Positions 1 to 53,845 of a DNA stretch of 53,845 nt are shown one piece after another; the first letter of the stretch is position 1, and the number at the start of each line of letters is the position of its first letter. Source of the stretch: a virus. The position numbers were made by a program, and so were the translations under genes. The notes under the pieces are model-generated. The model ran no database searches. It worked only from the letters and a program-made list of their open reading frames with translations, and was not told the DNA's origin. Where the stretch lies: positions 1-53,845 of IMG/VR virus record IMGVR_UViG_3300032288_000426; one strand, written 5' to 3'.

Positions 1-1064
1 AGCTGAGCGTTGGAAATTGTGCCAGACAGATCCGTAGTCGGGATGGTAGCCGACGCCGTGATGGGCGACGTACCACTACCGATCAGATAGCCAGTCAACG
101 TAGCCGCGCCCGTGCCGCCACTGGCGACATTTAATGTCCCGCCCAGCGTGATAACGCCAGCAGCCACCACAGGGCCGCCTGTTGTGGTCAGGCCGGTAGT
201 ACCGCCCGACACATCCACTGAAGTCACAGAACCAATGCCAACCGCCGCCCAATAGGTATTGGAGCCATCAGTCGCAAGAACCTTGCCATTTTCACCAGTT
301 TGAAGCGGTAGAAGATTAGTCAACGCACCATTTGCAGTGCTTGCTCCAGTGCCGCCACGCAGAACAGGAAGCTGCCCATTGGTAATTTGGGAGGCATTAA
401 TTGAGATCGCTATTGATCCAGCAGCGGTCAACCGGCCATAGTCATCTACCGTAAAGGTAGAAACTGAGGATGCTGAGCCATAACTGCCACTCGACACACC
501 TGTGGTCGGCAGGCTAATCGTTGGATTTCCAGAGCCATTCCCATTGGCAACATCAATCTGACCAGCCGTGCCAAGGATGCTGACACCGCCTGCGGTAGTG
601 CCATTTTGCACCGCCACAATGCCAGTGCCGCTAATGTTGGCGAACGCAGCGGCCAAACCGCTCAAAGACAGGGTTGGATTGCCTGAGACGCCGCTACCAT
701 TAGTAATCGACAATCCAGCGCCAGAGACCGCTATAGAACGGGCTGTGACGGCGTTTGAGGCCGTCTTGACTATTACACCAGTGCTTGCCGCCTCAAGGCT
801 GCCAGAAGCCCCATTTAGCGTGATTGTGAGTGCTGCCTGAGCACCACCATCTGTCAACCCAATGCCTGTCCCGCTGGACAAGCGCCGACTATTGGGCAAC
901 GAAGATTCCTGATTTAACGTCAAGAAAGTTTGCTGCAAATTCGGGGAGGCCGCCACCTGCCCGGTCGTAGTGCGTACAGTAATCCCACCCTGAACGATAG
1001 GAACAAGCTCCGAGCCATCTAATGGCAAGGCGGCTGGCAGATCGGTTATGGCTACGTTTGGCAT
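1..1064 (-). CDS. Tail fibre/spike-like protein, N-terminal 354 codons (runs off the window start)
   Basis: Translation from the ATG at 1062-1064 is open to base 1. The N-terminus has the motif LDGSELVPIVQGG, shared with the protein at 3221-3805, and probably serves as a virion anchor. The rest is a low-complexity Gly/Ser/Thr/Asn repeat typical of fibre shafts (for example VLRGGTGAS, ASGGTGAAT). The start overlaps the stop of the upstream zinc-ribbon gene (TAATG). The frame continues exactly into 53845-53713 if the window is circular, giving 398 aa. The role as a fibre or head decoration is inferred from composition and position. Confidence 0.8.
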   Translation of the reverse strand, partial: MPNVAITDLPAALPLDGSELVPIVQGGITVRTTTGQVAASPNLQQTFLTLNQESSLPNSRRLSSGTGIGLTDGGAQAALTITLNGASGSLEAASTGVIVKTASNAVTARSIAVSGAGLSITNGSGVSGNPTLSLSGLAAAFANISGTGIVAVQNGTTAGGVSILGTAGQIDVANGNGSGNPTISLPTTGVSSGSYGSASSVSTFTVDDYGRLTAAGSIAISINASQITNGQLPVLRGGTGASTANGALTNLLPLQTGENGKVLATDGSNTYWAAVGIGSVTSVDVSGGTTGLTTTGGPVVAAGVITLGGTLNVASGGTGAATLTGYLIGSGTSPITASATIPTTDLSGTISNAQ

Positions 1065-1420
1065 TATTCTGGCGAAGGTGTGACCTGCAACCCATCAAGA
1101 TTGCCGTCGTTGTTATTGGCCTGCGGATCTAAATTTTGCTGCGCAGAAATCACATAACCGCCATACCCACCCGTGGACAGGCCGTTGGGATTCGTTGCAA
1201 CGCTCACATCAGGCCGGGGAAAACGCAAAGTAATCCTCTCTGTCTTCCTAGCTGGAAGACGATAAGGATCAAACTGATCCTTGCAGCCTTGCTCACACAC
1301 CATCAGACCCGGGAAATTCGGGTCTTTGGATAGCTCGGCATGGGGGCGTTTCATCTTGCAGCGATCACAAACGGCAATCGCTATGTCTGAATATCCCCGA
1401 GTATCAAGGAAGATCGCCAT
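1064..1420 (-). CDS. Small zinc-ribbon protein, phage structural region
   Basis: A 118-aa protein with two cysteine pairs (C18xxC21 and C42xxxC46), consistent with a zinc ribbon, followed by a basic stretch and a Pro/Asn/Gly-rich tail. It lies between the 357-aa adaptor-like gene (start and stop abut at 1420) and the fibre gene (TAATG overlap at 1064), so it is cotranslated with virion genes. The exact function is unknown; a minor head-tail or assembly protein is the likeliest reading. Confidence 0.8.
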   Translation of the reverse strand: MAIFLDTRGYSDIAIAVCDRCKMKRPHAELSKDPNFPGLMVCEQGCKDQFDPYRLPARKTERITLRFPRPDVSVATNPNGLSTGGYGGYVISAQQNLDPQANNNDGNLDGLQVTPSPE

Positions 1421-2493
1421 TATCTTGTGTACACACTAATGTTTGGAGCCAGATAAATCGGCGACTTATCGCGCTCTTCAGATTCAGCCAAATTCAGGTA
1501 TTTCTCTGCCTGCACCTCAAGGTACTGGACGCGCTGCAGGTCAACGCCCGGCAATTCCATCGCCATCTGGTGCGCCAACATGTTCTGCACGGCCAAATAC
1601 CAACGGTCAGGGATCTCAAGCTGCCCATTCAAAGCGCCTACGTCCATCACCTGCCGGGAATACCAGACAACCATCTGCACAAATGGGTCAGACGGTGTCG
1701 GCCAGAGGGTAATCTGCGGGAATGGGATCGTGCGGTTGAACCAGAACTGGTACGGCTGGTTGGCCGTGAAGTTCTTGTTGGGCAGAGAGGTGTAGTCATC
1801 CCGATTCAGACGAGCCATCGGGACTTCACGGCTCATGTTGCCGACGTAGAACTCACGCACCTGCAGTGTATTGCCGCCAGTCTCACGCATACGGTAATAC
1901 TGGATGCTTGCACCCGGATCAATCTGATACCACAGCCACTGGCTATCCACCCAAGTGGTTACGCCGCAGTCATGCAGCAGTGTCCAAGTGGAACCGTCAG
2001 TGGAGACTTCTAAAAGGATGTGAAAAGATCCAGAAACGCCCGGCAAAATACCAATAGAGCCAGAGTAAATAGGGTTGTCAGTGCCATAATTGATCGAAAT
2101 GTTGCCATCAGGGGTTGTCTGAACAGTCTTTGTGTCGATGTTGCTGTCAAAAGCATTAGCCACCTGACCACCAGCAGACGAGGCATACCCACCAAAAGCA
2201 TTGGGCGTAGGCCGGTTCATCGTCCGGTAGTTCACATTCAAAACATCAATCGAACCAGCAGGGAGCTCATAGACGAATTTGGCCGCATTCAGGCCAAAAA
2301 CCTTCTGGTCGATAGCCCAATAGTTGATGCCAATGTTTGAGAGATTGCTCAGCAGGAAGAAAAGAGACTGCTTGGCAGCGTAAATCTGCTCAGAAGTCAG
2401 CTCCTCAGCAAGCTTCCCAGACCGTCTAGCCCCGTGATCGATCAGATCTTGGACTGAAACGACTGTTTGTCCTACGGTTCCAGAATACGCCAT
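1420..2493 (-). CDS. Head-tail connector/adaptor-like virion protein with inserted beta domain
   Basis: A 357-aa protein. Helical N-terminal (about 1-65) and C-terminal (about 285-357) segments flank a middle Gly/Ser/Thr-rich beta domain (about 95-215). The C-terminal half (PFPQITLWPTPSD, then WYLAVQNMLAHQMAMELPGV) resembles the phage adaptor family also seen at 46453-47082, where a beta strand is followed by helices counting subunits around the portal. The inserted middle domain makes it longer than a usual adaptor of about 200 aa. The assignment is by pattern and position only. Confidence 0.6.
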   Translation of the reverse strand: MAYSGTVGQTVVSVQDLIDHGARRSGKLAEELTSEQIYAAKQSLFFLLSNLSNIGINYWAIDQKVFGLNAAKFVYELPAGSIDVLNVNYRTMNRPTPNAFGGYASSAGGQVANAFDSNIDTKTVQTTPDGNISINYGTDNPIYSGSIGILPGVSGSFHILLEVSTDGSTWTLLHDCGVTTWVDSQWLWYQIDPGASIQYYRMRETGGNTLQVREFYVGNMSREVPMARLNRDDYTSLPNKNFTANQPYQFWFNRTIPFPQITLWPTPSDPFVQMVVWYSRQVMDVGALNGQLEIPDRWYLAVQNMLAHQMAMELPGVDLQRVQYLEVQAEKYLNLAESEERDKSPIYLAPNISVYTR

Positions 2494-2502
2494 GACAATC
2501 CT

Positions 2503-2805
2503 TTACCACGAAGACGCTTTTTTTGATTTTTGATGTGTCGAAACTTTTGACTTCGGAACATTTATGCTGCCACCACCTTTTTTGCCCGATGCCTTCCTTC
2601 TGGCTGCTGCGCGTTCTTTAAGACCTTTTATATCGGCGTCAAAATCTTCAAAGCCGGGTGTTGGGGCTTCACGAAAATCCTTCATCGCTTTGTCAGCAAG
2701 CGCCTGACGCTTACTGTATTCATCTGGCGAGACCTCTTCATTATTGTGGAAGTATTTACCGCCAACAATACGGAAGTCATTTATGTTTGGTAGCACATCG
2801 TCCAT
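2503..2805 (-). CDS. Small basic-tailed protein of unknown function
   Basis: A 100-aa protein with an acidic N-terminal half and a strongly basic Lys/Ser C-terminus (RRKASGKKGGGS, KKASS). It lies in the head gene cluster, 10 bases downstream of the next gene's promoter-proximal neighbour. The basic tail suggests binding to DNA or to an acidic partner. No family was recognised. Confidence 0.7.
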   Translation of the reverse strand: MDDVLPNINDFRIVGGKYFHNNEEVSPDEYSKRQALADKAMKDFREAPTPGFEDFDADIKGLKERAAARRKASGKKGGGSINVPKSKVSTHQKSKKASSW

Positions 2806-2815
2806 ATTAATCTCC

Positions 2816-3220
2816 TTACCAGCCCGGACAATTCCAGCGTTTCATTGATGCCCTTGCGCGTGATCCACGCTCACTTTTCTCTGCAACGGCTCCCATTCGG
2901 GCACAGAAAGAGTCTCGACGCTTCCCGCCTTGGGGCTGCGGAGCCTTCAGATTGCTGCCTGTCTCCCGGTTGTATTTCGCTCGACCCTTCGCTGTCAGAC
3001 CCGCGCCCTGATCTGCCGATAACTTCTCCCCCCGACCTACGGAAAGAGAAGGGCCGCCGTCTTTCATCTTCTCTGGCAGCTTCCCGTAAGCCTTTTTTCC
3101 TACATTAGACTGCGTATATTCATCTGCCACATCCTCAGAGATGCCAACTTTCTTGGCAAACTTTGGGTTGTTGGCAACCGCCTTCATCAACCGAAATTGG
3201 GCTTTGGACTTGGCTGGCAT
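2816..3220 (-). CDS. Basic protein with MPAKSKAQ N-terminus and a DUF6321-like C-terminal part
   Basis: A 134-aa protein very rich in Lys and Arg. The N-terminus (MPAKSKAQFRLM) matches the short DUF3008-type phage/bacterial family. The C-terminal half (GLTAKGRAKYNRETGSNL, RRDSFCARMG, KRWNCPGW) matches a conserved phage module that I associate with DUF6321. The gene may be a fusion of the two. It also carries one KDGG motif (KMKDGGPS) like other virion proteins here. A DNA-associated virion protein is plausible. The family names are from memory and need a profile search. Confidence 0.75.
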   Translation of the reverse strand: MPAKSKAQFRLMKAVANNPKFAKKVGISEDVADEYTQSNVGKKAYGKLPEKMKDGGPSLSVGRGEKLSADQGAGLTAKGRAKYNRETGSNLKAPQPQGGKRRDSFCARMGAVAEKSERGSRARASMKRWNCPGW

Positions 3221-3805
3221 TTAGGCCACCTGAATCATGCTTGCAATCATCGAAGGGATTGCAGGGTAAGCAGGAGAAACACTGGCAGGCAAATGCTCCA
3301 ACGTTACAAGAACTGAAGTTGGAACCCAAAAGATTTCAATGTAATCATTGGCCGCCAAGTCCAACAAGAATGTTAAAGATGCGACGTTGTAGCCAAAAAT
3401 ACCGGCACTTTTTCTTGCGGGTATTGTGTATTGCGTAGCAGAGTTTGCAATATCCACACCATTTAAACGCAACCACAAAGTGGCATCATGCTGTGTATTG
3501 TCTGTGTTTTTGAACTGGGCACTAAACTGGAAAGAATATTTGCCAGTGCTGGGTACGGTTACCTGTGAATTACTTACCAGAGTTACGCCGTCGGCGACAT
3601 CTATGGTGTTAAATGTAATGACCGTACCAGCAGATATGTTTCCAGTCTGATCTGTGCTATCACTAAAACCGCCATAAGCGGCGTTGAAAGCCCTAATATC
3701 AGCTACGGTAGATTTGACGTTTGCGCCGCTCTGAACTAACGGCACAAGCTCTGTGCCATCCAACGTCGCTGCTGATGGCATTGCGGAAATTTTTTGATCG
3801 GCCAT
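3221..3805 (-). CDS. Virion decoration/head-fibre-like protein
   Basis: A 194-aa protein. The N-terminus MADQKISAMPSAATLDGTEL is followed by VPLVQSG, the same short anchor motif as in the fibre gene at 1-1064. The remainder is a beta-rich domain (YSFQFSAQFKNTDN, LWLRLNG, YIEIFWVP) resembling C1q/TNF-like trimeric tips of phage fibres. The stop and the next start are joined at 3805. An external fibre or head decoration is inferred. Confidence 0.75.
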   Translation of the reverse strand: MADQKISAMPSAATLDGTELVPLVQSGANVKSTVADIRAFNAAYGGFSDSTDQTGNISAGTVITFNTIDVADGVTLVSNSQVTVPSTGKYSFQFSAQFKNTDNTQHDATLWLRLNGVDIANSATQYTIPARKSAGIFGYNVASLTFLLDLAANDYIEIFWVPTSVLVTLEHLPASVSPAYPAIPSMIASMIQVA

Positions 3806-4044
3806 TACGAAGACTCCAATACGATCTTGTCATCATTCTCCTGAAGTACATACCCCGGAGAGGTCTCATCGGCGATATAAAAAATCGTGGTTGGTGTTGC
3901 GCCATACATATCAACAACACCACTATCGCCAACATCCAAACCAAAATCAGTTCCGCCTACAATGTTTTGTGCGCCAATACCAGACGCAAATCCATCGCTG
4001 GTATTCGCCTGATTGGCTACATTGCTGTAACCGACCTTGCCCAT
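3805..4044 (-). CDS. Small virion-region protein, unknown
   Basis: A 79-aa acidic, Gly-rich protein ending EENDDKIVLESS-like (QENDDKIVLESS). It is directly coupled to its neighbours at both ends (stop/start overlap at 4044 and 3805). Nothing identifies the function; its position among head decoration genes suggests a minor structural or chaperone role. Confidence 0.7.
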   Translation of the reverse strand: MGKVGYSNVANQANTSDGFASGIGAQNIVGGTDFGLDVGDSGVVDMYGATPTTIFYIADETSPGYVLQENDDKIVLESS

Positions 4045-4346
4045 TAAATGCCTGCCTGAATAAGTTTCAGGGTTGCCGTTCCGGTTCCGCTATTTACAAG
4101 CACCTTGATACCAGACACGGGGAAAGCATAGTTGCCGTCAGCATTTGCCGTCTCGCCAGCAACGCTGGGGTGAGAAAACCAAGTGGTAAACCCAGTCGCT
4201 GGGTCATCAAAGGTATGCTGAACTGTGTAATCCACTGTGCCAGTCACAATAACGCCAAAACCCACGTTAAATGGGCTAATGTTGTCATTCATGGCAATCG
4301 CGGCGCTACTTCCAACGCCAGTCTTAGAGACAGTTTGAACTCTCAT
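4044..4346 (-). CDS. Small beta-rich structural protein
   Basis: A 100-aa protein starting MRVQTVSKTG. This start (ATG at 4344-4346) is chosen over a longer upstream one because GAGGT sits just before it, and the longer version would read through the hairpin at 4367-4383. The protein alternates beta-type segments (FGVIVTGTVDYTVQHTF, GNYAFPVSGIKVLVNSG). It resembles small head-decoration or trimeric tail proteins. No firm family. Confidence 0.75.
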   Translation of the reverse strand: MRVQTVSKTGVGSSAAIAMNDNISPFNVGFGVIVTGTVDYTVQHTFDDPATGFTTWFSHPSVAGETANADGNYAFPVSGIKVLVNSGTGTATLKLIQAGI

Positions 4347-4366
4347 ATCAAACCTCAATTGAAAGA

Positions 4367-4383
4367 GGGGGCACGAAGCCCCC
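4367..4383 (-). terminator. Terminator-like hairpin after the Gly-Lys-rich gene
   Basis: On the minus strand a perfect 6-bp GC stem, GGGGGC - TTCGT - GCCCCC, is followed by TCTTTC. It lies in the 45-base gap between the stop at 4392 and the start at 4346. The weak U tract suggests partial termination or an mRNA-stabilising/processing hairpin. Confidence 0.55.
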
Positions 4384-4391
4384 ACTTGTTT

Positions 4392-5444
4392 TTAACAACT
4401 GCCACCACGCTTCTTGCTAGGGACAACAGTACGAACGACTTCGCGCTCTTTTGTGCTGACAGAGCCCTTGCCGCCTAATGCATCCATGGCTTCACCAAGC
4501 TTACGGGGAATCTTTTTAAGGGTGCTGATCGGGTTTTTTAAAGCCCTCATGAATTGATCACGAGTCTCCCGATTTTCCTTCTCTTCATCCTCATAAAACT
4601 TGTTGTAAGCCATTTCGTTGTCGCTTACACCACCGCCACCATCGTACTTCTTCACCTTGCCGCCCTTTTTATAGGTGCCGGAAAGCTGATTGATACTTAC
4701 AGGTGTTGGGGGACGTTTGTTACCTTGTGGCATTTTGACGGCACGACCATCGTCCTGCACAGCCCCGCCGTCAGCATACTTTTTTGGGGCACCGCCCTTC
4801 TTGTAGCCACCGCCATTACCCTTCTTAACGCCACCAGTAGTTGTACCAGTCACGCCGGGAGGAGTAGTGCTGACATTACCTTCAACGCCACCACCCTTGG
4901 CATACTTAGCTACGCCACCTTTCTTGTAACCACCGCCGTTACCCAACTTCACGCCGCCAGTCTTAGCAGGCGAACGATCAGGGGTTGCTGTGTGCATCTT
5001 GGTCTCAACGTAACCCTCGGCACCTTTTTTAGATGCGCTCACAGGAATTACGCTGCCACCATCTTTGTAGCCACCTTGACCCATGACTACACCACCAGTT
5101 TTCAGACCTTTGTGAGCCTTAGAAGCTGGCATGTCTGCGTGCTTTTTCAAAGCTTCAGGCATACCGCCTTCCTTCATCACAGGGCGTACAGGCATTTTGG
5201 ATGCCATCATAGCCTTGCGACGAGAAGCCATTGAAGGCTTCTTAGGGGATGGGCCTGCGGGCATGGCAGGCATTGAGGACGGCATGGTAGGCGCAGACAT
5301 CGCACCCAGACCACCCATCGCCATTTTCTTGGCTTTAGTGGTCGAACCGCCTTTTTTCATCTTTACCGCACCGCCTTTTGCGAGTTTGAGCTCAACGGTA
5401 GGCTCCGTGGTCATCATTTTGACCATTGGTTTGAATTGGCCCAT
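4392..5444 (-). CDS. Highly basic Gly-Lys repeat protein, virion region
   Basis: A 350-aa protein starting MGQFKPMVK; GAGG lies before the ATG at 5442-5444, and the in-frame upstream TTG would overlap the previous gene. About residues 90-270 are tandem copies of a pattern such as TGGVKLGNGGGYKKGG and YADGGAV, separated by Pro/Thr linkers. The last 80 residues are helical and charged (DEEKENRETRDQF). The extreme Lys/Gly content predicts disorder and binding to DNA or to acidic virion proteins. The same GG motif appears in the 1395-aa and 555-aa proteins. Function unknown; a DNA-condensing internal protein is one possibility. Confidence 0.75.
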   Translation of the reverse strand: MGQFKPMVKMMTTEPTVELKLAKGGAVKMKKGGSTTKAKKMAMGGLGAMSAPTMPSSMPAMPAGPSPKKPSMASRRKAMMASKMPVRPVMKEGGMPEALKKHADMPASKAHKGLKTGGVVMGQGGYKDGGSVIPVSASKKGAEGYVETKMHTATPDRSPAKTGGVKLGNGGGYKKGGVAKYAKGGGVEGNVSTTPPGVTGTTTGGVKKGNGGGYKKGGAPKKYADGGAVQDDGRAVKMPQGNKRPPTPVSINQLSGTYKKGGKVKKYDGGGGVSDNEMAYNKFYEDEEKENRETRDQFMRALKNPISTLKKIPRKLGEAMDALGGKGSVSTKEREVVRTVVPSKKRGGSC

Positions 5445-5452
5445 AGTTAGCC

Positions 5453-5899
5453 TCAAACTTTCTGAGCGTATACCACTGTGAAGCGGTAGATGCCCTGAGT
5501 GGTGCTGATGGTGCCGTTGGGATCAACCGTCAGGAAGACGCCGGTATTGGAACCAACATCAGCCATTGCAGCCAATTGAGCGGCAGTAAAAGTCAGCGCA
5601 GCGCGACCGCCGCCGATGACATCAGTAGCCGACAGGTACTGAGTACCAGCAGCAGCAGTGCCTACGGTTGCATTGATCGCAGTTGCAGTACCACCACCAA
5701 CCGATTCATTCTGAGTTTGATCGATAAGAATATCGATAATCTGAGAATTAGCCGGGATGGTGACACTGGTGCTAGATGCTGTACCGTCTGCGTTCGTGGT
5801 TACGGTGCTAGTCTGCATCAAAACGACGAAGCCGCCGTCAGTTGAATCAGTCAGCGTGCCAGAACCAGAACGGAGTGTCGAACCAAAATAGGTTTGCAT
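5453..5899 (-). CDS. Capsid decoration-type protein
   Basis: A 148-aa Ser/Thr/Ala/Gly-rich beta protein (SVTIPANSQIIDILIDQTQN, then FLTVDPNGTISTTQG) encoded right after the presumed major capsid gene. AGGAGA precedes the start at 5899. Position, size and composition fit a head decoration or head-stabilising protein. No sequence signature proves it. Confidence 0.7.
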   Translation of the reverse strand: MQTYFGSTLRSGSGTLTDSTDGGFVVLMQTSTVTTNADGTASSTSVTIPANSQIIDILIDQTQNESVGGGTATAINATVGTAAAGTQYLSATDVIGGGRAALTFTAAQLAAMADVGSNTGVFLTVDPNGTISTTQGIYRFTVVYAQKV

Positions 5900-5916
5900 T
5901 TCATTTCTCCTGTAAC

Positions 5917-5938
5917 GAGGGAGGCCGAAGCCCCCCTC
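5917..5938 (-). promoter_or_regulatory. Stable UUCG hairpin behind the major capsid gene
   Basis: The minus-strand transcript can form a 9-bp stem (GAGGGGGGC / GCCTCCCTC, one G-U pair) closed by a C(UUCG)G tetraloop. It lies between the stop at 5945 and the SD of the next gene. No U tract follows, so it may be an mRNA-stabilising or processing element, or a partial terminator that raises capsid expression. Confidence 0.6.
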
Positions 5939-5944
5939 ACTGGT

Positions 5945-6859
5945 TTAGACGCCCGGTGTGCCGTACATTGCACGCCAGTCAGTGAAGCCAACGTCGTAAC
6001 GCTCAGTGGCCTTGTAGCGCATTGAGTCAGTCTCGAAGTCACCTTCCATGGTCTTCTCCAGCTTACGACGCATCAGAAGCTTCATGCCTTCTGGAGCATC
6101 GGTCTGAACCCACCATGCGGTAGCAGAAGTCAGACGCGACAGAACTGCAGCGCCTTCGTCCAGCAGGCCGATTGACTTGATTGGGTTGATGTCGTTGTTA
6201 GCGTTGCCGCTACGCAGAACCGACTTCAGGAGAACTTCAGCTTGGAAGATGTTGCCGGGTGCGACCACCAGTTGGCGGGGAACCAGACGGATCTTCTTGC
6301 CGTTGTTGTCCACAGCTTGGCGGATCTGAATCAGCATCTGCTCAAGCGAGGTCTGCGACAGGTTGGCTGCTGTTGCCAGCAGGTTGGAAGCGGTACCGTT
6401 AACGATTGGGTGCGAAGCCGAGTTCAGTTGCACACCGTCGCCGCCGGGGTAAGCCGAGTTGAAAGCGCGATTCAGCACGTTGGCCGACAGCGTTTCTTTG
6501 GTCTCAATCAAAGACTGAGCCAAGTGACGGGCATACACCTGACCGATACGGATATGGTCACCGTCTTCAACCAGAACTTTGGTCAGAGCAAATGCCAGAC
6601 CATAGACGGAGTAGACGTAACGCTTGAGGAACAGCACGCCACCCTGCTGATACGATACCGGAGTACCGTCAGGCAGTTGTGGGGCTGCGCCAAAGCCGTA
6701 CAGCACTGGCTCTTCATGGTAGTTACGGGGGATGCCCTCTTGCTCACGGAATACGCGAGACCATTCATCTGTACGCTGATCGTAGACACCGTCGAAGCAC
6801 TCATTCAGGATAGGTTCGACAATGCTACGAAAGTCGGTACTTCTCATTGGAGCTGCCAT
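5945..6859 (-). CDS. Major capsid protein (probable)
   Basis: A 304-aa protein encoded downstream of the scaffold gene and a 191-aa virion protein. The sequence has typical capsid features: an N-terminal arm (MAAPMRSTDFRSIVEP), a long helix (FALTKVLVEDGDHIRIGQVY), RQLVVAPGNIFQAEVLLKS in the middle, and a terminal WRAMYGTPGV. It loosely resembles Mu gpT-like major head subunits. The identification rests on size, order (portal, scaffold, capsid, decoration) and absence of another candidate. Confidence 0.8.
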   Translation of the reverse strand: MAAPMRSTDFRSIVEPILNECFDGVYDQRTDEWSRVFREQEGIPRNYHEEPVLYGFGAAPQLPDGTPVSYQQGGVLFLKRYVYSVYGLAFALTKVLVEDGDHIRIGQVYARHLAQSLIETKETLSANVLNRAFNSAYPGGDGVQLNSASHPIVNGTASNLLATAANLSQTSLEQMLIQIRQAVDNNGKKIRLVPRQLVVAPGNIFQAEVLLKSVLRSGNANNDINPIKSIGLLDEGAAVLSRLTSATAWWVQTDAPEGMKLLMRRKLEKTMEGDFETDSMRYKATERYDVGFTDWRAMYGTPGV

Positions 6860-6875
6860 GGTTCACTCCTCCTTA

Positions 6876-7451
6876 TTAGATGGCGGTGCCAGCAGCAGGA
6901 GCAAACTGGTACTCACTGATGTTGGCGCGGACGATCACATACGAATCGCCCCAAGCGTTATCGGTATACGGAGCAATGTCAATAATGCGCATTTGCGCAC
7001 TGTTGCCAGCACCAACGAGGGTTGTGGATATAGTTGCCTGAGAAAGACCAGTAACGTTCGATCCAGCGGTTGTGTTTGAAAGGTCGGCTTCATCACCAAT
7101 CGAAGCTTGAGTCAGTGTGCCGTCCGACTGAATTTCATACACGATGTTTTGATCAGCGTAGAAGTACGCAATGCACGAACCAGTCTGGTATGCAGTGCTT
7201 GCAGGCCAGTAGTTCGATACACGGCGACGGCCAGTGGTATCAGTCCATTCCACACCAGCAAATGCGCCAACGAAGGCATCACCGGCTGCTGCAGGTTGAA
7301 TGGTGCCACCAGTGACATACTTCACAGGTTGACCCTTGAGAATATCGCTTCCATATGCAGAAACGATGCCGCCAGCCAGAGCTTGAGCGCGATCCAGACC
7401 CGAAGGATGAAACGCAGGGCGCAGGCCGAACGGAGCATTAGTGCTAGACAT
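6876..7451 (-). CDS. Virion protein next to capsid (decoration/minor capsid)
   Basis: A 191-aa protein beginning MSSTNAPFGLRPAFHPSG, an N-terminus often seen in phage capsid-associated proteins. It contains YADQNIVYEIQSDG, then beta-rich Gly/Thr segments, and ends in ISEYQFAPAAGTAI. It lies between the 179-aa protein and the capsid gene with 16-base spacing. It is likely a head protein (cement or minor capsid), but it could be a second capsid subunit. Confidence 0.7.
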   Translation of the reverse strand: MSSTNAPFGLRPAFHPSGLDRAQALAGGIVSAYGSDILKGQPVKYVTGGTIQPAAAGDAFVGAFAGVEWTDTTGRRRVSNYWPASTAYQTGSCIAYFYADQNIVYEIQSDGTLTQASIGDEADLSNTTAGSNVTGLSQATISTTLVGAGNSAQMRIIDIAPYTDNAWGDSYVIVRANISEYQFAPAAGTAI

Positions 7452-7480
7452 AATTAACTCCTATCAGTTTAACAATTGCC

Positions 7481-8020
7481 TTAACCAGTAAATGTTGGCG
7501 CAGGCAGTGGTTTGTCCAGTTGCTCAATGCCCTCACCCTCGACTTGCCCGAGCCTCTTGCCCGAACTATCGCGGCCTTGGATGTTCTCTGCTTGCATTCG
7601 GATCTTGTTGGCCTCCTCAAGAGGAGCCTCGTGATGGAAGTGCGCCATGATGTCTTGGTACATATCCATCGGGATCTTGAACAGCAGCATCTCATTACAC
7701 GCGATATAACCAGTATGTTCGCCAGCCTTTACACGGTAATTCTCAAACCCTTTTACGTCCTGTTCCATAACAGGGACATAACCGAGACGGATCCGCTTAT
7801 CGATGCTGTCGTAACTATTGGTTGTCGATAGCCAGCAAACATGCCAGCCGGGAATAACGGGAGCATTTGGCAATGCGCTTTGTGTCCATTCATCTTTCCA
7901 CATCTTTCGACGTTCATCAGAAGACACAAATGTTTCCTCCGGTGCCTCACGAACCGAGTCGTGACTAGCGCGAGATTCGCGCCCACCTGCAGAGAGAGAT
8001 TTTTTCAGACGAGAATCCAT
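7481..8020 (-). CDS. Conserved head-region protein, unknown
   Basis: A 179-aa protein starting MDSRLKKSLS. This start is preferred because AAGGAA precedes the ATG at 8018-8020 and a longer start would overlap the scaffold gene. It contains GWHVCWLSTTNSYDSIDKRI and GYVPVMEQDVKGFENY, and a C-terminal helix with a Pro-rich end. It is encoded two bases after the scaffold stop. Function unknown, probably head assembly. Confidence 0.75.
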   Translation of the reverse strand: MDSRLKKSLSAGGRESRASHDSVREAPEETFVSSDERRKMWKDEWTQSALPNAPVIPGWHVCWLSTTNSYDSIDKRIRLGYVPVMEQDVKGFENYRVKAGEHTGYIACNEMLLFKIPMDMYQDIMAHFHHEAPLEEANKIRMQAENIQGRDSSGKRLGQVEGEGIEQLDKPLPAPTFTG

Positions 8021-8022
8021 GA

Positions 8023-9036
8023 TTAGTTCCTTCCTTGACGGTTGCGGGCTTCCATTGCGTAGCGTTTGATCATGCGATTTCTGGACTCTATGTTGTCCCA
8101 CATGCCAGCTTCTTTGATAGCGTCCACCTGTGCCTTCGACAAGGTGAATGTGTTCCTGCCTCCGCTATTACTCGATGCTATCTCACGCCCACTGCTAGTT
8201 ACCGCGCTCCGAGGACGGCGCTGTGCCGGTTTCTCGCTGCTGTGACCATTGTAGCGGCTCGGTAGCCTTTCTGACAAGCGATTGTCAAGCTCTTCCCAAT
8301 AATCTGGCGTAGCCGGATCCCAGCCCTCTTCAGCCAAGGATTGATCAATGGTAAGAGCGATCTTTGAATCAATATCACCACCCTGTGGGTCGTACCAAGG
8401 ATGGTCTGCCAGCCACTGGGAAGCGTACCGCTGGACACGGGGATCCTGCCGAATCGTCGTTTGGCGCTCAGGCTGAACCATGCGCTGTTTGTACGACTCC
8501 AAATCCTCTGCCTTGCGGCGTGCCTCAAACCACATCTCCTGAGCCGATGTCAGCAAAGAGCCGTCACCGTTGGAGGTGGCCTCAGCAATCTTGCGCTTGG
8601 CAAACTCAATCCGGGTGTATTGATCTTCAATCGCCTTGTCCAACCGGGCTAATTCGCTACCGGCTGTTTTCTTTTCAACAACAGAAAGGCGTTCCAAGAG
8701 TTCTTGGTTTTGACGTTGCAGGTTTTGCAACCGAACGTCTTTTTCATTGGCCTGCTGGCGGTGGTATTCCTTGCGGGCTTTACGCTTTGCCCGCTTGGCA
8801 GCACGGATGCGCTCCTGCTCCGGGTCTACCTCACCATTGGCCTCGATTTCAGCCGCCTGAGCAGCCTCATCGTCCTCATCTGAGCCATGATCATCTTCAG
8901 CGGCGGCAGCACCACCCTGTTTCAGCTCCGGCTCATCCCCTTCCATTCCTTCGGGCAACGTTACGGTCGCAGAACCGTCTTGCCCCTCGTTAACCAGCAG
9001 ATCCTGCGTCTGCTTGTCTGTTGTGTCAGTAGCCAT
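8023..9036 (-). CDS. Scaffolding protein (probable)
   Basis: A 337-aa highly charged protein. The acidic N-terminal 70 residues (DEDDEAAQAAEIEANGEVD) are followed by a basic patch (RAAKRAKRKARKEYHRQQ), a Gln/Glu coiled coil (about 100-190), and a basic Asn/Arg-rich C-terminus (NRMIKRYAMEARNRQGRN) that could contact the capsid. It lies between the portal and capsid genes, the standard position of a scaffold. Inference from composition and gene order. Confidence 0.75.
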   Translation of the reverse strand: MATDTTDKQTQDLLVNEGQDGSATVTLPEGMEGDEPELKQGGAAAAEDDHGSDEDDEAAQAAEIEANGEVDPEQERIRAAKRAKRKARKEYHRQQANEKDVRLQNLQRQNQELLERLSVVEKKTAGSELARLDKAIEDQYTRIEFAKRKIAEATSNGDGSLLTSAQEMWFEARRKAEDLESYKQRMVQPERQTTIRQDPRVQRYASQWLADHPWYDPQGGDIDSKIALTIDQSLAEEGWDPATPDYWEELDNRLSERLPSRYNGHSSEKPAQRRPRSAVTSSGREIASSNSGGRNTFTLSKAQVDAIKEAGMWDNIESRNRMIKRYAMEARNRQGRN

Positions 9037-9045
9037 GTCTACCCC

Positions 9046-9483
9046 TTAAATAAAAGCCCGCATTTCCAGCGGATCACCAGTGACTCGTGCAATGAGTTCA
9101 TGGTCGTTCAAGATCATGAATAGCGCCGGGTCTTCCAGATCATCGTCTCCGGGAACTTTGACTTCCCAACGATCACCACCCCACTTTGGGACACGGATGT
9201 AGTCACCTACCTGCGCCCATGCACCTTCAGGCCACGGCTCCATCGTGTCGCGCTTTTTGAACGCCAAAGGGCCAATCATCAGCACCTTGGCTACCATGTT
9301 GTTCCACTTCTCGGTCTCTTTGGTTTCTTCAACCAAGATAATCCCGGCACTGGTTGCTTTCTTCTTGGTACGACGCAGTTGCACCAAAATCCTTGCTCCA
9401 AGAGGTTCCGCACCGGGGTTAACGCTCGGGAATGCCCAAGCTAATTCAGCTTCGCTAGAAGCTACCGGCTCATTCATGTTCAT
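9046..9483 (-). CDS. Phage GroES-like co-chaperonin
   Basis: A 145-aa protein of the Cpn10 family. PLGARILVQLRRTKKKATSA aligns with the GroES N-terminal strand and mobile loop; residues 46-51 (AGIILV) correspond to the GroEL-binding hydrophobic tripeptide region. Later AKVLMIGP, VGDYIRVPKWGG and FMILNDHELIARV match the remaining barrel strands. It is longer than bacterial GroES (about 97 aa), with a 20-residue N-terminal extension and a C-terminal tail. Placed just before the scaffold gene, it would act with host GroEL in folding the capsid protein, as T4 gp31 does. AAGGA precedes the start, which overlaps the previous gene. Confidence 0.85.
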   Translation of the reverse strand: MNMNEPVASSEAELAWAFPSVNPGAEPLGARILVQLRRTKKKATSAGIILVEETKETEKWNNMVAKVLMIGPLAFKKRDTMEPWPEGAWAQVGDYIRVPKWGGDRWEVKVPGDDDLEDPALFMILNDHELIARVTGDPLEMRAFI

Positions 9484-9655
9484 CTTCTTCCTTTAGTAAA
9501 TTATTAAGAATATCAAGGGCATATTCCAGCCCTTGGTGCTGTCCAACCAGCCTCTGATATGTCTCAAAGTTGACGCAATTACCCGCTGCCAACGAAGCGG
9601 CAATCTCGTGCTGACGCGCTTTTACAGCGCCTATGAAGTCACCTTCGTATCTCAT
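9470..9655 (-). CDS. Small conserved helical protein
   Basis: A 61-aa protein starting MRYEGDFIGAVKARQHEIAA. The start at 9655 forms an ATGA overlap with the upstream stop; longer in-frame versions would only read the upstream gene in another frame. It is all-helical with a QGLEYALDILNNLL pattern, and it recurs near portal genes in phages as I remember them. Function unknown. Its end overlaps the GroES start by 14 bases. Confidence 0.75.
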   Translation of the reverse strand: MRYEGDFIGAVKARQHEIAASLAAGNCVNFETYQRLVGQHQGLEYALDILNNLLKEEDEHE

Positions 9656-9834
9656 GCGTTGTCTTTGTTTACGCCCTTTGAACCCCCTTGGAAATTGCCA
9701 TGATCTGAATTGGCTTTTGGTTGAGTGGCAGATCCCTGCTCCTTGTACTCCTGACCAGTGATCCATGCGCCAGCGGCATTGCGGTGCTGCTGACGTACTG
9801 CTTCAGACTGCTCTTCTTTCAAAGTAACGGCCAT
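9652..9834 (-). CDS. Small hydrophilic protein, unknown
   Basis: A 60-aa Gln/Asn/Lys-rich protein encoded 2 bases after the portal stop and coupled to the next gene by ATGA. Probably disordered, with no recognisable domain. Its tight packing between portal and GroES genes supports it being real. Confidence 0.65.
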   Translation of the reverse strand: MAVTLKEEQSEAVRQQHRNAAGAWITGQEYKEQGSATQPKANSDHGNFQGGSKGVNKDNA

Positions 9835-9836
9835 GA

Positions 9837-12323
9837 TTAAACTCCTAAGTTGCGTTGTGCTGCTTCCTGCAGCGATAGGGCAGTTTCCTGCTGTTCCTTC
9901 TGTAACTGGACGCCATCGACCGTAATCTCAGCCGCCTTCATCCTTTCCTTCGTCAGGTTGTTCTCAGTGTTCATGGCAATATCAGCCTGCAACTTCTGAG
10001 TCTGCAACTGGATGTCGCTCTGATCACGCATCTGACGGCGCTGAGTCTCAGCCATCGACGCCTGAAGCACTGCCTGCGACTCAGGATCAGCAAGCTGCAT
10101 TGACTGCTGGCGCTGCTGAGTCATCTGAGACACCGTCTGACCCAACTGCTGCAGGGCAGGCATCACCTTCTCAAAGACCTTCTGCGTATCTATCTTCACA
10201 TGCTCAGAGGCCACAGCCACCGTCTGGTCAATCGCCTTAGTCATGCCTTTCTCGTCGTACTTGCTCAGGTTGATGCCGGTATCGCCAGAGGCGTACTGCG
10301 TCATCTGATCCTTGTACCAAAGCACCATGTGCTGCTTGATGTGCTCCATTTCCTGCGGCAGGCAGGCCATGGCAATAATGGGGTTGCTACCCAGAGTCGG
10401 ATCCAAAGAAAAGTTCAGGTGGCTCATAATATGAGCTAGATGATCCTGACCGGGGTACGCAAAGGCAGGCTTGCCCAACGCCATCGACATGTTCTCTTCA
10501 ATGGCATTCATCTCGCCCGGCTTGATTGCAGCAGGCATCAACTCGGCCACATTAGGCACCTTCATTTGCTTTAAAGCCCGAGAGATCACGGCACGGCGGT
10601 CAAACAGGTCAGGATTGTCTTTGGCAAACTGCACAACCGTCTGAATTTGCGCAATACGCTGGGTTTCACTGAAGATATGCGGGTCAGAGACTGGCACAAT
10701 GTCAGAATTGCGCTTGAAATCGTCTGTAGAGATGGGCAAATCAGCGACAACGTCACCTTTTTGCTGCTCATCCAGATACCAGCGGTTAATCCGACCCAAA
10801 ATCATCAGAACGCGCTTCTGAGACTCGTGTAAACGGGCGTGAATGGCAGAAAATACCGCTGCGCCCTGCTCAATCAGCGCCTGAGTCGTGCCAACAGGGG
10901 CTTGTGCGGTCACATCAGCGATCTTTTCCTCAGCCGTAGTCACCACACCCTTGGCCTGCGTGGTCAACCAGCCCAAAAGCTCAAACAAAACGGCGCTTGG
11001 CGGGTTAAATGGCAGTGGCATGGCGATTTTTCGCACATCATCCACGCCCGGAGCACCCTCAACCTCGATAACCTGCGTCACATCAATCTGATCTGACTGG
11101 CCGGAGATCTTCCCGCCCTTCAGTTTCATCATCGTGGCGCTGTTATTGATATGCGCAGTGTCCAAAAGCGCTCTCAGAGCGCCTGTAAGGGCTGCAGACA
11201 TGCCACCAATGATGTGAGGCAGGCCAACAGCGTAGGCTCCACGCCATGGAATGAACTTAAACTCGACGATCCAGTCCAACTTGGTCATCGTCTCGTCGCC
11301 TTCTTCCCAGTTCCGGTACAAACCAAGTAGCTCATGGTCTTGATCATCGATCATCATGATGTACGGAGCCGTCTTGCCATCAGTGCGACCGTCTTCTTCC
11401 AGATCCAACCATGTGTAAATGTGGTAAATCGTGCGCAAACCATCGACGTTGTCACTCATCGACTTGCCTTCGATCTTGTCATTGGCCTTCTGAGCACCAC
11501 TTTGCTCGGGTTCCAGCGTCGATCTGACAAAGGTTACGTCCCGATACAGGCCGCGCTCGATCCGCTGCTTGTACTCAAAGTCCGTAATCTCATGCACCTC
11601 AGTCACACGCTGGGCGGTGTAGAAGTTACCGGCTGCAAATGGCAGGTAAATGTTGTCGATAGGGATGAATTCAGCGCATGGACGGCGCTTTTTATCGTCG
11701 TACCACATCTTCAGGTACTGTGAGCCACCCAACGGGAGTTGAGTCAGCATCTGTTCCTGCTCGTCGCGGTACTCTTCGATCTGCTCAGTAAGCTGCCAGT
11801 TCATGTAGTCGCGCTTACGCTCTGCCACCTCAGTCTTCTCAGGCGTCACCTCACCCAAAATCTTGGTGCGGGTCGGGCCATCAGGTGGGAACATCTCCTT
11901 GATTGCACGGGAAGCAAAGTCAATACACGCCTCAACCATGATTGGATGCACCACCTTTGAGGCACCATTAAAGTTGGCACCACCCGGAGCGTCATTACCC
12001 ATACCAGTACGGCGCAGGCCATCCTCATATTGCTTGTCACGGCCTTTGCGGTCTTCCTTATCCTTCTCAATCAGGTCAAGGTAACGCATGGCAATGACGT
12101 TCAGATCCATGGGATTGAACACCTCGGCAAGGTTTTGGTAAAAGTCCTCGTCCTCACTGGGCGTCTTGAAGTTGCCCTCCATGTTTACCACCACGGAACC
12201 ATCAGGCATCTCTTCAATCTCGCTCTCTTCAAGGTCAATATCAACCTCGGCACCACCGTCTGGCATCTCTTTTAAGCCACTGATAAAGCGCCCGAACTCG
12301 GGGTCAATAGGCATATCGGCCAT
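9837..12323 (-). CDS. Portal protein
   Basis: An 828-aa protein encoded after TerL and the 1395-aa gene and before the scaffold and capsid genes. An acidic N-terminus is followed by a portal core (SKVVHPIMVEACIDFASRAI, QEQMLTQLPLGGSQYLKMWY, WIVEFKFIPWRGAYAVGLPH), a long helical stem and wing region, and a Gln-rich C-terminal coiled coil (about 700-828) that may form a barrel as in P22. The length suits large podovirus portals. AAGGAAA precedes the ATG. It forms the dodecameric DNA entry ring and binds the terminase. Confidence 0.85.
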   Translation of the reverse strand: MADMPIDPEFGRFISGLKEMPDGGAEVDIDLEESEIEEMPDGSVVVNMEGNFKTPSEDEDFYQNLAEVFNPMDLNVIAMRYLDLIEKDKEDRKGRDKQYEDGLRRTGMGNDAPGGANFNGASKVVHPIMVEACIDFASRAIKEMFPPDGPTRTKILGEVTPEKTEVAERKRDYMNWQLTEQIEEYRDEQEQMLTQLPLGGSQYLKMWYDDKKRRPCAEFIPIDNIYLPFAAGNFYTAQRVTEVHEITDFEYKQRIERGLYRDVTFVRSTLEPEQSGAQKANDKIEGKSMSDNVDGLRTIYHIYTWLDLEEDGRTDGKTAPYIMMIDDQDHELLGLYRNWEEGDETMTKLDWIVEFKFIPWRGAYAVGLPHIIGGMSAALTGALRALLDTAHINNSATMMKLKGGKISGQSDQIDVTQVIEVEGAPGVDDVRKIAMPLPFNPPSAVLFELLGWLTTQAKGVVTTAEEKIADVTAQAPVGTTQALIEQGAAVFSAIHARLHESQKRVLMILGRINRWYLDEQQKGDVVADLPISTDDFKRNSDIVPVSDPHIFSETQRIAQIQTVVQFAKDNPDLFDRRAVISRALKQMKVPNVAELMPAAIKPGEMNAIEENMSMALGKPAFAYPGQDHLAHIMSHLNFSLDPTLGSNPIIAMACLPQEMEHIKQHMVLWYKDQMTQYASGDTGINLSKYDEKGMTKAIDQTVAVASEHVKIDTQKVFEKVMPALQQLGQTVSQMTQQRQQSMQLADPESQAVLQASMAETQRRQMRDQSDIQLQTQKLQADIAMNTENNLTKERMKAAEITVDGVQLQKEQQETALSLQEAAQRNLGV

Positions 12324-12334
12324 GATTGTTTCCT

Positions 12335-15300
12335 TTAATTAACTGTCCAGATTGATTTCACTGCGCCGCCATCAGCAAAGGCTGGCCCTTGAATAAAACG
12401 ACCACCATCAGTTGTGTCGGGGTCTGCATCATAGGTATTTACTTCGCCGCCTTCTGCCATGCCTTGCACATGCCTCTGCAGCATCTCGTTAAAACTTGTC
12501 TCGTAGTCCACAGCGCCGCCTTTAGCCATGCCAGCACCCTCACCCAAGCTGCTGACGTATTGCTGCAGCATTTGGTTTGCTTTTGCAAAAGTAAGCTGAC
12601 CACCTTCGGCCATGGTTACTGCGCCGCCATCTTTATACGATTGGCCTTTGGCAGCAGATTCGCGCATCTTTGGCGTCACATCAATGTAGTAAACCTTCTC
12701 GCCATGTTGATGCGCATACTTCGGCAACAGTTTATTGAAGATGCTGGAATACTGCTCATCAGATAACATCAATGGGCCTCTGTGGCCGCTCATCTTCATA
12801 AAGTCATCAAACCATCCGGGGGTCTTCGTAATTGCTTCAATCTCTTGCGATGAAAGTTGATTCATCTTCTTGGATGCGGCAGGCAACGTAGTCTCCCCTA
12901 CCGTCGCACCAAACTGCTTGGCATACTTGTCGAGGTAGTTCTTGTAGGTCTTGTCGTAATATTGACGCATACCTTCACCGCCGACTTTAAGGTCGAGGCC
13001 AGATAAAGATTTTGTCCCATATTCATTTGAACTCTGCCCAAGCAATTTTTTGGCTGCATCTTTACCAATAAAGTCGCTTAACTTATCTTCAGGCACATCA
13101 ACTTTGTCTATAACTAAATTTCCGTTTTTGTAGCCATGCAAAGTGCCATTCTGGTAAACAAGCTCATCAATATGCTTGCTCAGATCATAGCGATCAGCCT
13201 GCCGCTGACCTGTAGTCAGATACACGCGATCCATGCCGGTGTCTGCGGCTTCTTTAATCGCACGCTTTAAGCCAAGCTGATACCAGTTGTCTTTGAACGG
13301 TGCGTCTGGAACACCTTTTTCAAAAGCGTTGTAATAACGAGCCCTATCCATTACGTGATCTTTTGTGCCATAAGCCACAGGCATATCCAAGCCTCTTTTT
13401 TGCAAAGAAAAGAATCCCGGCTCTTGTTCAACAATTGAATAACCAATTCTTAATTTATCGCCATATCCTTTATCCCTACCCTGCTGATGCCAGTCAGACT
13501 GCAACTCATCAATCAGCAATCCCTTCTTGCCATCAACGTCAGTGTGATCAGCTACGCGTAGGTGAAATAGAACATTAGGCTCATCACCGTGGTGGGTTGA
13601 GTTTATGAAGTTGTAGTTTTTCTTTTGCCCTTTGTTTATGGTACTAGCAAAATTTTCTAACGCCTCTTCGTCTGATCCTCCAAACCCGCTGCGTGACGCC
13701 ACCCATTGACCAAATTGATCACGAATTTCAATTTCGCGTTGACCAGTATATTTATTGTCGCTCACCGTTCTAACGGTGTACCCGCTTAAATCTGGAGCAG
13801 GAGCAGAGTTTTCTGGCAAAGCAACACGGATCTCACGGTAGTTCGCGCCACCGGGCATGTTGTAGTCGGCATGAGTCTGAGGCCCGAACATAGCCCGCTT
13901 GGCTTGGGACTCTGCCTCATATTCTTTCTGCAGCCTTGTCAAAGTACGATCAGCCTCAGCCCACTCCCGGCTGTCGCTGTCCATGTAGGACATGTCATCT
14001 TTGAGCTGATATATGTTGTCGCTGAGCTCTTCCAAACTCTCCTTACCCTCTTTAAGGACAGTCTCACGCAACGGTATGCGGTTCTGCTCAGCAGCAGCCA
14101 GCACCTCTTCTCTTGTCACCTCTGGACGGGACGCCAGATCACCCAGCCCAAGCTCTGCAAGGCGCTCGTCATTCACGCCCGGCGTCTTCTTCAGGTCGGA
14201 CACAAACGCAGAACCTTGACCCTTCTTGCGCTGCACATTCAACGCCGCCTTCTCAGCAGGGTTGTAAAATCCAAGATCATTGGCAGGGGCTTTGAGCTTG
14301 CCTGACGGGCCGCCTTCAGGGACGATGCTCATACGCATCGGTGCAGTCATGTTTTCAAGCTGCGTCTCCAAGATGTCTGAGAACGTTGGCGTCAACGCCT
14401 TGGCGCTTGCTCTGCCGTATTGCAGCGCCTTCTGTGCGGCAAACGGAGCCGTAATCGCAGTGCCAAGCTCCAGCAGTGGGCGCTCTTCGCCTGTAGTCAG
14501 TCCTGCTTGGTTGAGCCTTTCTTGGAAGTGCTCTGTGCCGTAAGGCATTACGCCCTGCGGGCCTACTTGCACCTTGGGCGCATATCCCATCTGTGGCGAA
14601 CGTTTGTCAACGACAGATGTTTGTTGATCCATCACAGACGCTTTCTTGCGCAGGCCGGGGATCTTTGTCTGCAGGTAATCAATGCCCTCGCCAGCCATGC
14701 CAAGCAGATCCATTGGTGTGCCAACAGTAAATGCAGCAGGGCCGCGCAGCAGCACATCTGTCACGGCTCCGGGCTTGCTCATCGACCGCTTCTCTCTGCT
14801 GAACTGGCGCTTGAACGCATCTGCCAAGTCAGTCAACGGCTGAGGGATTGTGAATGGCTTGGGCTTGAACATGTCGCCAGACACCTCACCCGGATCGCCG
14901 CCACCACCCATGTGAACAACGCCACCGTCCTTCTTGCCTGTCAGTTCTTTGATGCGACGGCGGTATTGCTCAAGCTCGTCAAGCAATTGGTTATCGATGA
15001 TCTGCTTACCGCCCAGCATCTGCAGGGTGCCGAACTCACTGGCCGCCTGCTTTGGGTTGGCACGGATACCGGCCACCGTGTCAGGGAACGTCATCTCATA
15101 AGGCATCAGCACATCTGTGCGGCCAAGGAACTTGCCGGGGATGTCATGCGAATAGGTCGGGTGCATTGAAGGCTTCAGGTTCGCCACACCGGGCTCCATC
15201 TGCATCACAGAGAACCCGGTCATACCACGCTCCATGTCGCGCAGCTCAGGCTCACTGACTGCATGGCGCACATTCAACCCGCTCGGCAGGCCAAGCTCTT

Positions 15301-16522
15301 CGGTTGTCTTAGTGAGCTGCATCACTGAGTTGTAGTGCTTGCGTGCCTCCGGGTTTTCAATCATGTACAGATACGACGCCTCTGGATGCTCAATGCCGGG
15401 GAAGTCAGGAAACTCGGCCTTCGCGTTACCAGAACGGATGATTTTGTTGAAGTGGTCTACATTGCGTGGCGTCATCTGCTCTGGCTTTGACAGCTTCAGC
15501 AAGGCGTCAGCGTAGTGCTCGGCATAGTTCAAACCCTCTGGCCCCATCGCCATGAAGTTTGCCAGCACAGGTGCGCCACCGTACTGCTCAGAAGCGCCAG
15601 TCACCCGACGCTGGAATCCAGCAGCAGGCACCAGACCAGATGCCCAACCAGCCTCTTCAGGATGGCCGAGGCCAAAGCGTGGGCCACCGTACTGACGGGA
15701 CGGCATACGCAATCCCTCACCACCAATACCAAAGATGTCGTAATCAGCGATTGAGATGTCGCCCGGCAGTGACAGCATCACGCTGCCTCGGTGTGGCTCC
15801 AGATCAATGTTCTTGGCCTCTGGTACCTCACGGCTGCGCTGGATGTCGTGCTGCAATTCCTGCTCAAGATCAAACTGCTTCTTGCTCTTACCGGCCACGC
15901 TCACAGACTCGCCCGGCTTGGCACGGACAAACTCGCCCGTCATCTGCGGGGCTACGCGCTCAGCAATGGCGTTGATCTCGGCTTTAGTCTTGGGCTTTGC
16001 GCGGGCAGGCTTCGGGCTTGGCCCCTTGGACTTCTTGGCCTCCACTGGCGCAACCTCGGCAGGCCGCATACGAGCAAGCTCCTCCGCCTGCTTGGCGGAC
16101 ATCTCAGCAACGAACTGGCGCTCAGCCAATGACAACGGACGATTGGAATCCATTAGGTTACGAGCCGCCTCAAAAGACTTCTCGCCCTTACCAACGTTGC
16201 TTGCCCTTCTGAATAGCTTGCCACCACCGGCCATGTGCACGCCGCCACCATGAGCCTTAGTGATGTCGGGACTCTTTGGCCCGAGAATGCGTCTGATCTC
16301 ATCTAATGAAGCGTTGCCACGCTCAGTTGCCGGGTTTACTGGCGCATAGCGTGCTGCCTGCTCTTCCTGCAAACGCCGGAACATCAACTCGGCCTCAAGC
16401 TGCTGCTGTGGCGTGCCCTTCGGCAACCTACCGAGAAGCTCGTCAAGATCCGGCGCGTTGCCCGCAGCCTTCGTGCCTTGGGTTGCTTTGAATACCTTTT
16501 TGATGTCTTTAGGGGTAGGCAT
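12335..16522 (-). CDS. Giant multidomain (polyvalent-type) phage protein between TerL and portal
   Basis: A 1395-aa protein. The ATG at 16520-16522 is used; a GTG 6 bases upstream overlaps the TerL stop (GTGA) and is an alternative. The N-terminal 500 residues are Ala/Lys-rich linkers plus a globular part (DYDIFGIGGEGLRMPSRQY). Residues about 950-1290 hold a conserved phage domain with IDELQSDWHQQGRDKGYG (about 1005), TTGQRQADRYDLSKHIDEL (about 1110), LDLKVGGEGMRQYYDK (about 1180) and YIDVTPKMRESAAKGQ (about 1285), which I recognise from large polyvalent-associated proteins. GG motifs (KDGGVV, KDGGAV, AKGGAV, ADGGAV) sit between domains. Its role is unknown; injection with the DNA is a common proposal for such proteins. 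Confidence 0.75.
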   Translation of the reverse strand: MPTPKDIKKVFKATQGTKAAGNAPDLDELLGRLPKGTPQQQLEAELMFRRLQEEQAARYAPVNPATERGNASLDEIRRILGPKSPDITKAHGGGVHMAGGGKLFRRASNVGKGEKSFEAARNLMDSNRPLSLAERQFVAEMSAKQAEELARMRPAEVAPVEAKKSKGPSPKPARAKPKTKAEINAIAERVAPQMTGEFVRAKPGESVSVAGKSKKQFDLEQELQHDIQRSREVPEAKNIDLEPHRGSVMLSLPGDISIADYDIFGIGGEGLRMPSRQYGGPRFGLGHPEEAGWASGLVPAAGFQRRVTGASEQYGGAPVLANFMAMGPEGLNYAEHYADALLKLSKPEQMTPRNVDHFNKIIRSGNAKAEFPDFPGIEHPEASYLYMIENPEARKHYNSVMQLTKTTEELGLPSGLNVRHAVSEPELRDMERGMTGFSVMQMEPGVANLKPSMHPTYSHDIPGKFLGRTDVLMPYEMTFPDTVAGIRANPKQAASEFGTLQMLGGKQIIDNQLLDELEQYRRRIKELTGKKDGGVVHMGGGGDPGEVSGDMFKPKPFTIPQPLTDLADAFKRQFSREKRSMSKPGAVTDVLLRGPAAFTVGTPMDLLGMAGEGIDYLQTKIPGLRKKASVMDQQTSVVDKRSPQMGYAPKVQVGPQGVMPYGTEHFQERLNQAGLTTGEERPLLELGTAITAPFAAQKALQYGRASAKALTPTFSDILETQLENMTAPMRMSIVPEGGPSGKLKAPANDLGFYNPAEKAALNVQRKKGQGSAFVSDLKKTPGVNDERLAELGLGDLASRPEVTREEVLAAAEQNRIPLRETVLKEGKESLEELSDNIYQLKDDMSYMDSDSREWAEADRTLTRLQKEYEAESQAKRAMFGPQTHADYNMPGGANYREIRVALPENSAPAPDLSGYTVRTVSDNKYTGQREIEIRDQFGQWVASRSGFGGSDEEALENFASTINKGQKKNYNFINSTHHGDEPNVLFHLRVADHTDVDGKKGLLIDELQSDWHQQGRDKGYGDKLRIGYSIVEQEPGFFSLQKRGLDMPVAYGTKDHVMDRARYYNAFEKGVPDAPFKDNWYQLGLKRAIKEAADTGMDRVYLTTGQRQADRYDLSKHIDELVYQNGTLHGYKNGNLVIDKVDVPEDKLSDFIGKDAAKKLLGQSSNEYGTKSLSGLDLKVGGEGMRQYYDKTYKNYLDKYAKQFGATVGETTLPAASKKMNQLSSQEIEAITKTPGWFDDFMKMSGHRGPLMLSDEQYSSIFNKLLPKYAHQHGEKVYYIDVTPKMRESAAKGQSYKDGGAVTMAEGGQLTFAKANQMLQQYVSSLGEGAGMAKGGAVDYETSFNEMLQRHVQGMAEGGEVNTYDADPDTTDGGRFIQGPAFADGGAVKSIWTVN

Positions 16523-16524
16523 GG

Positions 16525-17976
16525 TCACACCGCATAAGGGTTGGAGCGCTTGCGCTCGGCGTAGACGTAATCGTCATCGTCATCCTCGATTTTGGGATCT
16601 ATGTCAAGCCATCCCGCATCTCGCAAGTATCTCAGAGCCTGCGTGCAACTGTCCACGAAATCATCGTGTGTTGATTCGGGGAAAGAACAGATCTGGCTGA
16701 CAAACCCTTCAGCCCAATCCCTCACATAACCCTTACGTTGTGTGCTCTCAGGGATGTACACCCGCTTGTGCGCAATGATGTTCGCCACGATGGACAGCCG
16801 CTGGATCTTGTCTGCCTTGCCGGGGTTGTACGCACGCACTGGCAGGTGGGCACGCTGCAAGTCTTGGATCAGTGAGATGCCAGCCGCCTTATCTTCAATA
16901 AGAATAAGATCCACCTTTTTCCCGCCGGTAAAGTTTCCTCTGCCCTCTTCCTCGGGATCAGCGCCGTATGACACCTTGTACTCGTCAATAACCTTCGGAC
17001 GTAGATCCGGGTACTGAAGCCGATCCTGCCATGCATCGATGAGCATGACAGCCATGGGGCCGTCTTCGGGTTTAAACACTCCCCAAGTCGTTGCAGCCGT
17101 CGGGTCGTTGACAGTCTTTTCCGTGTACGCACAGTCATAGCTCTGTAGGATGAACTCAAACTTGGGGAAGGGTTTGTGTGGCGGCCACAGGCGGAACATC
17201 TCCCGCTTCACGATGCCGGACTCTTCAGGGTCGATCAGCTCGGCCTCGATCTCCTGCCTGCCCAGCCGGGTGCCCTCGTACTGCAGGATCTGCTTCTTGA
17301 AGTTGTCCGCCAGATTGTCGATGTTGGCATACGTCGAGGCGCGGGTGATCACCACATCGTCGCCCTCCCGGCCCACCAGCTCCACGATCAGATCCTTCGG
17401 CCTCGGGGTCGTGGTGCAGATCAGCCTGACCTTCTTACCCAGACGCAGGCCGAACTGCATCATGTCCCATGCGTCTTGTAGGTAATCCCATGCAGCCAGC
17501 TCGTCACACCAGCCACCATGGAACTGCGGGCCTCGGAAGCGCTCAGGCTCGGATGCCGGGATGCCCTTGATCAGGCTGCCGTTGATCAGCACAAGCTCAT
17601 GCAGCGCCTTGTTGTAGTCCTTGACCAGCATGTTGGGGATCACTGAGAGCAGGCCAGAGTCGCCCTCAAAGCAGGTGCCACGGACATCTGCCGAGGTCGG
17701 GGCGGCCACTACCCAGCGGGTGCCGGGGTTGCTCCATGCCCACCAGCCAAGCTCTTCAGCAGCCGTTCTGGTCTTGCCTGCGCCCCGGCCAGCCAGCATC
17801 AGCCATACGTCCCACCACTCACCGGGCGGGCGGACTTGATGATGGTGTGCTTTGGTAAGCCAAAGGGAGCGCCACTCAAAAGCAGCGCGGTAAGTAGCGG
17901 GCAGCTTGACGTATTGCTGGCGGAGCTCAGGATCCTTCAGGAGCTCAGCAACGTCGCCCATCAGGGGCTGCTCCAC
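16525..17976 (-). CDS. terL: Terminase large subunit
   Basis: A 483-aa protein with the full terminase architecture. Walker A is LAGRGAGKT (61-69), Walker B ends in GGWCDELAAW (D158 E159), and TTTP (188-191) is the coupling motif. The RNase H-like nuclease has acidic residues at D281 (SYDCAY), E361/D362 (LILIEDKAAG) and D438/D439 (HDDFVDS). It cuts concatemers and drives DNA into the head through the portal. The C-terminus has a poly-Asp run. It is encoded 3 genes after TerS, all overlapping. Confidence 0.95.
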   Translation of the reverse strand: MEQPLMGDVAELLKDPELRQQYVKLPATYRAAFEWRSLWLTKAHHHQVRPPGEWWDVWLMLAGRGAGKTRTAAEELGWWAWSNPGTRWVVAAPTSADVRGTCFEGDSGLLSVIPNMLVKDYNKALHELVLINGSLIKGIPASEPERFRGPQFHGGWCDELAAWDYLQDAWDMMQFGLRLGKKVRLICTTTPRPKDLIVELVGREGDDVVITRASTYANIDNLADNFKKQILQYEGTRLGRQEIEAELIDPEESGIVKREMFRLWPPHKPFPKFEFILQSYDCAYTEKTVNDPTAATTWGVFKPEDGPMAVMLIDAWQDRLQYPDLRPKVIDEYKVSYGADPEEEGRGNFTGGKKVDLILIEDKAAGISLIQDLQRAHLPVRAYNPGKADKIQRLSIVANIIAHKRVYIPESTQRKGYVRDWAEGFVSQICSFPESTHDDFVDSCTQALRYLRDAGWLDIDPKIEDDDDDYVYAERKRSNPYAV

Positions 17977-18143
17977 GGACGGTTAAGAAGCTTGCGGCGG
18001 TCAGCCGGGGATGATGTATCGCATGGCAGGGCGCTGTCCCGAGGCGTTGATCTGTAGTGCACAATCCCAAAGGCTAAGGCCAGCCTGACCACGGCGGCCA
18101 TCAGGGAGAAGCCACAGATGAAGCCAAGCAGGAAGTCAGCCAT
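17961..18143 (-). CDS. Small membrane protein between TerS and TerL
   Basis: A 60-aa protein with one hydrophobic segment (FLLGFICGFSLMAAVVRLAL) at the N-terminus and a polar, Pro/Ser/Arg-rich tail. It overlaps the 131-aa gene by 8 bases and the TerL start by 16 bases, the kind of packing seen throughout this genome. No family recognised; a lysis accessory or inner-membrane protein is possible. Confidence 0.55.
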   Translation of the reverse strand: MADFLLGFICGFSLMAAVVRLALAFGIVHYRSTPRDSALPCDTSSPADRRKLLNRPWSSP

Positions 18144-18531
18144 TGGATCCCCTTGCGCGGATAGCAGAGGCGGCTAACTTTGGAGTAAATCCGCACATCA
18201 AGCAACCATCATGTTCATTTTTAGAGAAGTCAACCAATGGCGGAGCATCTTCAATCATTTGCGCCACCTTTTCACGCTCGGCTGCTGCAGCTTTGGTAAT
18301 GCGCTCATCAGCCTGCCAGCCCAGCTCAGTCAGCAGGTCTTCAATGGTGTCGCCATGGCCTGTGGCATAGCCGTGCTCGATCATCCAATGCGCCAACTTC
18401 TCACGCTCGGTTGCGGCAGCGGCCTCCAACATACGGCTGATAACCCGCAACGGGATGGCGTACTCCTGCCCATCAATCGGTGTATCGGGGTGCAAGTCTA
18501 AGAACCTGCGGATGATGTCATCCCGGTTCAT
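18136..18531 (-). CDS. Conserved phage protein with EREK helical repeats
   Basis: A 131-aa protein with two similar helices, AAAATEREKLAHWMIEHG and AAAAEREKVAQMIEDA, and a C-terminal ASAIRARG motif. This pattern is common in small phage proteins that accompany packaging or accessory genes. It has two cysteines in a CLMC arrangement (possible metal site). Coupled to TerS by an ATGA-type overlap. Function unknown. Confidence 0.75.
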   Translation of the reverse strand: MNRDDIIRRFLDLHPDTPIDGQEYAIPLRVISRMLEAAAATEREKLAHWMIEHGYATGHGDTIEDLLTELGWQADERITKAAAAEREKVAQMIEDAPPLVDFSKNEHDGCLMCGFTPKLAASAIRARGSNG

Positions 18532-19040
18532 TTCTTGGCCTGCTTAGTCAGCTCAAGGTTCTGCAGCAGGGTGTCGAAGATCGTGGTCTCCACCGTCATC
18601 GCCAGCGGGTTCTCTTTGTCCCCAGATATGATCTGCCGGTCGCCATACTTCTTCGGGTGCCACTTCGCCAGAAGCTTCAGGCGCATCTCAGCGCGGTTCC
18701 TCTGCCACGTTACATAGCCAGAATCCACAGCCTCCCCAGTCTTAGTCAGGACGTATTCAGGCGGGCTGTCGAGGATCTCCAGCGCCTCCTCAGCAATAGC
18801 GTCTGCACCCTGTTCACGGGCGCGCGCGATGGCTCCTGAAAGTGCTTCGTCGCGCCCCATCCAATCATAGATCCTCGTCCACGCTGGCATATGATCATCC
18901 CGGCATATCTGCCTCAGTGGTTCCCCATTGGAGAGGCGCTCACATATCTCTGCTGCTAGTTCTGGGGTGTACTTTGATGGTCGCCCCATCTTCTTTCGGG
19001 GCTTTGATTGCTCGGCGGCAACTGTGGTGGGATCAGACAT
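18528..19040 (-). CDS. terS: Terminase small subunit
   Basis: A 170-aa protein. A basic N-terminus (KPRKKMGRPSKYTPEL) precedes a helix-turn-helix (about 25-62: AAEICERLSNGEPLRQICRD). A helical core (AREQGADAIAEEALEILDSP) and TWQRNRAEMRLKLLAKWHPK follow, as in Sf6/P22-type small terminases that form rings and recognise the packaging site. It lies at the head of the packaging genes, immediately upstream of TerL with two small genes between. Confidence 0.85.
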   Translation of the reverse strand: MSDPTTVAAEQSKPRKKMGRPSKYTPELAAEICERLSNGEPLRQICRDDHMPAWTRIYDWMGRDEALSGAIARAREQGADAIAEEALEILDSPPEYVLTKTGEAVDSGYVTWQRNRAEMRLKLLAKWHPKKYGDRQIISGDKENPLAMTVETTIFDTLLQNLELTKQAKK

Positions 19041-19092
19041 ATCTCAGTCCTGTTGAATGGTTGCGGATGCTGAGAGTGTAATGTCCTGTTGA

Positions 19093-19317
19093 TTAATGCG
19101 CAACGGCACTCTGGCCTTCAAGCGCTTGTGTGGCTATCTTCACAATCTCGCTGAGTGCGCGGCTGTGGCTGGCTGAATTGTTCGGCACCTCAATGATCAT
19201 CTCCAATGCGTGCATCAGACGGTCGATTGTCTCTGCGGCGGTGAACATGTCATCAGCTATCTGGTTCAGCATGACCTTGGCTTTTACGAGATCCAACTCG
19301 GTTATTTGATCTGCCAT
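19093..19317 (-). CDS. Small helical protein, unknown
   Basis: A 74-aa protein, all helical with heptad-like Leu/Ile spacing (VKAKVMLNQIADDMFTAAET). A GGAGGG run precedes the ATG at 19315-19317. No family is recognised; it sits just upstream of TerS in the small-gene block. Confidence 0.65.
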   Translation of the reverse strand: MADQITELDLVKAKVMLNQIADDMFTAAETIDRLMHALEMIIEVPNNSASHSRALSEIVKIATQALEGQSAVAH

Positions 19318-19358
19318 CTTTCCCTCCTCAAGGTATTCGATTTGACTGTTGCTTTTAG

Positions 19359-19553
19359 TTAACTAAAGAACTTCTTCAGAAACTCTGCTGCGGCTCCGGG
19401 GCCAAGTAAGACCATGATCATCACGCCATACAGCAGATACTCAATCTTCTGCATACGGTCAGCGCCCTTTTCAAGCTGCTCTTCTATCTTCTTTGAGCGC
19501 TCATTGCAGATTGCTTCATGAATTGCAAATCGAGTTTCCAAGTCGTGATCCAT
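19359..19553 (-). CDS. Small tail-anchored membrane protein (holin-like or XhlA-like)
   Basis: A 64-aa protein. A charged coiled-coil N-terminus (ICNERSKKIEEQLEKGADRM) precedes a single hydrophobic span (YLLYGVMIMVLLGPGAAAEF) and a KK C-terminus. The layout resembles XhlA-type hemolysin/holin accessory proteins, but the similarity is architectural only. The main holin candidate is at 47782-48192. Confidence 0.65.
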   Translation of the reverse strand: MDHDLETRFAIHEAICNERSKKIEEQLEKGADRMQKIEYLLYGVMIMVLLGPGAAAEFLKKFFS

Positions 19554-19574
19554 TTCATTCTTCCGGGCAATTGT

Positions 19575-19760
19575 TTACTGCGGCACTGCCTTTTCCTGAT
19601 TCTCTTCGGCAACTTTGGGCAGTTGCGGCATAGCCTGCATCTGAATATTGTTGATCATCACTGCGGACTGGTTGAAAGGCAAAGCGCCCAACAATGTCAG
19701 CAGGTGATTGATCTCCTCAAGATTGTATTGCAACGTGATGCTGATGTCTTTATTTTCCAT
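19575..19760 (-). CDS. Small protein, unknown
   Basis: A 61-aa protein starting MENKDISITLQYN. AGAGGA precedes the ATG at 19758-19760, which fixes this start; longer in-frame translation runs into the tRNA-like and repeat region. The N-terminal half is helical (LEEINHLLTLLGALPF) and the C-terminal part is Gln/Pro-rich. Upstream is non-coding DNA with repeat homology. No function seen. Confidence 0.65.
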   Translation of the reverse strand: MENKDISITLQYNLEEINHLLTLLGALPFNQSAVMINNIQMQAMPQLPKVAEENQEKAVPQ

Positions 19761-19858
19761 TATTTTTCCTCTGTAGTTAGGTTGTTGGCGAGATGTTTTG
19801 CAGTCGAGCCGACTTGTCCGTATTCTTTCAACGGTGAGCTGATAGCTGTTACTCATCA

Positions 19859-20165
19859 CCAACACGGCTGAGGACTGTTCTTGATGGGCTGCCGGAATCG
19901 AACCGGACTTACGTCAAGCCGTAGTAACCTTGCCCACAATCCTCATGCGTCTTAGTTGTTGGGCTCGATTTGGTCTTCAGCTACGGCAAACCGGAAAGCC
20001 AGAAAACAGTCTGCGTTGACATCCTCGATTGCTGGCTTAACACCCAACACGGCTGACCACTGCTCTTTCCCCGTCTTCCTGCCAAAGCGACCTAGTGTTC
20101 TTTGGCTTTCCGGTTCTGGGTTAGTTCGCTTTCCGGGTTCGCGCCCAGCAATGATCATGCGTCTT
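19859..20165. repeat. Imperfect tandem duplication, two diverged copies
   Basis: Two segments share their ends. tcatgcgtctt occurs at 19943-19953 and 20155-20165, and ccaacacggctga at 19859-19871 and 20044-20056, in the same order. Read on the minus strand the right copy is open (93-aa frame) while the left copy is interrupted by stops. The left copy begins right after the stop of the right-hand frame. It looks like a duplicated gene with one decayed copy. Confidence 0.5.
19885..19936 (-). other. tRNA-like remnant (T-arm and acceptor-like ends, no anticodon arm)
   Basis: The minus strand reads TCCGGTTCGATTCCGGC, the classic T-arm with TTCGATT loop and 4 strong stem pairs, then AGCCCA. The 5' end TGGGC can pair with the 3' GCCCA (5 bp). 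A small D-arm-like stem (AAG/CTT) lies between. At 52 nt it lacks room for a 7-nt anticodon loop, so it is not a functional tRNA. It may be a decayed tRNA or the tRNA 3' portion that integrating phages carry at attP; no integrase gene supports the latter. Confidence 0.4.
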
Positions 20166-20233
20166 GGTGGGTTAGGCTGCAGCGCCGGGGTGAACTGACC
20201 AAAGTCCCCGAAGCCAGCACTACAGCCCCCCAT
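19952..20233 (-). CDS. Uncertain ORF, 93 aa, part of the duplicated segment
   Basis: The reading frame starts MGGCSAGFGDFGQF and is Gly/Pro/Arg-rich in the first 60 residues (PRRMIIAGREPGKRTNPEPE), then more globular (CFLAFRFAVAEDQIEPNN). No Shine-Dalgarno is visible before the ATG at 20231-20233. The frame lies in a stretch with tandem-repeat homology. It may be a real small protein or chance; nothing else fills this region. Confidence 0.4.
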   Translation of the reverse strand: MGGCSAGFGDFGQFTPALQPNPPRRMIIAGREPGKRTNPEPESQRTLGRFGRKTGKEQWSAVLGVKPAIEDVNADCFLAFRFAVAEDQIEPNN

Positions 20234-20245
20234 TGAAATTATATG

Positions 20246-20392
20246 TCAGTTACAGGTGGTATTACAGTTTCCAGCGTAACAGCAGGTGGTGCAGTAGACA
20301 CACTGCCCATTGCTGCAATAGCTGTTGTAGGTGCAGGCTGCGTAGCTCATGGTGGCCGTAGCTGCCAGCCAAAGTGCGATCAGGTATTTCAT
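20246..20392 (-). CDS. Secreted cysteine-rich mini-protein
   Basis: A 48-aa protein from the ATG at 20390-20392, which has a perfect AAGGAGG 5 bases upstream; a longer frame exists but lacks a ribosome site. Residues 1-18 form a signal peptide (MKYLIALWLAATATMSYA). The mature part of 30 residues contains 8 cysteines in the order C20-C26-C31-C34-C37C38-C43-C47. A periplasmic, disulphide-bonded peptide is predicted. No family recognised. It could act on the host envelope or exclude other phages. Confidence 0.75.
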   Translation of the reverse strand: MKYLIALWLAATATMSYAACTYNSYCSNGQCVYCTTCCYAGNCNTTCN

Positions 20393-20412
20393 ATGTCCTC
20401 CTTCAGGTTGTT

Positions 20413-20442
20413 GGGTACTCGCTGCGTCTGTCTGCAGTACCC
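20413..20442 (-). promoter_or_regulatory. Leader hairpin upstream of the Cys-rich mini-protein
   Basis: The minus strand can pair GGGTACT with AGTACCC (7 bp) around a 16-nt loop, 10 bases before the AAGGAGG of the mini-protein gene. It could modulate translation or stabilise the 5' end. It follows the stop of the 65-aa gene. Confidence 0.4.
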
Positions 20443-20500
20443 ACCGCGTAGTCGCAGCAAGTCGCACGGCAGCATCCGCTTTCCCCGTGGTTAATGTAAC

Positions 20501-20698
20501 TTAAACTTCTTCAACTGTAACCCTGTACTTCTTGCCGTACCGATCCTCAACGTTGAGGGTCTTCTTGGTGCTCAGGAAGGCTCCAGAAGCCGCCAGATGA
20601 AGCTGTGGGGCTGAAACGCTGGACAGTAGCTTGTCTACGTCATTGGCCTTCAGGTTGCCCCGTATAAGGGCTGCAATGTAGTCGCAATAGGCAAGCAT
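20501..20698 (-). CDS. Small protein, unknown
   Basis: A 65-aa protein with a helical first half (YCDYIAALIRGNLKANDVDK) and a basic beta-type end (NVEDRYGKKYRVTVEEV). Its ATG follows the stop of the 54-aa gene directly (TGAATG), so the genes are cotranslated. No family recognised. Confidence 0.65.
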   Translation of the reverse strand: MLAYCDYIAALIRGNLKANDVDKLLSSVSAPQLHLAASGAFLSTKKTLNVEDRYGKKYRVTVEEV

Positions 20699-20863
20699 TC
20701 AGTCCTCCAGCATCTCGCGTAGGTTCTCAATGGCCTCTTCAGGCGTCGCACCATGCGCACAGGTATCGTCACCGCAGGTGCCCTTGACGTAAGCAACGTA
20801 GGCGCACTGCTTGAACAGGAAAGCGCCGTCAGACTCCCAAGCTTCGTATTCGTATTTAGTCAT
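20699..20863 (-). CDS. Small Cys-containing protein, unknown
   Basis: A 54-aa protein (MTKYEYEAWESDGAFLFKQC...) with three cysteines in the middle (residues 20-35) and a helical acidic tail (EEAIENLREMLED). AGGAGG precedes the ATG at 20861-20863. The frame ends exactly at the ATG of the 65-aa gene. Below 60 aa, supported by SD and spacing. Confidence 0.65.
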   Translation of the reverse strand: MTKYEYEAWESDGAFLFKQCAYVAYVKGTCGDDTCAHGATPEEAIENLREMLED

Positions 20864-20865
20864 GA

Positions 20866-20991
20866 TCAATCCTCCTCGCTGTCGTAGCGGTCATCGTACA
20901 TAGCGTCCAAGCGGGCTTCTTCGCGGCGCTCAAACTCCCAATCAACATGTTTTGCCCATTCTGGCAAGTAAACTGGTGATGTATTTTCCAT
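20866..20991 (-). CDS. Small acidic protein, unknown
   Basis: A 41-aa protein (MENTSPVYLPEWAKHVDWEF) ending in a charged Glu/Arg/Asp helix (EERRDAMYDD-type; DDRYDSEED). Its stop lies 2 bases before the next start. The sequence just upstream, AACTGACCATG, matches the end of the conserved leader used by three other genes, but here a terminator-like hairpin replaces the promoter. Very short, so moderate confidence. Confidence 0.5.
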   Translation of the reverse strand: MENTSPVYLPEWAKHVDWEFERREEARLDAMYDDRYDSEED

Positions 20992-21009
20992 GGTCAGTTT
21001 TCGGAAAAT

Positions 21010-21027
21010 GCCCGGATTGCTCCGGGC
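21010..21027 (-). terminator. Terminator hairpin with GCAA tetraloop
   Basis: The minus strand forms a perfect 7-bp stem, GCCCGGA - GCAA - TCCGGGC, then ATTTTCC. It lies directly after the stop of the 102-aa gene. The GNRA loop and following U-run fit an intrinsic terminator, weak because the U-run is short. Confidence 0.6.
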
Positions 21028-21034
21028 GGGTTAA

Positions 21035-21343
21035 TCAGAAGTTGTAGTCGTGGAACTTACGGGGCTTGTCAGCAAGGTTGTAGCGGCCACCGTGGGCGTC
21101 CTTCCAGCCATGCTTGCCGAGGCGAATACGCTTAACTGGCGCGGTCTCGTCGCTGGTGATGATCCACTTCTGCTGGTTCTGGTTCGAGCAGTGGGCTGAG
21201 AAGCCGCCAACATGGAAATCCAGCTTGACTGAGTTGTCGCGCTCGGCTTTCATAGGACGGATCTCGATGGTCTTGTCGCTGATGACGCGGACAACCTCGT
21301 ATGGGTCAACGTCGCTATACATGCAGTGGTTTGCGTAGTTCAT
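21035..21343 (-). CDS. Conserved small protein driven by leader P1
   Basis: A 102-aa protein starting MNYANHCMYSDVDPYEVVRV; the ATG at 21341-21343 lies behind AAGGAG in the conserved leader, which settles the start (a longer GTG-type frame would begin inside the leader). Basic and beta-type, with KRIRLGKHGWKDAHGG in the second half. No known function. It is the first gene of a short unit ending at the hairpin at 21010-21027. Confidence 0.75.
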   Translation of the reverse strand: MNYANHCMYSDVDPYEVVRVISDKTIEIRPMKAERDNSVKLDFHVGGFSAHCSNQNQQKWIITSDETAPVKRIRLGKHGWKDAHGGRYNLADKPRKFHDYNF

Positions 21344-21365
21344 GGTCAGTTCTCCTTTTCGCATC

Positions 21366-21418
21366 CTGACTAACGTGTCAGTGGTGTAATCTTAGATTAA
21401 ACGATTAGGGGGGGTCAA
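21366..21418 (-). promoter_or_regulatory. Promoter P1 plus 5' hairpin leader
   Basis: The minus strand carries -35 TTGACC (21413-21418), an 18-base spacer and -10 TAAGAT (21389-21394). Seven bases later, at the predicted transcript start, CTGAC-ACGTTA-GTCAG forms a 5-bp hairpin (21366-21381), then GATGCGAAAAGGAGAACTGACC leads to the ATG. The hairpin stem sequence differs from that in P2 and P3 but pairs in the same place. Confidence 0.75.
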
Positions 21419-21437
21419 CCCCCTTTTGCAAATATTT

Positions 21438-22190
21438 TTAAATTATTTTTGGGCGCTGGACAATTGTCTGTTTGACACCTTCACGCTCACCGTGCTCGGC
21501 GACGGTTGCCATCATGCGGATAGCGTCGCCCTTTGAACCGAGGTAGTTGCCACGGTAAACCACGACGTTACCGTTGCAGCGGATGATGTTGATGTGCTTG
21601 ATGCCAAACTGGGTTTCCATGCTGATCACGCGCTCGATGGTGCCTTCGATCTCGATACGGGCTCCGATGCTGCCGATATGGGCGCTGGTAGCGTTTTGCT
21701 GGCGCTTGGCTATCTCACCCTCAACCAAAGCGATTTGGCGCTCTGTGGGCTCTTTCATGCGGTTTGCCATGTCATTGCGAAGCCGAGTCCAGAACTCGCC
21801 GCCCAGACCATCGAGGGCATCGAAGAAAGGCTTGTGCAGGCCGATGAATGCATCTTTGGCCGCCTGATGCTGGGCTTGAATGGCAGCGTGCTCGGCAGCC
21901 TTGGCAGCGGCACGTTTGGCAGCAGCAGCGTCAAGCTTGGCAAGCTGCTCAGCAGTGTACAGAGGGGCGGTCTTAATGCTGGTGAAGCCGGTGTTGTGGC
22001 ATGTCCAGCAGTCAAAGCCAGTGAGGCTGTATGGGCGGTCATTGTGGATGCCCATGATCCACATGCGCTTGCCGTCGATCTCAACACAGCGAGTGCAGGC
22101 GACTTTGTAGGTGTAGGTGGGCTTGCCCTTGAGGCTAGTCTGAACTGCGCCTGTGTACTCAGTGCCGCTACGGGTGAAAAGTTGGGTCAT
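21438..22190 (-). CDS. Zinc-finger plus OB-fold-like protein, probable DNA-binding
   Basis: A 250-aa protein. Cysteine pairs C32xxC35 and C61xxC64 (ACTRC, DCWTC) form a zinc ribbon. An Ala/Lys-rich coiled coil follows (about 80-115). The C-terminal third (GARIEIEGTIERVISMETQ, then EREGVKQTIVQRPKI) has the beta-barrel pattern common in phage and plasmid proteins that bind single-stranded DNA (GVKQT ending). It is the first gene after leader P2. A role in replication or recombination is inferred. Confidence 0.7.
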   Translation of the reverse strand: MTQLFTRSGTEYTGAVQTSLKGKPTYTYKVACTRCVEIDGKRMWIMGIHNDRPYSLTGFDCWTCHNTGFTSIKTAPLYTAEQLAKLDAAAAKRAAAKAAEHAAIQAQHQAAKDAFIGLHKPFFDALDGLGGEFWTRLRNDMANRMKEPTERQIALVEGEIAKRQQNATSAHIGSIGARIEIEGTIERVISMETQFGIKHINIIRCNGNVVVYRGNYLGSKGDAIRMMATVAEHGEREGVKQTIVQRPKII

Positions 22191-22210
22191 GATTCGCTCC
22201 TGTTCGCATC

Positions 22211-22262
22211 CGGTCTCAAGTGACCGTGATGTAATCTTAGGTTAAACAATCATGGGTGTCAA
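22211..22262 (-). promoter_or_regulatory. Promoter P2 plus 5' hairpin leader
   Basis: The minus strand has TTGACA (22257-22262), a 17-base spacer and TAAGAT (22234-22239), an excellent sigma70-type promoter. Seven bases beyond, CGGTC-ACTTGA-GACCG forms a 5-bp hairpin (22211-22226), followed by GATGCGAA and AGGAG before the ATG at 22190. Confidence 0.8.
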
Positions 22263-22281
22263 CACCCCAGAGCAAAATAAT

Positions 22282-22368
22282 TTAAATAATTCCTGCTGCT
22301 ACCAAGACGGCAACAAAGCACGCCATCAAGATGCAGCAGACCCAGACGATGTCATCAACGTCCATCAT
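22282..22368 (-). CDS. Membrane micropeptide, 28 aa
   Basis: MMDVDDIVWVCCILMACFVA followed by VLVAAGII: one transmembrane helix with a short acidic N-terminus. The start overlaps the stop of the 49-aa membrane gene (TGATG-type overlap), indicating coupling. A longer frame to 22491 exists but would read through that gene in another frame. Very short; accepted because of the coupling and hydrophobicity. Confidence 0.5.
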   Translation of the reverse strand: MMDVDDIVWVCCILMACFVAVLVAAGII

Positions 22369-22514
22369 CGGAACCACAGGTAAAAGCCGTGCAGGATCCC
22401 AATGGGGAACATGATAGCCCCGGCAATCAGGAAGCCCCAGAGCCCCTCTGCAAAGCAGGTGAAAATGTGCGTCAGCCACGCAGCGAAACAACCGATACCA
22501 ATAACCCAGCCCAT
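22365..22514 (-). CDS. Two-helix small inner-membrane protein
   Basis: A 49-aa protein (MGWVIGIGCFAAWLTHIFTC, then FAEGLWGFLIAGAIMFPIGI, HGFYLWF). Both hydrophobic halves are predicted transmembrane helices. The pattern WLTHIFTCFAEG...AGAIMFPIGILHG is a recurrent small membrane protein of phages and proteobacteria. GGGGGAATT precedes the ATG. Below 60 aa. Function unknown; superinfection exclusion is one possibility. Confidence 0.7.
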   Translation of the reverse strand: MGWVIGIGCFAAWLTHIFTCFAEGLWGFLIAGAIMFPIGILHGFYLWFR

Positions 22515-22523
22515 AATTCCCCC

Positions 22524-22757
22524 TCAGTTAAGTAAATAATCTTGCCACTGCCCATTGGCAGCAATCTCGTTCCCATACTTCTTGGCCTGATACAGGTTCG
22601 GGAAATACTCCACATCATCCCCGCAGGGATCCCCTTCCCGGTAAACGCTTAGGAAGTAATCTCCGGCCCGTGATTTCTCGACCTTGATGAAGATCTCGTC
22701 ATTGATGGGGAGCAGGTGGACATGCCCCCCTTCATCTCGTTGTGATGTCCAGCTCAT
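22524..22757 (-). CDS. Small protein, unknown
   Basis: A 77-aa mixed alpha/beta protein (HVHLLPINDEIFIKVEKSR, DDVEYFPNLYQAKKYGNEIA). Its sequence shows a strand-rich N-terminus and a helix near the end, compatible with a small DNA-mimic or binding protein, but no family is recognised. It is followed by the membrane genes at 22514. Confidence 0.65.
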   Translation of the reverse strand: MSWTSQRDEGGHVHLLPINDEIFIKVEKSRAGDYFLSVYREGDPCGDDVEYFPNLYQAKKYGNEIAANGQWQDYLLN

Positions 22758-22769
22758 GATGGCTCCCGA

Positions 22770-23078
22770 TTAACGTGAAGTGACTTTGACGGTGAAGACC
22801 GCAGAGGTCTTGGTGTACTTGGCGTAAACGTCAGCACCAAAGTCCTTGATGAATTTTTTGCTGTCGAAGGTAGAGCGATTGGAGTCGCTGTAAGTGGCAC
22901 GGAAAAGATTGCCATCGATAAAGCGCACGCCATCTTTGCCTACTTCCAGTAAGCCATCAGCGCCAGCTTCTTTGATGGAATCCTTGATGGCCTCGGCTTG
23001 CTTGGTGAGATCAGCGATCTGAGCCAGCAGTGTGCCCAGCTTGTCTACTTCGGTGAGTGGAATGTCGTTTGTCTTCAT
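22770..23078 (-). CDS. Conserved phage protein with coiled-coil N-terminus
   Basis: A 102-aa protein. A Leu-heptad helix (LGTLLAQIADLTKQAEAIKD) is followed by a beta-type core (GNLFRATYSDSNRSTFDSKK) and a C-terminal TSAVFTVKVTSR. This pattern (coiled coil, then LFRAT and FDSKKF) is common in phage accessory proteins of unknown role next to recombination genes. Translation starts behind the leader P3 SD (AGGAG). First gene of its unit. Confidence 0.75.
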   Translation of the reverse strand: MKTNDIPLTEVDKLGTLLAQIADLTKQAEAIKDSIKEAGADGLLEVGKDGVRFIDGNLFRATYSDSNRSTFDSKKFIKDFGADVYAKYTKTSAVFTVKVTSR

Positions 23079-23101
23079 GGTCAGTTCTCCTAGTTCGCAT
23101 C

Positions 23102-23154
23102 CGGTCTTGATCGACCGTGAACAGAGTTTAATCCTGACTTAAACGATATGTCAA
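23102..23154 (-). promoter_or_regulatory. Promoter P3 plus 5' hairpin leader
   Basis: The minus strand has TTGACA (23149-23154), a 17-base spacer and TTAAAC (23126-23131). Eight bases later CGGTC-GATCAA-GACCG forms a 5-bp hairpin (23102-23117), followed by GATGCGAACTAGGAGAACTG and the ATG at 23078. Confidence 0.75.
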
Positions 23155-23162
23155 CTACTTTA

Positions 23163-23456
23163 TTAAAATATTTTTTCTTCTTGCTCAAGTGGCAACCCAT
23201 CGGTCAGCAGGCGCTGGATGGTGATGTTCAGAGCGTCGAGCTCGTCCATCTTGCGGATAGCCCACGCCCGCTTGTTCCCATGCCAGCCCATCATTGACCC
23301 TTGGTGGCAGTCATAGCAGAGCGCTACAGTGGTGTACTGCTGGCCTTGATTGATGTGGTGGGCAGAGCTCGGCGGCGGAGCATTGCAGACACTGCAGGGC
23401 AGGCTCTTCACCCGTGCCAGATGCTTGCGATCAGCCGCCGTCAGTTTGTTGTTCAT
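23163..23456 (-). CDS. HNH-type nuclease, Ref-like (RecA-dependent nuclease family)
   Basis: A 97-aa protein with CSVC (C21, C24), AHHINQGQ (H33 H34), CYDCHQGSMMGWHG (C47, C50, H51, H59). This arrangement of zinc ligands plus catalytic His residues is that of phage Ref-type HNH nucleases, which cut DNA at RecA filaments in P1. It lies with other recombination genes. The start overlaps the 110-aa gene stop by 4 bases. Confidence 0.8.
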   Translation of the reverse strand: MNNKLTAADRKHLARVKSLPCSVCNAPPPSSAHHINQGQQYTTVALCYDCHQGSMMGWHGNKRAWAIRKMDELDALNITIQRLLTDGLPLEQEEKIF

Positions 23457-23785
23457 AGGGTGACTTTGCCCTCAACCCGATTGGTGGCCTCCTGAGATCG
23501 CCAGACCTCAACCCTAGCCTGTGCTGCCACCATGTCCCAACGGAGCTTCTCTTCGGCCTCTACGGCCTCCCTAAGCCCCTCTAGTAGCTGGACATACTCC
23601 GGGTGACTGTACGCCTCACGCTCCTGCGCATTGACAGCAGTCTCCATCGACCGCTTCATCAGAATTGCTTTCAAGCTCTTGCGGTACTCTTCCATGTAGA
23701 TACGGTCAGCCTTGGCCTTGGCATAAAACTTCCCATTGTCCCGGATGTAATCGACCGCCCGGTGCGGATCAATATCACGTTCCAT
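23453..23785 (-). CDS. Conserved helical phage protein beside the Ref-like nuclease
   Basis: A 110-aa protein, almost all helix (MERDIDPHRAVDYIRDNGKF, NAQEREAYSHPEYVQLLEGL, AAQARVEVWRSQEATNR). I recognise this family (MERDIDPHKAVDYI...) as recurrent in phage recombination regions. Its function is unknown. The ATG lies behind GGGGG and inside the end of the upstream zinc-ribbon frame. Confidence 0.8.
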   Translation of the reverse strand: MERDIDPHRAVDYIRDNGKFYAKAKADRIYMEEYRKSLKAILMKRSMETAVNAQEREAYSHPEYVQLLEGLREAVEAEEKLRWDMVAAQARVEVWRSQEATNRVEGKVTL

Positions 23786-23945
23786 TGAATTCCCCCTTCA
23801 ATTCCATCTTTAATCGGCAGTCGCCACACACCCAGCGTTGACGCATGCCGTTCTCAATCAGCTTGTACCCGCCGTTCTTTGTCGGCTTCCTTACCCTGCA
23901 ATTGGTGCACAACCTCGGTTCCGATGCTACGTTCTTCAACGACAC
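23775..23945 (-). CDS. Small zinc-ribbon protein, GTG start, overlapping the HTH gene
   Basis: A 56-aa frame from the GTG at 23943-23945: MSLKNVASEP, then CTNC (C13, C16) and WVCGDC (C40, C43), a four-cysteine zinc ribbon with 23 residues between the pairs. It overlaps the end of the HTH gene (to 23854) in another frame and the start of the 110-aa gene. The cysteine pattern is not expected by chance, but the GTG start has no clear SD. Confidence 0.6.
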   Translation of the reverse strand: MSLKNVASEPRLCTNCRVRKPTKNGGYKLIENGMRQRWVCGDCRLKMELKGEFNGT

Positions 23946-24057
23946 GATTGACTATCCTCCTCACCTGCCCTTTGTCCATTTTGTTTTTCTTTGCAATTGC
24001 GCCGATGGACTCGCCGCGCATAAATGCCTGATAGATCTCAGTGTCTAGTGCTTGCAC
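23854..24057 (-). CDS. Small helix-turn-helix protein
   Basis: A 67-aa protein. Residues 8-40 (IYQAFMRGESIGAIAKKNKM, then DKGQVRRIVNRVVEE) form a typical homeodomain-like HTH, and the C-terminus is basic and polar. It overlaps the 61-aa gene start by 20 bases. Probably a regulator or a recombination accessory protein. Confidence 0.7.
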   Translation of the reverse strand: MQALDTEIYQAFMRGESIGAIAKKNKMDKGQVRRIVNRVVEERSIGTEVVHQLQGKEADKERRVQAD

Positions 24058-24223
24058 CTCTGACCCCCATCATCATGTCGGCCATATCGAATGCAGCCTC
24101 AGCAATGAACCTACGGTTGTGTTCGCTTTCCAGTATCTCTGGGTCTACTGCAGCCATCAATCCCTGCAAAGCAAACGCAGCAAACGCACACCGCATCTGT
24201 TCTTCTGTGTCAAACATACTCAT
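24038..24223 (-). CDS. Small helical protein, unknown
   Basis: A 61-aa Met/Ala-rich helical protein (MSMFDTEEQMRCAFAAFALQ, then IAEAAFDMADMMMGVRG). Its ATG overlaps the RuvC-like gene stop, and its stop overlaps the HTH gene. No family recognised. Confidence 0.65.
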   Translation of the reverse strand: MSMFDTEEQMRCAFAAFALQGLMAAVDPEILESEHNRRFIAEAAFDMADMMMGVRGASTRH

Positions 24224-24681
24224 GAGAAAGTCCTCCTCGCATATTCCGCTATCAATAAAGCTTCAGCCTTGCCGTGATCCTTCTTCAGTAAAAGCTTCGC
24301 CTGTGGGAAAGCAATCCTCGCAGCAGCAAGTGATCTTTCTTTCTCTGAGTTCAGGCTCATGGCTTTTTTCCATACTTGAGGTATAACGTAAAACACCCGA
24401 TCAGCAGAGAGTTCAGCAACAGCGCCAATAGAACCAAAGGCACGCATAAAACGCCCACTGCTAACAAGCCCTTGTTTGGGCATGACGCCCACCTGCTCAA
24501 TACAGATCGCATAGTCATCTCCCGGAGGCACCATCCTTAGAATTAACTGCTTCAAGCTTCTTGCGTCAATCTTGTCACCAACAGACTCAATGTCCTCTGC
24601 AGCAATGAACCCACCGTTATGATCAATCGCCGCAATAGCCCCAGAACGAAGTCCGGGGTCAACACCAATCCAGATAGTCAT
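24220..24681 (-). CDS. RuvC-like Holliday junction resolvase
   Basis: A 153-aa protein starting MTIWIGVDPGLRSGA; this start gives an ATGA overlap with the upstream gene and removes a 20-residue non-conserved extension. Acidic residues at D8 (GVDPG), E62 (CIEQVG), D135 and E140 (KKDHGKAEALLIAEY) match the RuvC active-site order. It would resolve recombination or branched replication intermediates before packaging. Confidence 0.85.
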   Translation of the reverse strand: MTIWIGVDPGLRSGAIAAIDHNGGFIAAEDIESVGDKIDARSLKQLILRMVPPGDDYAICIEQVGVMPKQGLVSSGRFMRAFGSIGAVAELSADRVFYVIPQVWKKAMSLNSEKERSLAAARIAFPQAKLLLKKDHGKAEALLIAEYARRTFS

Positions 24682-24962
24682 TGCCGTTGTATAGGTATGC
24701 GATTGAGTATTGCATTGGCTGCATTCTTCAATGCCGTGCAAAGCTCACCTTCTTCTTCATCGTCTGCAAGCTTCATCACCAACTCAGCACACGCTTCACG
24801 CTCAATTCGAATGGCCGTCTTTGTGGTTTCAATTGCCACCGTCATGATCTCAGCCTTTGCCAGCACCAGAGCATCATCAAATTCTTTTTGTGTAAAGACC
24901 TGCACGGTGCCACTGCTTGCCAAGAACTGCTTTTGGAAGTTGCTTAACTCACTCATCTCCAA
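24678..24962 (-). CDS. Helical phage protein, unknown
   Basis: A 94-aa protein, mostly helical, with IEREACAEL in the middle, a motif shared by many small phage accessory proteins. The start is MEMSEL or the internal MSEL two residues later. Coupled to RuvC (ATGA). Function unknown. Confidence 0.65.
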   Translation of the reverse strand: MEMSELSNFQKQFLASSGTVQVFTQKEFDDALVLAKAEIMTVAIETTKTAIRIEREACAELVMKLADDEEEGELCTALKNAANAILNRIPIQRQ

Positions 24963-25144
24963 TCCCCTTTCTCACCTCTGTTGCCCTTCGCCCATTGATC
25001 CTTGACATCAGCCCTAAGCTTCTCGTCATTATGATTTTTTTCCCACATTCGCAGAAAGTCATGAGCTTTGTCTCGGTCTTTGATCCGCATTCGGATAACC
25101 TCTCGAACGAGAGAAGTCCATATCTCGGTTTGTACATCGTTCAA
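24953..25144 (-). CDS. Small charged helical protein coupled to the helicase
   Basis: A 63-aa protein (MNDVQTEIWTSLVREVIRMR, DRDKAHDFLRMWEKNH). The start overlaps the helicase stop (ATGA), and this frame is preferred over the alternative frame at 24949-25137, which lacks coupling and has chance-like Cys/Ser content. Could be a helicase-associated factor; no family recognised. Confidence 0.7.
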   Translation of the reverse strand: MNDVQTEIWTSLVREVIRMRIKDRDKAHDFLRMWEKNHNDEKLRADVKDQWAKGNRGEKGDWR

Positions 25145-26097
25145 AAATCACCTTTCTGATCAAACGCTAATGGTAGCCCATTAAACTTGTCGATGAACTG
25201 CTGACTGTCACCGTGAAAATAAAATTCAAACCACGGCTCACGCTCACCGTTTCGTTGCTTCTCGCACATCAGGTACGCATCAGGCGTCATTGGATCAACA
25301 TCCTCACCACGCTCCATGCTGTGCTGCTTTTTCTTATTGCGCCACAGAATCAGGACATTGTCCACCTGATCTGTGATTGATGACGAGCCACGGAGATCTG
25401 ACTTGCTCGGTCTTACCTCTTCGCTGGCAAGCTTTCTGATGTGATGCACCAGATGAATGTGAATGTCCTGATCACGAGCAATCGCTGTCAGCTTGTCCAC
25501 AAAGTTCTTCTGCTCGTTGTAGCTGTCTTCGCCCGGCACGCACTTCATCAGGCTGTCAACGAATACATGCTGCACACCTAGCTTAGTCGCGCAATGGTGG
25601 CAGACCGCCTCGATCATCTGAGCATTGACCGTGCCCTGCTGGTCGTACAGGTACAGCTTCTTGTCTACAAAGATCTTGAACCTGCCATAGGCGTCCCGCT
25701 TCTGTGAATCAGGCGTCTGGACGTAGTTGTTGGACTCCAGAGACTTCCCGGCAAACTGCCTAATCATCCGCTTCAAGGTGATCTTCGGCTTCATCTCAAA
25801 GCTAGCTATGCAGATCTTCTGACCCTGCTTCATCAGACCCAAGGCAACCTGCCCGGTCATCAGGGACTTGCCCGAACCATTGCTGCCAGCCCACACCGTC
25901 ACCTCACCAGGTCGGAAGGCAAAGCTGTCCATCGTAGTGCTCCAAGGCAACAAAACAGATCTGTCCACCGGAGGGTTGACCAGTTCCTCTTCAAGCTCAT
26001 CCACCCAGACACGGGCTTCTTTGACCTTGGCCTCATGGTCAGTCATCGCCAGATAGGCGTCGAAGTCAATATCGTCATCACTCAGGTACATAGCCAT
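25141..26097 (-). CDS. DnaB-type replicative helicase (RecA-like core only)
   Basis: A 318-aa protein. Walker A GSNGSGKS (71-78), H1a SFEM (E101), Walker B HVFVD (177-181), IHLVHHIRK (214-222) and the DnaB-type arginine-finger region SDLRGSSSITDQ then NVLILWRN (233-253) are all present. It lacks an N-terminal primase or DnaB linker domain, so it resembles a stand-alone helicase core such as the C-terminal half of T7 gp4. It would unwind DNA at the fork. The start is either of two in-frame ATGs (MAM). Confidence 0.9.
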   Translation of the reverse strand: MAMYLSDDDIDFDAYLAMTDHEAKVKEARVWVDELEEELVNPPVDRSVLLPWSTTMDSFAFRPGEVTVWAGSNGSGKSLMTGQVALGLMKQGQKICIASFEMKPKITLKRMIRQFAGKSLESNNYVQTPDSQKRDAYGRFKIFVDKKLYLYDQQGTVNAQMIEAVCHHCATKLGVQHVFVDSLMKCVPGEDSYNEQKNFVDKLTAIARDQDIHIHLVHHIRKLASEEVRPSKSDLRGSSSITDQVDNVLILWRNKKKQHSMERGEDVDPMTPDAYLMCEKQRNGEREPWFEFYFHGDSQQFIDKFNGLPLAFDQKGDF

Positions 26098-26422
26098 CCC
26101 ATTCTCCGCTTTCGCTATCGATTATCAAATCACCACAAACGGTGATCACCCTTCCTGCTGCCGCCCGTCTTAAAGCATCGTGCAGCTTCTTTGCAACTTT
26201 GTAATCACTGCACCCAGATACATGAACCGTAAGACCCACCACAAACCGCAGATCCAGTACCTCCGGGTTCTCGGTCGGCAGGATCTCGATCTCCGGGTAA
26301 GGCAGGGTGTCTAACGCCAGATGCCAAGTCATGCAGTCAGGAGACCGTCTGTGGCTTATCCAGACGCCCTGTGGGCGCTTTTTTTCGCGCCGGAGGGTCA
26401 GGAGTGCTTGATGACCCCTCAT
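26078..26422 (-). CDS. Conserved phage protein between replication genes
   Basis: A 114-aa protein. It has LRREKKRPQGVWISHRR at the start and DLRFVVGLTVHVSGCSDYKV in the middle, followed by a helix and CGDLIIDSESGEWD. The ATG at 26420-26422 overlaps the DUF1376 gene stop (ATGA) and the end overlaps the helicase start by 20 bases. I recall this as a recurrent phage protein of unknown function. Confidence 0.7.
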   Translation of the reverse strand: MRGHQALLTLRREKKRPQGVWISHRRSPDCMTWHLALDTLPYPEIEILPTENPEVLDLRFVVGLTVHVSGCSDYKVAKKLHDALRRAAAGRVITVCGDLIIDSESGEWDGYVPE

Positions 26423-27087
26423 GCGCCTGTAGCCCGCTTTGGAGCCCAGTCGGGTACTGCTGTCGGTTTGGCGGCAGCTTTAGTTCCACCACCAGCCTTT
26501 TCGTTACGAACCCAGTTTCGCCACGTTGCATCCCAGTCAAGCTTTACGCCCTTCGTGCCGGGCTGCGCAATCCAGAAGTCTCTAAAGCGGTCAGCAACCG
26601 CCTTTGGGTTTAGGTCAGGCCGCTCCGTTTTGCAAAACGCTGTTTGGTCTTCCGCCGGAACCCAGTCAGCAGGCAGTCGAGTTCCACGAGACTGCTTTGG
26701 TTTTGCCTCTACATTGGTTATTGGTTCTTGGTTATTGGTTGGTTGAACGTCCGTTGAACGGGCGTTGCTCCTGCGTTGAGCGGATGCCTTACCGGCTCTT
26801 GATGCTTGTTGTTTTTTAGCTTGGAAATGCTCAATTTCCCGATCCGCCCGACGGCTGACCCAGCCATCATCCGTGAGCTCAAAGAACTCCTCAAGCACCG
26901 CTTTTACTTCAGTTTCATGGTCACGCATGTTGATCTGACGAGCAACGGACGTTACACCGGCGTTCAACGGGCGCTCTTGCAAATAGTACGCATCAAGAAG
27001 CCTGCGGTATGCAAGATCCTCAAGCAAATTTAAATGTCTGGTATGGCTGGCGTAGTCGCCAATGTTGAATTGGTAATAATGCATCAT
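26419..27087 (-). CDS. DUF1376-type replication protein
   Basis: A 222-aa protein. The N-terminal 90 residues (HYYQFNIGDYASHTRHLNLL, EDLAYRRLLDAYY) are the DUF1376 winged-helix family. A Gln/Ser/Asn linker follows, then a C-terminal helical region (ADRFRDFWIAQPGTKGVKLD, WRNWVRNEKAG) resembling DnaT or phage replisome-organiser ends. Lying just before the helicase, it is the likely origin-binding or helicase-loading factor. GTGAGG precedes the start. Confidence 0.8.
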   Translation of the reverse strand: MMHYYQFNIGDYASHTRHLNLLEDLAYRRLLDAYYLQERPLNAGVTSVARQINMRDHETEVKAVLEEFFELTDDGWVSRRADREIEHFQAKKQQASRAGKASAQRRSNARSTDVQPTNNQEPITNVEAKPKQSRGTRLPADWVPAEDQTAFCKTERPDLNPKAVADRFRDFWIAQPGTKGVKLDWDATWRNWVRNEKAGGGTKAAAKPTAVPDWAPKRATGA

Positions 27088-27186
27088 AGCCTCACGTTAT
27101 TGGCTCGTTACAAAATAGGTGGGACGCAGCAGGCCGGTAACGAATCGGCTTTTCAGGAGCTACCCTAGCTGTTCCCGTTAATCATA
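27088..27186. other. Short intergenic region, no gene seen
   Basis: A 99-base gap between the DUF1376 and Cro-like genes. It has no long frame on either strand. Weak inverted repeats (CCGATTCGTTACCGG; AGCTACCCTAGCT) could hold regulatory structure or an origin, but no clear iterons or AT-rich stretch appear. Confidence 0.35.
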
Positions 27187-27387
27187 CTAGCCGAAAATGT
27201 CGGCACGCAAGGCTTTTCTGCTGACCTTGCCTTTTGTCATGCCGCTAATCGCCACAGCCAGTGCTGGGCTTGGCAACTCCTTGCCAGAGACGATCAACGA
27301 CAACCACGTTTTGCTAATGTTCAGGGCACGAGCCATAGCGGCCTTAGATCCCCGTGGCTGGGAAGAAAAGTATTCTTGTAGAGTCAT
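27187..27387 (-). CDS. Cro-like repressor (YdaS-type HTH)
   Basis: A 66-aa protein starting MTLQEYFSSQPRGSKAAMAR with AAGGA before the ATG; a longer frame to 27411 is not supported. SKAAMARALNISKTWLSLI forms the HTH recognition helix, as in YdaS/Cro proteins. It is encoded leftward from a promoter that is divergent from the rightward early operon, the standard regulatory arrangement. Confidence 0.8.
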   Translation of the reverse strand: MTLQEYFSSQPRGSKAAMARALNISKTWLSLIVSGKELPSPALAVAISGMTKGKVSRKALRADIFG

Positions 27388-27410
27388 AGTGAATCCTTGT
27401 TGAATGCCCA

Positions 27411-27439
27411 ATTACACCACGATAAAAAAAATTGCGCAA
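27411..27439 (-). promoter_or_regulatory. Leftward promoter for the Cro-like gene
   Basis: The minus strand has -35 TTGCGC (27434-27439), a 17-base A/T-rich spacer and -10 TGTAAT (27411-27416). The start would fall near 27404, giving a short leader to the SD and ATG at 27387. Confidence 0.6.
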
Positions 27440-27443
27440 GAAC

Positions 27444-27473
27444 TTGTAATGCACAATTAAATGTTGTATTGTG
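27444..27473 (+). promoter_or_regulatory. Rightward early promoter with overlapping inverted-repeat operator
   Basis: The plus strand has -35 TTGTAA (27444-27449), a 17-base spacer and -10 TATTGT (27467-27472). The 22-bp inverted repeat CACAAT-N10-ATTGTG (27452-27473) overlaps the spacer and the -10 box, so a bound Cro-like dimer would block rightward transcription. CAAGAACTTG just upstream is a second small palindrome. Confidence 0.6.
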
Positions 27474-27499
27474 TGAATACTTAACTGGAGGTTACACAA

Positions 27500-27727
27500 A
27501 TGGAAGACGGCGAAAAGAAAATCACCCCATACCGCACTTCGACAGGAATCATGATCGGGCAGTTCTATGAGCGACGCCAACCCATGGAGTACACGCGTGA
27601 CATGGGGTTGATACAGGTTGCTCTGATCAGTGATCAAAACTTTTTGCGCAAGTTCTGGCTCAAGAATGTGGCTTACGTTGTAAGCGTTGTAGTCGCTATT
27701 GTGTCTCTTGCCATCTTTACAAAATGA
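27500..27727 (+). CDS. Small single-span membrane protein
   Basis: A 75-aa protein, first gene of the rightward operon. A polar N-terminal domain precedes one transmembrane helix at 55-73 (KNVAYVVSVVVAIVSLAIF). TGGAGG precedes the ATG. Function unknown; early membrane proteins often protect the infected cell or block superinfection. Confidence 0.7.
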   Translation: MEDGEKKITPYRTSTGIMIGQFYERRQPMEYTRDMGLIQVALISDQNFLRKFWLKNVAYVVSVVVAIVSLAIFTK

Positions 27728-27822
27728 TGACGTTCGGCATCCTTCTGATAGGCGCTGGTCTTTGCCTGCTGGTGATTGCCATATCACTGGGCATCTACCT
27801 GATGATGGGAGATGAGGAATGA
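27727..27822 (+). CDS. Membrane micropeptide, 31 aa
   Basis: MTFGILLIGAGLCLLVIAIS then LGIYLMMGDEE: a single transmembrane helix with an acidic end. ATGA overlaps at both ends couple it to the preceding and following genes. Too short for routine gene finding but strongly supported by the coupling. Confidence 0.6.
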   Translation: MTFGILLIGAGLCLLVIAISLGIYLMMGDEE

Positions 27823-28001
27823 AGCCGCCTGAAATCATAGCCGTCGCCTTTTACATAGCCATAGCCATGTTCACTCTGTACTACGGCAGCAGGGTCATGT
27901 TGGAAGAGCCAAAGCTACCTTGTGGGGTGGCAGAGATCAGCCCTGACTTTGACAGCAAGCACAGGGAGCAGTGCAGACAGATGAGGGGGCATAAGTTATG
28001 A
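27819..28001 (+). CDS. Small membrane-anchored Cys-containing protein
   Basis: A 60-aa protein: N-terminal transmembrane helix (IIAVAFYIAIAMFTLYYG), then a polar tail with two cysteines (LPCGVAEISPDF and REQCRQMRGHKL). The CGVAEISPDF...EQC pattern recurs in small phage membrane proteins as I recall. Coupled to both neighbours (ATGA). Function unknown. Confidence 0.7.
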   Translation: MKPPEIIAVAFYIAIAMFTLYYGSRVMLEEPKLPCGVAEISPDFDSKHREQCRQMRGHKL

Positions 28002-28168
28002 ATGACAACGAAAAAATACAGCACGATGACTTTACGGCTTTACTGAGAGATGTACTGGAAACCAATCACGCCATAGTCAAACAAAATGCGCTGATCGTGC
28101 AGGCGCTGACAATGCCGCGACTTTTAGTAAAAGCTGATCCTGTATATAGCCCTTGGGATAAGTTATGA
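27998..28168 (+). CDS. Small helical protein, unknown
   Basis: A 56-aa protein (MNDNEKIQHDDFTALLRDVL, then ETNHAIVKQNALIVQALTMP) with a Leu/Ile-rich amphipathic helix suited to a coiled coil. ATGA overlaps at both ends. Below 60 aa and therefore missed by length-limited gene calls. Confidence 0.6.
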   Translation: MNDNEKIQHDDFTALLRDVLETNHAIVKQNALIVQALTMPRLLVKADPVYSPWDKL

Positions 28169-28404
28169 ACGAGATTGCTTTGTATAACTTGACGTTTGCC
28201 TTGCCTACCTGTGCGGTATGTAACAAGCCGGTGGAAAAGATGGACTCCATGTACCTGCCAGAGTATGACGGCAAGCTGTTTCGGGCGCACTGCCACGGAA
28301 AGACAGAGGATTACATTCTTGGCTCTTACACGATGCTGGATGCCACAGAGATTACGTTTGGCAAAGCGTTTACTGCGCCGCAATTAACAAGAGATGCGCC
28401 ATGA
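28165..28404 (+). CDS. Small Cys/His protein, possible zinc binding
   Basis: A 79-aa protein with C16xxC19 (CAVC) and H42-C43-H44 (AHCHG), which could bind one zinc. The rest is mixed beta/alpha. ATGA-coupled on both sides. Function unknown. Confidence 0.65.
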   Translation: MNEIALYNLTFALPTCAVCNKPVEKMDSMYLPEYDGKLFRAHCHGKTEDYILGSYTMLDATEITFGKAFTAPQLTRDAP

Positions 28405-28583
28405 CTGCTATCGGATTTTCCATGTTTATTACTGGTTGGCTATTGGTCAGAACCTATGGCTCACCTTATGAAAGCACCGAAACATACAATCTTGCCGACT
28501 GGGTTGGATTGCTTATGGTGATGATTGGCTTTGTTCTTGCAAACATTGGCGTATTTATAAAGCTATGGGAGTTCATGCCATGA
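28401..28583 (+). CDS. Two-helix small membrane protein
   Basis: A 60-aa protein with hydrophobic segments at 4-20 (IGFSMFITGWLLV) and 33-55 (DWVGLLMVMIGFVLANIGVF). Both ends are coupled by ATGA. Function unknown. Confidence 0.65.
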   Translation: MTAIGFSMFITGWLLVRTYGSPYESTETYNLADWVGLLMVMIGFVLANIGVFIKLWEFMP

Positions 28584-28882
28584 CTGACAAACAACCCGAA
28601 GCACTGCGGCTGGCTGATAGATTGGAAGCGGATGCTCAAGGTTTAAACCTTGGCGCTGAAGGTATGGGCTGGGAGCCAAGCGCAAACAATATGCACGATG
28701 CAGCGACCGAACTACGCCGCTTGCATGAGGTGAATGCTGAGTTGGTGGAGGCGCTGAAGTTGGCGCGAGAAGAAGCCGTTGGTTGGTATGACGATTCGCG
28801 TGGGTTTGATGCTAAACGTCCTCCAGCATGGCTAAAACCGATTGATGACGCCATTGCCAAAGCTACAGGAGAACAACAATGA
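28580..28882 (+). CDS. Conserved accessory protein with helical EALRLADRLE motif
   Basis: A 100-aa protein starting MTDKQPEALRLADRLEADAQ; the ATGA overlap with the previous stop fixes the start. AATELRRLHEVNAELVEALK is a coiled-coil segment, then AWLKPIDDAIAK. Common phage accessory family of unknown role. The DNA encoding LKPID recurs at the start of the next gene. Confidence 0.7.
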   Translation: MTDKQPEALRLADRLEADAQGLNLGAEGMGWEPSANNMHDAATELRRLHEVNAELVEALKLAREEAVGWYDDSRGFDAKRPPAWLKPIDDAIAKATGEQQ

Positions 28883-28900
28883 AGCTAAAACCGATTGATG
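28831..28900. repeat. 17-bp direct repeat at a gene junction
   Basis: gctaaaaccgattgatg occurs at 28831-28847 (end of the 100-aa gene) and 28884-28900 (start of the 53-aa gene), 53 bases apart. Both copies encode LKPID-type residues in frame. It may mark the boundary of a duplicated or inserted module. Confidence 0.6.
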
Positions 28901-29040
28901 GGCACAAATACTTTGTCCATCGGTACAAGTGGACGCATGAGGCTAAGCGCAAACAGTTTCTTCGTGCATTCAAGGAAGGCAAAGCAGTGTTGATACAAAG
29001 CACGAGAGATGGGTGGCTATATCAATGGGGTCAACAATGA
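28879..29040 (+). CDS. Small basic protein, unknown
   Basis: A 53-aa Lys/Arg-rich protein (HKYFVHRYKWTHEAKRKQFL) ending DGWLYQWGQQ. ATGA-coupled at both ends. Its start lies in the 17-bp repeat. Possibly DNA- or RNA-binding; no family recognised. Confidence 0.6.
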   Translation: MKLKPIDGHKYFVHRYKWTHEAKRKQFLRAFKEGKAVLIQSTRDGWLYQWGQQ

Positions 29041-29228
29041 CCATCACACTAACACGCGAGGAAGCGCAACAGGTGCTGGATGCGTTGGACAAGGTTTTTG
29101 ACCATAACGCTTGGGACTGTTGGCAAACAGCAGTTGATTTGCTCCGCGACCGACTCGCGCAGCCTGAACAAGAAATCGACATGAAGAAGTACCTTGCAAG
29201 CCCTAATCCTTGGAAGTTAATGCCATGA
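29037..29228 (+). CDS. Accessory protein, module ITLTREEAQQVLDA (first paralogue)
   Basis: A 63-aa protein starting MTITLTREEAQQVLDALDKV, with the ATGA start preferred over a longer frame. The first 15 residues are nearly identical to those of the gene at 29536, and RDRLAQPEQ follows as in neighbouring genes. Part of a mosaic accessory array. Function unknown. Confidence 0.7.
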   Translation: MTITLTREEAQQVLDALDKVFDHNAWDCWQTAVDLLRDRLAQPEQEIDMKKYLASPNPWKLMP

Positions 29229-29539
29229 CTGACCGAGAACTAATGCGACAGGCGGTGGTTGCGCTGGATTTAGCAATGCTGCATGGGGAATATCCGCAAG
29301 ACGCTGGCATATTCCGCGAAATAAGTAATGCGGCTAACGCCCTTAGCGCCCGACTCGCGCAGGAGACACCTTATGAAATAGGCCAGCGCCTGTACCAAGA
29401 AGGCAAAGGCATCTCTGACATACCGACTGCGGTTTATTCCGATAGGGATATTGCTGATGCCTTGCATGGGTATGAAACAGCCAGACGCGCTTTATACGAC
29501 ATGAACAAAGCAGCAGAACAGAATGGGGAGGAGTTGTGA
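29225..29539 (+). CDS. Accessory protein, unknown
   Basis: A 104-aa protein (MTDRELMRQAVVALDLAMLH) with ANALSARLAQETPYEIGQRL and a charged C-terminal helix. It uses the RLAQ linker also found in neighbours. The ATGA overlap at 29225 fixes the start. Function unknown. Confidence 0.7.
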   Translation: MTDRELMRQAVVALDLAMLHGEYPQDAGIFREISNAANALSARLAQETPYEIGQRLYQEGKGISDIPTAVYSDRDIADALHGYETARRALYDMNKAAEQNGEEL

Positions 29540-29901
29540 TTACCTTGACCAAAGAGGAAGCGCAGCAAGTGCTGGATGCCATGACAAGAATTAGATGGGC
29601 GGCAGGTGAGCGCGATAAGAAGAACCGAGTTCGTGATTTTGATGAAGCAATGGATGTCTCTGGTGAAGCAATCGAAACCCTCCGCGCCCGACTTAGCGCA
29701 CCTGAACCGGAGCCGGTGGCTGACAAGTATCTAATGGAAGTTGAATGCACAAAGTGCGGTGCAAAGCAGGATGGCATCTTGACCGTCAACGCCCCACCAC
29801 AGCGCGAATGGCAGGGGCTGACGGATGAAGAAGCCGCTGAACTTTGCCATGCGCCTATTGCAGTTATCGAAGCCAAACTAAAGGATAAGAACAGTGGATG
29901 A
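29536..29901 (+). CDS. Accessory protein, second ITLTKEEAQQVLDA paralogue with zinc-type CxxC
   Basis: A 121-aa protein from a GTG start (GTGA overlap). The N-terminal module ITLTKEEAQQVLDAMTR matches the gene at 29037, RARLSAPEPEP is a linker, C71xxC74 (CTKC) suggests a metal site, and the end module EWQGLTDEEAAEL / IEAKLKDKN matches the gene at 29894. It is a two-module fusion of pieces shared across the array. Confidence 0.7.
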   Translation: MITLTKEEAQQVLDAMTRIRWAAGERDKKNRVRDFDEAMDVSGEAIETLRARLSAPEPEPVADKYLMEVECTKCGAKQDGILTVNAPPQREWQGLTDEEAAELCHAPIAVIEAKLKDKNSG

Positions 29902-30187
29902 CAAAGAACTGATGCAAGGCGCATATATAAAAGCACCATCCCGCTCCTACACGTTGTGGGAAAACACTATGTGCAATCCTCTTGGAGATATGAGAACACA
30001 GACGCAGAGTGCTTGGCATGACGGATACGCCAGTGCGAAAGTGGAAAAAGAATGGTATGGGCTGACGGATGAGGAAGCAGCAGAAGTTGAACGGTGGGTT
30101 GAGTTTAAAGAAGAAGGAAGCGGTCGCATACCAACCGGCAAACTAATCCGCTACATCGAAGCCAAGCTCCGGGAGAAGAACGCATGA
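29894..30187 (+). CDS. Accessory protein, GLTDEEAAE module
   Basis: A 97-aa protein; the GTG at 29894 is the only start that yields a full frame. C-terminal EWYGLTDEEAAEVERWVEFK and YIEAKLREKN match the end of the previous gene. Function unknown; part of the mosaic array. Confidence 0.65.
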   Translation: MDDKELMQGAYIKAPSRSYTLWENTMCNPLGDMRTQTQSAWHDGYASAKVEKEWYGLTDEEAAEVERWVEFKEEGSGRIPTGKLIRYIEAKLREKNA

Positions 30188-30369
30188 CTGACGCCGAATA
30201 CCAGCAGATGATGCTTGAGCGCCAGCACATACTTGAACAAGCGTTTGACAACGCATACAAAGGTTTTGCCACCGAAGAAGACTGGGCGATTCTTCGATCT
30301 GAATGTGGTCTACCCGCCCTGAAGCGAAAGGAAAATCATGTCTTTAATAGCGAAAGCAGAGTCCAATAA
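30184..30369 (+). CDS. Small helical protein, unknown
   Basis: A 61-aa protein (MTDAEYQQMMLERQHILEQA, FATEEDWAILRSECGLPALK). Mostly helical and charged. The gene ends 32 bases inside the next gene. No function seen. Confidence 0.6.
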   Translation: MTDAEYQQMMLERQHILEQAFDNAYKGFATEEDWAILRSECGLPALKRKENHVFNSESRVQ

Positions 30370-30970
30370 CTCTTCATTCACACCAGTCCCTCCGGGGATG
30401 CACCTTGCCCGTTGCTTCCGCATTGTTGATCTTGGCACGCAAAAGTCCACCTACATGGGTAAGGATAAGTTCCTGCGCAAGATCTTGGTGCAGTTTGAGA
30501 TCCACTCAGAAGACGCACAAGGCAACCCTCTGCTGACTGAGAAGGGTGAGCCACTGTCAATCTCAAAACGCTACACCCTGTCCCTTGGTGAGAAGGCTAC
30601 CCTGTCTCAGGATCTTGAGTCATGGCGTGGGTCGGCATTCACCGCAGACGAACGCAAAGGCTTCAACCTTGAGAAGCTTTTAGGCGTCTGGGCCATGCTG
30701 AACATCACAAAGAGCGTGGGTGCCGACAACAAGGAATACACCAACATTGAGACCATCAATCCGGTGCCTGCGCAGATTAAGAAGGCTGGCCTGCCTGACC
30801 CTCATAACGAGACCATGCTCTACAGCATTGAGAAGAGTGACGAGGATACCTTCAACAAGCTATCTGAGGGTGTACGCAAGACCATTGCAAACAGCCCTGA
30901 GTATCAAGCCCGAAACAAGAACGCCCCATATGACGATGGCTTTGGCGACGATCCCAACGAACCATTCTAA
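30338..30970 (+). CDS. Probable single-stranded DNA-binding protein of phage type
   Basis: A 210-aa protein. The core (HLARCFRIVDLGTQKSTYMG, LSISKRYTLSLGEKATLSQD, LEKLLGVWAMLNITKSVG) is a conserved phage family with an OB-like beta pattern. The tail DDGFGDDPNEPF is acidic and ends in PF, the hallmark of SSB C-terminal tails that dock partner proteins. AAAGGAAAATC precedes the ATG at 30338. It is followed by the HTH pair and exonuclease, so it would act with recombination. Assignment is by architecture; no experimental link. Confidence 0.65.
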   Translation: MSLIAKAESNNSSFTPVPPGMHLARCFRIVDLGTQKSTYMGKDKFLRKILVQFEIHSEDAQGNPLLTEKGEPLSISKRYTLSLGEKATLSQDLESWRGSAFTADERKGFNLEKLLGVWAMLNITKSVGADNKEYTNIETINPVPAQIKKAGLPDPHNETMLYSIEKSDEDTFNKLSEGVRKTIANSPEYQARNKNAPYDDGFGDDPNEPF

Positions 30971-30980
30971 GGAGAAGTAA

Positions 30981-31193
30981 ATGTACCTAGCGCATCCGCT
31001 GCTGGATTTTTTGAAGAAGGAATACGGGCTGAAGAATGACGCAGCTTTGGCGAAGGCGCTAGGTATCAAGCCTCCGACCATCAGTAAGATCCGTGCCAAC
31101 AGAAACGTTGTCAGCGCGGAGATGAAGATCATCATCCACAAGAAAACCGGGATGTCGATTGAAGACATTGAAAGCTTTTTGGGGGAGAAATGA
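30981..31193 (+). CDS. HTH regulator, Cro/C1-like
   Basis: A 70-aa protein with a Cro/C1-type HTH (KNDAALAKALGIKPPTISKI) in the middle and a helical end (MSIEDIESFLGEK). AAGGAG precedes the ATG. It is the second repressor-like protein in the genome and could control the rightward operon or a late switch. Confidence 0.75.
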   Translation: MYLAHPLLDFLKKEYGLKNDAALAKALGIKPPTISKIRANRNVVSAEMKIIIHKKTGMSIEDIESFLGEK

Positions 31194-31492
31194 CCGTTAC
31201 TTCGACTTCGATAGAAGCCTACATCGAGCATAAAGATACCGGGAAGCTGGGGAAACAAGCGTCAGCAGTTCTTGAACGAATGTCCCCAGCCAAAGACTAC
31301 TCAAGGCGGGAGCTTGCAAGTTTGACCGGGTTTGATCTGTCTGCAATCTGCGGGCGGGTCAACGAGCTTCTAGCCCTTGGGATGCTAGAAGAACTGTCGC
31401 CCCGTAAGTGCTCAATCACAGGCAAGAACATCCATCCAATAAAACTTAGGACACCACATGTCACTCATAGCGAAACAGGTTCACTCTTCTGA
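31190..31492 (+). CDS. Winged-helix-like phage protein
   Basis: A 100-aa protein with a helix-turn-helix-like core (DYSRRELASLTGFDLSAICG, RVNELLALGMLEEL) and a basic C-terminus. Its end overlaps the exonuclease start by 35 bases. A DNA-binding or regulatory role is inferred. Confidence 0.65.
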   Translation: MTVTSTSIEAYIEHKDTGKLGKQASAVLERMSPAKDYSRRELASLTGFDLSAICGRVNELLALGMLEELSPRKCSITGKNIHPIKLRTPHVTHSETGSLF

Positions 31493-32231
31493 AAGTACAC
31501 ACTGGTACACCCGAGAGGGGGAACCAATGTACACAGTGCCATCAAAGAAAGATGGCTCACCACGGAACACCACCCTGCGGGACGCCAGAGAGCTCAACCT
31601 GATCCCTAGCGTCACCACCATCCTGAATGTGGCCGCAAAGCCGGGGCTAACCGCTTGGCTGCAGGAACAGGCCATTCTGGCAGCCTTGACCCTTCCACGG
31701 GACGAGGATGAGCCAGAGTCAGTATGGCTAAAGCGGGTGGTACAGGACTCCAAACAGCAGGGCAAAGATGCCGCAGATAAGGGCACAGAGATCCATGAGG
31801 CCATCCAGAGCTATTACGAGGGCAAGAAGGAGTCCAGATACCCGTTCCATGTCTCAGCCTGCGTCAACCTGATTAAGAGCCACTACGGCGATCTGAACTG
31901 GATTGCTGAACGATCCTTCGGCCATGAGCTTGGGTTTGGCGGTAAGTGTGACATGCACACCACAGACGCAGGCGGAATCGTGGTGGACATCAAAACCAAA
32001 GAGTTCACAGACGCATCCAAGCCCCTATGGTACGACGAGCACCTGCTCCAGCTTGCTGCCTACCGGGTAGGGCTAGGGATGCCGGAAGCCCGGTGCGCAA
32101 ACGTCTTTGTGTCCCGTAATGACCCTGAGTTAGCTGTAATAAAAGAGTGGGAAGAGGATGATCTGAAGCGCGGCTGGGAGATGTTTACGCACCTTCTGGC
32201 GTACTGGCAACTTAAAAATCAACACGAATGA
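31458..32231 (+). CDS. PD-(D/E)XK exonuclease, Cas4/RecB-like phage nuclease
   Basis: A 257-aa protein. Conserved residues follow the fold: GTEIHEAIQSYY (E111, H113), ERSF (E151), FGGKCDMHTT (D165), VVDIKTKE (D177, K179) and LLQLAAYRVGLGMP (Q198). It degrades DNA ends or prepares them for recombination; it stands with the SSB-like protein in the usual exonuclease/annealing block, but no annealase is recognised. The start is uncertain in the first 30 residues; MSLIAK is shared with the SSB-like gene. Confidence 0.85.
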   Translation: MSLIAKQVHSSESTHWYTREGEPMYTVPSKKDGSPRNTTLRDARELNLIPSVTTILNVAAKPGLTAWLQEQAILAALTLPRDEDEPESVWLKRVVQDSKQQGKDAADKGTEIHEAIQSYYEGKKESRYPFHVSACVNLIKSHYGDLNWIAERSFGHELGFGGKCDMHTTDAGGIVVDIKTKEFTDASKPLWYDEHLLQLAAYRVGLGMPEARCANVFVSRNDPELAVIKEWEEDDLKRGWEMFTHLLAYWQLKNQHE

Positions 32232-32244
32232 AAGGGGTACTGAC

Positions 32245-32613
32245 ATGTTAGAGATACAAAAATCTGTTTTGACCAAAGCCATGAAACTGCTCAACTCCAT
32301 TAAAGTTGAATACGCCATCTTGGCAGACGGAGAAAAGTACGGGACGTTAGAAGTTGCTGGCAAGAAGAGAACAGTCGGCAAGAGAGCCTTTGCTGTCAAA
32401 TATGGAAGAAACGTTGTCTTAAATTATGTAAAGCCTTACATAGACAACCTCAAGGTTGGTGAAATCATACAAATACCTTTGGGCGAATATGACCTTGATG
32501 CAATCGCTGCCACATCAGCTTCTCATGCGCACAAAGTGTTTGGCACTGGCGGCCATACAAGCAGAAAAGACAAAAAGAACAATACCTTTTCAATTATGCG
32601 ATTGGAGGTTTAA
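32245..32613 (+). CDS. Small protein with HTSR basic loop, unknown
   Basis: A 122-aa protein. Helical start (LTKAMKLLNSIKVEYAILAD), beta middle (VGEIIQIPLGEYDLDAIAAT), and a basic stretch (GGHTSRKDKKNNTFSIMRLE). AAAGGGG precedes the ATG. Possibly DNA-binding; no family recognised. Confidence 0.65.
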   Translation: MLEIQKSVLTKAMKLLNSIKVEYAILADGEKYGTLEVAGKKRTVGKRAFAVKYGRNVVLNYVKPYIDNLKVGEIIQIPLGEYDLDAIAATSASHAHKVFGTGGHTSRKDKKNNTFSIMRLEV

Positions 32614-32847
32614 ATGAAAGCATTTCCAAATACACCATTTAGTGATGCAGGTAGACAGCAAGACACCGGCATGGACTTACGAGATTACTTCGCGGCTAAG
32701 GCAATGCAGGCAAAATTGACACGCGAGATTCCTGCTCAAGTGATAAAACATGTTGTAAGTGGCAAGACGATAGCAGAATGGATGGCGAATCAGGCTTATG
32801 TAATGGCAGACGCAATGATGAAAGAAAGGGAAAAGACAGGTGAGTAA
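32614..32847 (+). CDS. Conserved small protein, GMDLRDYFAAKAMQ family
   Basis: A 77-aa protein containing GMDLRDYFAAKAMQAKLT and AYVMADAMMKEREK, a pattern I recognise from many phage accessory regions. Its ATG overlaps the previous stop (TAA/ATG). Function unknown. Confidence 0.75.
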   Translation: MKAFPNTPFSDAGRQQDTGMDLRDYFAAKAMQAKLTREIPAQVIKHVVSGKTIAEWMANQAYVMADAMMKEREKTGE

Positions 32848-33091
32848 AGAACTGCGCGAAGAAGCACAGAAGTTCGTCAACGAAGACATCATCAAGCAGG
32901 TGTTCTTCCAATGTGGCAACACCATGCCAAACGGGATGTACGTTGATGAGATTGAGCTAATTGAATACTCAGAGAAGCTTATCCTTGTGGTCGGCAAAGA
33001 CATTGCCAAAGCTGAACGTGAGGAGATTCTGAAGATTCTGGATAACGTCAACCCAGAGGTTGCCAAGCTCATCAGAGAACGCAGGGGTTAA
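32840..33091 (+). CDS. Small helical protein, last gene of the rightward operon
   Basis: An 83-aa protein from a GTG start (GTGAGTAAAG) that overlaps the previous stop. Helices at both ends (REEAQKFVNEDIIKQVFFQC, REEILKILDNVNPEVAKLIR). It closes the rightward unit before the convergent terminator region. Function unknown. Confidence 0.65.
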   Translation: MSKELREEAQKFVNEDIIKQVFFQCGNTMPNGMYVDEIELIEYSEKLILVVGKDIAKAEREEILKILDNVNPEVAKLIRERRG

Positions 33092-33121
33092 AAAAACCCC
33101 CGAGGAAGGGGAGCTCGGGGG
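33090..33121 (-). terminator. Strong intrinsic terminator for the leftward virion genes
   Basis: On the minus strand CCCCCGAG - loop - CTCGGGGG (33097-33121, 8 bp) is followed by TTTTTTT (33090-33096). This ends transcription of the internal virion genes from 33175 upward. On the plus strand the stem is not followed by a U-run. Confidence 0.8.
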
Positions 33122-33140
33122 GCATCCACCAAGGATGAAA

Positions 33141-33165
33141 CCACCCGTCGTTGCAAGTCGGGTGG
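33141..33165. terminator. Second hairpin in the convergent region
   Basis: CCACCCG (33141-33147) pairs with CGGGTGG (33159-33165), a 7-bp stem with an 11-nt loop. The plus-strand sequence after it (CACTACAGACTATTT) has no strong U-run; it may end rightward transcription or stabilise the transcript ends. It lies between the convergent units. Confidence 0.45.
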
Positions 33166-33174
33166 CACTACAGA

Positions 33175-34641
33175 CTATTTGGGGCGTAATGCAGGTATCT
33201 TTTCGTACAGGTAATCCAAAGCCATTTGAGGGGCTACCTGCAACAATCCACCCGGTTGAGTTACTTGTCTAACGTCAGTCTTAGGCGCTGGCCCGATTGC
33301 AGCCTTTACACCCAACATAGGGATGGAACCCAAAATGCCCAAGCCCTTAACGCTTGCAGCCGTTGGGTTGGTAGGTGGAACCATCGCCATAGTGTTTAGT
33401 ACGGCAGAAACGCCATGTACAGCCGCCCCTAAAGGATCTTTGCCACTGGCACGGTCAAATGCCTCACTGATGTCATAAAAGGCACCAGCGCCCGAAAATA
33501 CGTTGCCAGCAAAGGGCAGAAAGCCTCTACCGCCCATGGCAATACCAAGGCGCTGCAGGTTGCTTATGTTGGCCTGCTGAGGGATGGTTACCCCACCCTT
33601 GAGTGTTCTTTGGGCTAAGCCCTCCATGCGGCGCAGCTCTTCCAGTCGCCGGGTAAAGGCAGAGACATCGCGCCCCATTGACTGCAACCGATTTATTTCA
33701 GCCTGCACAGTGGCTATTTGAGGCTGAATGATCTTCAGAGCATCCTTGGCTATCCTTACTTGCTCAGCAGCCACTGCAGCCTCCTGAGCCGCTACCTGAG
33801 CAGCTCTAGCAGATTCTTGAGCCGTAACAGTAGCAGCCGCCTCTGGAGGCAGCATCAACTGCCCACGGCCTTGACCGGCAAGCTGATACTGGCTACCACC
33901 CAACTGCTTAATTTTCTCAAGACGGGCTAAGTCCTGATTGATCAGCGCCTGACCACCTTTTGGGTTGGCCTTGGTCATGTCCTGCGCAGCCTCAAGGGTC
34001 ACATTTGGGAGCTGGTGCCCCTCACCTGCCATAGCACGCATCCAGTTAGACGCACCAGAGGCACCCTCAACTTTAGGGCCAGAGGCACGACCAGCCTGCG
34101 CCAGATCATCAAGGGCTGAAGGGAAGCCAGTCGATATTGGAGGCTCAGGCGGGATCATGTTACGGAACTGCGCAGCCTGCTGCTCTAATGCCGCCAGTTG
34201 TGCCTGCTTGCCAGAAATCTGCTGACCAGACAGGTTACGCGCCATTTCAATTAAAGTGGCCTCATCTTTGATCTTTGTTACGTCAATACCAGCCTCAAGC
34301 AGCGTATTCTTTAACGCCCTGCTGTAGATCTCTCTTTGCAAACTGTCTTTGGACAATAGATACTTTTCCAGAATGCCTTTGATGGCACCAGCAGTCCCAC
34401 CAATGACGGCAAAGTCGCTTGAAGGTCTTTGAGGTCTACCCTCCGTCGTTGTGGTTGCAACAGCCGCAGGCGGCTCTAAGGCAATTTTTTGAGCCTCAGT
34501 AAGAGGGACACCATCTTCTGTCGAAGCTTCAACAGGAGGCGCACTTTGGGCAGTATCTGATTGGTACTTCTTAACAACAGCCCAATCATCTTTGCTTGCT
34601 GGCTTTTGCTCTACAACTGCCCATTCATCTTTTTCAGCCAT
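33175..34641 (-). CDS. Internal virion/ejection-type protein with WAVV repeats
   Basis: A 488-aa protein. The N-terminus repeats KDEWAVVEQK and KDDWAVVKKY, a Pro/Thr-rich linker follows, then a helical core (coiled-coil region with EQVRIAKDALKIIQPQIATV). Gly/Ala-rich membrane-like segments lie near the end (GIAMGGRGFLPFAGNVFSGA). It is the last gene before the terminator. Size, order and composition match podovirus internal proteins ejected with the DNA. Function inferred. Confidence 0.65.
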   Translation of the reverse strand: MAEKDEWAVVEQKPASKDDWAVVKKYQSDTAQSAPPVEASTEDGVPLTEAQKIALEPPAAVATTTTEGRPQRPSSDFAVIGGTAGAIKGILEKYLLSKDSLQREIYSRALKNTLLEAGIDVTKIKDEATLIEMARNLSGQQISGKQAQLAALEQQAAQFRNMIPPEPPISTGFPSALDDLAQAGRASGPKVEGASGASNWMRAMAGEGHQLPNVTLEAAQDMTKANPKGGQALINQDLARLEKIKQLGGSQYQLAGQGRGQLMLPPEAAATVTAQESARAAQVAAQEAAVAAEQVRIAKDALKIIQPQIATVQAEINRLQSMGRDVSAFTRRLEELRRMEGLAQRTLKGGVTIPQQANISNLQRLGIAMGGRGFLPFAGNVFSGAGAFYDISEAFDRASGKDPLGAAVHGVSAVLNTMAMVPPTNPTAASVKGLGILGSIPMLGVKAAIGPAPKTDVRQVTQPGGLLQVAPQMALDYLYEKIPALRPK

Positions 34642-34649
34642 GGTTTCAC

Positions 34650-36962
34650 CTATTTAATTCTGATGGGCTTACCGCCTCTTAACGTCCACTCTTGACCATT
34701 TGCAAATCGAGTTACCTGCCCCTCAGCCAACTGTTTTAATGCTGCTGGAGGCAGTGTTGTTTGAGGCGTTGTTTGTGATTGTGTAGACACGCCACCCAAT
34801 AGCTTGGCGTTTGAGTCACGAATACGGTCAAGTTTATCCTCATAACCTTTCTTAATAGCCTTGTACTCATCACTGTGAGTAAAGTCTTCATAAGATCCAT
34901 TCGTCTTTTTCTTGTATTTGTAAAAGGCGTCACCAACCTTCTCAGTGACATTTGCACGCTCTTCAATCAATTCAGCCTTCAGGCGAACTGCCAGAGCACT
35001 ATCAGACGGCAAGACGTTGACCTGCTGGAACAGGCCAGTTTCTTTATCACTGATCGCGCCCTCACCACGAGACATACGACGCTCAAGAATAGTAAGCTGA
35101 GCAATGTTTCTCAAGAACAGGCTGTAAGCATCCCTGTCTGCCTTAGTAACCCCCGGCTTCTTGCTGGCAAAGTTATCAACAGCAACATACAGATCTTTGG
35201 GGTCAATGCTTACGCTACCCCAAGGCGTGATAATTCCAGACTGAATAGTCCGCGCCAAGGCATCTGATACAGTCGTATCCTGCATAACATCCAAGATCTT
35301 TGGATTGCTGGTTGCGATAGAGCGCAAGTCTTTGGCAATGATGCGTATGTTCTGGGCATTCGTGCCCTCTTTCATAATGTTGGTGCCAAGCTCAACATCA
35401 GCCTTTGTTTCTTCTTCAGACCGTTTTCTTGGGCCAGTTTCTTGGGTTATAACTTGTTGCTCTGCTTTTTGCTGTCTAAGGTTTCTTTCAAGCTCCTCTT
35501 CTTTCCGCTGTCTCTCAAGCTCTTCAGCGCTTAAAACGCGACCAGTTGGCACTCTTGCGGTTGTAGTTCGTGCGGCAGCCACGGAAGAATCTGCTTTGGG
35601 TTCTGCTGTAGTAACGGCTTTAGGGACTACCGCCTTATCAGCAGGGGCTTCAGCAGCAGGCTTCGGATTGGTCATCTCTGGGCTGTTGAATGTCGTGCCA
35701 ATAGTAGACTTGGGCACAACAACGCCACGGAACTGACTGCCGTTAAACCAGTGTTGCAACCTGTCAGGGCTTCCACTTCCCTTTGCATCCAGATAATCAC
35801 GATAATCAACAGGTGCCATCTCAAACGTACCAACGCCGTATTCAGGAATTTGTACTTTGATTGGTGTCTGCGTAAACCGTGCCTCATCCTTCTTCACTTT
35901 TATTTCAAGCTCAGACGGCGTCATAAAGCGCAGCCTCCCATCTGAACCAACAATTGTGTTTACAGGCATGTTGTTGGATTTATACACATCCAACAATTTA
36001 GCGAAGTCCCCAGACTTTTGCGCCTCATTAACTTCTTTCCAGAAGTTCATTGGCATTTTAATATTGCCAACGCCGGGCAAGTTACGCTCAACGCTTTGTT
36101 CTTTGGCCTCAACCTCGCGCTCTTTAAACCCACTTTCTTTTTTCTCAAGACTAAGCTTTGTTTCTTCACGAATGTCCTTACGCTGAGCAAGCTGCAGTTC
36201 TTGTAACCGCCTTTGCAGATCAACTTCTTTGATTTGAATATCTCGGTTCTCACGGAACGCCTTACGATACTCTTCAAGGATCTTGCCCATTGCTGGGTTG
36301 AATGTCTTGAGCATAGCGATCTGCTCATCAGTCATCCGGGCAATCTTGTTTCTTGGAACAGCAGGCAGCGCCAACTCAGGCATATCCAATGCCTTGGCTG
36401 CTTCAATAGTTTGTACTTCAGCTACCTTTGCTGCCTCAGCAGGCGCTTCAGCAGGAGCTGCGGCAGGAGCCTCAGCAGGAGCCGCAACATCAACCTTTGC
36501 AGGAGGTGGCGCAGCAGGAGGAGGAACAGGCGGAACCTCTGCCTTAGCAACCTTCGCAACCGGCGGAGCTTCAAGATCTTCAGCACCAAACATCTCGGCC
36601 ATCAACTGCTGACCCATCAATTCACGCTTCTGCTGTTGAGCACCAACCTCCAGCTCATACGCAAGCTTGGCCTCTTCCTGCTGACGGCGGAACTGCTTCT
36701 CTGCCTCAGCAGCATAATTGGACATGCCATAGCCAAGCGACTCCCCAAAACCACCTGTCTTTGTGGGGGCTAATAAACCAGCGGCCAATCCCATCATTGC
36801 AGGGTCGAATGGCATCTGTTGACGGGAAGAGATCAAGTCCATCAACCGTTTACGATGGGCGTCCAGAATCTGCTGGCTTTCTGCGGTCTGTGCTTGAAGC
36901 TTTTGCGCAAAACTGGCCGTCGGATTTATGGAGGACAAACCGCCCTTCTCAGTATCTGCCAT
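34650..36962 (-). CDS. Large internal virion-type protein with Pro/Ala-rich linkers
   Basis: A 770-aa protein. An N-terminal helical region (SFAQKLQAQTAESQQILDAH) precedes a linker with PPPAAPPPAKVDVAAPAEAP repeats, long Glu/Gln/Arg coiled coils (LQRRLQELQLAQRKDIREET; EERQRKEEELERNLRQQ-type) and a C-terminal globular part (FASKKPGVTKADRDAYSLFL). Very likely an ejected internal or tail-core protein. It begins MADTEKGGLSS, which includes a KGG motif. No enzymatic motif seen. Confidence 0.65.
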   Translation of the reverse strand: MADTEKGGLSSINPTASFAQKLQAQTAESQQILDAHRKRLMDLISSRQQMPFDPAMMGLAAGLLAPTKTGGFGESLGYGMSNYAAEAEKQFRRQQEEAKLAYELEVGAQQQKRELMGQQLMAEMFGAEDLEAPPVAKVAKAEVPPVPPPAAPPPAKVDVAAPAEAPAAAPAEAPAEAAKVAEVQTIEAAKALDMPELALPAVPRNKIARMTDEQIAMLKTFNPAMGKILEEYRKAFRENRDIQIKEVDLQRRLQELQLAQRKDIREETKLSLEKKESGFKEREVEAKEQSVERNLPGVGNIKMPMNFWKEVNEAQKSGDFAKLLDVYKSNNMPVNTIVGSDGRLRFMTPSELEIKVKKDEARFTQTPIKVQIPEYGVGTFEMAPVDYRDYLDAKGSGSPDRLQHWFNGSQFRGVVVPKSTIGTTFNSPEMTNPKPAAEAPADKAVVPKAVTTAEPKADSSVAAARTTTARVPTGRVLSAEELERQRKEEELERNLRQQKAEQQVITQETGPRKRSEEETKADVELGTNIMKEGTNAQNIRIIAKDLRSIATSNPKILDVMQDTTVSDALARTIQSGIITPWGSVSIDPKDLYVAVDNFASKKPGVTKADRDAYSLFLRNIAQLTILERRMSRGEGAISDKETGLFQQVNVLPSDSALAVRLKAELIEERANVTEKVGDAFYKYKKKTNGSYEDFTHSDEYKAIKKGYEDKLDRIRDSNAKLLGGVSTQSQTTPQTTLPPAALKQLAEGQVTRFANGQEWTLRGGKPIRIK

Positions 36963-36974
36963 ATCTAACCTCGT

Positions 36975-37856
36975 TTATTTACCCGTTGCAGGAACAACTG
37001 ACGAGCTTTGTGGGGTGCCCGTTATCGTGGTCGTAGCAGTCGGCTTACCAAAGCTACCAAGTGCTGCCAGCAGACCTGTAAGCTGCGCCAGAGGGCTTGT
37101 GCTGTAGCCTGTCGAACCCACAGTCTGTTTGGTCTCCCCGGTTGGGATCTGGTAGCCCTGCAGAAGCTTGGAGTACGCCTGAGCCGATGTCATTGGGTAA
37201 TCTAACATACGCTGCGCCAATGCCTGCTCAGTGCCTCCCAGCGTGCTTAGTGTGCCCAGACCTGTCGTTCCAGCCTGACTCTGCAATTGACCCAGTCCAC
37301 CTAGCACCTGACCAGACTGCAGGGCACGGGAAAGGTCTGTCTGAGCATTTGTTATGGCGTTTTGATAGCCAGTGCTCAACACACCCGCCTGCTTACCCAG
37401 TAAGTCAGCCTGCAGATCACGCAGGGTATTACCTGTCGCCTGATACTGTCGCTGAGATCCAAATTGACCCATGGCACCAGCAGCGCCCTTTAGGGATGGC
37501 AAAATGCTTTCCTGAATCTGCCGATTCTGCAGACGAGCCATTTCATCCACCACATTGGTGGTGTACGGATTCATGTATTGACCGACCATCTGAGGGGCTG
37601 TGGTAGCCCCAGCAGCCGTCGCCAGCTCAGCGCCAGTACCCATGGTGCCCATACCAGAGAAAGCCGCCGTAGGAGCCATGGCAAGCGCCTGCTGCTGCAG
37701 CGGAGACATCCCAGCCACACCACCCATCTGAACGCCTGCCTGACCAAGGTTGGCAATGTCCTGCAGATAATTGGTATAGAACTCAGGCGCAGTCTGCTGC
37801 GCTTGGGTGACGGTCGTTAACGCCGGTAGCGCTTCGCCTTGAAATAAATCAGCCAT
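36975..37856 (-). CDS. Internal virion-type protein, Gln/Ala/Gly-rich
   Basis: A 293-aa protein rich in Gln, Ala, Gly and Thr. MNPYTTNVVDEMARLQNRQI, then FGSQRQYQATGNTLRDLQAD and TGYQNAITNAQTDLSRALQS form helical repeats. The composition is similar to internal virion or ejection proteins of short-tailed phages that line the injection channel. Its start overlaps the previous gene by 8 bases. Confidence 0.65.
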   Translation of the reverse strand: MADLFQGEALPALTTVTQAQQTAPEFYTNYLQDIANLGQAGVQMGGVAGMSPLQQQALAMAPTAAFSGMGTMGTGAELATAAGATTAPQMVGQYMNPYTTNVVDEMARLQNRQIQESILPSLKGAAGAMGQFGSQRQYQATGNTLRDLQADLLGKQAGVLSTGYQNAITNAQTDLSRALQSGQVLGGLGQLQSQAGTTGLGTLSTLGGTEQALAQRMLDYPMTSAQAYSKLLQGYQIPTGETKQTVGSTGYSTSPLAQLTGLLAALGSFGKPTATTTITGTPQSSSVVPATGK

Positions 37857-39516
37857 TTTTCTTGCTCCTTGCTTGAGCCTGCTTCAGGTACTGTAAGGGT
37901 GATTTGGATGCCGGTGGAATTTTATTCACAGGCGCAGAACGCTTATGAGCGCGGATTTCTTCACGGAACTTGTCCAGCATGTCAGAACCCGCCTTTGAGG
38001 ATCCGTTGCCTAGCTGAGCTACAGTATCCGCATCAAAGACGTACTCACCATCGGCAAGCATGGCAGGGATGTCATCTGACTGACCATCGCCCGGCCCCAT
38101 AACACGAGAACCTGCACGGTAGTCATGACGGCCTTCAACGGTAGGCACATGCAGACCACCTTGAGCCATACCGCCGTTTGCCATACCACCATTTTGGGTG
38201 TTGCCCATCATCTGCATTGGGTCAACAACAGTACCGTAGGTGTAGAAGCTTGGCTCTTGAACTTGACCACCACCAGCCATCAAAGGCGTTGCCATACCAC
38301 CGTCTTTGTATCCACCTTGGTAATCTCCCCAATAGCTACTGGAAGTCCAATCAGGGGTATTGTAGTAAGAATTGCTGCCAGTGCCGCCGCTGAAGTTGTA
38401 TATTGGATCTGGGTCGGTATATGAATAATATGAACCACCAGAGTTATTGTTGTAGTCAGTCAAATAACTTGGCGTCGTTGATCCAGAATAATAAGAACCA
38501 CCGCCCGCCGGATTATTTATATTATCTAAATTATAGGGGCTGGTTGGGCTCCACCAAGGATCGTTACCACCAAATTCAAGATTATCTGAACCGGATCCAC
38601 CAGCAGAGCCTTCGCCGGTTGATGGGTTGTACACCAATCTCGTAGATCCATCAGGATTGATAGCGTAAGTATTCCCGTATTGCTGGTAATAAGTTTCACC
38701 CTGTGAGCCAGTAACTGGAACCCTCTCACCTTCTGCATTAGTTGTTGAAAGTGGCCTCTTTCTCAATGGTGCTGTTATTCCAGAAATAAGGCCGCCAATA
38801 TCTCCAATAGCGCTGCTACCAGCTCTTTTGGCAAGGTCATACAAGTTCCCTGCAGCTTTTGCGCCTGCAGCAGAAGCAGCAGATTCTGGCGTTATTAAAT
38901 AACCCAAAGCGCCACCCAATAAAGCACCAGTCAGAGGACTAATAGGCTCTGTTGAACGAGGTGTCACATTGATGGCTGGCATTAAGTTGCGGCCACTACC
39001 AACAGATGAAAAAGTCATTGGAGCGCGAGATGCTAAGGCAGGCATAGCAGAATACTGGCTCATTGGCATCAAAGAACCAAGACCACTCGGGGCACCAAAA
39101 GACCGCATCATCTCATCAGACATTGCAGGAACATCACGAACACCGTATTCCGAATAAGGCACAAACCTTGGCGCAGCAACCATAGTCTCTCTGCCGGGGA
39201 TGGCATACTGAGAGAAATCAGTTGGGCGGGCAACACCTTGTCCAGCCGTTGAGTTTTTCAAAAGCTCAGAAAACAGCGCACCAAGCGCAGCACCCTTTGC
39301 TGTACCTGTGCCCATAATGGCGCTTGCAATGTCTGTTAATGAACCTCCACCAGTAGCAGCATTTGCCAATGGAACAGTTGACGGATCATTCAAAGCTGAA
39401 TATTCAGTGCCAACACTGTCAATGCCACTGTAGTCAACCCCAGAAGTTGGAGCCGATGTTACCGTAGGTGCATTTGCGCCAAGGGTTGCATAGTCAGTTA
39501 CACTTGGGTCTGCCAT
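37849..39516 (-). CDS. Internal virion-type protein with GPGDGQSDDIPA module
   Basis: A 555-aa protein. Tyr/Asn/Ser-rich repeats fill about residues 290-390 (YYSGSTTPSYLTDYNNNSGG). A C-terminal module GPGDGQSDDIPAMLADGEYV (about 475-495), then LGNGSSKAGSDML, matches a pattern widespread in phage tape-measure and internal proteins. Nearby KDGGMATPLMAGGGQV and NGGMANGGMAQGG carry the GG motif. The C-terminus is a basic helix. Likely an internal ejection protein; function inferred. Confidence 0.7.
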   Translation of the reverse strand: MADPSVTDYATLGANAPTVTSAPTSGVDYSGIDSVGTEYSALNDPSTVPLANAATGGGSLTDIASAIMGTGTAKGAALGALFSELLKNSTAGQGVARPTDFSQYAIPGRETMVAAPRFVPYSEYGVRDVPAMSDEMMRSFGAPSGLGSLMPMSQYSAMPALASRAPMTFSSVGSGRNLMPAINVTPRSTEPISPLTGALLGGALGYLITPESAASAAGAKAAGNLYDLAKRAGSSAIGDIGGLISGITAPLRKRPLSTTNAEGERVPVTGSQGETYYQQYGNTYAINPDGSTRLVYNPSTGEGSAGGSGSDNLEFGGNDPWWSPTSPYNLDNINNPAGGGSYYSGSTTPSYLTDYNNNSGGSYYSYTDPDPIYNFSGGTGSNSYYNTPDWTSSSYWGDYQGGYKDGGMATPLMAGGGQVQEPSFYTYGTVVDPMQMMGNTQNGGMANGGMAQGGLHVPTVEGRHDYRAGSRVMGPGDGQSDDIPAMLADGEYVFDADTVAQLGNGSSKAGSDMLDKFREEIRAHKRSAPVNKIPPASKSPLQYLKQAQARSKKNG

Positions 39517-39518
39517 AA

Positions 39519-41324
39519 TTACCTCTGCTTTTTAAGCGTGATCAATCCGCCACGCGCAACTCTAAAAATATTTCCTGCTTGCGTTCTCAAAGCATATTCC
39601 TCTGGGGACATTAGCACTAATGATTGAGTATCCAATTCATTCAAAAGATTGGGTATCAATGAACCCATAAGGTTTGTTGGTTGTGGTGCATATCCAGTTC
39701 TTGAAAAGTTTGAGAACTGCAAACCACCTTGTGGCATAGGCGCACCGGGTCTTGGCATGGGGGCACCACTCATTGGTGGTTGCATAGACTGCGGCATAGC
39801 CACGTTATCAGTCAACACCCCCAATTTGCCTGTAGTTCCATCAATAGGATCAGAGATACCACCAGCGCCTTCAAACTGAGAGAGGTCACCAAGCCCTGCC
39901 TGCTGCAATCCAGACAATGTCAAAACATCAGAACCATATGCAGGCTGAGGCACACCAGTTGTTGCGGTGCCCGATGTAATAGCATTCAGAATACTTTGAT
40001 TGGTTTGCTCTATGGTTGGCGCAGCAGGCACAGGAACTTGAGTCACAGCCTCACCAGACGGAGGGACATCTCCAGCCAATGTTTGCTTTTCAGCGTCCGC
40101 AAGAACCTTTTGATCCAATTCTGCAGTAAGTTTTGCCTGCTCAGCAGCAGCAATGTTTTCTGGTGTTGGATTAAGTGATGCTTGAGCCTCAGCCTCTATG
40201 AATGCTGCATGTGATTGATCCGCTTGGGACATCAATCGGTTGAACATTCTCTTATCAAATGCTGGAGAGGTCTCACCAAGCTTTTCAACCATTGAAAAAT
40301 CATCTCCGCCCATCGGAGAAATTTTTCCAAATTCAGTTACGTCTTGGAGCGTCTTAAAATCGCCTGTAAGTGCAGCTTTTTTCAAAGCGTCATCAGTAAG
40401 ACTATCTCCAAAAACTTCAATTGGCTTTAATACGCCAGCAACATCTTCGGGGACATCATCAGTGATGGTTTCATAACCAGACGTTGTGGCTGGTTTGTAT
40501 CCGGGGATGTCGATATAGTCAGAAGCAGCCAAAGCAGAACCATACTGTTTGCCGTAGTATGGGTCTTTCTCCATCTGGTTTATCTGGGCAAGCTGTCCTT
40601 CCAATGACAAAGGAACTTCATCAACCAATTTATCTGAAACACCAGCGTAAGTTGGCGGATTGTCTTCTATACCCTCATCTCCCATGAAGGTTTTCTTTAT
40701 GTCCTGCAAACCTTCTTTAGCTTTTGCAGTTAAATCTTCCCATCCGCTTTCAACAAAAGCGTTTGCAAATCCAGTCGCAAAATCACCCCCTGTGGCAGTT
40801 GCGCCAACACCAGAAGCAACACCAGATTTCAGAGCTCCTTGAAGGCTTGCATGGCTTTCTGCAGACAAACCAAGGCTCTTAGATTGAGCAGCAACTTCTG
40901 GGGCAACATATTCATCGTAACCAGAGGCAGCCATTGATCCGGCAAAGGCACCAGCAGCAGCTTGTTGCCAATCACCGCCTGTAGCAGCAGTTAAACTGCC
41001 AGCGACCAAACTTTGGCTTGTTGCTGCCGTTAAGGCTTTTGCTGCCGCTTCATTTGTAACTGCGCTGCTAACTGCAGAACCTACCGCAGGAGCAATTTTT
41101 GCGGCTACATGTGGTGTAGCAACGGAAATAGCAGCAGCCTTTGCAATGTCTTCAAGGTCTCCGCCTCTAGCCGCCGCAATTGCAGATTGAGTTACATAAG
41201 CAGGAATTCCAACTGCCTGACCGGCAATGGTAAGAAGCGTCGGCAGGGGGTCATTGATGACCGCCTCTACCGTCTTAACAACGGTATCTACTACTTTCTC
41301 AACGGCTTTGACAACGACACTCAT
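39519..41324 (-). CDS. Large internal virion-type protein with Gly/Ala-rich amphipathic segments
   Basis: A 601-aa protein starting MSVVVKAVEKVVDTVVKTVE; AAGGGAG lies before this ATG at 41322-41324, and the longer frame to 41348 overlaps the upstream gene by 23 bases. Residues 1-200 are Ala/Gly/Val-rich and amphipathic (LLTIAGQAVGIPAYVTQSAI, GAFAGSMAASGYDEYVAPEV), suited to crossing membranes. A variable polar middle follows, and FRVARGGLITLKKQR ends it. It is the first large protein after the acyl cassette and a candidate substrate of it. Function inferred from composition and position. Confidence 0.65.
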   Translation of the reverse strand: MSVVVKAVEKVVDTVVKTVEAVINDPLPTLLTIAGQAVGIPAYVTQSAIAAARGGDLEDIAKAAAISVATPHVAAKIAPAVGSAVSSAVTNEAAAKALTAATSQSLVAGSLTAATGGDWQQAAAGAFAGSMAASGYDEYVAPEVAAQSKSLGLSAESHASLQGALKSGVASGVGATATGGDFATGFANAFVESGWEDLTAKAKEGLQDIKKTFMGDEGIEDNPPTYAGVSDKLVDEVPLSLEGQLAQINQMEKDPYYGKQYGSALAASDYIDIPGYKPATTSGYETITDDVPEDVAGVLKPIEVFGDSLTDDALKKAALTGDFKTLQDVTEFGKISPMGGDDFSMVEKLGETSPAFDKRMFNRLMSQADQSHAAFIEAEAQASLNPTPENIAAAEQAKLTAELDQKVLADAEKQTLAGDVPPSGEAVTQVPVPAAPTIEQTNQSILNAITSGTATTGVPQPAYGSDVLTLSGLQQAGLGDLSQFEGAGGISDPIDGTTGKLGVLTDNVAMPQSMQPPMSGAPMPRPGAPMPQGGLQFSNFSRTGYAPQPTNLMGSLIPNLLNELDTQSLVLMSPEEYALRTQAGNIFRVARGGLITLKKQR

Positions 41325-41325
41325 G

Positions 41326-41763
41326 TCATGTCTCCCTTGGCTCACCAAGTTGCAACGTGACAGAAATGCCGCCTTTTTCTTCCTTCACTGAATAACCCAT
41401 GCCGGGGAACGGTGGGTTACGGGAGATAGCCTTGAAGATGTTTAAGACTGTTGGGTTCTCAAAATGAGAATGCAAAACATCGTATCCGTATTGACGCGCA
41501 GCCTGAATGAACGCATAAGAGTTCTCAAGGTAGTTTCTTGCGGTATCAGCGTTGATGGCGCGGAAGAAACCTTCGCGTGGGCCTTTGTGATGGACAATGA
41601 ATAGTGTGTTTCCCTCTTTGAACAGGGTCACATTCTTTTCATTCAGTTCTGCAATAACGGCGGCATAAATATTTGCAGGCGGCAAATCTGAACCAGTTTC
41701 ATCAGCACCCAAGATGATGATTGGCTCAACTTCCAGCAAGTTTTTTTTGCTATCAACAAGCAT
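41326..41763 (-). CDS. Small alpha/beta protein, possibly GNAT-like acyltransferase
   Basis: A 145-aa protein: beta strand-rich N-terminus (NLLEVEPIIILGADETG), central NTLFIVHHKGPREGFFRAIN, helix (TARNYLENSYAFIQAARQYG), then NPTVLNIFKAISRNPPFPGM and a final strand pair. The order beta-helix-strand and the NIFKAI...GMGYSV segment recall GNAT acyltransferases, but no acyl-CoA pyrophosphate-loop motif is clear. It lies 9 bases after the ketoacyl synthase stop. I recall it as a recurrent phage virion-region protein. Acyltransfer is an inference. Confidence 0.55.
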   Translation of the reverse strand: MLVDSKKNLLEVEPIIILGADETGSDLPPANIYAAVIAELNEKNVTLFKEGNTLFIVHHKGPREGFFRAINADTARNYLENSYAFIQAARQYGYDVLHSHFENPTVLNIFKAISRNPPFPGMGYSVKEEKGGISVTLQLGEPRET

Positions 41764-41771
41764 CTCAATAC

Positions 41772-42881
41772 CTACAAAGGTTTGAAGATTGCTGCGCTGT
41801 AGACGTTTCCCATCCCCGCTGCAAGGCTCAGCACCGCGCCGGGTGGCGGGCTGATAGGTTCAGATAAAAATACTTCGTCACTTTCCGTCCGGTTCGGAAT
41901 CTCTGGAATAACGCCTGATCGCATGTCCTCCAAGAGCATCAAAGTTTCCAGAAGTCCACTCGCACCCATCGTATGACCGATTCTCTGCTTGTATGAAGTG
42001 GCAACAAAACTTTTAAGTGTAGATTGTAAAGCAGTTAACTCCGAAATGTTATTAGAAATTGTCCCTGTACCATGGGTTTTTACAATTCTGACATCATGCG
42101 GCTTGACTGCAGAAAACTCAAATGCGCCTTCAATGGCTTTAATAAAACCACTGCCATCTTCAAGTTGCCCAATGGCATTAGTGCTGGCCTCTGAGGCGGT
42201 ATAAGCCCCGCAGAACTCAGCAACCGGGGTATCCCCTGTCTTATTGACGGCAAGCCAATTGTCAAAGACGGCAAGGGCAGCCCCCTGTCCAACATAAAAG
42301 CCCCGGTTTTGCTTGTCAAAGGCACTTGGCTTAACGCCCGTCTTCTCTTCCTCAGCCGTCAAAACAGCCTTGGATTCACCGAAGAATTGCAGGACAGCGT
42401 TCGACACCCCATCCTCCACCGTCAGCACAATGACCCGCGCAAACCCATAGTGGCTCATCAACGTGTTCACATCCATCAGCACCTTCAGGCTTGATGCGCA
42501 GGCGCTGGAGTCAGTCACCACATGATCCTGTGCCCCACACTGCTGGGCTACCCTCCCGGCATAAACCTGCGTCAGGGTAAGTGGCAGGAACTTGTAGTCG
42601 TAACTTAACTGGCTATCGTACTTCCGCTGGTTGATTCCGGCAAAGTGGGCATTACCGCCCGCCAGAATAAAGGCCGTCTTGCCTACCTCCTGCTCCCTGA
42701 GTGTCTTCAGCAGGGCAGGATCCAGCACCTTCTCAGCCAGCTTATGAGGCGGGTACGTCAACCCCATCTTTACCTTGGCATAAGTCTCTGGGAACCAGTG
42801 AACCCGCTGCGGGTAAACTGCATCCTCCATCAACTCCACGTTACTGGTGGCCGCCGTCCTGTAATGAGTGAGATAGATCAT
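41772..42881 (-). CDS. Beta-ketoacyl-ACP synthase-like enzyme (KAS I/II type)
   Basis: A 369-aa thiolase-fold enzyme with the catalytic triad in order: Cys128 (DSSACASS), His270 (VKTHGTGT), His303 (GHTMGASG), and Lys298 before the second His as in KAS I/II. These residues bind the acyl chain and condense it with malonyl-ACP. The family's C-terminal Gly loop (GFGGTN) is changed to AGMGNV, and the protein is shorter than FabF (about 410 aa) because the N-terminal region is reduced. It is ATGA-coupled to the ACP gene. Host fatty-acid synthase proteins would supply substrates. Confidence 0.85.
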   Translation of the reverse strand: MIYLTHYRTAATSNVELMEDAVYPQRVHWFPETYAKVKMGLTYPPHKLAEKVLDPALLKTLREQEVGKTAFILAGGNAHFAGINQRKYDSQLSYDYKFLPLTLTQVYAGRVAQQCGAQDHVVTDSSACASSLKVLMDVNTLMSHYGFARVIVLTVEDGVSNAVLQFFGESKAVLTAEEEKTGVKPSAFDKQNRGFYVGQGAALAVFDNWLAVNKTGDTPVAEFCGAYTASEASTNAIGQLEDGSGFIKAIEGAFEFSAVKPHDVRIVKTHGTGTISNNISELTALQSTLKSFVATSYKQRIGHTMGASGLLETLMLLEDMRSGVIPEIPNRTESDEVFLSEPISPPPGAVLSLAAGMGNVYSAAIFKPL

Positions 42882-43162
42882 TTGATGGCCTCTATCGCCG
42901 CCTCTATGGACTCCGGCTCTTTTGTCTTGTGTTGCATCAAAAAGTCGTGGATCTCACGGATTGTCACAGGGACAAGCTCTTTCCCCTTGTCTTCAGGGAT
43001 TCCGTAGAGTTCACACATATACAAACCAATTAGCAAACTATCAAGACTGTCTACGTCTATGTCTTGAAGTTGATCATCCAGACTTTTTGCATTGTCAAAA
43101 TCTGGGGACATCGGTTTTGCGACTTTTGCTGTAGCGTTAAATAGTTTTATAAAGTCGATCAT
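42878..43162 (-). CDS. Acyl carrier protein-like
   Basis: A 94-aa protein (start MIDFIKLFNATAKVAKPMSP at 43162; the 108-aa frame adds an implausible Cys/Arg-rich end). DIDVDSLDSLLIGLYMCELY holds the phosphopantetheine site DSLD with Ser39, followed by helix II and the acidic ELYGIPE segment typical of ACPs. Helix I is short and the protein has a longer C-terminal helix (ESIEAAIEAIK). A host phosphopantetheinyl transferase would activate it. ATGA-coupled to the ketoacyl synthase. Confidence 0.8.
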   Translation of the reverse strand: MIDFIKLFNATAKVAKPMSPDFDNAKSLDDQLQDIDVDSLDSLLIGLYMCELYGIPEDKGKELVPVTIREIHDFLMQHKTKEPESIEAAIEAIK

Positions 43163-43164
43163 TG

Positions 43165-43410
43165 TTATCTTGGTTGAACGGCTCCTACAACAGCCTGTGC
43201 CCAATCCTGCCAGTCATTAAAGACGGCTGGCCCCGGTATACCTTCATTGGTGAAAACGTCAATGGCCTTCAAACCCTCGCCCCATTGACGCCAATCTGTG
43301 CCCTGCATAGGTATTGCCAACTGCTGTGTTGCGTACAACTCACACATCAAAGATGCCCACGACTCAAATGTATGCCCCCTCGGATCATAAATAAGCGATA
43401 CGTCAGACAT
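43165..43410 (-). CDS. Small Trp-rich protein upstream of the ACP gene
   Basis: An 81-aa protein starting MSDVSLIYDPRGHTFESWAS (ATG at 43408-43410; TGATG overlap with the hub gene). Six Trp residues, helical, with DWRQWGEGLKAIDVFTNEGI. Two bases separate it from the ACP start, so it belongs to the same transcript and could be part of the acyl cassette or a tail assembly factor. No family recognised. Confidence 0.65.
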   Translation of the reverse strand: MSDVSLIYDPRGHTFESWASLMCELYATQQLAIPMQGTDWRQWGEGLKAIDVFTNEGIPGPAVFNDWQDWAQAVVGAVQPR

Positions 43411-45215
43411 CAATAACCCCTTACGTCGCCAACATTGGCTGACAGCAATAACCGTCCAAGCTGGTAATTACCGTTGACGGTATTTGACACAAACTTCAGT
43501 CTACATTCACGGCGCTGTTCACGCATGTCAATTTTTCCAGTTGTGGGAGAAAAGACATAAGCCGCAGAGGTTTGATCCTCTTCCTGCGCATAGGGGCGGC
43601 CAGTGACGTAGAGCTCCATGTTCCCAGATTGCAGGAAATCAGGTTCTACACGCTCCAGATGCAGCCAGAAGTTATCCCCAGCGAGTGACGGCTGTGCTGG
43701 GCCGCCACCAACCCAACCAAGGTCTGAGGTCTCAAAGTAGCTCTCAATGGCGCTGACTTGGATCCCCTTAATCTCATCCGTGCCAAACTCATGCTGCCAC
43801 AGGGAAACAAAGCTCATGACATATGTAAGCGTGATCTTAAAGTTGGATCCGCCGCCCGGCAGGGCATACGTCAATTCATCGCCAACCGTATAGTTAATGC
43901 CATTGGCCGTAATAACGACATCCGTTACTATGCCGCCAGCTACGGTAATCGTGGCCTGAGCGCCAGTTCCAGTGCCGCCAGTCATGGCAACGTCAGTGTA
44001 GGTGCCGTCCGTATAGCCAGAGCCAGCCGTCAACGTAAACAGGTTTGCGCCACCCGTAGCATTGATGGTTGTCCCGGCATTTACAGGGAAGGGGAAAACC
44101 TGCGAGAAGAACCCAGCCGACCGTCGGGCACCAAGTGCCTGACCAGCGTCATACCAAGTCTGCTCACGGATGTTATAAACAATCGCATCATTGCACTCAA
44201 CAGAGTCGCCGCGAGGGTAGAACCACCAGATCTCGCCATACCGAGGAACCTTGGACACATAGACCTTCTGGCGCTGCGCATAGTTCAGATTGTCAAAGAA
44301 CCAGTTCTGGTTCATGTTGTTCGGGATCTCTTTGACAACACCGTTGTACATCAGGAAGCGGTCAACGCCACACCAATAATAAACACCGTCGTATTCGATA
44401 ACCGACTGCGCAGACAAGATTGATGACTGGCTGGAAACAATGTCATACCGCCAAAACAAGGTTGTGGTTGTGACGCCATTGGAAATGGTGGTCGGGTTGT
44501 ACGAAACCCGGATCAGGGAGTCCAAAGACCAAAAGAGGCCGGATGGTGAGTTGGAACCACCTCGCACTGGCAAGCCCTGAACGATCTTTGTACCCGCCAC
44601 GTTTGTCTCGTTGGCGTCAGCCCCACTCCAATCCGTGGGATCCCCGGCAGCGCAGTTCTTGATCAGGCCATTATTGCCGTAAACAAAAAGGTAGGGGTGC
44701 AAGACTACGCATCCACCGCTGACCTCAACAGGGCTCGCCCCATCCATAACGGCGGTCATGCTTGTGCCTGTAACATCACCAATCAAGACTGGCGTATTGA
44801 CGGTGTTTGAAATATCACTGAGGTTTTGTCCCGGATGGGCAACTAATGACTCTTGACCGCCGCCAGTGGTGTCGTAGAGCGTGTCAAACTGCCAAAGGTT
44901 ATCAACATCTGGGGTAAAGTCAGTCAGGGTGAAATTACTTACCCCAGATCCAATGCCGTTGTTATCAATAGGGATGACCTGCAAGCCATCAGAATACCCG
45001 TTGAAAACATAGTTGAAGTTGTCTTGGACGTTGATGTAAATGCCCCGAGATGGCCCAGCCATATCCCCAACAATCTGGCGATAGCCAAGCATCTTTCTTG
45101 GGCGGCCACGCTGAAAGCGAACCCAACGGCCATCGTTATAGAACATCTTGTCCAGAACAGTGCCGTCCCGCTGAACTCCGGGCTTTGTATCTGGGCTAAA
45201 TACCTTCTTGGTCAT
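43410..45215 (-). CDS. Tail hub/needle protein resembling P22 gp10 (DNA stabilisation) with inserted beta domain
   Basis: A 601-aa protein. The N-terminal 370 residues have a beta-propeller-like pattern (YDGVYYWCGVDRFLMYNGVV, YGEIWWFYPRGDSVECNDAI), close to P22 gp10, which closes the portal and holds the tail spikes. Residues about 378-466 (GSGYTDGTYTDVAMTGGTGT) are an inserted Gly/Thr beta module found in many phage structural proteins. The C-terminal part continues the hub. It is ATGA-coupled to the gene at 45212. Confidence 0.75.
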   Translation of the reverse strand: MTKKVFSPDTKPGVQRDGTVLDKMFYNDGRWVRFQRGRPRKMLGYRQIVGDMAGPSRGIYINVQDNFNYVFNGYSDGLQVIPIDNNGIGSGVSNFTLTDFTPDVDNLWQFDTLYDTTGGGQESLVAHPGQNLSDISNTVNTPVLIGDVTGTSMTAVMDGASPVEVSGGCVVLHPYLFVYGNNGLIKNCAAGDPTDWSGADANETNVAGTKIVQGLPVRGGSNSPSGLFWSLDSLIRVSYNPTTISNGVTTTTLFWRYDIVSSQSSILSAQSVIEYDGVYYWCGVDRFLMYNGVVKEIPNNMNQNWFFDNLNYAQRQKVYVSKVPRYGEIWWFYPRGDSVECNDAIVYNIREQTWYDAGQALGARRSAGFFSQVFPFPVNAGTTINATGGANLFTLTAGSGYTDGTYTDVAMTGGTGTGAQATITVAGGIVTDVVITANGINYTVGDELTYALPGGGSNFKITLTYVMSFVSLWQHEFGTDEIKGIQVSAIESYFETSDLGWVGGGPAQPSLAGDNFWLHLERVEPDFLQSGNMELYVTGRPYAQEEDQTSAAYVFSPTTGKIDMREQRRECRLKFVSNTVNGNYQLGRLLLSANVGDVRGY

Positions 45216-46450
45216 GTGAATACACCCCCGGCAATACCTGTCGTAAAGTTTCCAGAGCCCGTCACATTCACCCCGGTCGCGCTAAACGCAACCCGATTTG
45301 TACCCAAAATAGAAATGTTCATTTGTCCAGCGCCCGGACGATAAATACCTGTGCTTGTCTCACCGGCAAAGTTAAGCGCAGGCGTGCCCACAGTTCCGTT
45401 AACCAAGCTGATCGCAGTAGCACCCGCCTGAACCGTGTTGGCGTTCAAAAAGTTGGTGCCGTCACAGATCAACGTTACTTGCTGACCCGGAGGAACAATC
45501 GCATTCGCGCCACCCACAACACCAGTGGTAATGGTCAGTGAATAGCCGTTATCTGTTACCTGATTGGAAATGATGTACAGGTTGACTGCAGGCGGATACT
45601 GGGCGATTACGTTACCCGTAAGGCTGCCAACATACTCCTGAATCGTGTTTGAAGCTTCACTGGGCGTAATCAGGTAAGTGCCAGTGGTGACCGGCTTTAC
45701 CAGTGCAGTAAAAATAAAGTTGGCGCTCTGACCGTAGCCTACAGTGACAAATTCTGAGCCTGTACTAATGATGAAGGCAGACTCATCTGGGGCAAAGTTC
45801 TTAGTGGCGCTACCGTCAATCGTGTTTGCGCCAGAGCAGGCAACGGTCAATGTGCCTGTGCCGTTGTTCTTCAGCAAGAAGAACCAGTTGTTGCCAATTG
45901 TGCTGGCATCCGGCAGGGTGACAGATCCAGCACCAGAAGCCCAAACCTTGGTCTGTGCCCGGTCATTCGCCACAAACGTGTAGCCATTCACAAAGGATGA
46001 GGCTGGATGGCTTTGATTCAGGGTGGTCGATATAGCCACCAGCCCAAGCCCAGCCAATACGCTGGCATTGGATGTAGTCGTGGTCGAACCAAAAGCAATA
46101 ATGCCCCAGACACCGGCAGCAGAGGTGTTGTCAGTAATGTAAATGTACTGAGCCTCACCTGACGCCACAGTGCAAATTACACCGCCGTCGTTATCCAGAA
46201 CATCAACGTCAAACCCGCCGAAGTTGTTGATCAGGGAGTCTGTACCCACGGACACCTGATCAGCCGCAGGCATCGTCAAGGTGCGGCCTGAAGCGTTCGC
46301 TGTGATGTCAATGATCCGGGAGGCATAAAGCTGGCTACCCGTAGCAAAAGTCGGCCATACAAGCGTCTTGTTCGTTGTCAGGGATATTTCTTGGTAACTG
46401 ACATCGGTTGGGACAATGACATCCCCAGTGAACGGGCTGGTAAAGGTCAT
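45212..46450 (-). CDS. Beta-rich tail protein
   Basis: A 412-aa protein composed of repeats like SGAGSVTLPDASTIGNNWFF and TGTLTVACSGANTIDGSATK, typical of phage fibre or collar proteins that recur in cyanophages and freshwater phages. Ends with a GIYRPGAGQMNISILGTNRV module. Encoded between the adaptor-like and hub genes, so probably tail-associated. Function inferred. Confidence 0.7.
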   Translation of the reverse strand: MTFTSPFTGDVIVPTDVSYQEISLTTNKTLVWPTFATGSQLYASRIIDITANASGRTLTMPAADQVSVGTDSLINNFGGFDVDVLDNDGGVICTVASGEAQYIYITDNTSAAGVWGIIAFGSTTTTSNASVLAGLGLVAISTTLNQSHPASSFVNGYTFVANDRAQTKVWASGAGSVTLPDASTIGNNWFFLLKNNGTGTLTVACSGANTIDGSATKNFAPDESAFIISTGSEFVTVGYGQSANFIFTALVKPVTTGTYLITPSEASNTIQEYVGSLTGNVIAQYPPAVNLYIISNQVTDNGYSLTITTGVVGGANAIVPPGQQVTLICDGTNFLNANTVQAGATAISLVNGTVGTPALNFAGETSTGIYRPGAGQMNISILGTNRVAFSATGVNVTGSGNFTTGIAGGVFT

Positions 46451-46452
46451 GA

Positions 46453-47082
46453 TTAGCTATCCTGAGCAATCGCCTGACGGTCACCCAGACGCTGAATGTT
46501 CTCTGTTTTCAGTTGGGTAACAATCTTGTTGTACTCCGCTTGCCACATAGGCATACGCTCATCGTTCTTCAGGAAGGGCATAGCCTGCAGCAGGGAGCCA
46601 TACAGCATGGCCTGCGGAGCATATTGAGTGAACCAGTTGGTTTGATTGGTGGCGTCCAGAGGCTGAACCTCTTCGTAGTACATCACCTCAAAGTCATAGG
46701 CTACATCCGGGGTAGGCACCACCAGCCAGTGCGTATAGTCGTAATCCCCATAGTATTTGGGCGCACCTTCTTCAGACTCATCAGGCCAGTATTGGCGCAT
46801 GAACTCATAGGTACGCAAGAAAACAGGCTGCCGTGCACCGTCTACCGTGACATTCATGGAAACTGTCTTGCGCCAGCGGGCAGGCTTGGTGATCACCGGG
46901 TTACCGGCCACCATATTTGACTCATTGACCGTCAGATTGCCAAGAAACTTGATCTCGCTGGCAAGGGTCTGCTCAGCCAGCATAATGAAGGTGGGGATCT
47001 TGTCTAACGTGGCAGTATCTGTACGCTCCAGATAGCTGGAGATGTCGTTGTACAGAGAGGTGTAGGTCATTGAGACGGCCAT
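46453..47082 (-). CDS. Head-tail adaptor protein (SU10-type)
   Basis: A 209-aa protein (MTYTSLYNDISSYLERTDTA, LAEQTLASEIKFLGNL, QPVFLRTYEFMRQYWPDE, YTHWLVVPTPDVAYDFEVMY, LYGSLLQAMPFLKNDERM). This is the adaptor family that sits under the portal in short-tailed phages. It shares the helix-strand pattern with the 357-aa protein at 1420, so two related adaptors are present. TAATG couples it to the basic 55-aa gene. Confidence 0.8.
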   Translation of the reverse strand: MAVSMTYTSLYNDISSYLERTDTATLDKIPTFIMLAEQTLASEIKFLGNLTVNESNMVAGNPVITKPARWRKTVSMNVTVDGARQPVFLRTYEFMRQYWPDESEEGAPKYYGDYDYTHWLVVPTPDVAYDFEVMYYEEVQPLDATNQTNWFTQYAPQAMLYGSLLQAMPFLKNDERMPMWQAEYNKIVTQLKTENIQRLGDRQAIAQDS

Positions 47083-47249
47083 TACCAGTTACCTTTCTTG
47101 GCCTTGGCACCGTGTAAATTAGCCACCAAAGAGGGGTACTTAGTGCCAGTCTTTTTGGCAAAGGCTTTGGCGGCCTTCTTTTGATTCGGGCTCAGTTTTT
47201 CCGGCTTACCCAGATCTTTTGGCCTTGGCTTCTCCCAAACGTCTTTCAT
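47082..47249 (-). CDS. Small basic Lys-rich protein
   Basis: A 55-aa protein (MKDVWEKPRPKDLGKPEKLS, NQKKAAKAFAKKTGTKYPSL), about one-quarter Lys. GGAGGAAAAA precedes the ATG at 47247-47249. Its stop overlaps the adaptor start (TAATG). The charge suggests DNA binding or a virion-associated packing peptide. Below the length of routine ORF calls. Confidence 0.65.
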   Translation of the reverse strand: MKDVWEKPRPKDLGKPEKLSPNQKKAAKAFAKKTGTKYPSLVANLHGAKAKKGNW

Positions 47250-47272
47250 TTTTCCTCCGCCGCATTGTGTTT

Positions 47273-47785
47273 TTAGGCAATCATCGTCTCAGCATGAGTC
47301 TTGGCCTCCGCCACCCGGCGCAGCCAGCCCTTACCGAAGGTCGCAAACGTAGGCAGACTGCGGTAAAACGCTTCCTTTTCTGCACTGAATTTTGCCACTA
47401 ATTCCCCCTGATTGGCATCTTTTAATGCCTGCATGGTCTTAGGGCCGATAGCACCGTCCGGGGTTGCCCCTACAGCCTTCTGCATGGTCTTAATCGCTCT
47501 GCCGGGGCCAGCGTTGACCGCAAAGTCAAACATCAGGTAATCCAGCCCGTCAGGCATCTCATCAGCCCTTACGGCATCCCAGTATTTCTTTTTGTACATT
47601 GGGGCGACAATCTCAGGGGTCAGGGCACGCATTGCCGCCTCATCCACCACCTTGCCTACCCACTCTTCCCACACCTTTTTGGTCACACCCAGATTGGTCA
47701 TGCCGCCGGGATCTTTGGGATGGTTTACAAAGCCACCCTCGTGTTTAAGGATTGCCTTCAGGGCTTCGTCAAAGTTCTCTTTCAT
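47273..47785 (-). CDS. Endolysin, GH108-type muramidase with peptidoglycan-binding domain
   Basis: A 170-aa protein. The N-terminus has LKHEGGFVNHPKDPGG then TNLGVT, with Glu16 the catalytic acid of the GH108 N-acetylmuramidase family (EGGY-type). Residues about 88-125 (FAVNAGPGRAIKTMQKAVGA) and on are the PG_binding_3 domain. It cuts the host cell wall at the end of infection. It follows the holin gene (ATGA overlap). Confidence 0.9.
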   Translation of the reverse strand: MKENFDEALKAILKHEGGFVNHPKDPGGMTNLGVTKKVWEEWVGKVVDEAAMRALTPEIVAPMYKKKYWDAVRADEMPDGLDYLMFDFAVNAGPGRAIKTMQKAVGATPDGAIGPKTMQALKDANQGELVAKFSAEKEAFYRSLPTFATFGKGWLRRVAEAKTHAETMIA

Positions 47786-48192
47786 TTCTTCGCCCGCATA
47801 TCAATGATCTTTTCAAGCGTTCTGCCGCCAAAGTAAAAAGACATCACGAGCATCCCCCACTGGCCTAGCAGTTCAACAAACGAGTCTGCAATGTCAACCA
47901 GCGCAGCGTCAAGGATTGCCAGTGCCATGTAGGCAACCAAGATGTACACCAGCGTCAGCGGTCGGATGTTCTTGGACAGCCAGCTATCGCTTGCCATGTC
48001 GGCTTTTAAGCGCTCAGTCAGGTTGTTCTGCTCAGACTTGTACAAGTCCGTTTCATTCGCCATCTTGGCAAGCTCACCATCCTGAGCCATCTTGGCAAGC
48101 TCAAGCTGCGCCTTAGCCTTCTGTTCAGGGTCAGGAATCAGTTTGTCGATCAGTTTGCCGCCAATGCCCAGCAGCGCGTCAAGTCCTAGCAT
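47782..48192 (-). CDS. Holin, GTA_holin_3TM type
   Basis: A 136-aa protein starting MLGLDALLGIGGKLIDKLIP; AAGGAGG before the ATG at 48190-48192 fixes the start and drops a Cys-containing extension. WLSKNIRPLTLVYILVAYMA then LAILDAAL (first span), WGMLVMSFYFGGRTLEKI (second span) and an N-terminal amphipathic helix match the 3TM holin of gene transfer agents and phages. It opens the inner membrane for the adjacent endolysin. Confidence 0.8.
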   Translation of the reverse strand: MLGLDALLGIGGKLIDKLIPDPEQKAKAQLELAKMAQDGELAKMANETDLYKSEQNNLTERLKADMASDSWLSKNIRPLTLVYILVAYMALAILDAALVDIADSFVELLGQWGMLVMSFYFGGRTLEKIIDMRAKK

Positions 48193-48193
48193 G

Positions 48194-48811
48194 TCAACCT
48201 CCTTGTTGGAACATCCACCGCATAAAATAACCAAACCCGACAATTAATGCGAATACAACAACCATCGCCCCCACGGCCTGTATCGTCTCAAGCTGCTTAA
48301 CTCGGGCGCGGCGCTTCTTCATCGCTTCAGCCTTCTCATGCAGCCGCTTTTCAGTCTCTGCTTGACGCAGGGCTTCGGCTTTTGCCTCACGCTCGGAGCG
48401 AAGCTTACCCATGCGTTGCCAGAACTCGTCCCACATTCCGGCTTCTTGAAAGTGATAAGTAAAGATGTGCTTGATGTTGTCGTAATACTGCTTGATCTGA
48501 CGATCAATGATCATCAATTCCATGACGTACTCAGCGTCTGAGACGTAATCAGGTACGGGCTCACCTTTTGCAACCGCCGCCTCTTGGGCTACCTTAGCCT
48601 CTTCAAGCTGTGTTCGTTGGTGTTCGTATTTGCCCGCAGCCGAAAAAAACTTGGTGACACCCGACATGGAGTCGGCCAGCGTCTTTCCTGATTCCACCGC
48701 GCCATTAATCTCATCAAAAGCTTCTTTGGCAAGAGCTGCGGCTTCTTTTACTCCGGTAACAACAGCTTTAACCCCAGCAACAGCCAGACCAATTGTTACC
48801 GGGTCGATCAC
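48194..48811 (-). CDS. Membrane-anchored coiled-coil protein next to the lysis genes
   Basis: A 205-aa protein. Ala-rich N-terminus (GLAVAGVKAVVTGVKEAAAL), a long charged coiled coil (RLHEKAEAMKKRRARVKQLE) and one C-terminal transmembrane helix (VGAMVVVFALIVGFGYFMRW). The layout could suit a spanin-like or minor tail protein, but no lipoprotein signal or spanin pair is visible. Its end overlaps the holin start region. Confidence 0.65.
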   Translation of the reverse strand: MIDPVTIGLAVAGVKAVVTGVKEAAALAKEAFDEINGAVESGKTLADSMSGVTKFFSAAGKYEHQRTQLEEAKVAQEAAVAKGEPVPDYVSDAEYVMELMIIDRQIKQYYDNIKHIFTYHFQEAGMWDEFWQRMGKLRSEREAKAEALRQAETEKRLHEKAEAMKKRRARVKQLETIQAVGAMVVVFALIVGFGYFMRWMFQQGG

Positions 48812-48814
48812 TTC

Positions 48815-49369
48815 TTACTCCCAAAGAATATTGATTGTTCCTGCATCAAAGGTATCTGTGCCGTTGACTGTGGTGATACGGACTATATCTAAAGCACCAC
48901 CAAGTGTTACTGATCCAGCAATAGAATTTACGCTTGGAAGCGACGTACCTATAGTTCCGTTTGCGGTCCAAGCATTACTGCCCAAGAGGGTAAACACAAT
49001 ACTTCCGTAGCCAGCAGTTGCAGCACTCAATCCACCATACATATCAAAACCTGCGGTAAAAGACTGAGTTGGTGGTGTGCCATTTGCGTTAGAACCTGTC
49101 CCCAAGTACCCAGATGTTACAACCGTACCGCCCGTTCCTAGCCTAAAACGCAGTGACGAACTTCCACTAAGACTAATTCCATTTAACATCACCGTAACCC
49201 GCTTTGCCGTACTAGGTATACCAGTAAAGTCAACGCTAGTACCTGATGCTGTAACAGCCGTACCCGACGTTATAGTCGTAGACCACGCACCATCACCACG
49301 CAAAAACGTAGAGGAACTTGCGGTGCCTGTTGCCTCAAGAAGTCCGGGCTGTACTTTAGTCAAGGCCAT
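48815..49369 (-). CDS. Fibre-tip/decoration paralogue A
   Basis: A 184-aa Gly/Ser/Thr-rich beta protein. SGTAVTASGTSVDFTGIPST then AKRVTVMLNGI and the C-terminal TTVNGTDTFDAGTINILWE are shared with the next gene (49373). Between them the sequence is variable (QSFTAGFDMYGGLSAATAGY). Probably a distal fibre or host-binding subunit. The order suggests duplication of a fibre tip module. Confidence 0.7.
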   Translation of the reverse strand: MALTKVQPGLLEATGTASSSTFLRGDGAWSTTITSGTAVTASGTSVDFTGIPSTAKRVTVMLNGISLSGSSSLRFRLGTGGTVVTSGYLGTGSNANGTPPTQSFTAGFDMYGGLSAATAGYGSIVFTLLGSNAWTANGTIGTSLPSVNSIAGSVTLGGALDIVRITTVNGTDTFDAGTINILWE

Positions 49370-49372
49370 AGC

Positions 49373-49894
49373 TTATTCCCACAAAATGTTGATTGTGCCA
49401 GCGTCAAAGGTGTCTGTGCCGTTGACGGTGGTGATACGGACGCGGTCAAGAACCCCAGCTAAAGTTTTTGCCCCAGAAGAAAAATACATAAAATCACCGC
49501 CGGTAGTGTTTGACACCGAACCTGTTTCAGTCCACGTATTGCCCGTTAGGTTTGTTATTGTCATTGAGCCATTAAAATTATAAGACGCTCCAATATTATG
49601 GAATTGAAATCCGGTAGTTGAATTGACAGCGTTAAGACCGCTTGTTGAACAATACATACTAGCCGAAGCGTATCCGGTAGCTTCTACCCCACCTGATGTG
49701 CCTAATCTTATTTGCCAACTGCTTGAGCCGTTTGTACTTACTGCACTAAACATCACAGTAACCCGCTTTGCCCACGACGGGATGCCTGTGAAATCAACAG
49801 ACGTACCAGAAGCACTTACCGCCGTACCGGAAATAATCAGTGTGCCGTTCTCGTTGGCATTACTACCTACCGCAGCTAAAGCTGTTGCTGTCAT
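49373..49894 (-). CDS. Fibre-tip/decoration paralogue B
   Basis: A 173-aa protein paralogous to the gene at 48815: shared GTAVSASGTSVDFTGIPSWA, KRVTVMFSAV and TTVNGTDTFDAGTINILWE, with a different middle (MYCSTSGLNAVNSTTGFQFH). Three bases separate it from the next gene. The variable central part is the candidate receptor-binding surface. Confidence 0.7.
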   Translation of the reverse strand: MTATALAAVGSNANENGTLIISGTAVSASGTSVDFTGIPSWAKRVTVMFSAVSTNGSSSWQIRLGTSGGVEATGYASASMYCSTSGLNAVNSTTGFQFHNIGASYNFNGSMTITNLTGNTWTETGSVSNTTGGDFMYFSSGAKTLAGVLDRVRITTVNGTDTFDAGTINILWE

Positions 49895-50061
49895 TCTGTC
49901 ACCTCTGCTGGTTCAGGTACGTTGCCCTCGGCAAGCCATGCGAGATAGGCTTGGTAGTCGGTGTTCGCGGGGTCGAAGGGGATGCTATAAAGCACTTCTC
50001 CGACTTGCTTATTTACGACATTTATTAATCCAGTAACCGGGCTTTTTACAAGTTTGTACAT
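49891..50061 (-). CDS. Small conserved fibre-associated protein, 56 aa
   Basis: MYKLVKSPVTGLINVVNKQV followed by EVLYSIPFDPANTDYQAYLA and WLAEGNVPEPAEV. This pattern recurs near tail fibre genes of aquatic phages as I recall (SIPFDPANTDYQAYLAWLAEGN). ATGA-coupled to paralogue B. Below 60 aa. Probably a fibre chaperone or tail-fibre cap. Confidence 0.7.
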   Translation of the reverse strand: MYKLVKSPVTGLINVVNKQVGEVLYSIPFDPANTDYQAYLAWLAEGNVPEPAEVTE

Positions 50062-51666
50062 TTATAACTCCGCTTGAAATGCAACAAAGGCAGAAGCATT
50101 AAGTGTACGAACCATCCCTGCCCAACCAACTGTTCCAGATACCTCAGAAGTATTGTTAAGCTCCACCACTTCAGTCGAAGCTGCTTCCAAAGTTAAGCTG
50201 TTAAACGGGTCATTACCACCGTTCCTATAAAAAGTGTAATAGTTTGTTCCTGATGTTGATGCAATGGTTGGCGCAGTCCTCATTGAAACTTTAAGCGGTA
50301 CAGACATATATACAGAAGTCGCTGTGTATGCACCCCCTAAACCAATTGAAACATTGTTCCCGCTTGCTAAAACTTGATAATACCGCTGGCACATCGCTAA
50401 CTCACGCCCATAATCCCTGAACTCAAACGACGTTGCGTTGCTGCCGCGCTCTAGCTGGACTCCGGTGATGTAGAAGGTGGCTCCGTTGGTTCCTACGACT
50501 GATGTTGCGCCTGTAGCGGACAAGTAAAGCGAACTAGACCATGAGCCAGCAGTGCCGCTGTATGTAGACCCAGTACCAAGTGACCAATTTACCGATATGC
50601 CCCTGCCGTTATTTGTCAGCCAAGTACCACTAGTATCGCCCGCAATAGTGATCGTTTTCTGTTCCCAAGTATTAGCGGCGCTGATTGTGTAACTAAACGG
50701 ATACGATCTATTTACTGCGTTATTAACAAGAGAACCACCAAATGTTCCGGTCAATGAACTACGAACCCAGAAAGACAGAGTAATTGTTGCCGCTGACGCA
50801 GAACCCCAACCAAGGTCTGCAATGTTATAGCCTTCAATGTGCTGTCTGATAATAAAAGCTTCAGCCGAACCAACGGTGTATGCTGACGAAGACGTAAACA
50901 GTAGTGAGTTTATAAAACCTGTTGGCGCAGTGGATGACTGCTGCGATGTGCCTTTACTACTTTGCGACATGGAGTATTGAAACCTATCTACGCCCCACAC
51001 GTTATCGTTTGCCGTAACACTCGCCCCAGCATTCCTCTGGTCAATCACCATCCCCGGATTGATGATCCGGTTCTTGAATCCTGTGAAGCCCGACACTGCT
51101 GCGCCGTTGACTGTCAGGGTTGAGTTGAATGTGGATGCGCCGGTGACTGTGCCGCCCGTCAAGGGTAATGCGTTTGAGATAGACGTTAGGGTATAGACCT
51201 CGATGACTACGATGTCGCCAGCCGTACAAGCGTTGTTCAGCACTACCGTTGTTCCGTTCGTTGCTGTGTAGTCAGCAGGGGCAAGCTGGGAGCCGTTACG
51301 GATGACGTTGATGAAGCCGACAGTGTAGCTGCCGCTTGGGGTGAACGTAGTCTGACTTGCAGTTGCTGTAAACGAAGTCGATGAGAAGTACGCCGTGTTG
51401 CCCGGTGACGATACGCCAATGACAGGCAAGCCCAGATACAGCACCGAGATGTTGTTCGTACCCGATGGCGGTGCGCCTGAGAATGTCAGGGTGGTGCTGA
51501 TTACGGAGTATGTGTTTGGGTTCTGAACTACGCCCGATACTGCAACAATAATCGAACTTGTGCTGGCTGGCGCATAGGTCAGTGTGAAAGCCGTAGTTGA
51601 TCCGTTACCGCTGAACTGATCGAACGGGAATGAGCCGGTAGTTGGTTGTGCGCCGATGTAACTCAT
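50062..51666 (-). CDS. Tail fibre with carbohydrate-binding-like distal domain
   Basis: A 534-aa protein. N-terminal anchor-like region MSYIGAQPTTGSFPFDQFSG, a beta shaft (TLTFSGAPPSGTNNISVLYL), FKNRIINPGMVIDQRNAGAS in the middle and a distal domain ending YITGVQLERGSNATSFEFRD then YGRELAMCQRYY, the pattern of phage fibres that carry a galactose-binding-type module. It probably contacts the host surface. Confidence 0.8.
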   Translation of the reverse strand: MSYIGAQPTTGSFPFDQFSGNGSTTAFTLTYAPASTSSIIVAVSGVVQNPNTYSVISTTLTFSGAPPSGTNNISVLYLGLPVIGVSSPGNTAYFSSTSFTATASQTTFTPSGSYTVGFINVIRNGSQLAPADYTATNGTTVVLNNACTAGDIVVIEVYTLTSISNALPLTGGTVTGASTFNSTLTVNGAAVSGFTGFKNRIINPGMVIDQRNAGASVTANDNVWGVDRFQYSMSQSSKGTSQQSSTAPTGFINSLLFTSSSAYTVGSAEAFIIRQHIEGYNIADLGWGSASAATITLSFWVRSSLTGTFGGSLVNNAVNRSYPFSYTISAANTWEQKTITIAGDTSGTWLTNNGRGISVNWSLGTGSTYSGTAGSWSSSLYLSATGATSVVGTNGATFYITGVQLERGSNATSFEFRDYGRELAMCQRYYQVLASGNNVSIGLGGAYTATSVYMSVPLKVSMRTAPTIASTSGTNYYTFYRNGGNDPFNSLTLEAASTEVVELNNTSEVSGTVGWAGMVRTLNASAFVAFQAEL

Positions 51667-51675
51667 TATTTGACC

Positions 51676-52158
51676 CTAATATTTGATACAAGCAAGTAGA
51701 GCTACGTTTACAGGTCTTGTTTCATTCCCGAACCTAACTGTCCCATTACTTCCTGTAACCGGATCACCAGTTTTTAATGTGTCTCCAAATGATCCTGTAC
51801 CCGTATAAGTAACAGCAACGCCTGAAGAATTTATTACTCCGCCATGCCAATGGCCTTGAAATTGGTCGGTTTGTGTTGAGCCAAAAGCACGTCCACTATC
51901 TACTGATCCATTATCTACCCAACCACGAGCAAATTGTCCGCGCATATCAGGCACGTTAAAAGTAGTAGACCCATCACCAACACCAAACGTGGTACCGATT
52001 GCAGAAAATAAGGCTGCGTAAGTAGTGCGTGATATTGCCGCACCGTTGGCTTTTAAATACCCATCTGGTGCGGTGTTCATAGCAACAAAAATAACGGCAC
52101 CAGCGGGCATAGCTGCGCCGGGAGAAAGTCCTTCTGCTGGTATCGTGCTTATTGGCAT
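51676..52158 (-). CDS. Tail collar-domain fibre protein
   Basis: A 160-aa protein. MPAGAVIFVAMNTAPDGYLK, ANGAAISRTTYAALFSAIGT, FGVGDGSTTFNVPDMRGQFA and RGWVDNGSVDSGRAFGSTQT match the phage tail collar domain (PF07484) found at the ends of fibres. ETRPVNVALLACIKY closes it. Probably a tip or tail-fibre subunit. Confidence 0.85.
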   Translation of the reverse strand: MPISTIPAEGLSPGAAMPAGAVIFVAMNTAPDGYLKANGAAISRTTYAALFSAIGTTFGVGDGSTTFNVPDMRGQFARGWVDNGSVDSGRAFGSTQTDQFQGHWHGGVINSSGVAVTYTGTGSFGDTLKTGDPVTGSNGTVRFGNETRPVNVALLACIKY

Positions 52159-52389
52159 TTAAATCCCCAGAGCTGCTTTAATCTCGTCAGGTGTTGCTGC
52201 TGCGTCGATGTTAGTTTGAATCACAGCGTACTTCTCACGGATGGCTTGACGAGCAGCTTCTGCGCCTTCGGCTTGACCCGGAATTTGCTTTGCAATAGCG
52301 TCGTCGTAAGGCTTAAATTCTTCAGCCCTAGCAGCACGACGCATATCGTGACCAATGGTTTTGGCTTTGTCGATGTTGATCTTGATCAT
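52159..52389 (-). CDS. Small helical tail-fibre-associated protein
   Basis: A 76-aa protein (IDKAKTIGHDMRRAARAEEF, KPYDDAIAKQIPGQAEGAEA, IDAAATPDEIKAALGI). This helical pattern is a familiar tail-fibre assembly or DUF4376-like accessory protein in phages. Adjacent to the collar gene. Function inferred. Confidence 0.7.
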   Translation of the reverse strand: MIKINIDKAKTIGHDMRRAARAEEFKPYDDAIAKQIPGQAEGAEAARQAIREKYAVIQTNIDAAATPDEIKAALGI

Positions 52390-52577
52390 GCTTCATACTC
52401 CCATGCGTTACGGAACGTGCGATCTGAGGGCACGTCGCTTACATCCACAATCTTATAGGGCTTGCCCATCGGGACATCCTTGGCTGCGATCTGCTGAATC
52501 GTCAGGCCACACTCAGCCGTTGGGATAATGACAGCAACACCGCCGTCATCAGTTGGGTAAATAATTCGTTGGCTCAT
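52386..52577 (-). CDS. Small conserved protein near fibres
   Basis: A 63-aa protein (RIIYPTDDGGVAVIIPTAEC, LTIQQIAAKDVPMGKPYKIV, DVSDVPSDRTFRNAW). This pattern recurs beside tail fibre genes in phages I remember; its function is unknown. ATGA-coupled to the 76-aa gene. Confidence 0.75.
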   Translation of the reverse strand: MSQRIIYPTDDGGVAVIIPTAECGLTIQQIAAKDVPMGKPYKIVDVSDVPSDRTFRNAWEYEA

Positions 52578-52589
52578 GTTTACTCCTTG

Positions 52590-52952
52590 TTAGCGGAAGA
52601 TCGAGACATTACAGTACAACGGATCAACGCCAGCGCCGCCGTCAGTTACTAAAAATCTTACTGAAGTTGTGGTGTACGACCGAGGAGAAAACCCTCGTTC
52701 TGTGTTACCCGCGACAATAGCGTCACTTAAAGTACAAGTCCCATTCGCAGCATAGTTCGCATCCGTCAGCGCATTCGTAAAGTTGACCGTATAGTCCCCA
52801 GTACCGTTATCCGTAATACTCGACACATTAAACGATGCGCGAATAGCGACAGTGCCGGTTCCGTTGAAGTTGACCCAAGCTTTTGCCAAGCCATCAATCG
52901 TCGGTTGCCCGCCTGATGGATTCGTTACTGTAGTGACTCGTAGTGTGCTCAT
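52590..52952 (-). CDS. Tandem fibre-module paralogue 3
   Basis: A 120-aa protein starting MSTLRVTTVTNPSGGQPTID (ATGA overlap at 52949 fixes this start over a longer frame). Shares KAWVNFNGTGTVAIRAS and ITDNGTGDYTVNFT with the next two genes; the C-terminal half is unique (TERGFSPRSYTTTSVRFLVT). A small fibre or receptor-binding module. Confidence 0.75.
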   Translation of the reverse strand: MSTLRVTTVTNPSGGQPTIDGLAKAWVNFNGTGTVAIRASFNVSSITDNGTGDYTVNFTNALTDANYAANGTCTLSDAIVAGNTERGFSPRSYTTTSVRFLVTDGGAGVDPLYCNVSIFR

Positions 52953-53332
52953 CGGAATACCCCAACGCAAACTGTATCAACGTCAGATACTCCAGCAGTT
53001 TGTGTAATAAATGAATTTATCCTGCACGACCCCGCTGCAAATCTTGTACCCGCGCCGGGATTATTGAAACCATAACTACCAAAAGAATTACCACTACCTG
53101 AACTTCCCATAATAGAATAATTTGCATCCGCAAACGCAGTCGTAAAGTTCAATGTGTAATCACCTGTACCGTTATCCGTAATCGAACTCACATTAAAACT
53201 CGCCCGGATAGCCACTGTGCCCGTACCGTTAAAGTTTACCCATGCCTTGGCACTACCGTTAATCACGGTCTCAGACGGAACCGATGAGGAACCTGTCTGG
53301 TTGGATATGGTGGTTAGTCTTAGTGTGCTCAT
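52949..53332 (-). CDS. Tandem fibre-module paralogue 2
   Basis: A 127-aa protein with the conserved KAWVNFNGTGTVAIRAS and ITDNGTGDYTLNFT base. The distal half is different from its neighbours (SFGSYGFNNPGAGTRFAAGS). The second of three tandem copies. Confidence 0.75.
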   Translation of the reverse strand: MSTLRLTTISNQTGSSSVPSETVINGSAKAWVNFNGTGTVAIRASFNVSSITDNGTGDYTLNFTTAFADANYSIMGSSGSGNSFGSYGFNNPGAGTRFAAGSCRINSFITQTAGVSDVDTVCVGVFR

Positions 53333-53335
53333 GGT

Positions 53336-53716
53336 TTAACGGAAGACTGAAACATAATACGATGCTGGGTCATAAAAATTTGCCGCACCTTGAATATCTG
53401 TCCAGCAGACTCTAATTTGAGTTGTAGATTGCGTAGTTGGTGTCCCAACAGACGCGCTGCCATAAATTCTTGCAACAACAGAACCATTTGACGTTGTATA
53501 CATTGGGGCAGATACATTTACGCAATAATTTGCATCCACCATAGCCACCGTAAAGTTCACCGTGTAGTCGCCTGTACCGTTATCCGTAATGCTTGATACG
53601 TTCCCTGAAGCTCTGATCGCAACCGTACCTGTGCCATTAAAATTAACCCAAGCCTTCGCCGTGTAGACCTCTACACCAGCCTGAGTTGCAATAGTCGTGA
53701 CTCGTATGGTGCTCAT
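53336..53716 (-). CDS. Tandem fibre-module paralogue 1
   Basis: A 126-aa protein with KAWVNFNGTGTVAIRAS, ITDNGTGDYTVNFT, then a distinct distal part (MYTTSNGSVVARIYGSASVG). It is ATGA-coupled to the fibre gene that ends at 53713. The first of three tandem copies. Confidence 0.75.
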   Translation of the reverse strand: MSTIRVTTIATQAGVEVYTAKAWVNFNGTGTVAIRASGNVSSITDNGTGDYTVNFTVAMVDANYCVNVSAPMYTTSNGSVVARIYGSASVGTPTTQSTTQIRVCWTDIQGAANFYDPASYYVSVFR

Positions 53717-53845
53717 ACAATAGCCCAGTTACCGCCAGTAGAGATAGTCACCGTTACGCCTGTAGCAATCGTAATCGGGCCTGAACTCATAGCGTTAGTT
53801 GTACTGCCAATGGTGCGGTTTGCTGTCACCGTCTGACCGTTCTCG
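53713..53845 (-). CDS. C-terminal end of the fibre gene open at base 1 (wraps the junction)
   Basis: Read leftward from 53845, the frame ENGQTVTANRTIGSTTNAMS, SGPITIATGVTVTISTGGNW, AIV ends in TGA at 53713-53715, overlapping the next ATG. This is a recurrent C-terminal motif of phage fibre and structural proteins. Its frame matches codon 355 of the gene at 1-1064 (1064 + 133 = 399 codons). Confidence 0.75.
   Translation of the reverse strand, partial: ENGQTVTANRTIGSTTNAMSSGPITIATGVTVTISTGGNWAIV

What the first reader, a model, noticed from the sequence alone, without database searches (positions are those of the whole stretch)
21366..23154. Three promoter plus 5'-hairpin leaders with covarying stems
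Seen at 21366-21418, 22211-22262 and 23102-23154: a good -35/-10 with 17-18 base spacing, then 7-8 bases on a 5-bp stem with a 6-nt loop, then GATGCGAA and an AGGAG site. The stems are CGGTC/GACCG twice and CTGAC/GTCAG once, so the pairing is kept while sequence changes. Because the hairpin begins about where transcription should start, it would cap the mRNA 5' end (stability) or act as an operator. It may be a family of early leader elements of this phage.
Basis: seen in the sequence. Interest (0 to 1): 0.75.

Follow-up and report, generated by a model that had tools for sequence, protein, structure and literature searches.

The report
Repressor-controlled phage promoters with 5' hairpins
Phages of a large uncultured freshwater and marine group start several of their genes from look-alike promoters that carry a repressor-binding site and give each messenger RNA a small hairpin at its very tip, and the hairpin's pairing is kept while its letters change, which points to a working RNA structure that probably protects the message.

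Summary
Three minus-strand modules at exactly the stated places carry a -35, a -10 and, 7 nt later, a 5-bp hairpin with a 6-nt loop, then GATGCGAA, AGGAG and ATG. It is not chance. Scans of IMG/VR with promoter-only patterns gave 148 distinct instances, most with a hairpin at the same offset but with many different stems. The stems covary: each 5' arm finds its own complement in 44 of 81 distinct leaders, against a mean of 15.8 (maximum 26) when arms are permuted. G-U intermediates occur too.

The same palindrome lies in front of a small YdaS/Cro-type gene (27187-27387, minus strand) in this and related phages. That protein is therefore the likely repressor of all three modules. The palindrome takes two registers relative to the -10, but the hairpin stays about 7 nt from the -10. 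It is therefore tied to the transcript 5' end and is not the operator. GATGCGAA is local, not general.

Best reading: repressor-controlled promoters whose transcripts start with pppA plus a hairpin that hinders 5'-end-dependent decay. Decay protection is inferred. New variant of a known kind.

The parts
21413..21418 (-). copy 1: -35 TTGACC
21384..21402 (-). copy 1: 19-bp palindromic operator GTTTAATCTAAGATTACAC (register A)
21389..21394 (-). copy 1: -10 TAAGAT, inside the operator centre
21366..21381 (-). copy 1: 5' hairpin CTGAC/GTCAG; predicted +1 = A at 21382
   Evidence: start site inferred
21358..21365 (-). copy 1: GATGCGAA
21352..21356 (-). copy 1: AGGAG ribosome-binding site
21035..21343 (-). 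gene after copy 1 (102 aa, phrog_19789, unknown function)
22257..22262 (-). copy 2: -35 TTGACA
22229..22247 (-). copy 2: operator GTTTAACCTAAGATTACAT (register A)
22234..22239 (-). copy 2: -10 TAAGAT
22211..22226 (-). copy 2: 5' hairpin CGGTC/GACCG; predicted +1 = A at 22227
   Evidence: start site inferred
22203..22210 (-). copy 2: GATGCGAA
22197..22201 (-). copy 2: AGGAG
21438..22190 (-). gene after copy 2 (250 aa, phrog_3628, unknown function)
23149..23154 (-). copy 3: -35 TTGACA
23126..23144 (-). copy 3: operator GTTTAAGTCAGGATTAAAC (register B)
23125..23130 (-). copy 3: -10 TAAACT, in the right half of the operator
23102..23117 (-). copy 3: 5' hairpin CGGTC/GACCG; predicted +1 = A at 23118
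   Evidence: start site inferred
23094..23101 (-). copy 3: GATGCGAA
23087..23091 (-). copy 3: AGGAG
22770..23078 (-). gene after copy 3 (102 aa, phrog_6244, unknown function; 44 viral relatives)
27187..27387 (-). candidate repressor: 66-aa YdaS/Cro-type helix-turn-helix protein
   Evidence: PF15943 6.5e-9, phrog_35 transcriptional repressor, 30 viral relatives
27399..27417 (-). operator-like site GTGTAATTGGGCATTCAAC just upstream of the repressor gene
   Evidence: (1 mismatch on the + strand)
27444..27462 (-). second, weaker operator-like site ATTTAATTGTGCATTACAA

Best explanation
Each copy is a portable expression module. (1) A sigma-70 promoter drives one gene or a short gene run. (2) A 19-bp palindrome (GTTTAA-N7-TTAAAC) over the spacer and -10 is the operator of the phage's own YdaS/Cro-type protein (27187-27387, minus strand), which also has such sites in front of its own gene; when that protein builds up it shuts all modules and itself. 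(3) Transcription starts at the A 7 nt after the -10, so the mRNA begins pppA followed at once by a stem-loop. With one unpaired 5' nucleotide, the end is a poor substrate for RppH and for 5'-end-dependent RNase E, so the short leader is stabilised while the Shine-Dalgarno stays open. Shown by sequence: the promoter pattern, the palindrome, its presence before the repressor gene, the covarying hairpin, and its fixed distance from the -10. Inferred: the start site, repressor binding, and mRNA stabilisation.
For: Promoter-only scans of IMG/VR gave 148 distinct instances. A perfect stem of 5 bp or more at the fixed offset: 23 of 35 non-redundant type A (shuffle mean 3.3, max 8 of 200) and 23 of 39 type B (6.7, max 12). 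Covariation: own-arm complement in 44 of 81 distinct leaders against permuted mean 15.8, max 26 of 2000. On 16 same-geometry leaders, 95% of pair cells paired against 77.9% shuffled, covariation 0.437 against 0.184, 0 of 500 shuffles as high, slides by 1-3 columns at most 0.195; one pair is G-C in 10 and G-U in 4. Two registers: operator positions 9-14 read TAnnnT in 49 of 51 type A and none of 97 type B, yet the first paired base lies 7 nt after the -10 in 29 of 41 A and 40 of 74 B, the commonest value in both. Repressor: operator-like sites within 140 nt upstream of 13 of 24 distinct homologues (shuffle mean 2.55, max 6 of 100). In 4 of 18 records an operator pair 33 bp apart, found from the pattern alone, lies directly upstream of the homologous gene, 4 of 4 inspected. 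YdaS of E. coli prophage CP-933P acts like Cro, and the palindromes in the region it and PaaR2 protect have half-site GTTTAGTAA (PMC8630535, passages). Rationale for stability: reference titles on 5' stem-loops (ompA, papA) and the need of B. subtilis RppH for at least two unpaired 5' nucleotides (PMC3997798, passages).
Against: No transcript 5' ends, binding data or half-lives exist here. Some modules lack the hairpin: L013 5888, L085, L144/L200/L206, L173, L182 and L212 in type A; L070, L073, L089 and L098 in type B; the last four may be chance promoters. So the hairpin is not obligatory. Some stems are only 4 bp or weak (-3.9 to -5 kcal/mol). In part of the group the apical sequence GCAA is kept over different stems (28 of 41 CTGAC, 5 of 5 TCGAC, 3 of 3 CTCAC, 2 of 2 CTGGC, 2 of 2 CTGGA), which is more than a plain cap needs. 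In copies 2 and 3 the free-energy fold also makes a weak second helix that touches the linker or AGGAG. The protein-selected ortholog set gives a weaker covariation result (own 5/5: 10 of 24, permuted mean 4.9, max 10). Eleven of 24 homologous repressor genes have no site within 2 mismatches.
Confidence: 0.55

Rival explanations
1. The hairpin is the target of a phage or host RNA-binding protein (translational repressor, or an antitermination factor acting near the 5' end like N at boxB or HK022 put RNA).
For: Apical GCAA is kept over several different stems in one branch. Position at the very start of the transcript resembles put (recalled). Several modules per genome could share one factor.
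Against: The window's three loops differ (ACGTTA, ACTTGA, GATCAA) and CGGTC, CTATC, CAGTC and CTGC stems have unrelated loops. No boxA excess in the window (33 matches against 33.2 expected) and none next to the hairpins. No hit to any Rfam family.
Confidence: 0.2
2. The inverted repeat at +2 is a second DNA operator for another regulator.
For: It is an inverted repeat next to the promoter; two helix-turn-helix genes exist in the window (27187-27387 and 30981-31193).
Against: Half-site sequence varies freely, even within one contig (L086: TCGAC, CTGC and CTGAC), and G-U pairs (4 of 16 at one position) keep RNA pairing but break DNA symmetry.
Confidence: 0.08
3. The leaders are copies of one cassette and the hairpin is a passenger; similarity reflects duplication and descent.
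For: Whole modules are clearly homologous and a few lack the hairpin without losing the gene start.
Against: Drift would break pairing; instead arms change together, for example GCACTGAA/TTCGGTGC against GCGCTGAA/TTCGGCGC before what looks like the same gene (same first bases, ATGGACAAGAT) in L017 and L030.
Confidence: 0.07
4. The hairpin acts in initiation or early elongation (promoter escape, pausing) or keeps the ribosome-binding site open, rather than in decay.
For: It lies within the first about 20 nt, tied to the -10, and does not itself take in AGGAG in copies 1-3.
Against: Nothing here separates it from the decay model.
Confidence: 0.1

Closest known systems
5'-terminal stem-loops that stabilise mRNA (E. 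coli ompA, papA; T4 gene 32 leader)
   Same: Hairpin at or next to the 5' end, upstream of a ribosome-binding site (papers seen only as reference titles and cited passages).
   Different: Those are single leaders; here the hairpin is a repeated part of a repressor-controlled module, with a different stem in front of each gene. Stability is not measured.
SAS/ESAS repeats of cluster K mycobacteriophages (PMC3203893, passages)
   Same: Repeated elements at the starts of a subset of non-structural genes, half of them with an inverted repeat just upstream.
   Different: SAS is a conserved 13-bp sequence at the ribosome-binding site and ESAS repeats are sequence-conserved 17-mers; here pairing is kept without sequence, plus a promoter and operator. 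The 13-mer is not enriched in the window (1 match, 0.91 expected).
YdaS/PaaR2 switch of E. coli prophage CP-933P (PMC8630535, passages)
   Same: A YdaS-family Cro analogue and GTTTA-type palindromes over promoters.
   Different: 18-bp sites in the immunity region and a nearby promoter there; 19-bp sites over several distant promoters here; no 5' hairpins in the passages read.
Dispersed operators/stoperators of cluster A mycobacteriophages (PMC9283540, PMC6550527; search listing only)
   Same: One phage repressor with sites dispersed across the genome.
   Different: Stoperators are asymmetric and stop elongation; these are palindromes inside promoters.
Bacteriophage boxB and put RNAs (recalled)
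   Same: Small hairpins in early phage transcripts.
   Different: No boxA, no common loop, and the hairpin starts at about +2.

Membership tests
5'-terminal mRNA-stabilising stem-loop | hairpin within a few nt of the mRNA 5' end | tested here: inconclusive
   First paired base 7 nt after the -10 in 29 of 41 and 40 of 74 distinct leaders; the start site itself is predicted, not mapped
5'-terminal mRNA-stabilising stem-loop | pairing, not sequence, conserved | tested here: met
5'-terminal mRNA-stabilising stem-loop | longer mRNA half-life, lost when the stem is opened | not testable with these tools
   needs decay measurements
YdaS/Cro-type phage repressor with its operators | protein in the family | tested here: met
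   PF15943 35.9 bits, cut-off 30; phrog_35 transcriptional repressor 6.6e-7
YdaS/Cro-type phage repressor with its operators | palindromic sites over its own promoter region | tested here: met
   13 of 24 distinct homologues; 4 of 4 inspected strict pairs
YdaS/Cro-type phage repressor with its operators | protein binds the sites | not testable with these tools
   needs EMSA or footprinting
cluster K SAS/ESAS | 13-bp GGGATAGGAGCCC at start codons | tested here: not met
   1 match with 2 mismatches in the window, 0.91 expected
lambda nut / HK022 put antitermination | boxA next to the hairpin | tested here: not met
   no match within 1 mismatch in the three leaders; window total equals chance (boxA consensus recalled)
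any Rfam family | covariance-model match | tested here: not met
   0 at gathering in the window; 0 with E up to 1 in 20800-23800

The most novel reading that the evidence does not exclude
A very widespread uncultured phage group carries a standard gene-expression cassette in which a dispersed Cro/YdaS regulon and a structured, freely diverging 5' RNA cap are combined: the phage protects selected mRNAs from 5'-end-dependent decay by a hairpin built in at +2, or marks them for a shared RNA-binding factor, as a genome-wide strategy rather than for one gene.
Probability: 0.4. Interest if true: 0.7.

Novelty: new variant of a known kind. Interest (0 to 1): 0.55.

Why it matters
5'-terminal hairpins are known from single leaders. 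Here they recur in many phage genomes, in several genes per genome, at a fixed place relative to the -10 and with pairing conserved across many sequences. That is natural evidence that phages use a 5' hairpin as a general part of gene expression. It also gives the likely repressor and operator of an uncultured phage group, so its regulon can be predicted from sequence, and supplies dozens of natural short leaders to test in the laboratory.

Tried and rejected
Whole-leader similarity search in named phages: no match for 20500-24500. Named phages with the downstream protein: only two; Limnohabitans phage DC33 shows no module upstream of that gene, and Phage zth2-2 has a promoter-like TTGACT and a possible imperfect hairpin that I did not pursue.

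GATGCGAA as family signature: rejected. The hairpin+GATGCGAA pattern found 8 stretches in IMG/VR, 7 with the promoter, while most relatives have other linkers.

A first promoter regular expression was too strict and found only 2 distinct sites; replaced.

MAFFT alignment of 52 variable-loop leaders (A2): the 3' arms were misaligned, so it was not used; 17 rows that I had marked by eye as hairpin-less were left out of its input and of nothing else. A first geometry filter had a counting error and was replaced. For A3 I took 16 of the 29 leaders, by the rule AC[GT]G at the 5' arm, not by pairing.

A first distance count folded nucleotides upstream of the predicted start and was replaced. Shift controls are high at -25 to -30 nt because the operator itself is palindromic. 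The hairpin call by minimum free energy is lenient: shuffles reach 11.8 of 30 and 13.3 of 31 on average against 24 and 25 observed; one search uses the same kind of call.

Host prophages: a pattern scan of 399 genomes of the order of the Limnohabitans MAG matched in 6; two matches are phage-like contigs in that MAG; the five other single matches were not inspected. The MAG placement is binning, so the host is only suggested.

A variable-loop covariance model and structure prediction were not made; the permutation test and pair count answered the question.

Full report
OBSERVATION. Each has -35, 17-18 nt, -10, 7 nt, a 5-bp stem with a 6-nt loop, GATGCGAA, AGGAG and ATG. They stand before genes 21035-21343, 21438-22190 and 22770-23078, all of unknown function, between replication genes (helicase 25141-26097, resolvase 24220-24741) and the small terminase gene 18528-19040. 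A mechanical search for promoter plus 5-bp hairpin finds these three and nothing else in the window; shuffles give 0.40 on average and at most 3 in 60.

Over spacer and -10 lies a 19-bp imperfect palindrome, GTTTAA-N7-TTA[AC]A[CT]. It has two registers. In copies 1 and 2 (type A) the -10 sits in the palindrome centre and the hairpin begins 2 nt after it; in copy 3 (type B) the -10 is its right half and the hairpin begins 8 nt after it. Across 148 instances, palindrome positions 9-14 read TAnnnT in 49 of 51 type A and 0 of 97 type B. The -35 spacing was part of the search patterns, so it is not evidence; the TA and the hairpin were not.

RELATIVES. The gene after copy 3 has 44 relatives in IMG/VR, most with the same kind of leader but other stems, e.g. 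CCGAC/GTCGG, TCGAC/GTCGA, CGGAC/GTCCG. A perfect stem of at least 5 bp at the fixed offset was found in 23 of 35 (shuffle mean 3.3) and 23 of 39 (6.7) non-redundant instances.

COVARIATION. Of 148 instances, 137 had an anchoring CA (11 dropped), giving 81 distinct leaders with 17 different 5' arms. The arm's own complement is present in 44 of 81; with arms permuted among leaders the mean is 15.8 and the maximum 26 in 2000. On 16 leaders of the window's geometry, 95% of pair cells pair, 13 cells are changed on both sides, and no shuffle of 500 reaches the observed covariation score; sliding the partner by 1-3 columns drops pairing to 15-43%. One pair is G-C in 10 and G-U in 4 leaders, the intermediate expected of an RNA stem. 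In orthologs picked by protein alone the trend is the same but weaker: 24 usable of 34 distinct, own 5/5 in 10 (permuted mean 4.9, max 10), at least 4/5 in 23 (16.7, max 22).

POSITION. Folding from the sixth base after the -10, the first paired base lies 7 nt after the -10 in 29 of 41 type A and 40 of 74 type B distinct leaders, the commonest value in both, although the two types differ by 6 nt relative to the palindrome. The hairpin thus keeps its place relative to the transcription start. A sigma-70 start at the A before the stem (established knowledge) would leave one unpaired nucleotide.

REPRESSOR. A 66-aa helix-turn-helix protein (27187-27387, minus strand) matches YdaS (PF15943, 6.5e-9) and a phage transcriptional-repressor family. 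Of 24 distinct upstream regions of its 30 viral relatives, 13 hold an operator-like site within 2 mismatches (shuffle mean 2.55, max 6 of 100). In 18 whole records searched with the palindrome (all matched), 4 have a strict pair 33 bp apart, and in all 4 that pair lies between divergent genes immediately upstream of the homologous gene. YdaS of CP-933P is a Cro analogue, and the palindromes in the DNA protected by YdaS and PaaR2 have half-site GTTTAGTAA (PMC8630535, passages). A more distant relative, MW202545, has a 45%-identical protein and palindromes with changed half-sites, ATCTAA/TTAGAC, at two places and a weaker one near its repressor gene, as expected if operator and repressor change together (suggestive only).

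MECHANISM. Best supported: repressor-controlled promoters with built-in 5' hairpin caps. Decay in bacteria often starts at the 5' end; the review consulted states that B. subtilis RppH needs at least two unpaired 5' nucleotides, and its reference list names 5' stem-loop stabilisers (PMC3997798, passages). PMC8948821 (passages) cites a 5' CUUCGG hairpin that stabilises T4 gene 32 mRNA. Stabilisation here is inferred. Against a pure cap: some modules lack the hairpin, some stems are weak, and in one branch the apical GCAA is kept over different stems, so a binding protein remains possible.

NOVELTY. No Rfam match; the cluster K repeat and boxA are not enriched. My literature searches listed no paper on such a module as far as titles and abstract starts show; that covers one open library only. 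I call it a new variant of a known kind.

Noticed in passing
L252 (MW202545.1) 4740-4758, minus strand: Same layout with changed operator half-sites (ATCTAA/TTAGAC), TTGACA upstream and a long hairpin (CTCTCCTCA...TGAGGAGAG) right after the promoter that takes in the ribosome-binding site, unlike the window's hairpins.
   Followed up: partly
window 21406-21428 and 22254-22267: In copies 1 and 2 the -35 lies inside a G/C palindrome (GGGGGTTGACCCCC, GGGTGTTGACACCC); the first reads as a terminator-like site on the + strand.
   Followed up: no
upstream of the -35 in many relatives, e.g. L003, L010, L024, L032: A recurring TTAGGG-N-CCCTA-like dyad followed by an A/T-rich AAAATATTT stretch, possibly an UP element plus another site; the window's copies have only the A/T-rich part.
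   Followed up: no
L085, L144, L200, L206, L212 and L257 14117: Modules with the same promoter but no hairpin: the leader goes from CA straight to TCAACAGCGAA or TCAACAACACGGAGG, as if the hairpin were a removable insert.
   Followed up: partly
PQ492659.1 (L218): Limnohabitans phage DC33, 39 kb, is filed under Inoviridae in its record, which does not fit its size.
   Followed up: no
window 30981-31193 (+): A second small helix-turn-helix gene (Phage_CI_repr, 4.6e-8) on the other strand; it could compete for the same operators.
   Followed up: no

What the first reader, a model, noticed from the sequence alone, without database searches (positions are those of the whole stretch)
41326..43162. 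Phage-encoded acyl cassette: ACP, ketoacyl synthase and a possible GNAT-like partner in the virion operon
Seen: an ACP-like gene (DSLD, Ser39), a ketoacyl synthase with Cys128-His270-His303, and a 145-aa alpha/beta protein, all close-packed between the tail hub gene and the internal virion proteins. Known: ACP and KAS proteins build acyl chains; toxin-activating acyltransferases of the HlyC type have a GNAT-like fold and take acyl groups from ACP. Inference: the phage may make or elongate an acyl group and attach it to an internal/ejection protein (for example at 33175-41324) to help it cross the host membrane. If so, this would be an acylation system for virion proteins.
Basis: partly seen in the sequence, partly recalled or inferred. 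Interest (0 to 1): 0.9.

Follow-up and report, generated by a model that had tools for sequence, protein, structure and literature searches.

The report
Phage cassette for acylating an ejection protein
A family of uncultured aquatic phages carries its own acyl carrier protein, fatty-acid-type condensing enzyme and small acyltransferase-fold protein, which come and go together with an unusual N-terminus on the neighbouring DNA-ejection-operon protein, suggesting that the phage attaches a fatty-acid-like group to a protein it injects into its host.

Summary
On the minus strand, ACP (42878-43162), ketoacyl synthase (41772-42881) and a 145-aa protein (P145, 41326-41763) are intact, under purifying selection and conserved in well over 100 viral contigs. 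ACP Ser39 is invariant (81/81); KS Cys128/Lys298/His270/His303 are invariant but for one contig. P145 folds as a GNAT (pLDDT 92; all 50 top PDB hits GNATs) but lacks the CoA-binding loop in 55/55 sequences, as HlyC-type, ACP-using acyltransferases do.

Where P145 is present, the next gene starts M-[S/G/A]-[A/G]-V-[V/A]..., then a Val-rich amphipathic stretch (107/109 distinct; 0/29 in cassette-free sisters). In one 59-kb relative ACP-KS sits elsewhere, yet all are kept. One lineage lost KS but kept ACP, P145 and motif.

Best explanation (inferred): P145 transfers an acyl group from phage ACP to the N-terminus of the adjacent ejection-operon protein; KS tailors the chain. Acylation itself is untested, and independent gains/losses are few (1-2), so common descent explains much of the co-occurrence.

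The parts
42878..43162 (-). Acyl carrier protein (94 aa), D38-S39-L40-D41 phosphopantetheine site
   Evidence: S39, D38, D41 invariant in 81/81 homologues; profile hits solved ACPs; PP-binding in 17/52 members; AlphaFold pLDDT 95.4
41772..42881 (-). Ketoacyl synthase, FabF-like (369 aa), Cys128-Lys298-His270-His303; overlaps ACP by 4 bp
   Evidence: Pfam 6e-16/6.5e-9, PDB FabF 6.8e-22, phrog_35856 9e-42; C128 81/82, H270/H303/K298 81/81
41326..41763 (-). 145-aa GNAT-fold protein (P145), candidate ACP-dependent acyltransferase; no CoA pyrophosphate loop
   Evidence: AlphaFold pLDDT 91.9, pTM 0.86, topology a1a2-b2b3b4-a3-b5-a4-b6b7; Foldseek top 50 all GNATs, prob 0.99-1.00; [QR]xxGx[GA] absent from the b4-a3 loop in 55/55
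39519..41324 (-). 601-aa protein, N-terminus MSVVVKAVEKVVDTVVKTV...; candidate acyl acceptor and ejection/internal virion protein
   Evidence: N-terminal motif in 107/109 distinct proteins next to P145, 0/29 in cassette-free loci; N-terminal domain profile hits only cassette loci
43165..43413 (-). 82-aa protein (P82), conserved left border of the cassette, also present in cassette-free sister phages
   Evidence: P82 profile hits RLK gp067c at 1.6e-16; 39/82 KS loci; P82 abuts the internal gene in cassette-free loci
43410..45215 (-). Tail gene (P22 gp10-like stabilisation protein by homology to MW202545 and RLK gp068c): upstream flank
   Evidence: phrog_3287 virion structural protein 1.3e-26; 44% to RLK gp068c; annotated in MW202545
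37849..39516 (-). 555-aa protein whose C-terminus is homologous to the internal gene that directly follows P82 in cassette-free phages (INT1)
   Evidence: 48% over 86 aa to RLK gp066c; INT1 profile
33175..37856 (-). Downstream internal/ejection operon genes (36975-37856, 34650-36962, 33175-34641)
   Evidence: Synteny and similarity with RLK gp065c and with operons that carry an SLT transglycosylase in MW202545, RLK and G012

Best explanation
The three genes plus the N-terminal domain of the next gene product form a phage protein-acylation module. Host enzymes would convert the phage ACP to holo-ACP and load it; the phage KS would extend or tailor the acyl chain; P145, a GNAT-fold enzyme without a CoA-binding loop, would transfer the acyl group from phage ACP to the adjacent ejection-operon protein, most likely on its N-terminal Ser/Gly/Ala after removal of Met. 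The lipidated, Val-rich amphipathic N-terminus would then insert into a host membrane during DNA ejection. Shown: gene identity, conserved catalytic residues, GNAT fold, missing CoA loop, purifying selection, all-or-none presence, exclusive N-terminal motif. Inferred: ACP as donor, the acceptor and acceptor site, the role in ejection.
For: Catalytic residues kept across the family. P145 GNAT model and PDB matches, including N-alpha-acetyltransferases (RimI 5isv, Ard1 4pv6) and the acyl-ACP-using AHL synthase TofI. CoA loop missing in 55/55, the feature reported to distinguish ACP-using ApxIC from other GNATs (PMC8339906). All-or-none cassette at the P82|internal-gene border: 30 loci without, 5 with all three, 1 with KS deleted; long cassette-free records lack all three. 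In G012 ACP-KS is relocated to the replication block, yet P145 and the MGAVAEVV protein stay in the virion operon. N-terminal motif 107/109 vs 0/29; it also holds in the 38 genes whose start does not overlap P145, so the overlap does not create it. The only two exceptions (near-identical contigs L140/L141) have P145 altered at otherwise conserved R68, A69 and M122 and no adjacent ACP-KS. Lineage L230/L157 lost KS but keeps ACP, P145 and motif.
Against: No direct evidence of acylation. Only 1-2 changes of cassette state on the adaptor tree, so co-occurrence is largely one inherited block. Small residues after Met are common in proteins generally, and the conserved N-terminus may serve membrane insertion unmodified. 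In 23 KS loci ACP-KS lies among replication-type genes, without P145 in the fragment. P145 has no recognised catalytic dyad: H58 and D95 are conserved but unproven, and D95 is K in G012. KS is dispensable in one lineage. The virion location of the acceptor is by synteny, not proteomics.
Confidence: 0.5

Rival explanations
1. Small-molecule route: P145 is an N-acyl amino acid or AHL-type synthase (FeeM- or LuxI-like) that uses phage acyl-ACP, and the product acts on host membranes or signalling.
For: FeeM-type N-acyl amino acid synthases use acyl-ACP (PMC8762209); AHL synthase TofI is among the GNAT fold matches; ACP-KS can sit among replication genes.
Against: P145 stays beside the acceptor-type gene in the virion operon even when ACP-KS has moved, and the motif on that neighbour is exclusive to cassette phages. 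P145 is smaller than AHL synthases and hits no such family.
Confidence: 0.17
2. ACP-KS is an auxiliary metabolic pair that boosts or changes host fatty-acid synthesis, and P145 is an unrelated virion assembly factor or acetyl-CoA-dependent acetyltransferase (analogous in place to the small T7 gene between nozzle and ejection genes).
For: ACP-KS is a separate 2-gene unit in 23 loci; lone phage ACPs are known and read as metabolic genes (PMC5463345, PMC11705849).
Against: P145 is not a general assembly gene: sister phages with the same operon lack it. 16 of 17 long P145 records also have ACP and KS. No CoA loop in P145.
Confidence: 0.2
3. P145 acylates an internal lysine of the ejection protein or another virion protein, HlyC-fashion, rather than the N-terminus.
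For: HlyC/CdiC-type enzymes acylate internal Lys from acyl-ACP (PMC8510554, PMC8339906).
Against: No conserved Lys was seen in the conserved N-terminal segment, which is Lys-poor (K+R 4%), while residue 2 is Ser/Gly/Ala/Thr in 108/109.
Confidence: 0.1
4. The block is a hitch-hiking insertion whose parts are linked only by descent, with no joint function.
For: 1-2 state changes on the tree.
Against: Strong purifying selection, relocation without loss, and KS loss that spared ACP, P145 and motif.
Confidence: 0.05

Closest known systems
Toxin-activating acyltransferases (HlyC, CyaC, ApxIC) and CdiC
   Same: GNAT fold lacking CoA-binding elements; acyl-ACP as donor (inferred here); gene next to its protein substrate; lipid aids membrane interaction (PMC8339906, PMC8510554)
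   Different: No HlyC Pfam hit, no HlyC-type structure in the top 50 matches; those enzymes acylate internal Lys and use host ACP; here the phage brings ACP and KS and the candidate site is the N-terminus
FeeM-type N-acyl amino acid synthases
   Same: Enzyme that uses acyl-ACP as donor (PMC8762209); a GNAT-like fold and a dedicated ACP are recalled, not tested
   Different: They make small molecules; P145 is shorter, lacks family hits and lies beside a virion-operon gene with a co-occurring N-terminal motif
FabF (KAS II) and AcpP of type II fatty acid synthesis
   Same: Cys-His-His-Lys active site, DSLD site
   Different: KS scores 105 bits against a FabF equivalog cut-off of 494, is about 58% or more identical only within phages, and has N278 where FabF has Asp (Asp position from general knowledge)
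Phage ACP and fab genes reported as auxiliary metabolic genes (vB_EliS-R6L, R22Y, Rhodobacteraceae prophages)
   Same: ACP, or fabG-acpP-fabF, in phage or prophage sequence
   Different: No GNAT partner, virion-operon site or acceptor motif described in the passages read
Sister phages without the cassette (Caulobacter phages RLK, RW, KcrB, GB2A)
   Same: TerL 45%; in RLK also adaptor, stabilisation protein, P82 and internal operon
   Different: RLK has no ACP, KS, P145 or Val-rich N-terminus

Membership tests
Acyl carrier protein (PP-binding) | DSL motif Ser at the start of helix II | tested here: met
   S39 invariant 81/81; helix 39-52
Acyl carrier protein (PP-binding) | Sequence profile match to known ACPs | tested here: met
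   Family profile vs PDB ACPs E 4e-4; 17/52 members hit PF00550; the window protein alone does not
Acyl carrier protein (PP-binding) | 4'-phosphopantetheine attached | not testable with these tools
   Needs mass spectrometry
Beta-ketoacyl synthase (thiolase fold, KAS I/II) | Cys-His-His-Lys active site | tested here: met
   C128 81/82, H270, H303, K298 81/81
Beta-ketoacyl synthase (thiolase fold, KAS I/II) | Pfam domains PF00109 and PF02801 above cut-off | tested here: met
   36.2 and 59 bits vs 20.8
FabF equivalog TIGR03150 | Score above curated cut-off | tested here: not met
   105 vs 493.75 bits
GNAT superfamily (fold) | Fold and strand/helix order | tested here: met
   Model topology; top 50 PDB hits all GNATs, best TM about 0.59
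GNAT superfamily (CoA-dependent) | [QR]xxGx[GA] pyrophosphate loop between b4 and a3 | tested here: not met
   Absent at that site in 55/55 sequences
HlyC-type toxin-activating acyltransferase | Match to the HlyC Pfam family | tested here: not met
   No HlyC hit for P145 or 36 homologues
HlyC-type toxin-activating acyltransferase | His/Asp catalytic dyad | tested here: inconclusive
   H58 (53/55) and D95 (54/55) conserved, but geometry not tested and D95 is K in G012
HlyC-type toxin-activating acyltransferase | Acyl-ACP donor and acylated protein acceptor | not testable with these tools
   Needs biochemistry

The most novel reading that the evidence does not exclude
A virus-encoded, self-contained protein-lipidation pathway (own ACP, own chain-tailoring KS, own ACP-dependent N-acyltransferase) that lipidates the N-terminus of a DNA-ejection protein so that it can enter the bacterial membrane: a bacteriophage counterpart of the myristoylated entry proteins of some animal viruses.
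Probability: 0.4. Interest if true: 0.93.

Novelty: new variant of a known kind. Interest (0 to 1): 0.8.

Why it matters
Phage ACPs have been reported repeatedly with function unclear (PMC5463345). Here an ACP is tied by gene content to a GNAT-fold enzyme and to a specific candidate acceptor, which makes its role directly testable. If right, it would be a phage-encoded acylation pathway acting on an ejection protein, would bear on how short-tailed phages get proteins and DNA through bacterial membranes, and would give a compact ACP-dependent N-acyltransferase with its own carrier.

Tried and rejected
Single-sequence family searches for the ACP and P145 found nothing useful (a Glyco_transf_4 hit at 0.0054 for P145 is below cut-off and not shared by most of the family). 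The idea that P145 is a general assembly gene was rejected because sister phages lack it. The idea that the trio is an inseparable operon was rejected: ACP-KS is elsewhere in G012 and in 23 KS loci lies in another context without P145 beside it. The idea that Ser at position 2 only reflects the ATGA start/stop overlap was rejected: 38/38 non-overlapping genes also have Ser/Gly/Ala. A bacterial origin or host was sought: the genome scan gave one close match, in a Balneolaceae MAG contig that carries the same trio and is probably phage sequence, and otherwise KSs at about 33% identity or less, so the host is unknown. Literature searches for acylated phage ejection proteins found none in the open-access library.

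Full report
What is there. The window is a 53,845-base IMG/VR virus record. On the minus strand the order is: tail stabilisation protein (45215-43410), P82 (43413-43165), ACP (43162-42878), KS (42881-41772), P145 (41763-41326), a 601-aa protein (41324-39519), then further internal genes. ACP and KS overlap by 4 bp.

Identity of the parts. The KS has both ketoacyl-synthase Pfam domains and is closest to FabF among solved structures, but far below the FabF equivalog cut-off. Its Cys128, His270, His303 and Lys298 are conserved in all but one homologue (L079, Cys to Arg). The ACP is too divergent for single-sequence searches, but the family profile finds solved ACPs, a third of members hit PP-binding, and the model is an ACP-like helical bundle with Ser39 at the start of helix II. 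P145 gives a confident model with the GNAT order of elements; every one of the 50 best PDB matches is a GNAT, TM-scores up to about 0.59. In none of 55 sequences does the b4-a3 loop carry the CoA pyrophosphate motif; the position instead has an invariant N71-A-D73...N77 stretch.

Distribution. A viral-contig scan with the KS gave 110 relatives (80 kept). In these plus the window and MW202545, ACP adjoins KS in 81 of 82 loci. P145 follows in 55; 3 of the other 27 end at the contig edge, 1 has an unrelated neighbour, and 23 have ACP-KS followed by a ~100-aa helix-turn-helix-like gene and mostly a DUF3310-like gene. A P145 scan gave 312 relatives, nearly all of those kept with P82-ACP-KS-P145. 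Of 17 long records chosen by P145, 16 have KS and ACP; the exception is a 36.8-kb fragment. In the 59-kb record G012, ACP-KS lies on the other strand next to helicase-type genes while P145 and the MGAVAEVV protein are in the virion operon.

Phages without the cassette. The nearest isolates, Caulobacter phages RLK, RW, KcrB and GB2A (TerL 45%), are represented by RLK, which has the same stabilisation protein, P82 and internal genes, but P82 abuts the internal gene and no ACP, KS or P145 is found in the whole 62-kb record. Scanning with the adaptor protein as a neutral anchor gave 36 loci spanning the site: 30 with P82 followed by the internal gene and none of the three, 5 with all three genes, 1 (L230) with a KS deletion scar. 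L157 carries the same scar. Six further long records (47.9-58.7 kb) lack all three genes everywhere.

The candidate acceptor. The gene after P145 begins M-[S/G/A/T]-[A/G/V/F]-V-[V/A]-x-x-[V/I], then Val-rich amphipathic repeats and a conserved hydrophobic DPLPTLL-type segment, in 107 of 109 distinct cases. In 29 distinct cassette-free loci the protein after P82 starts quite differently, and a profile of the N-terminal domain hits only the 6 adaptor-anchored loci with P145. The motif is also present where start and stop codons do not overlap. The two exceptions, L140 and L141, are near-identical contigs whose P145 has lost R68-A69 and M122 and which have no adjacent ACP-KS.

Mechanism. The parts fit ACP-dependent protein acylation: a carrier, a chain-tailoring condensing enzyme, an acyltransferase fold without CoA elements (the feature said to explain why ApxIC uses acyl-ACP, PMC8339906), and a neighbouring protein whose mature N-terminus would be Ser, Gly or Ala after Met removal. 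In HlyC and CdiC systems the lipid promotes membrane or LPS interaction (PMC8510554). Podovirus ejection proteins must insert into host membranes (PMC8954989), and the operon encodes an SLT transglycosylase in MW202545, RLK and G012. The donor, acceptor and role are inferred. That KS can be lost while ACP, P145 and motif persist suggests that ACP-P145-acceptor is the core and KS tunes the acyl chain.

Limits. The adaptor tree needs only 1-2 changes of cassette state, so co-occurrence is mostly inheritance of one block. The informative exceptions are few: the G012 relocation, KS loss in L230/L157, and divergence in L140/L141. No proteomics of this clade was found, morphology is inferred from adaptor and gp10-like genes, and the host is unknown.

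Verdict.

Noticed in passing
window 12335-16528 (-): 1397-aa protein between terminase and portal, no Pfam hit; residues 975-1169 match an endolysin-labelled PHROG (phrog_7348, 4.8e-17), possibly a packaged polyprotein.
   Followed up: partly
window 43410-45215 (-), residues about 380-465: The tail stabilisation protein carries a Gly/Thr-rich stretch matching baseplate wedge and tail fibre PHROGs, not evident in RLK gp068c: looks like an inserted decoration domain.
   Followed up: no
window 52590-53716 (-): Three tandem paralogous ~126-aa proteins share AKAWVNFNGTGTVAIRAS-NVSSITDNGTGDYT: a recent duplication of a tail-associated gene.
   Followed up: no
L085 13319-13615, L067 and 22 other KS loci: ACP-KS in a second context, followed by a ~100-aa HTH/sigma-region-4-like protein (PRLSDEDPDPLEQDD...WRYHF) and mostly a DUF3310-like gene.
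   Followed up: partly
L230 near 13991-13997; L157 5406-5446: Shared KS deletion scar (short MIKTHGA... remnant) with ACP and P145 intact.
   Followed up: yes
L079 5720-6829: The only KS homologue with the active-site Cys changed (Arg); true variant or sequencing error.
   Followed up: no
L244 (Balneolaceae MAG contig, 37.6 kb): Carries the ACP-KS-P145 trio and an MSAVV-type next gene; probably a phage contig binned into a bacterial genome, or a prophage.
   Followed up: partly
BFVD hits: Several 125-166-aa uncharacterised phage proteins share the P145 fold (TM 0.65-0.75) at 12-18% identity; whether they sit beside ACP genes is unknown.
   Followed up: no
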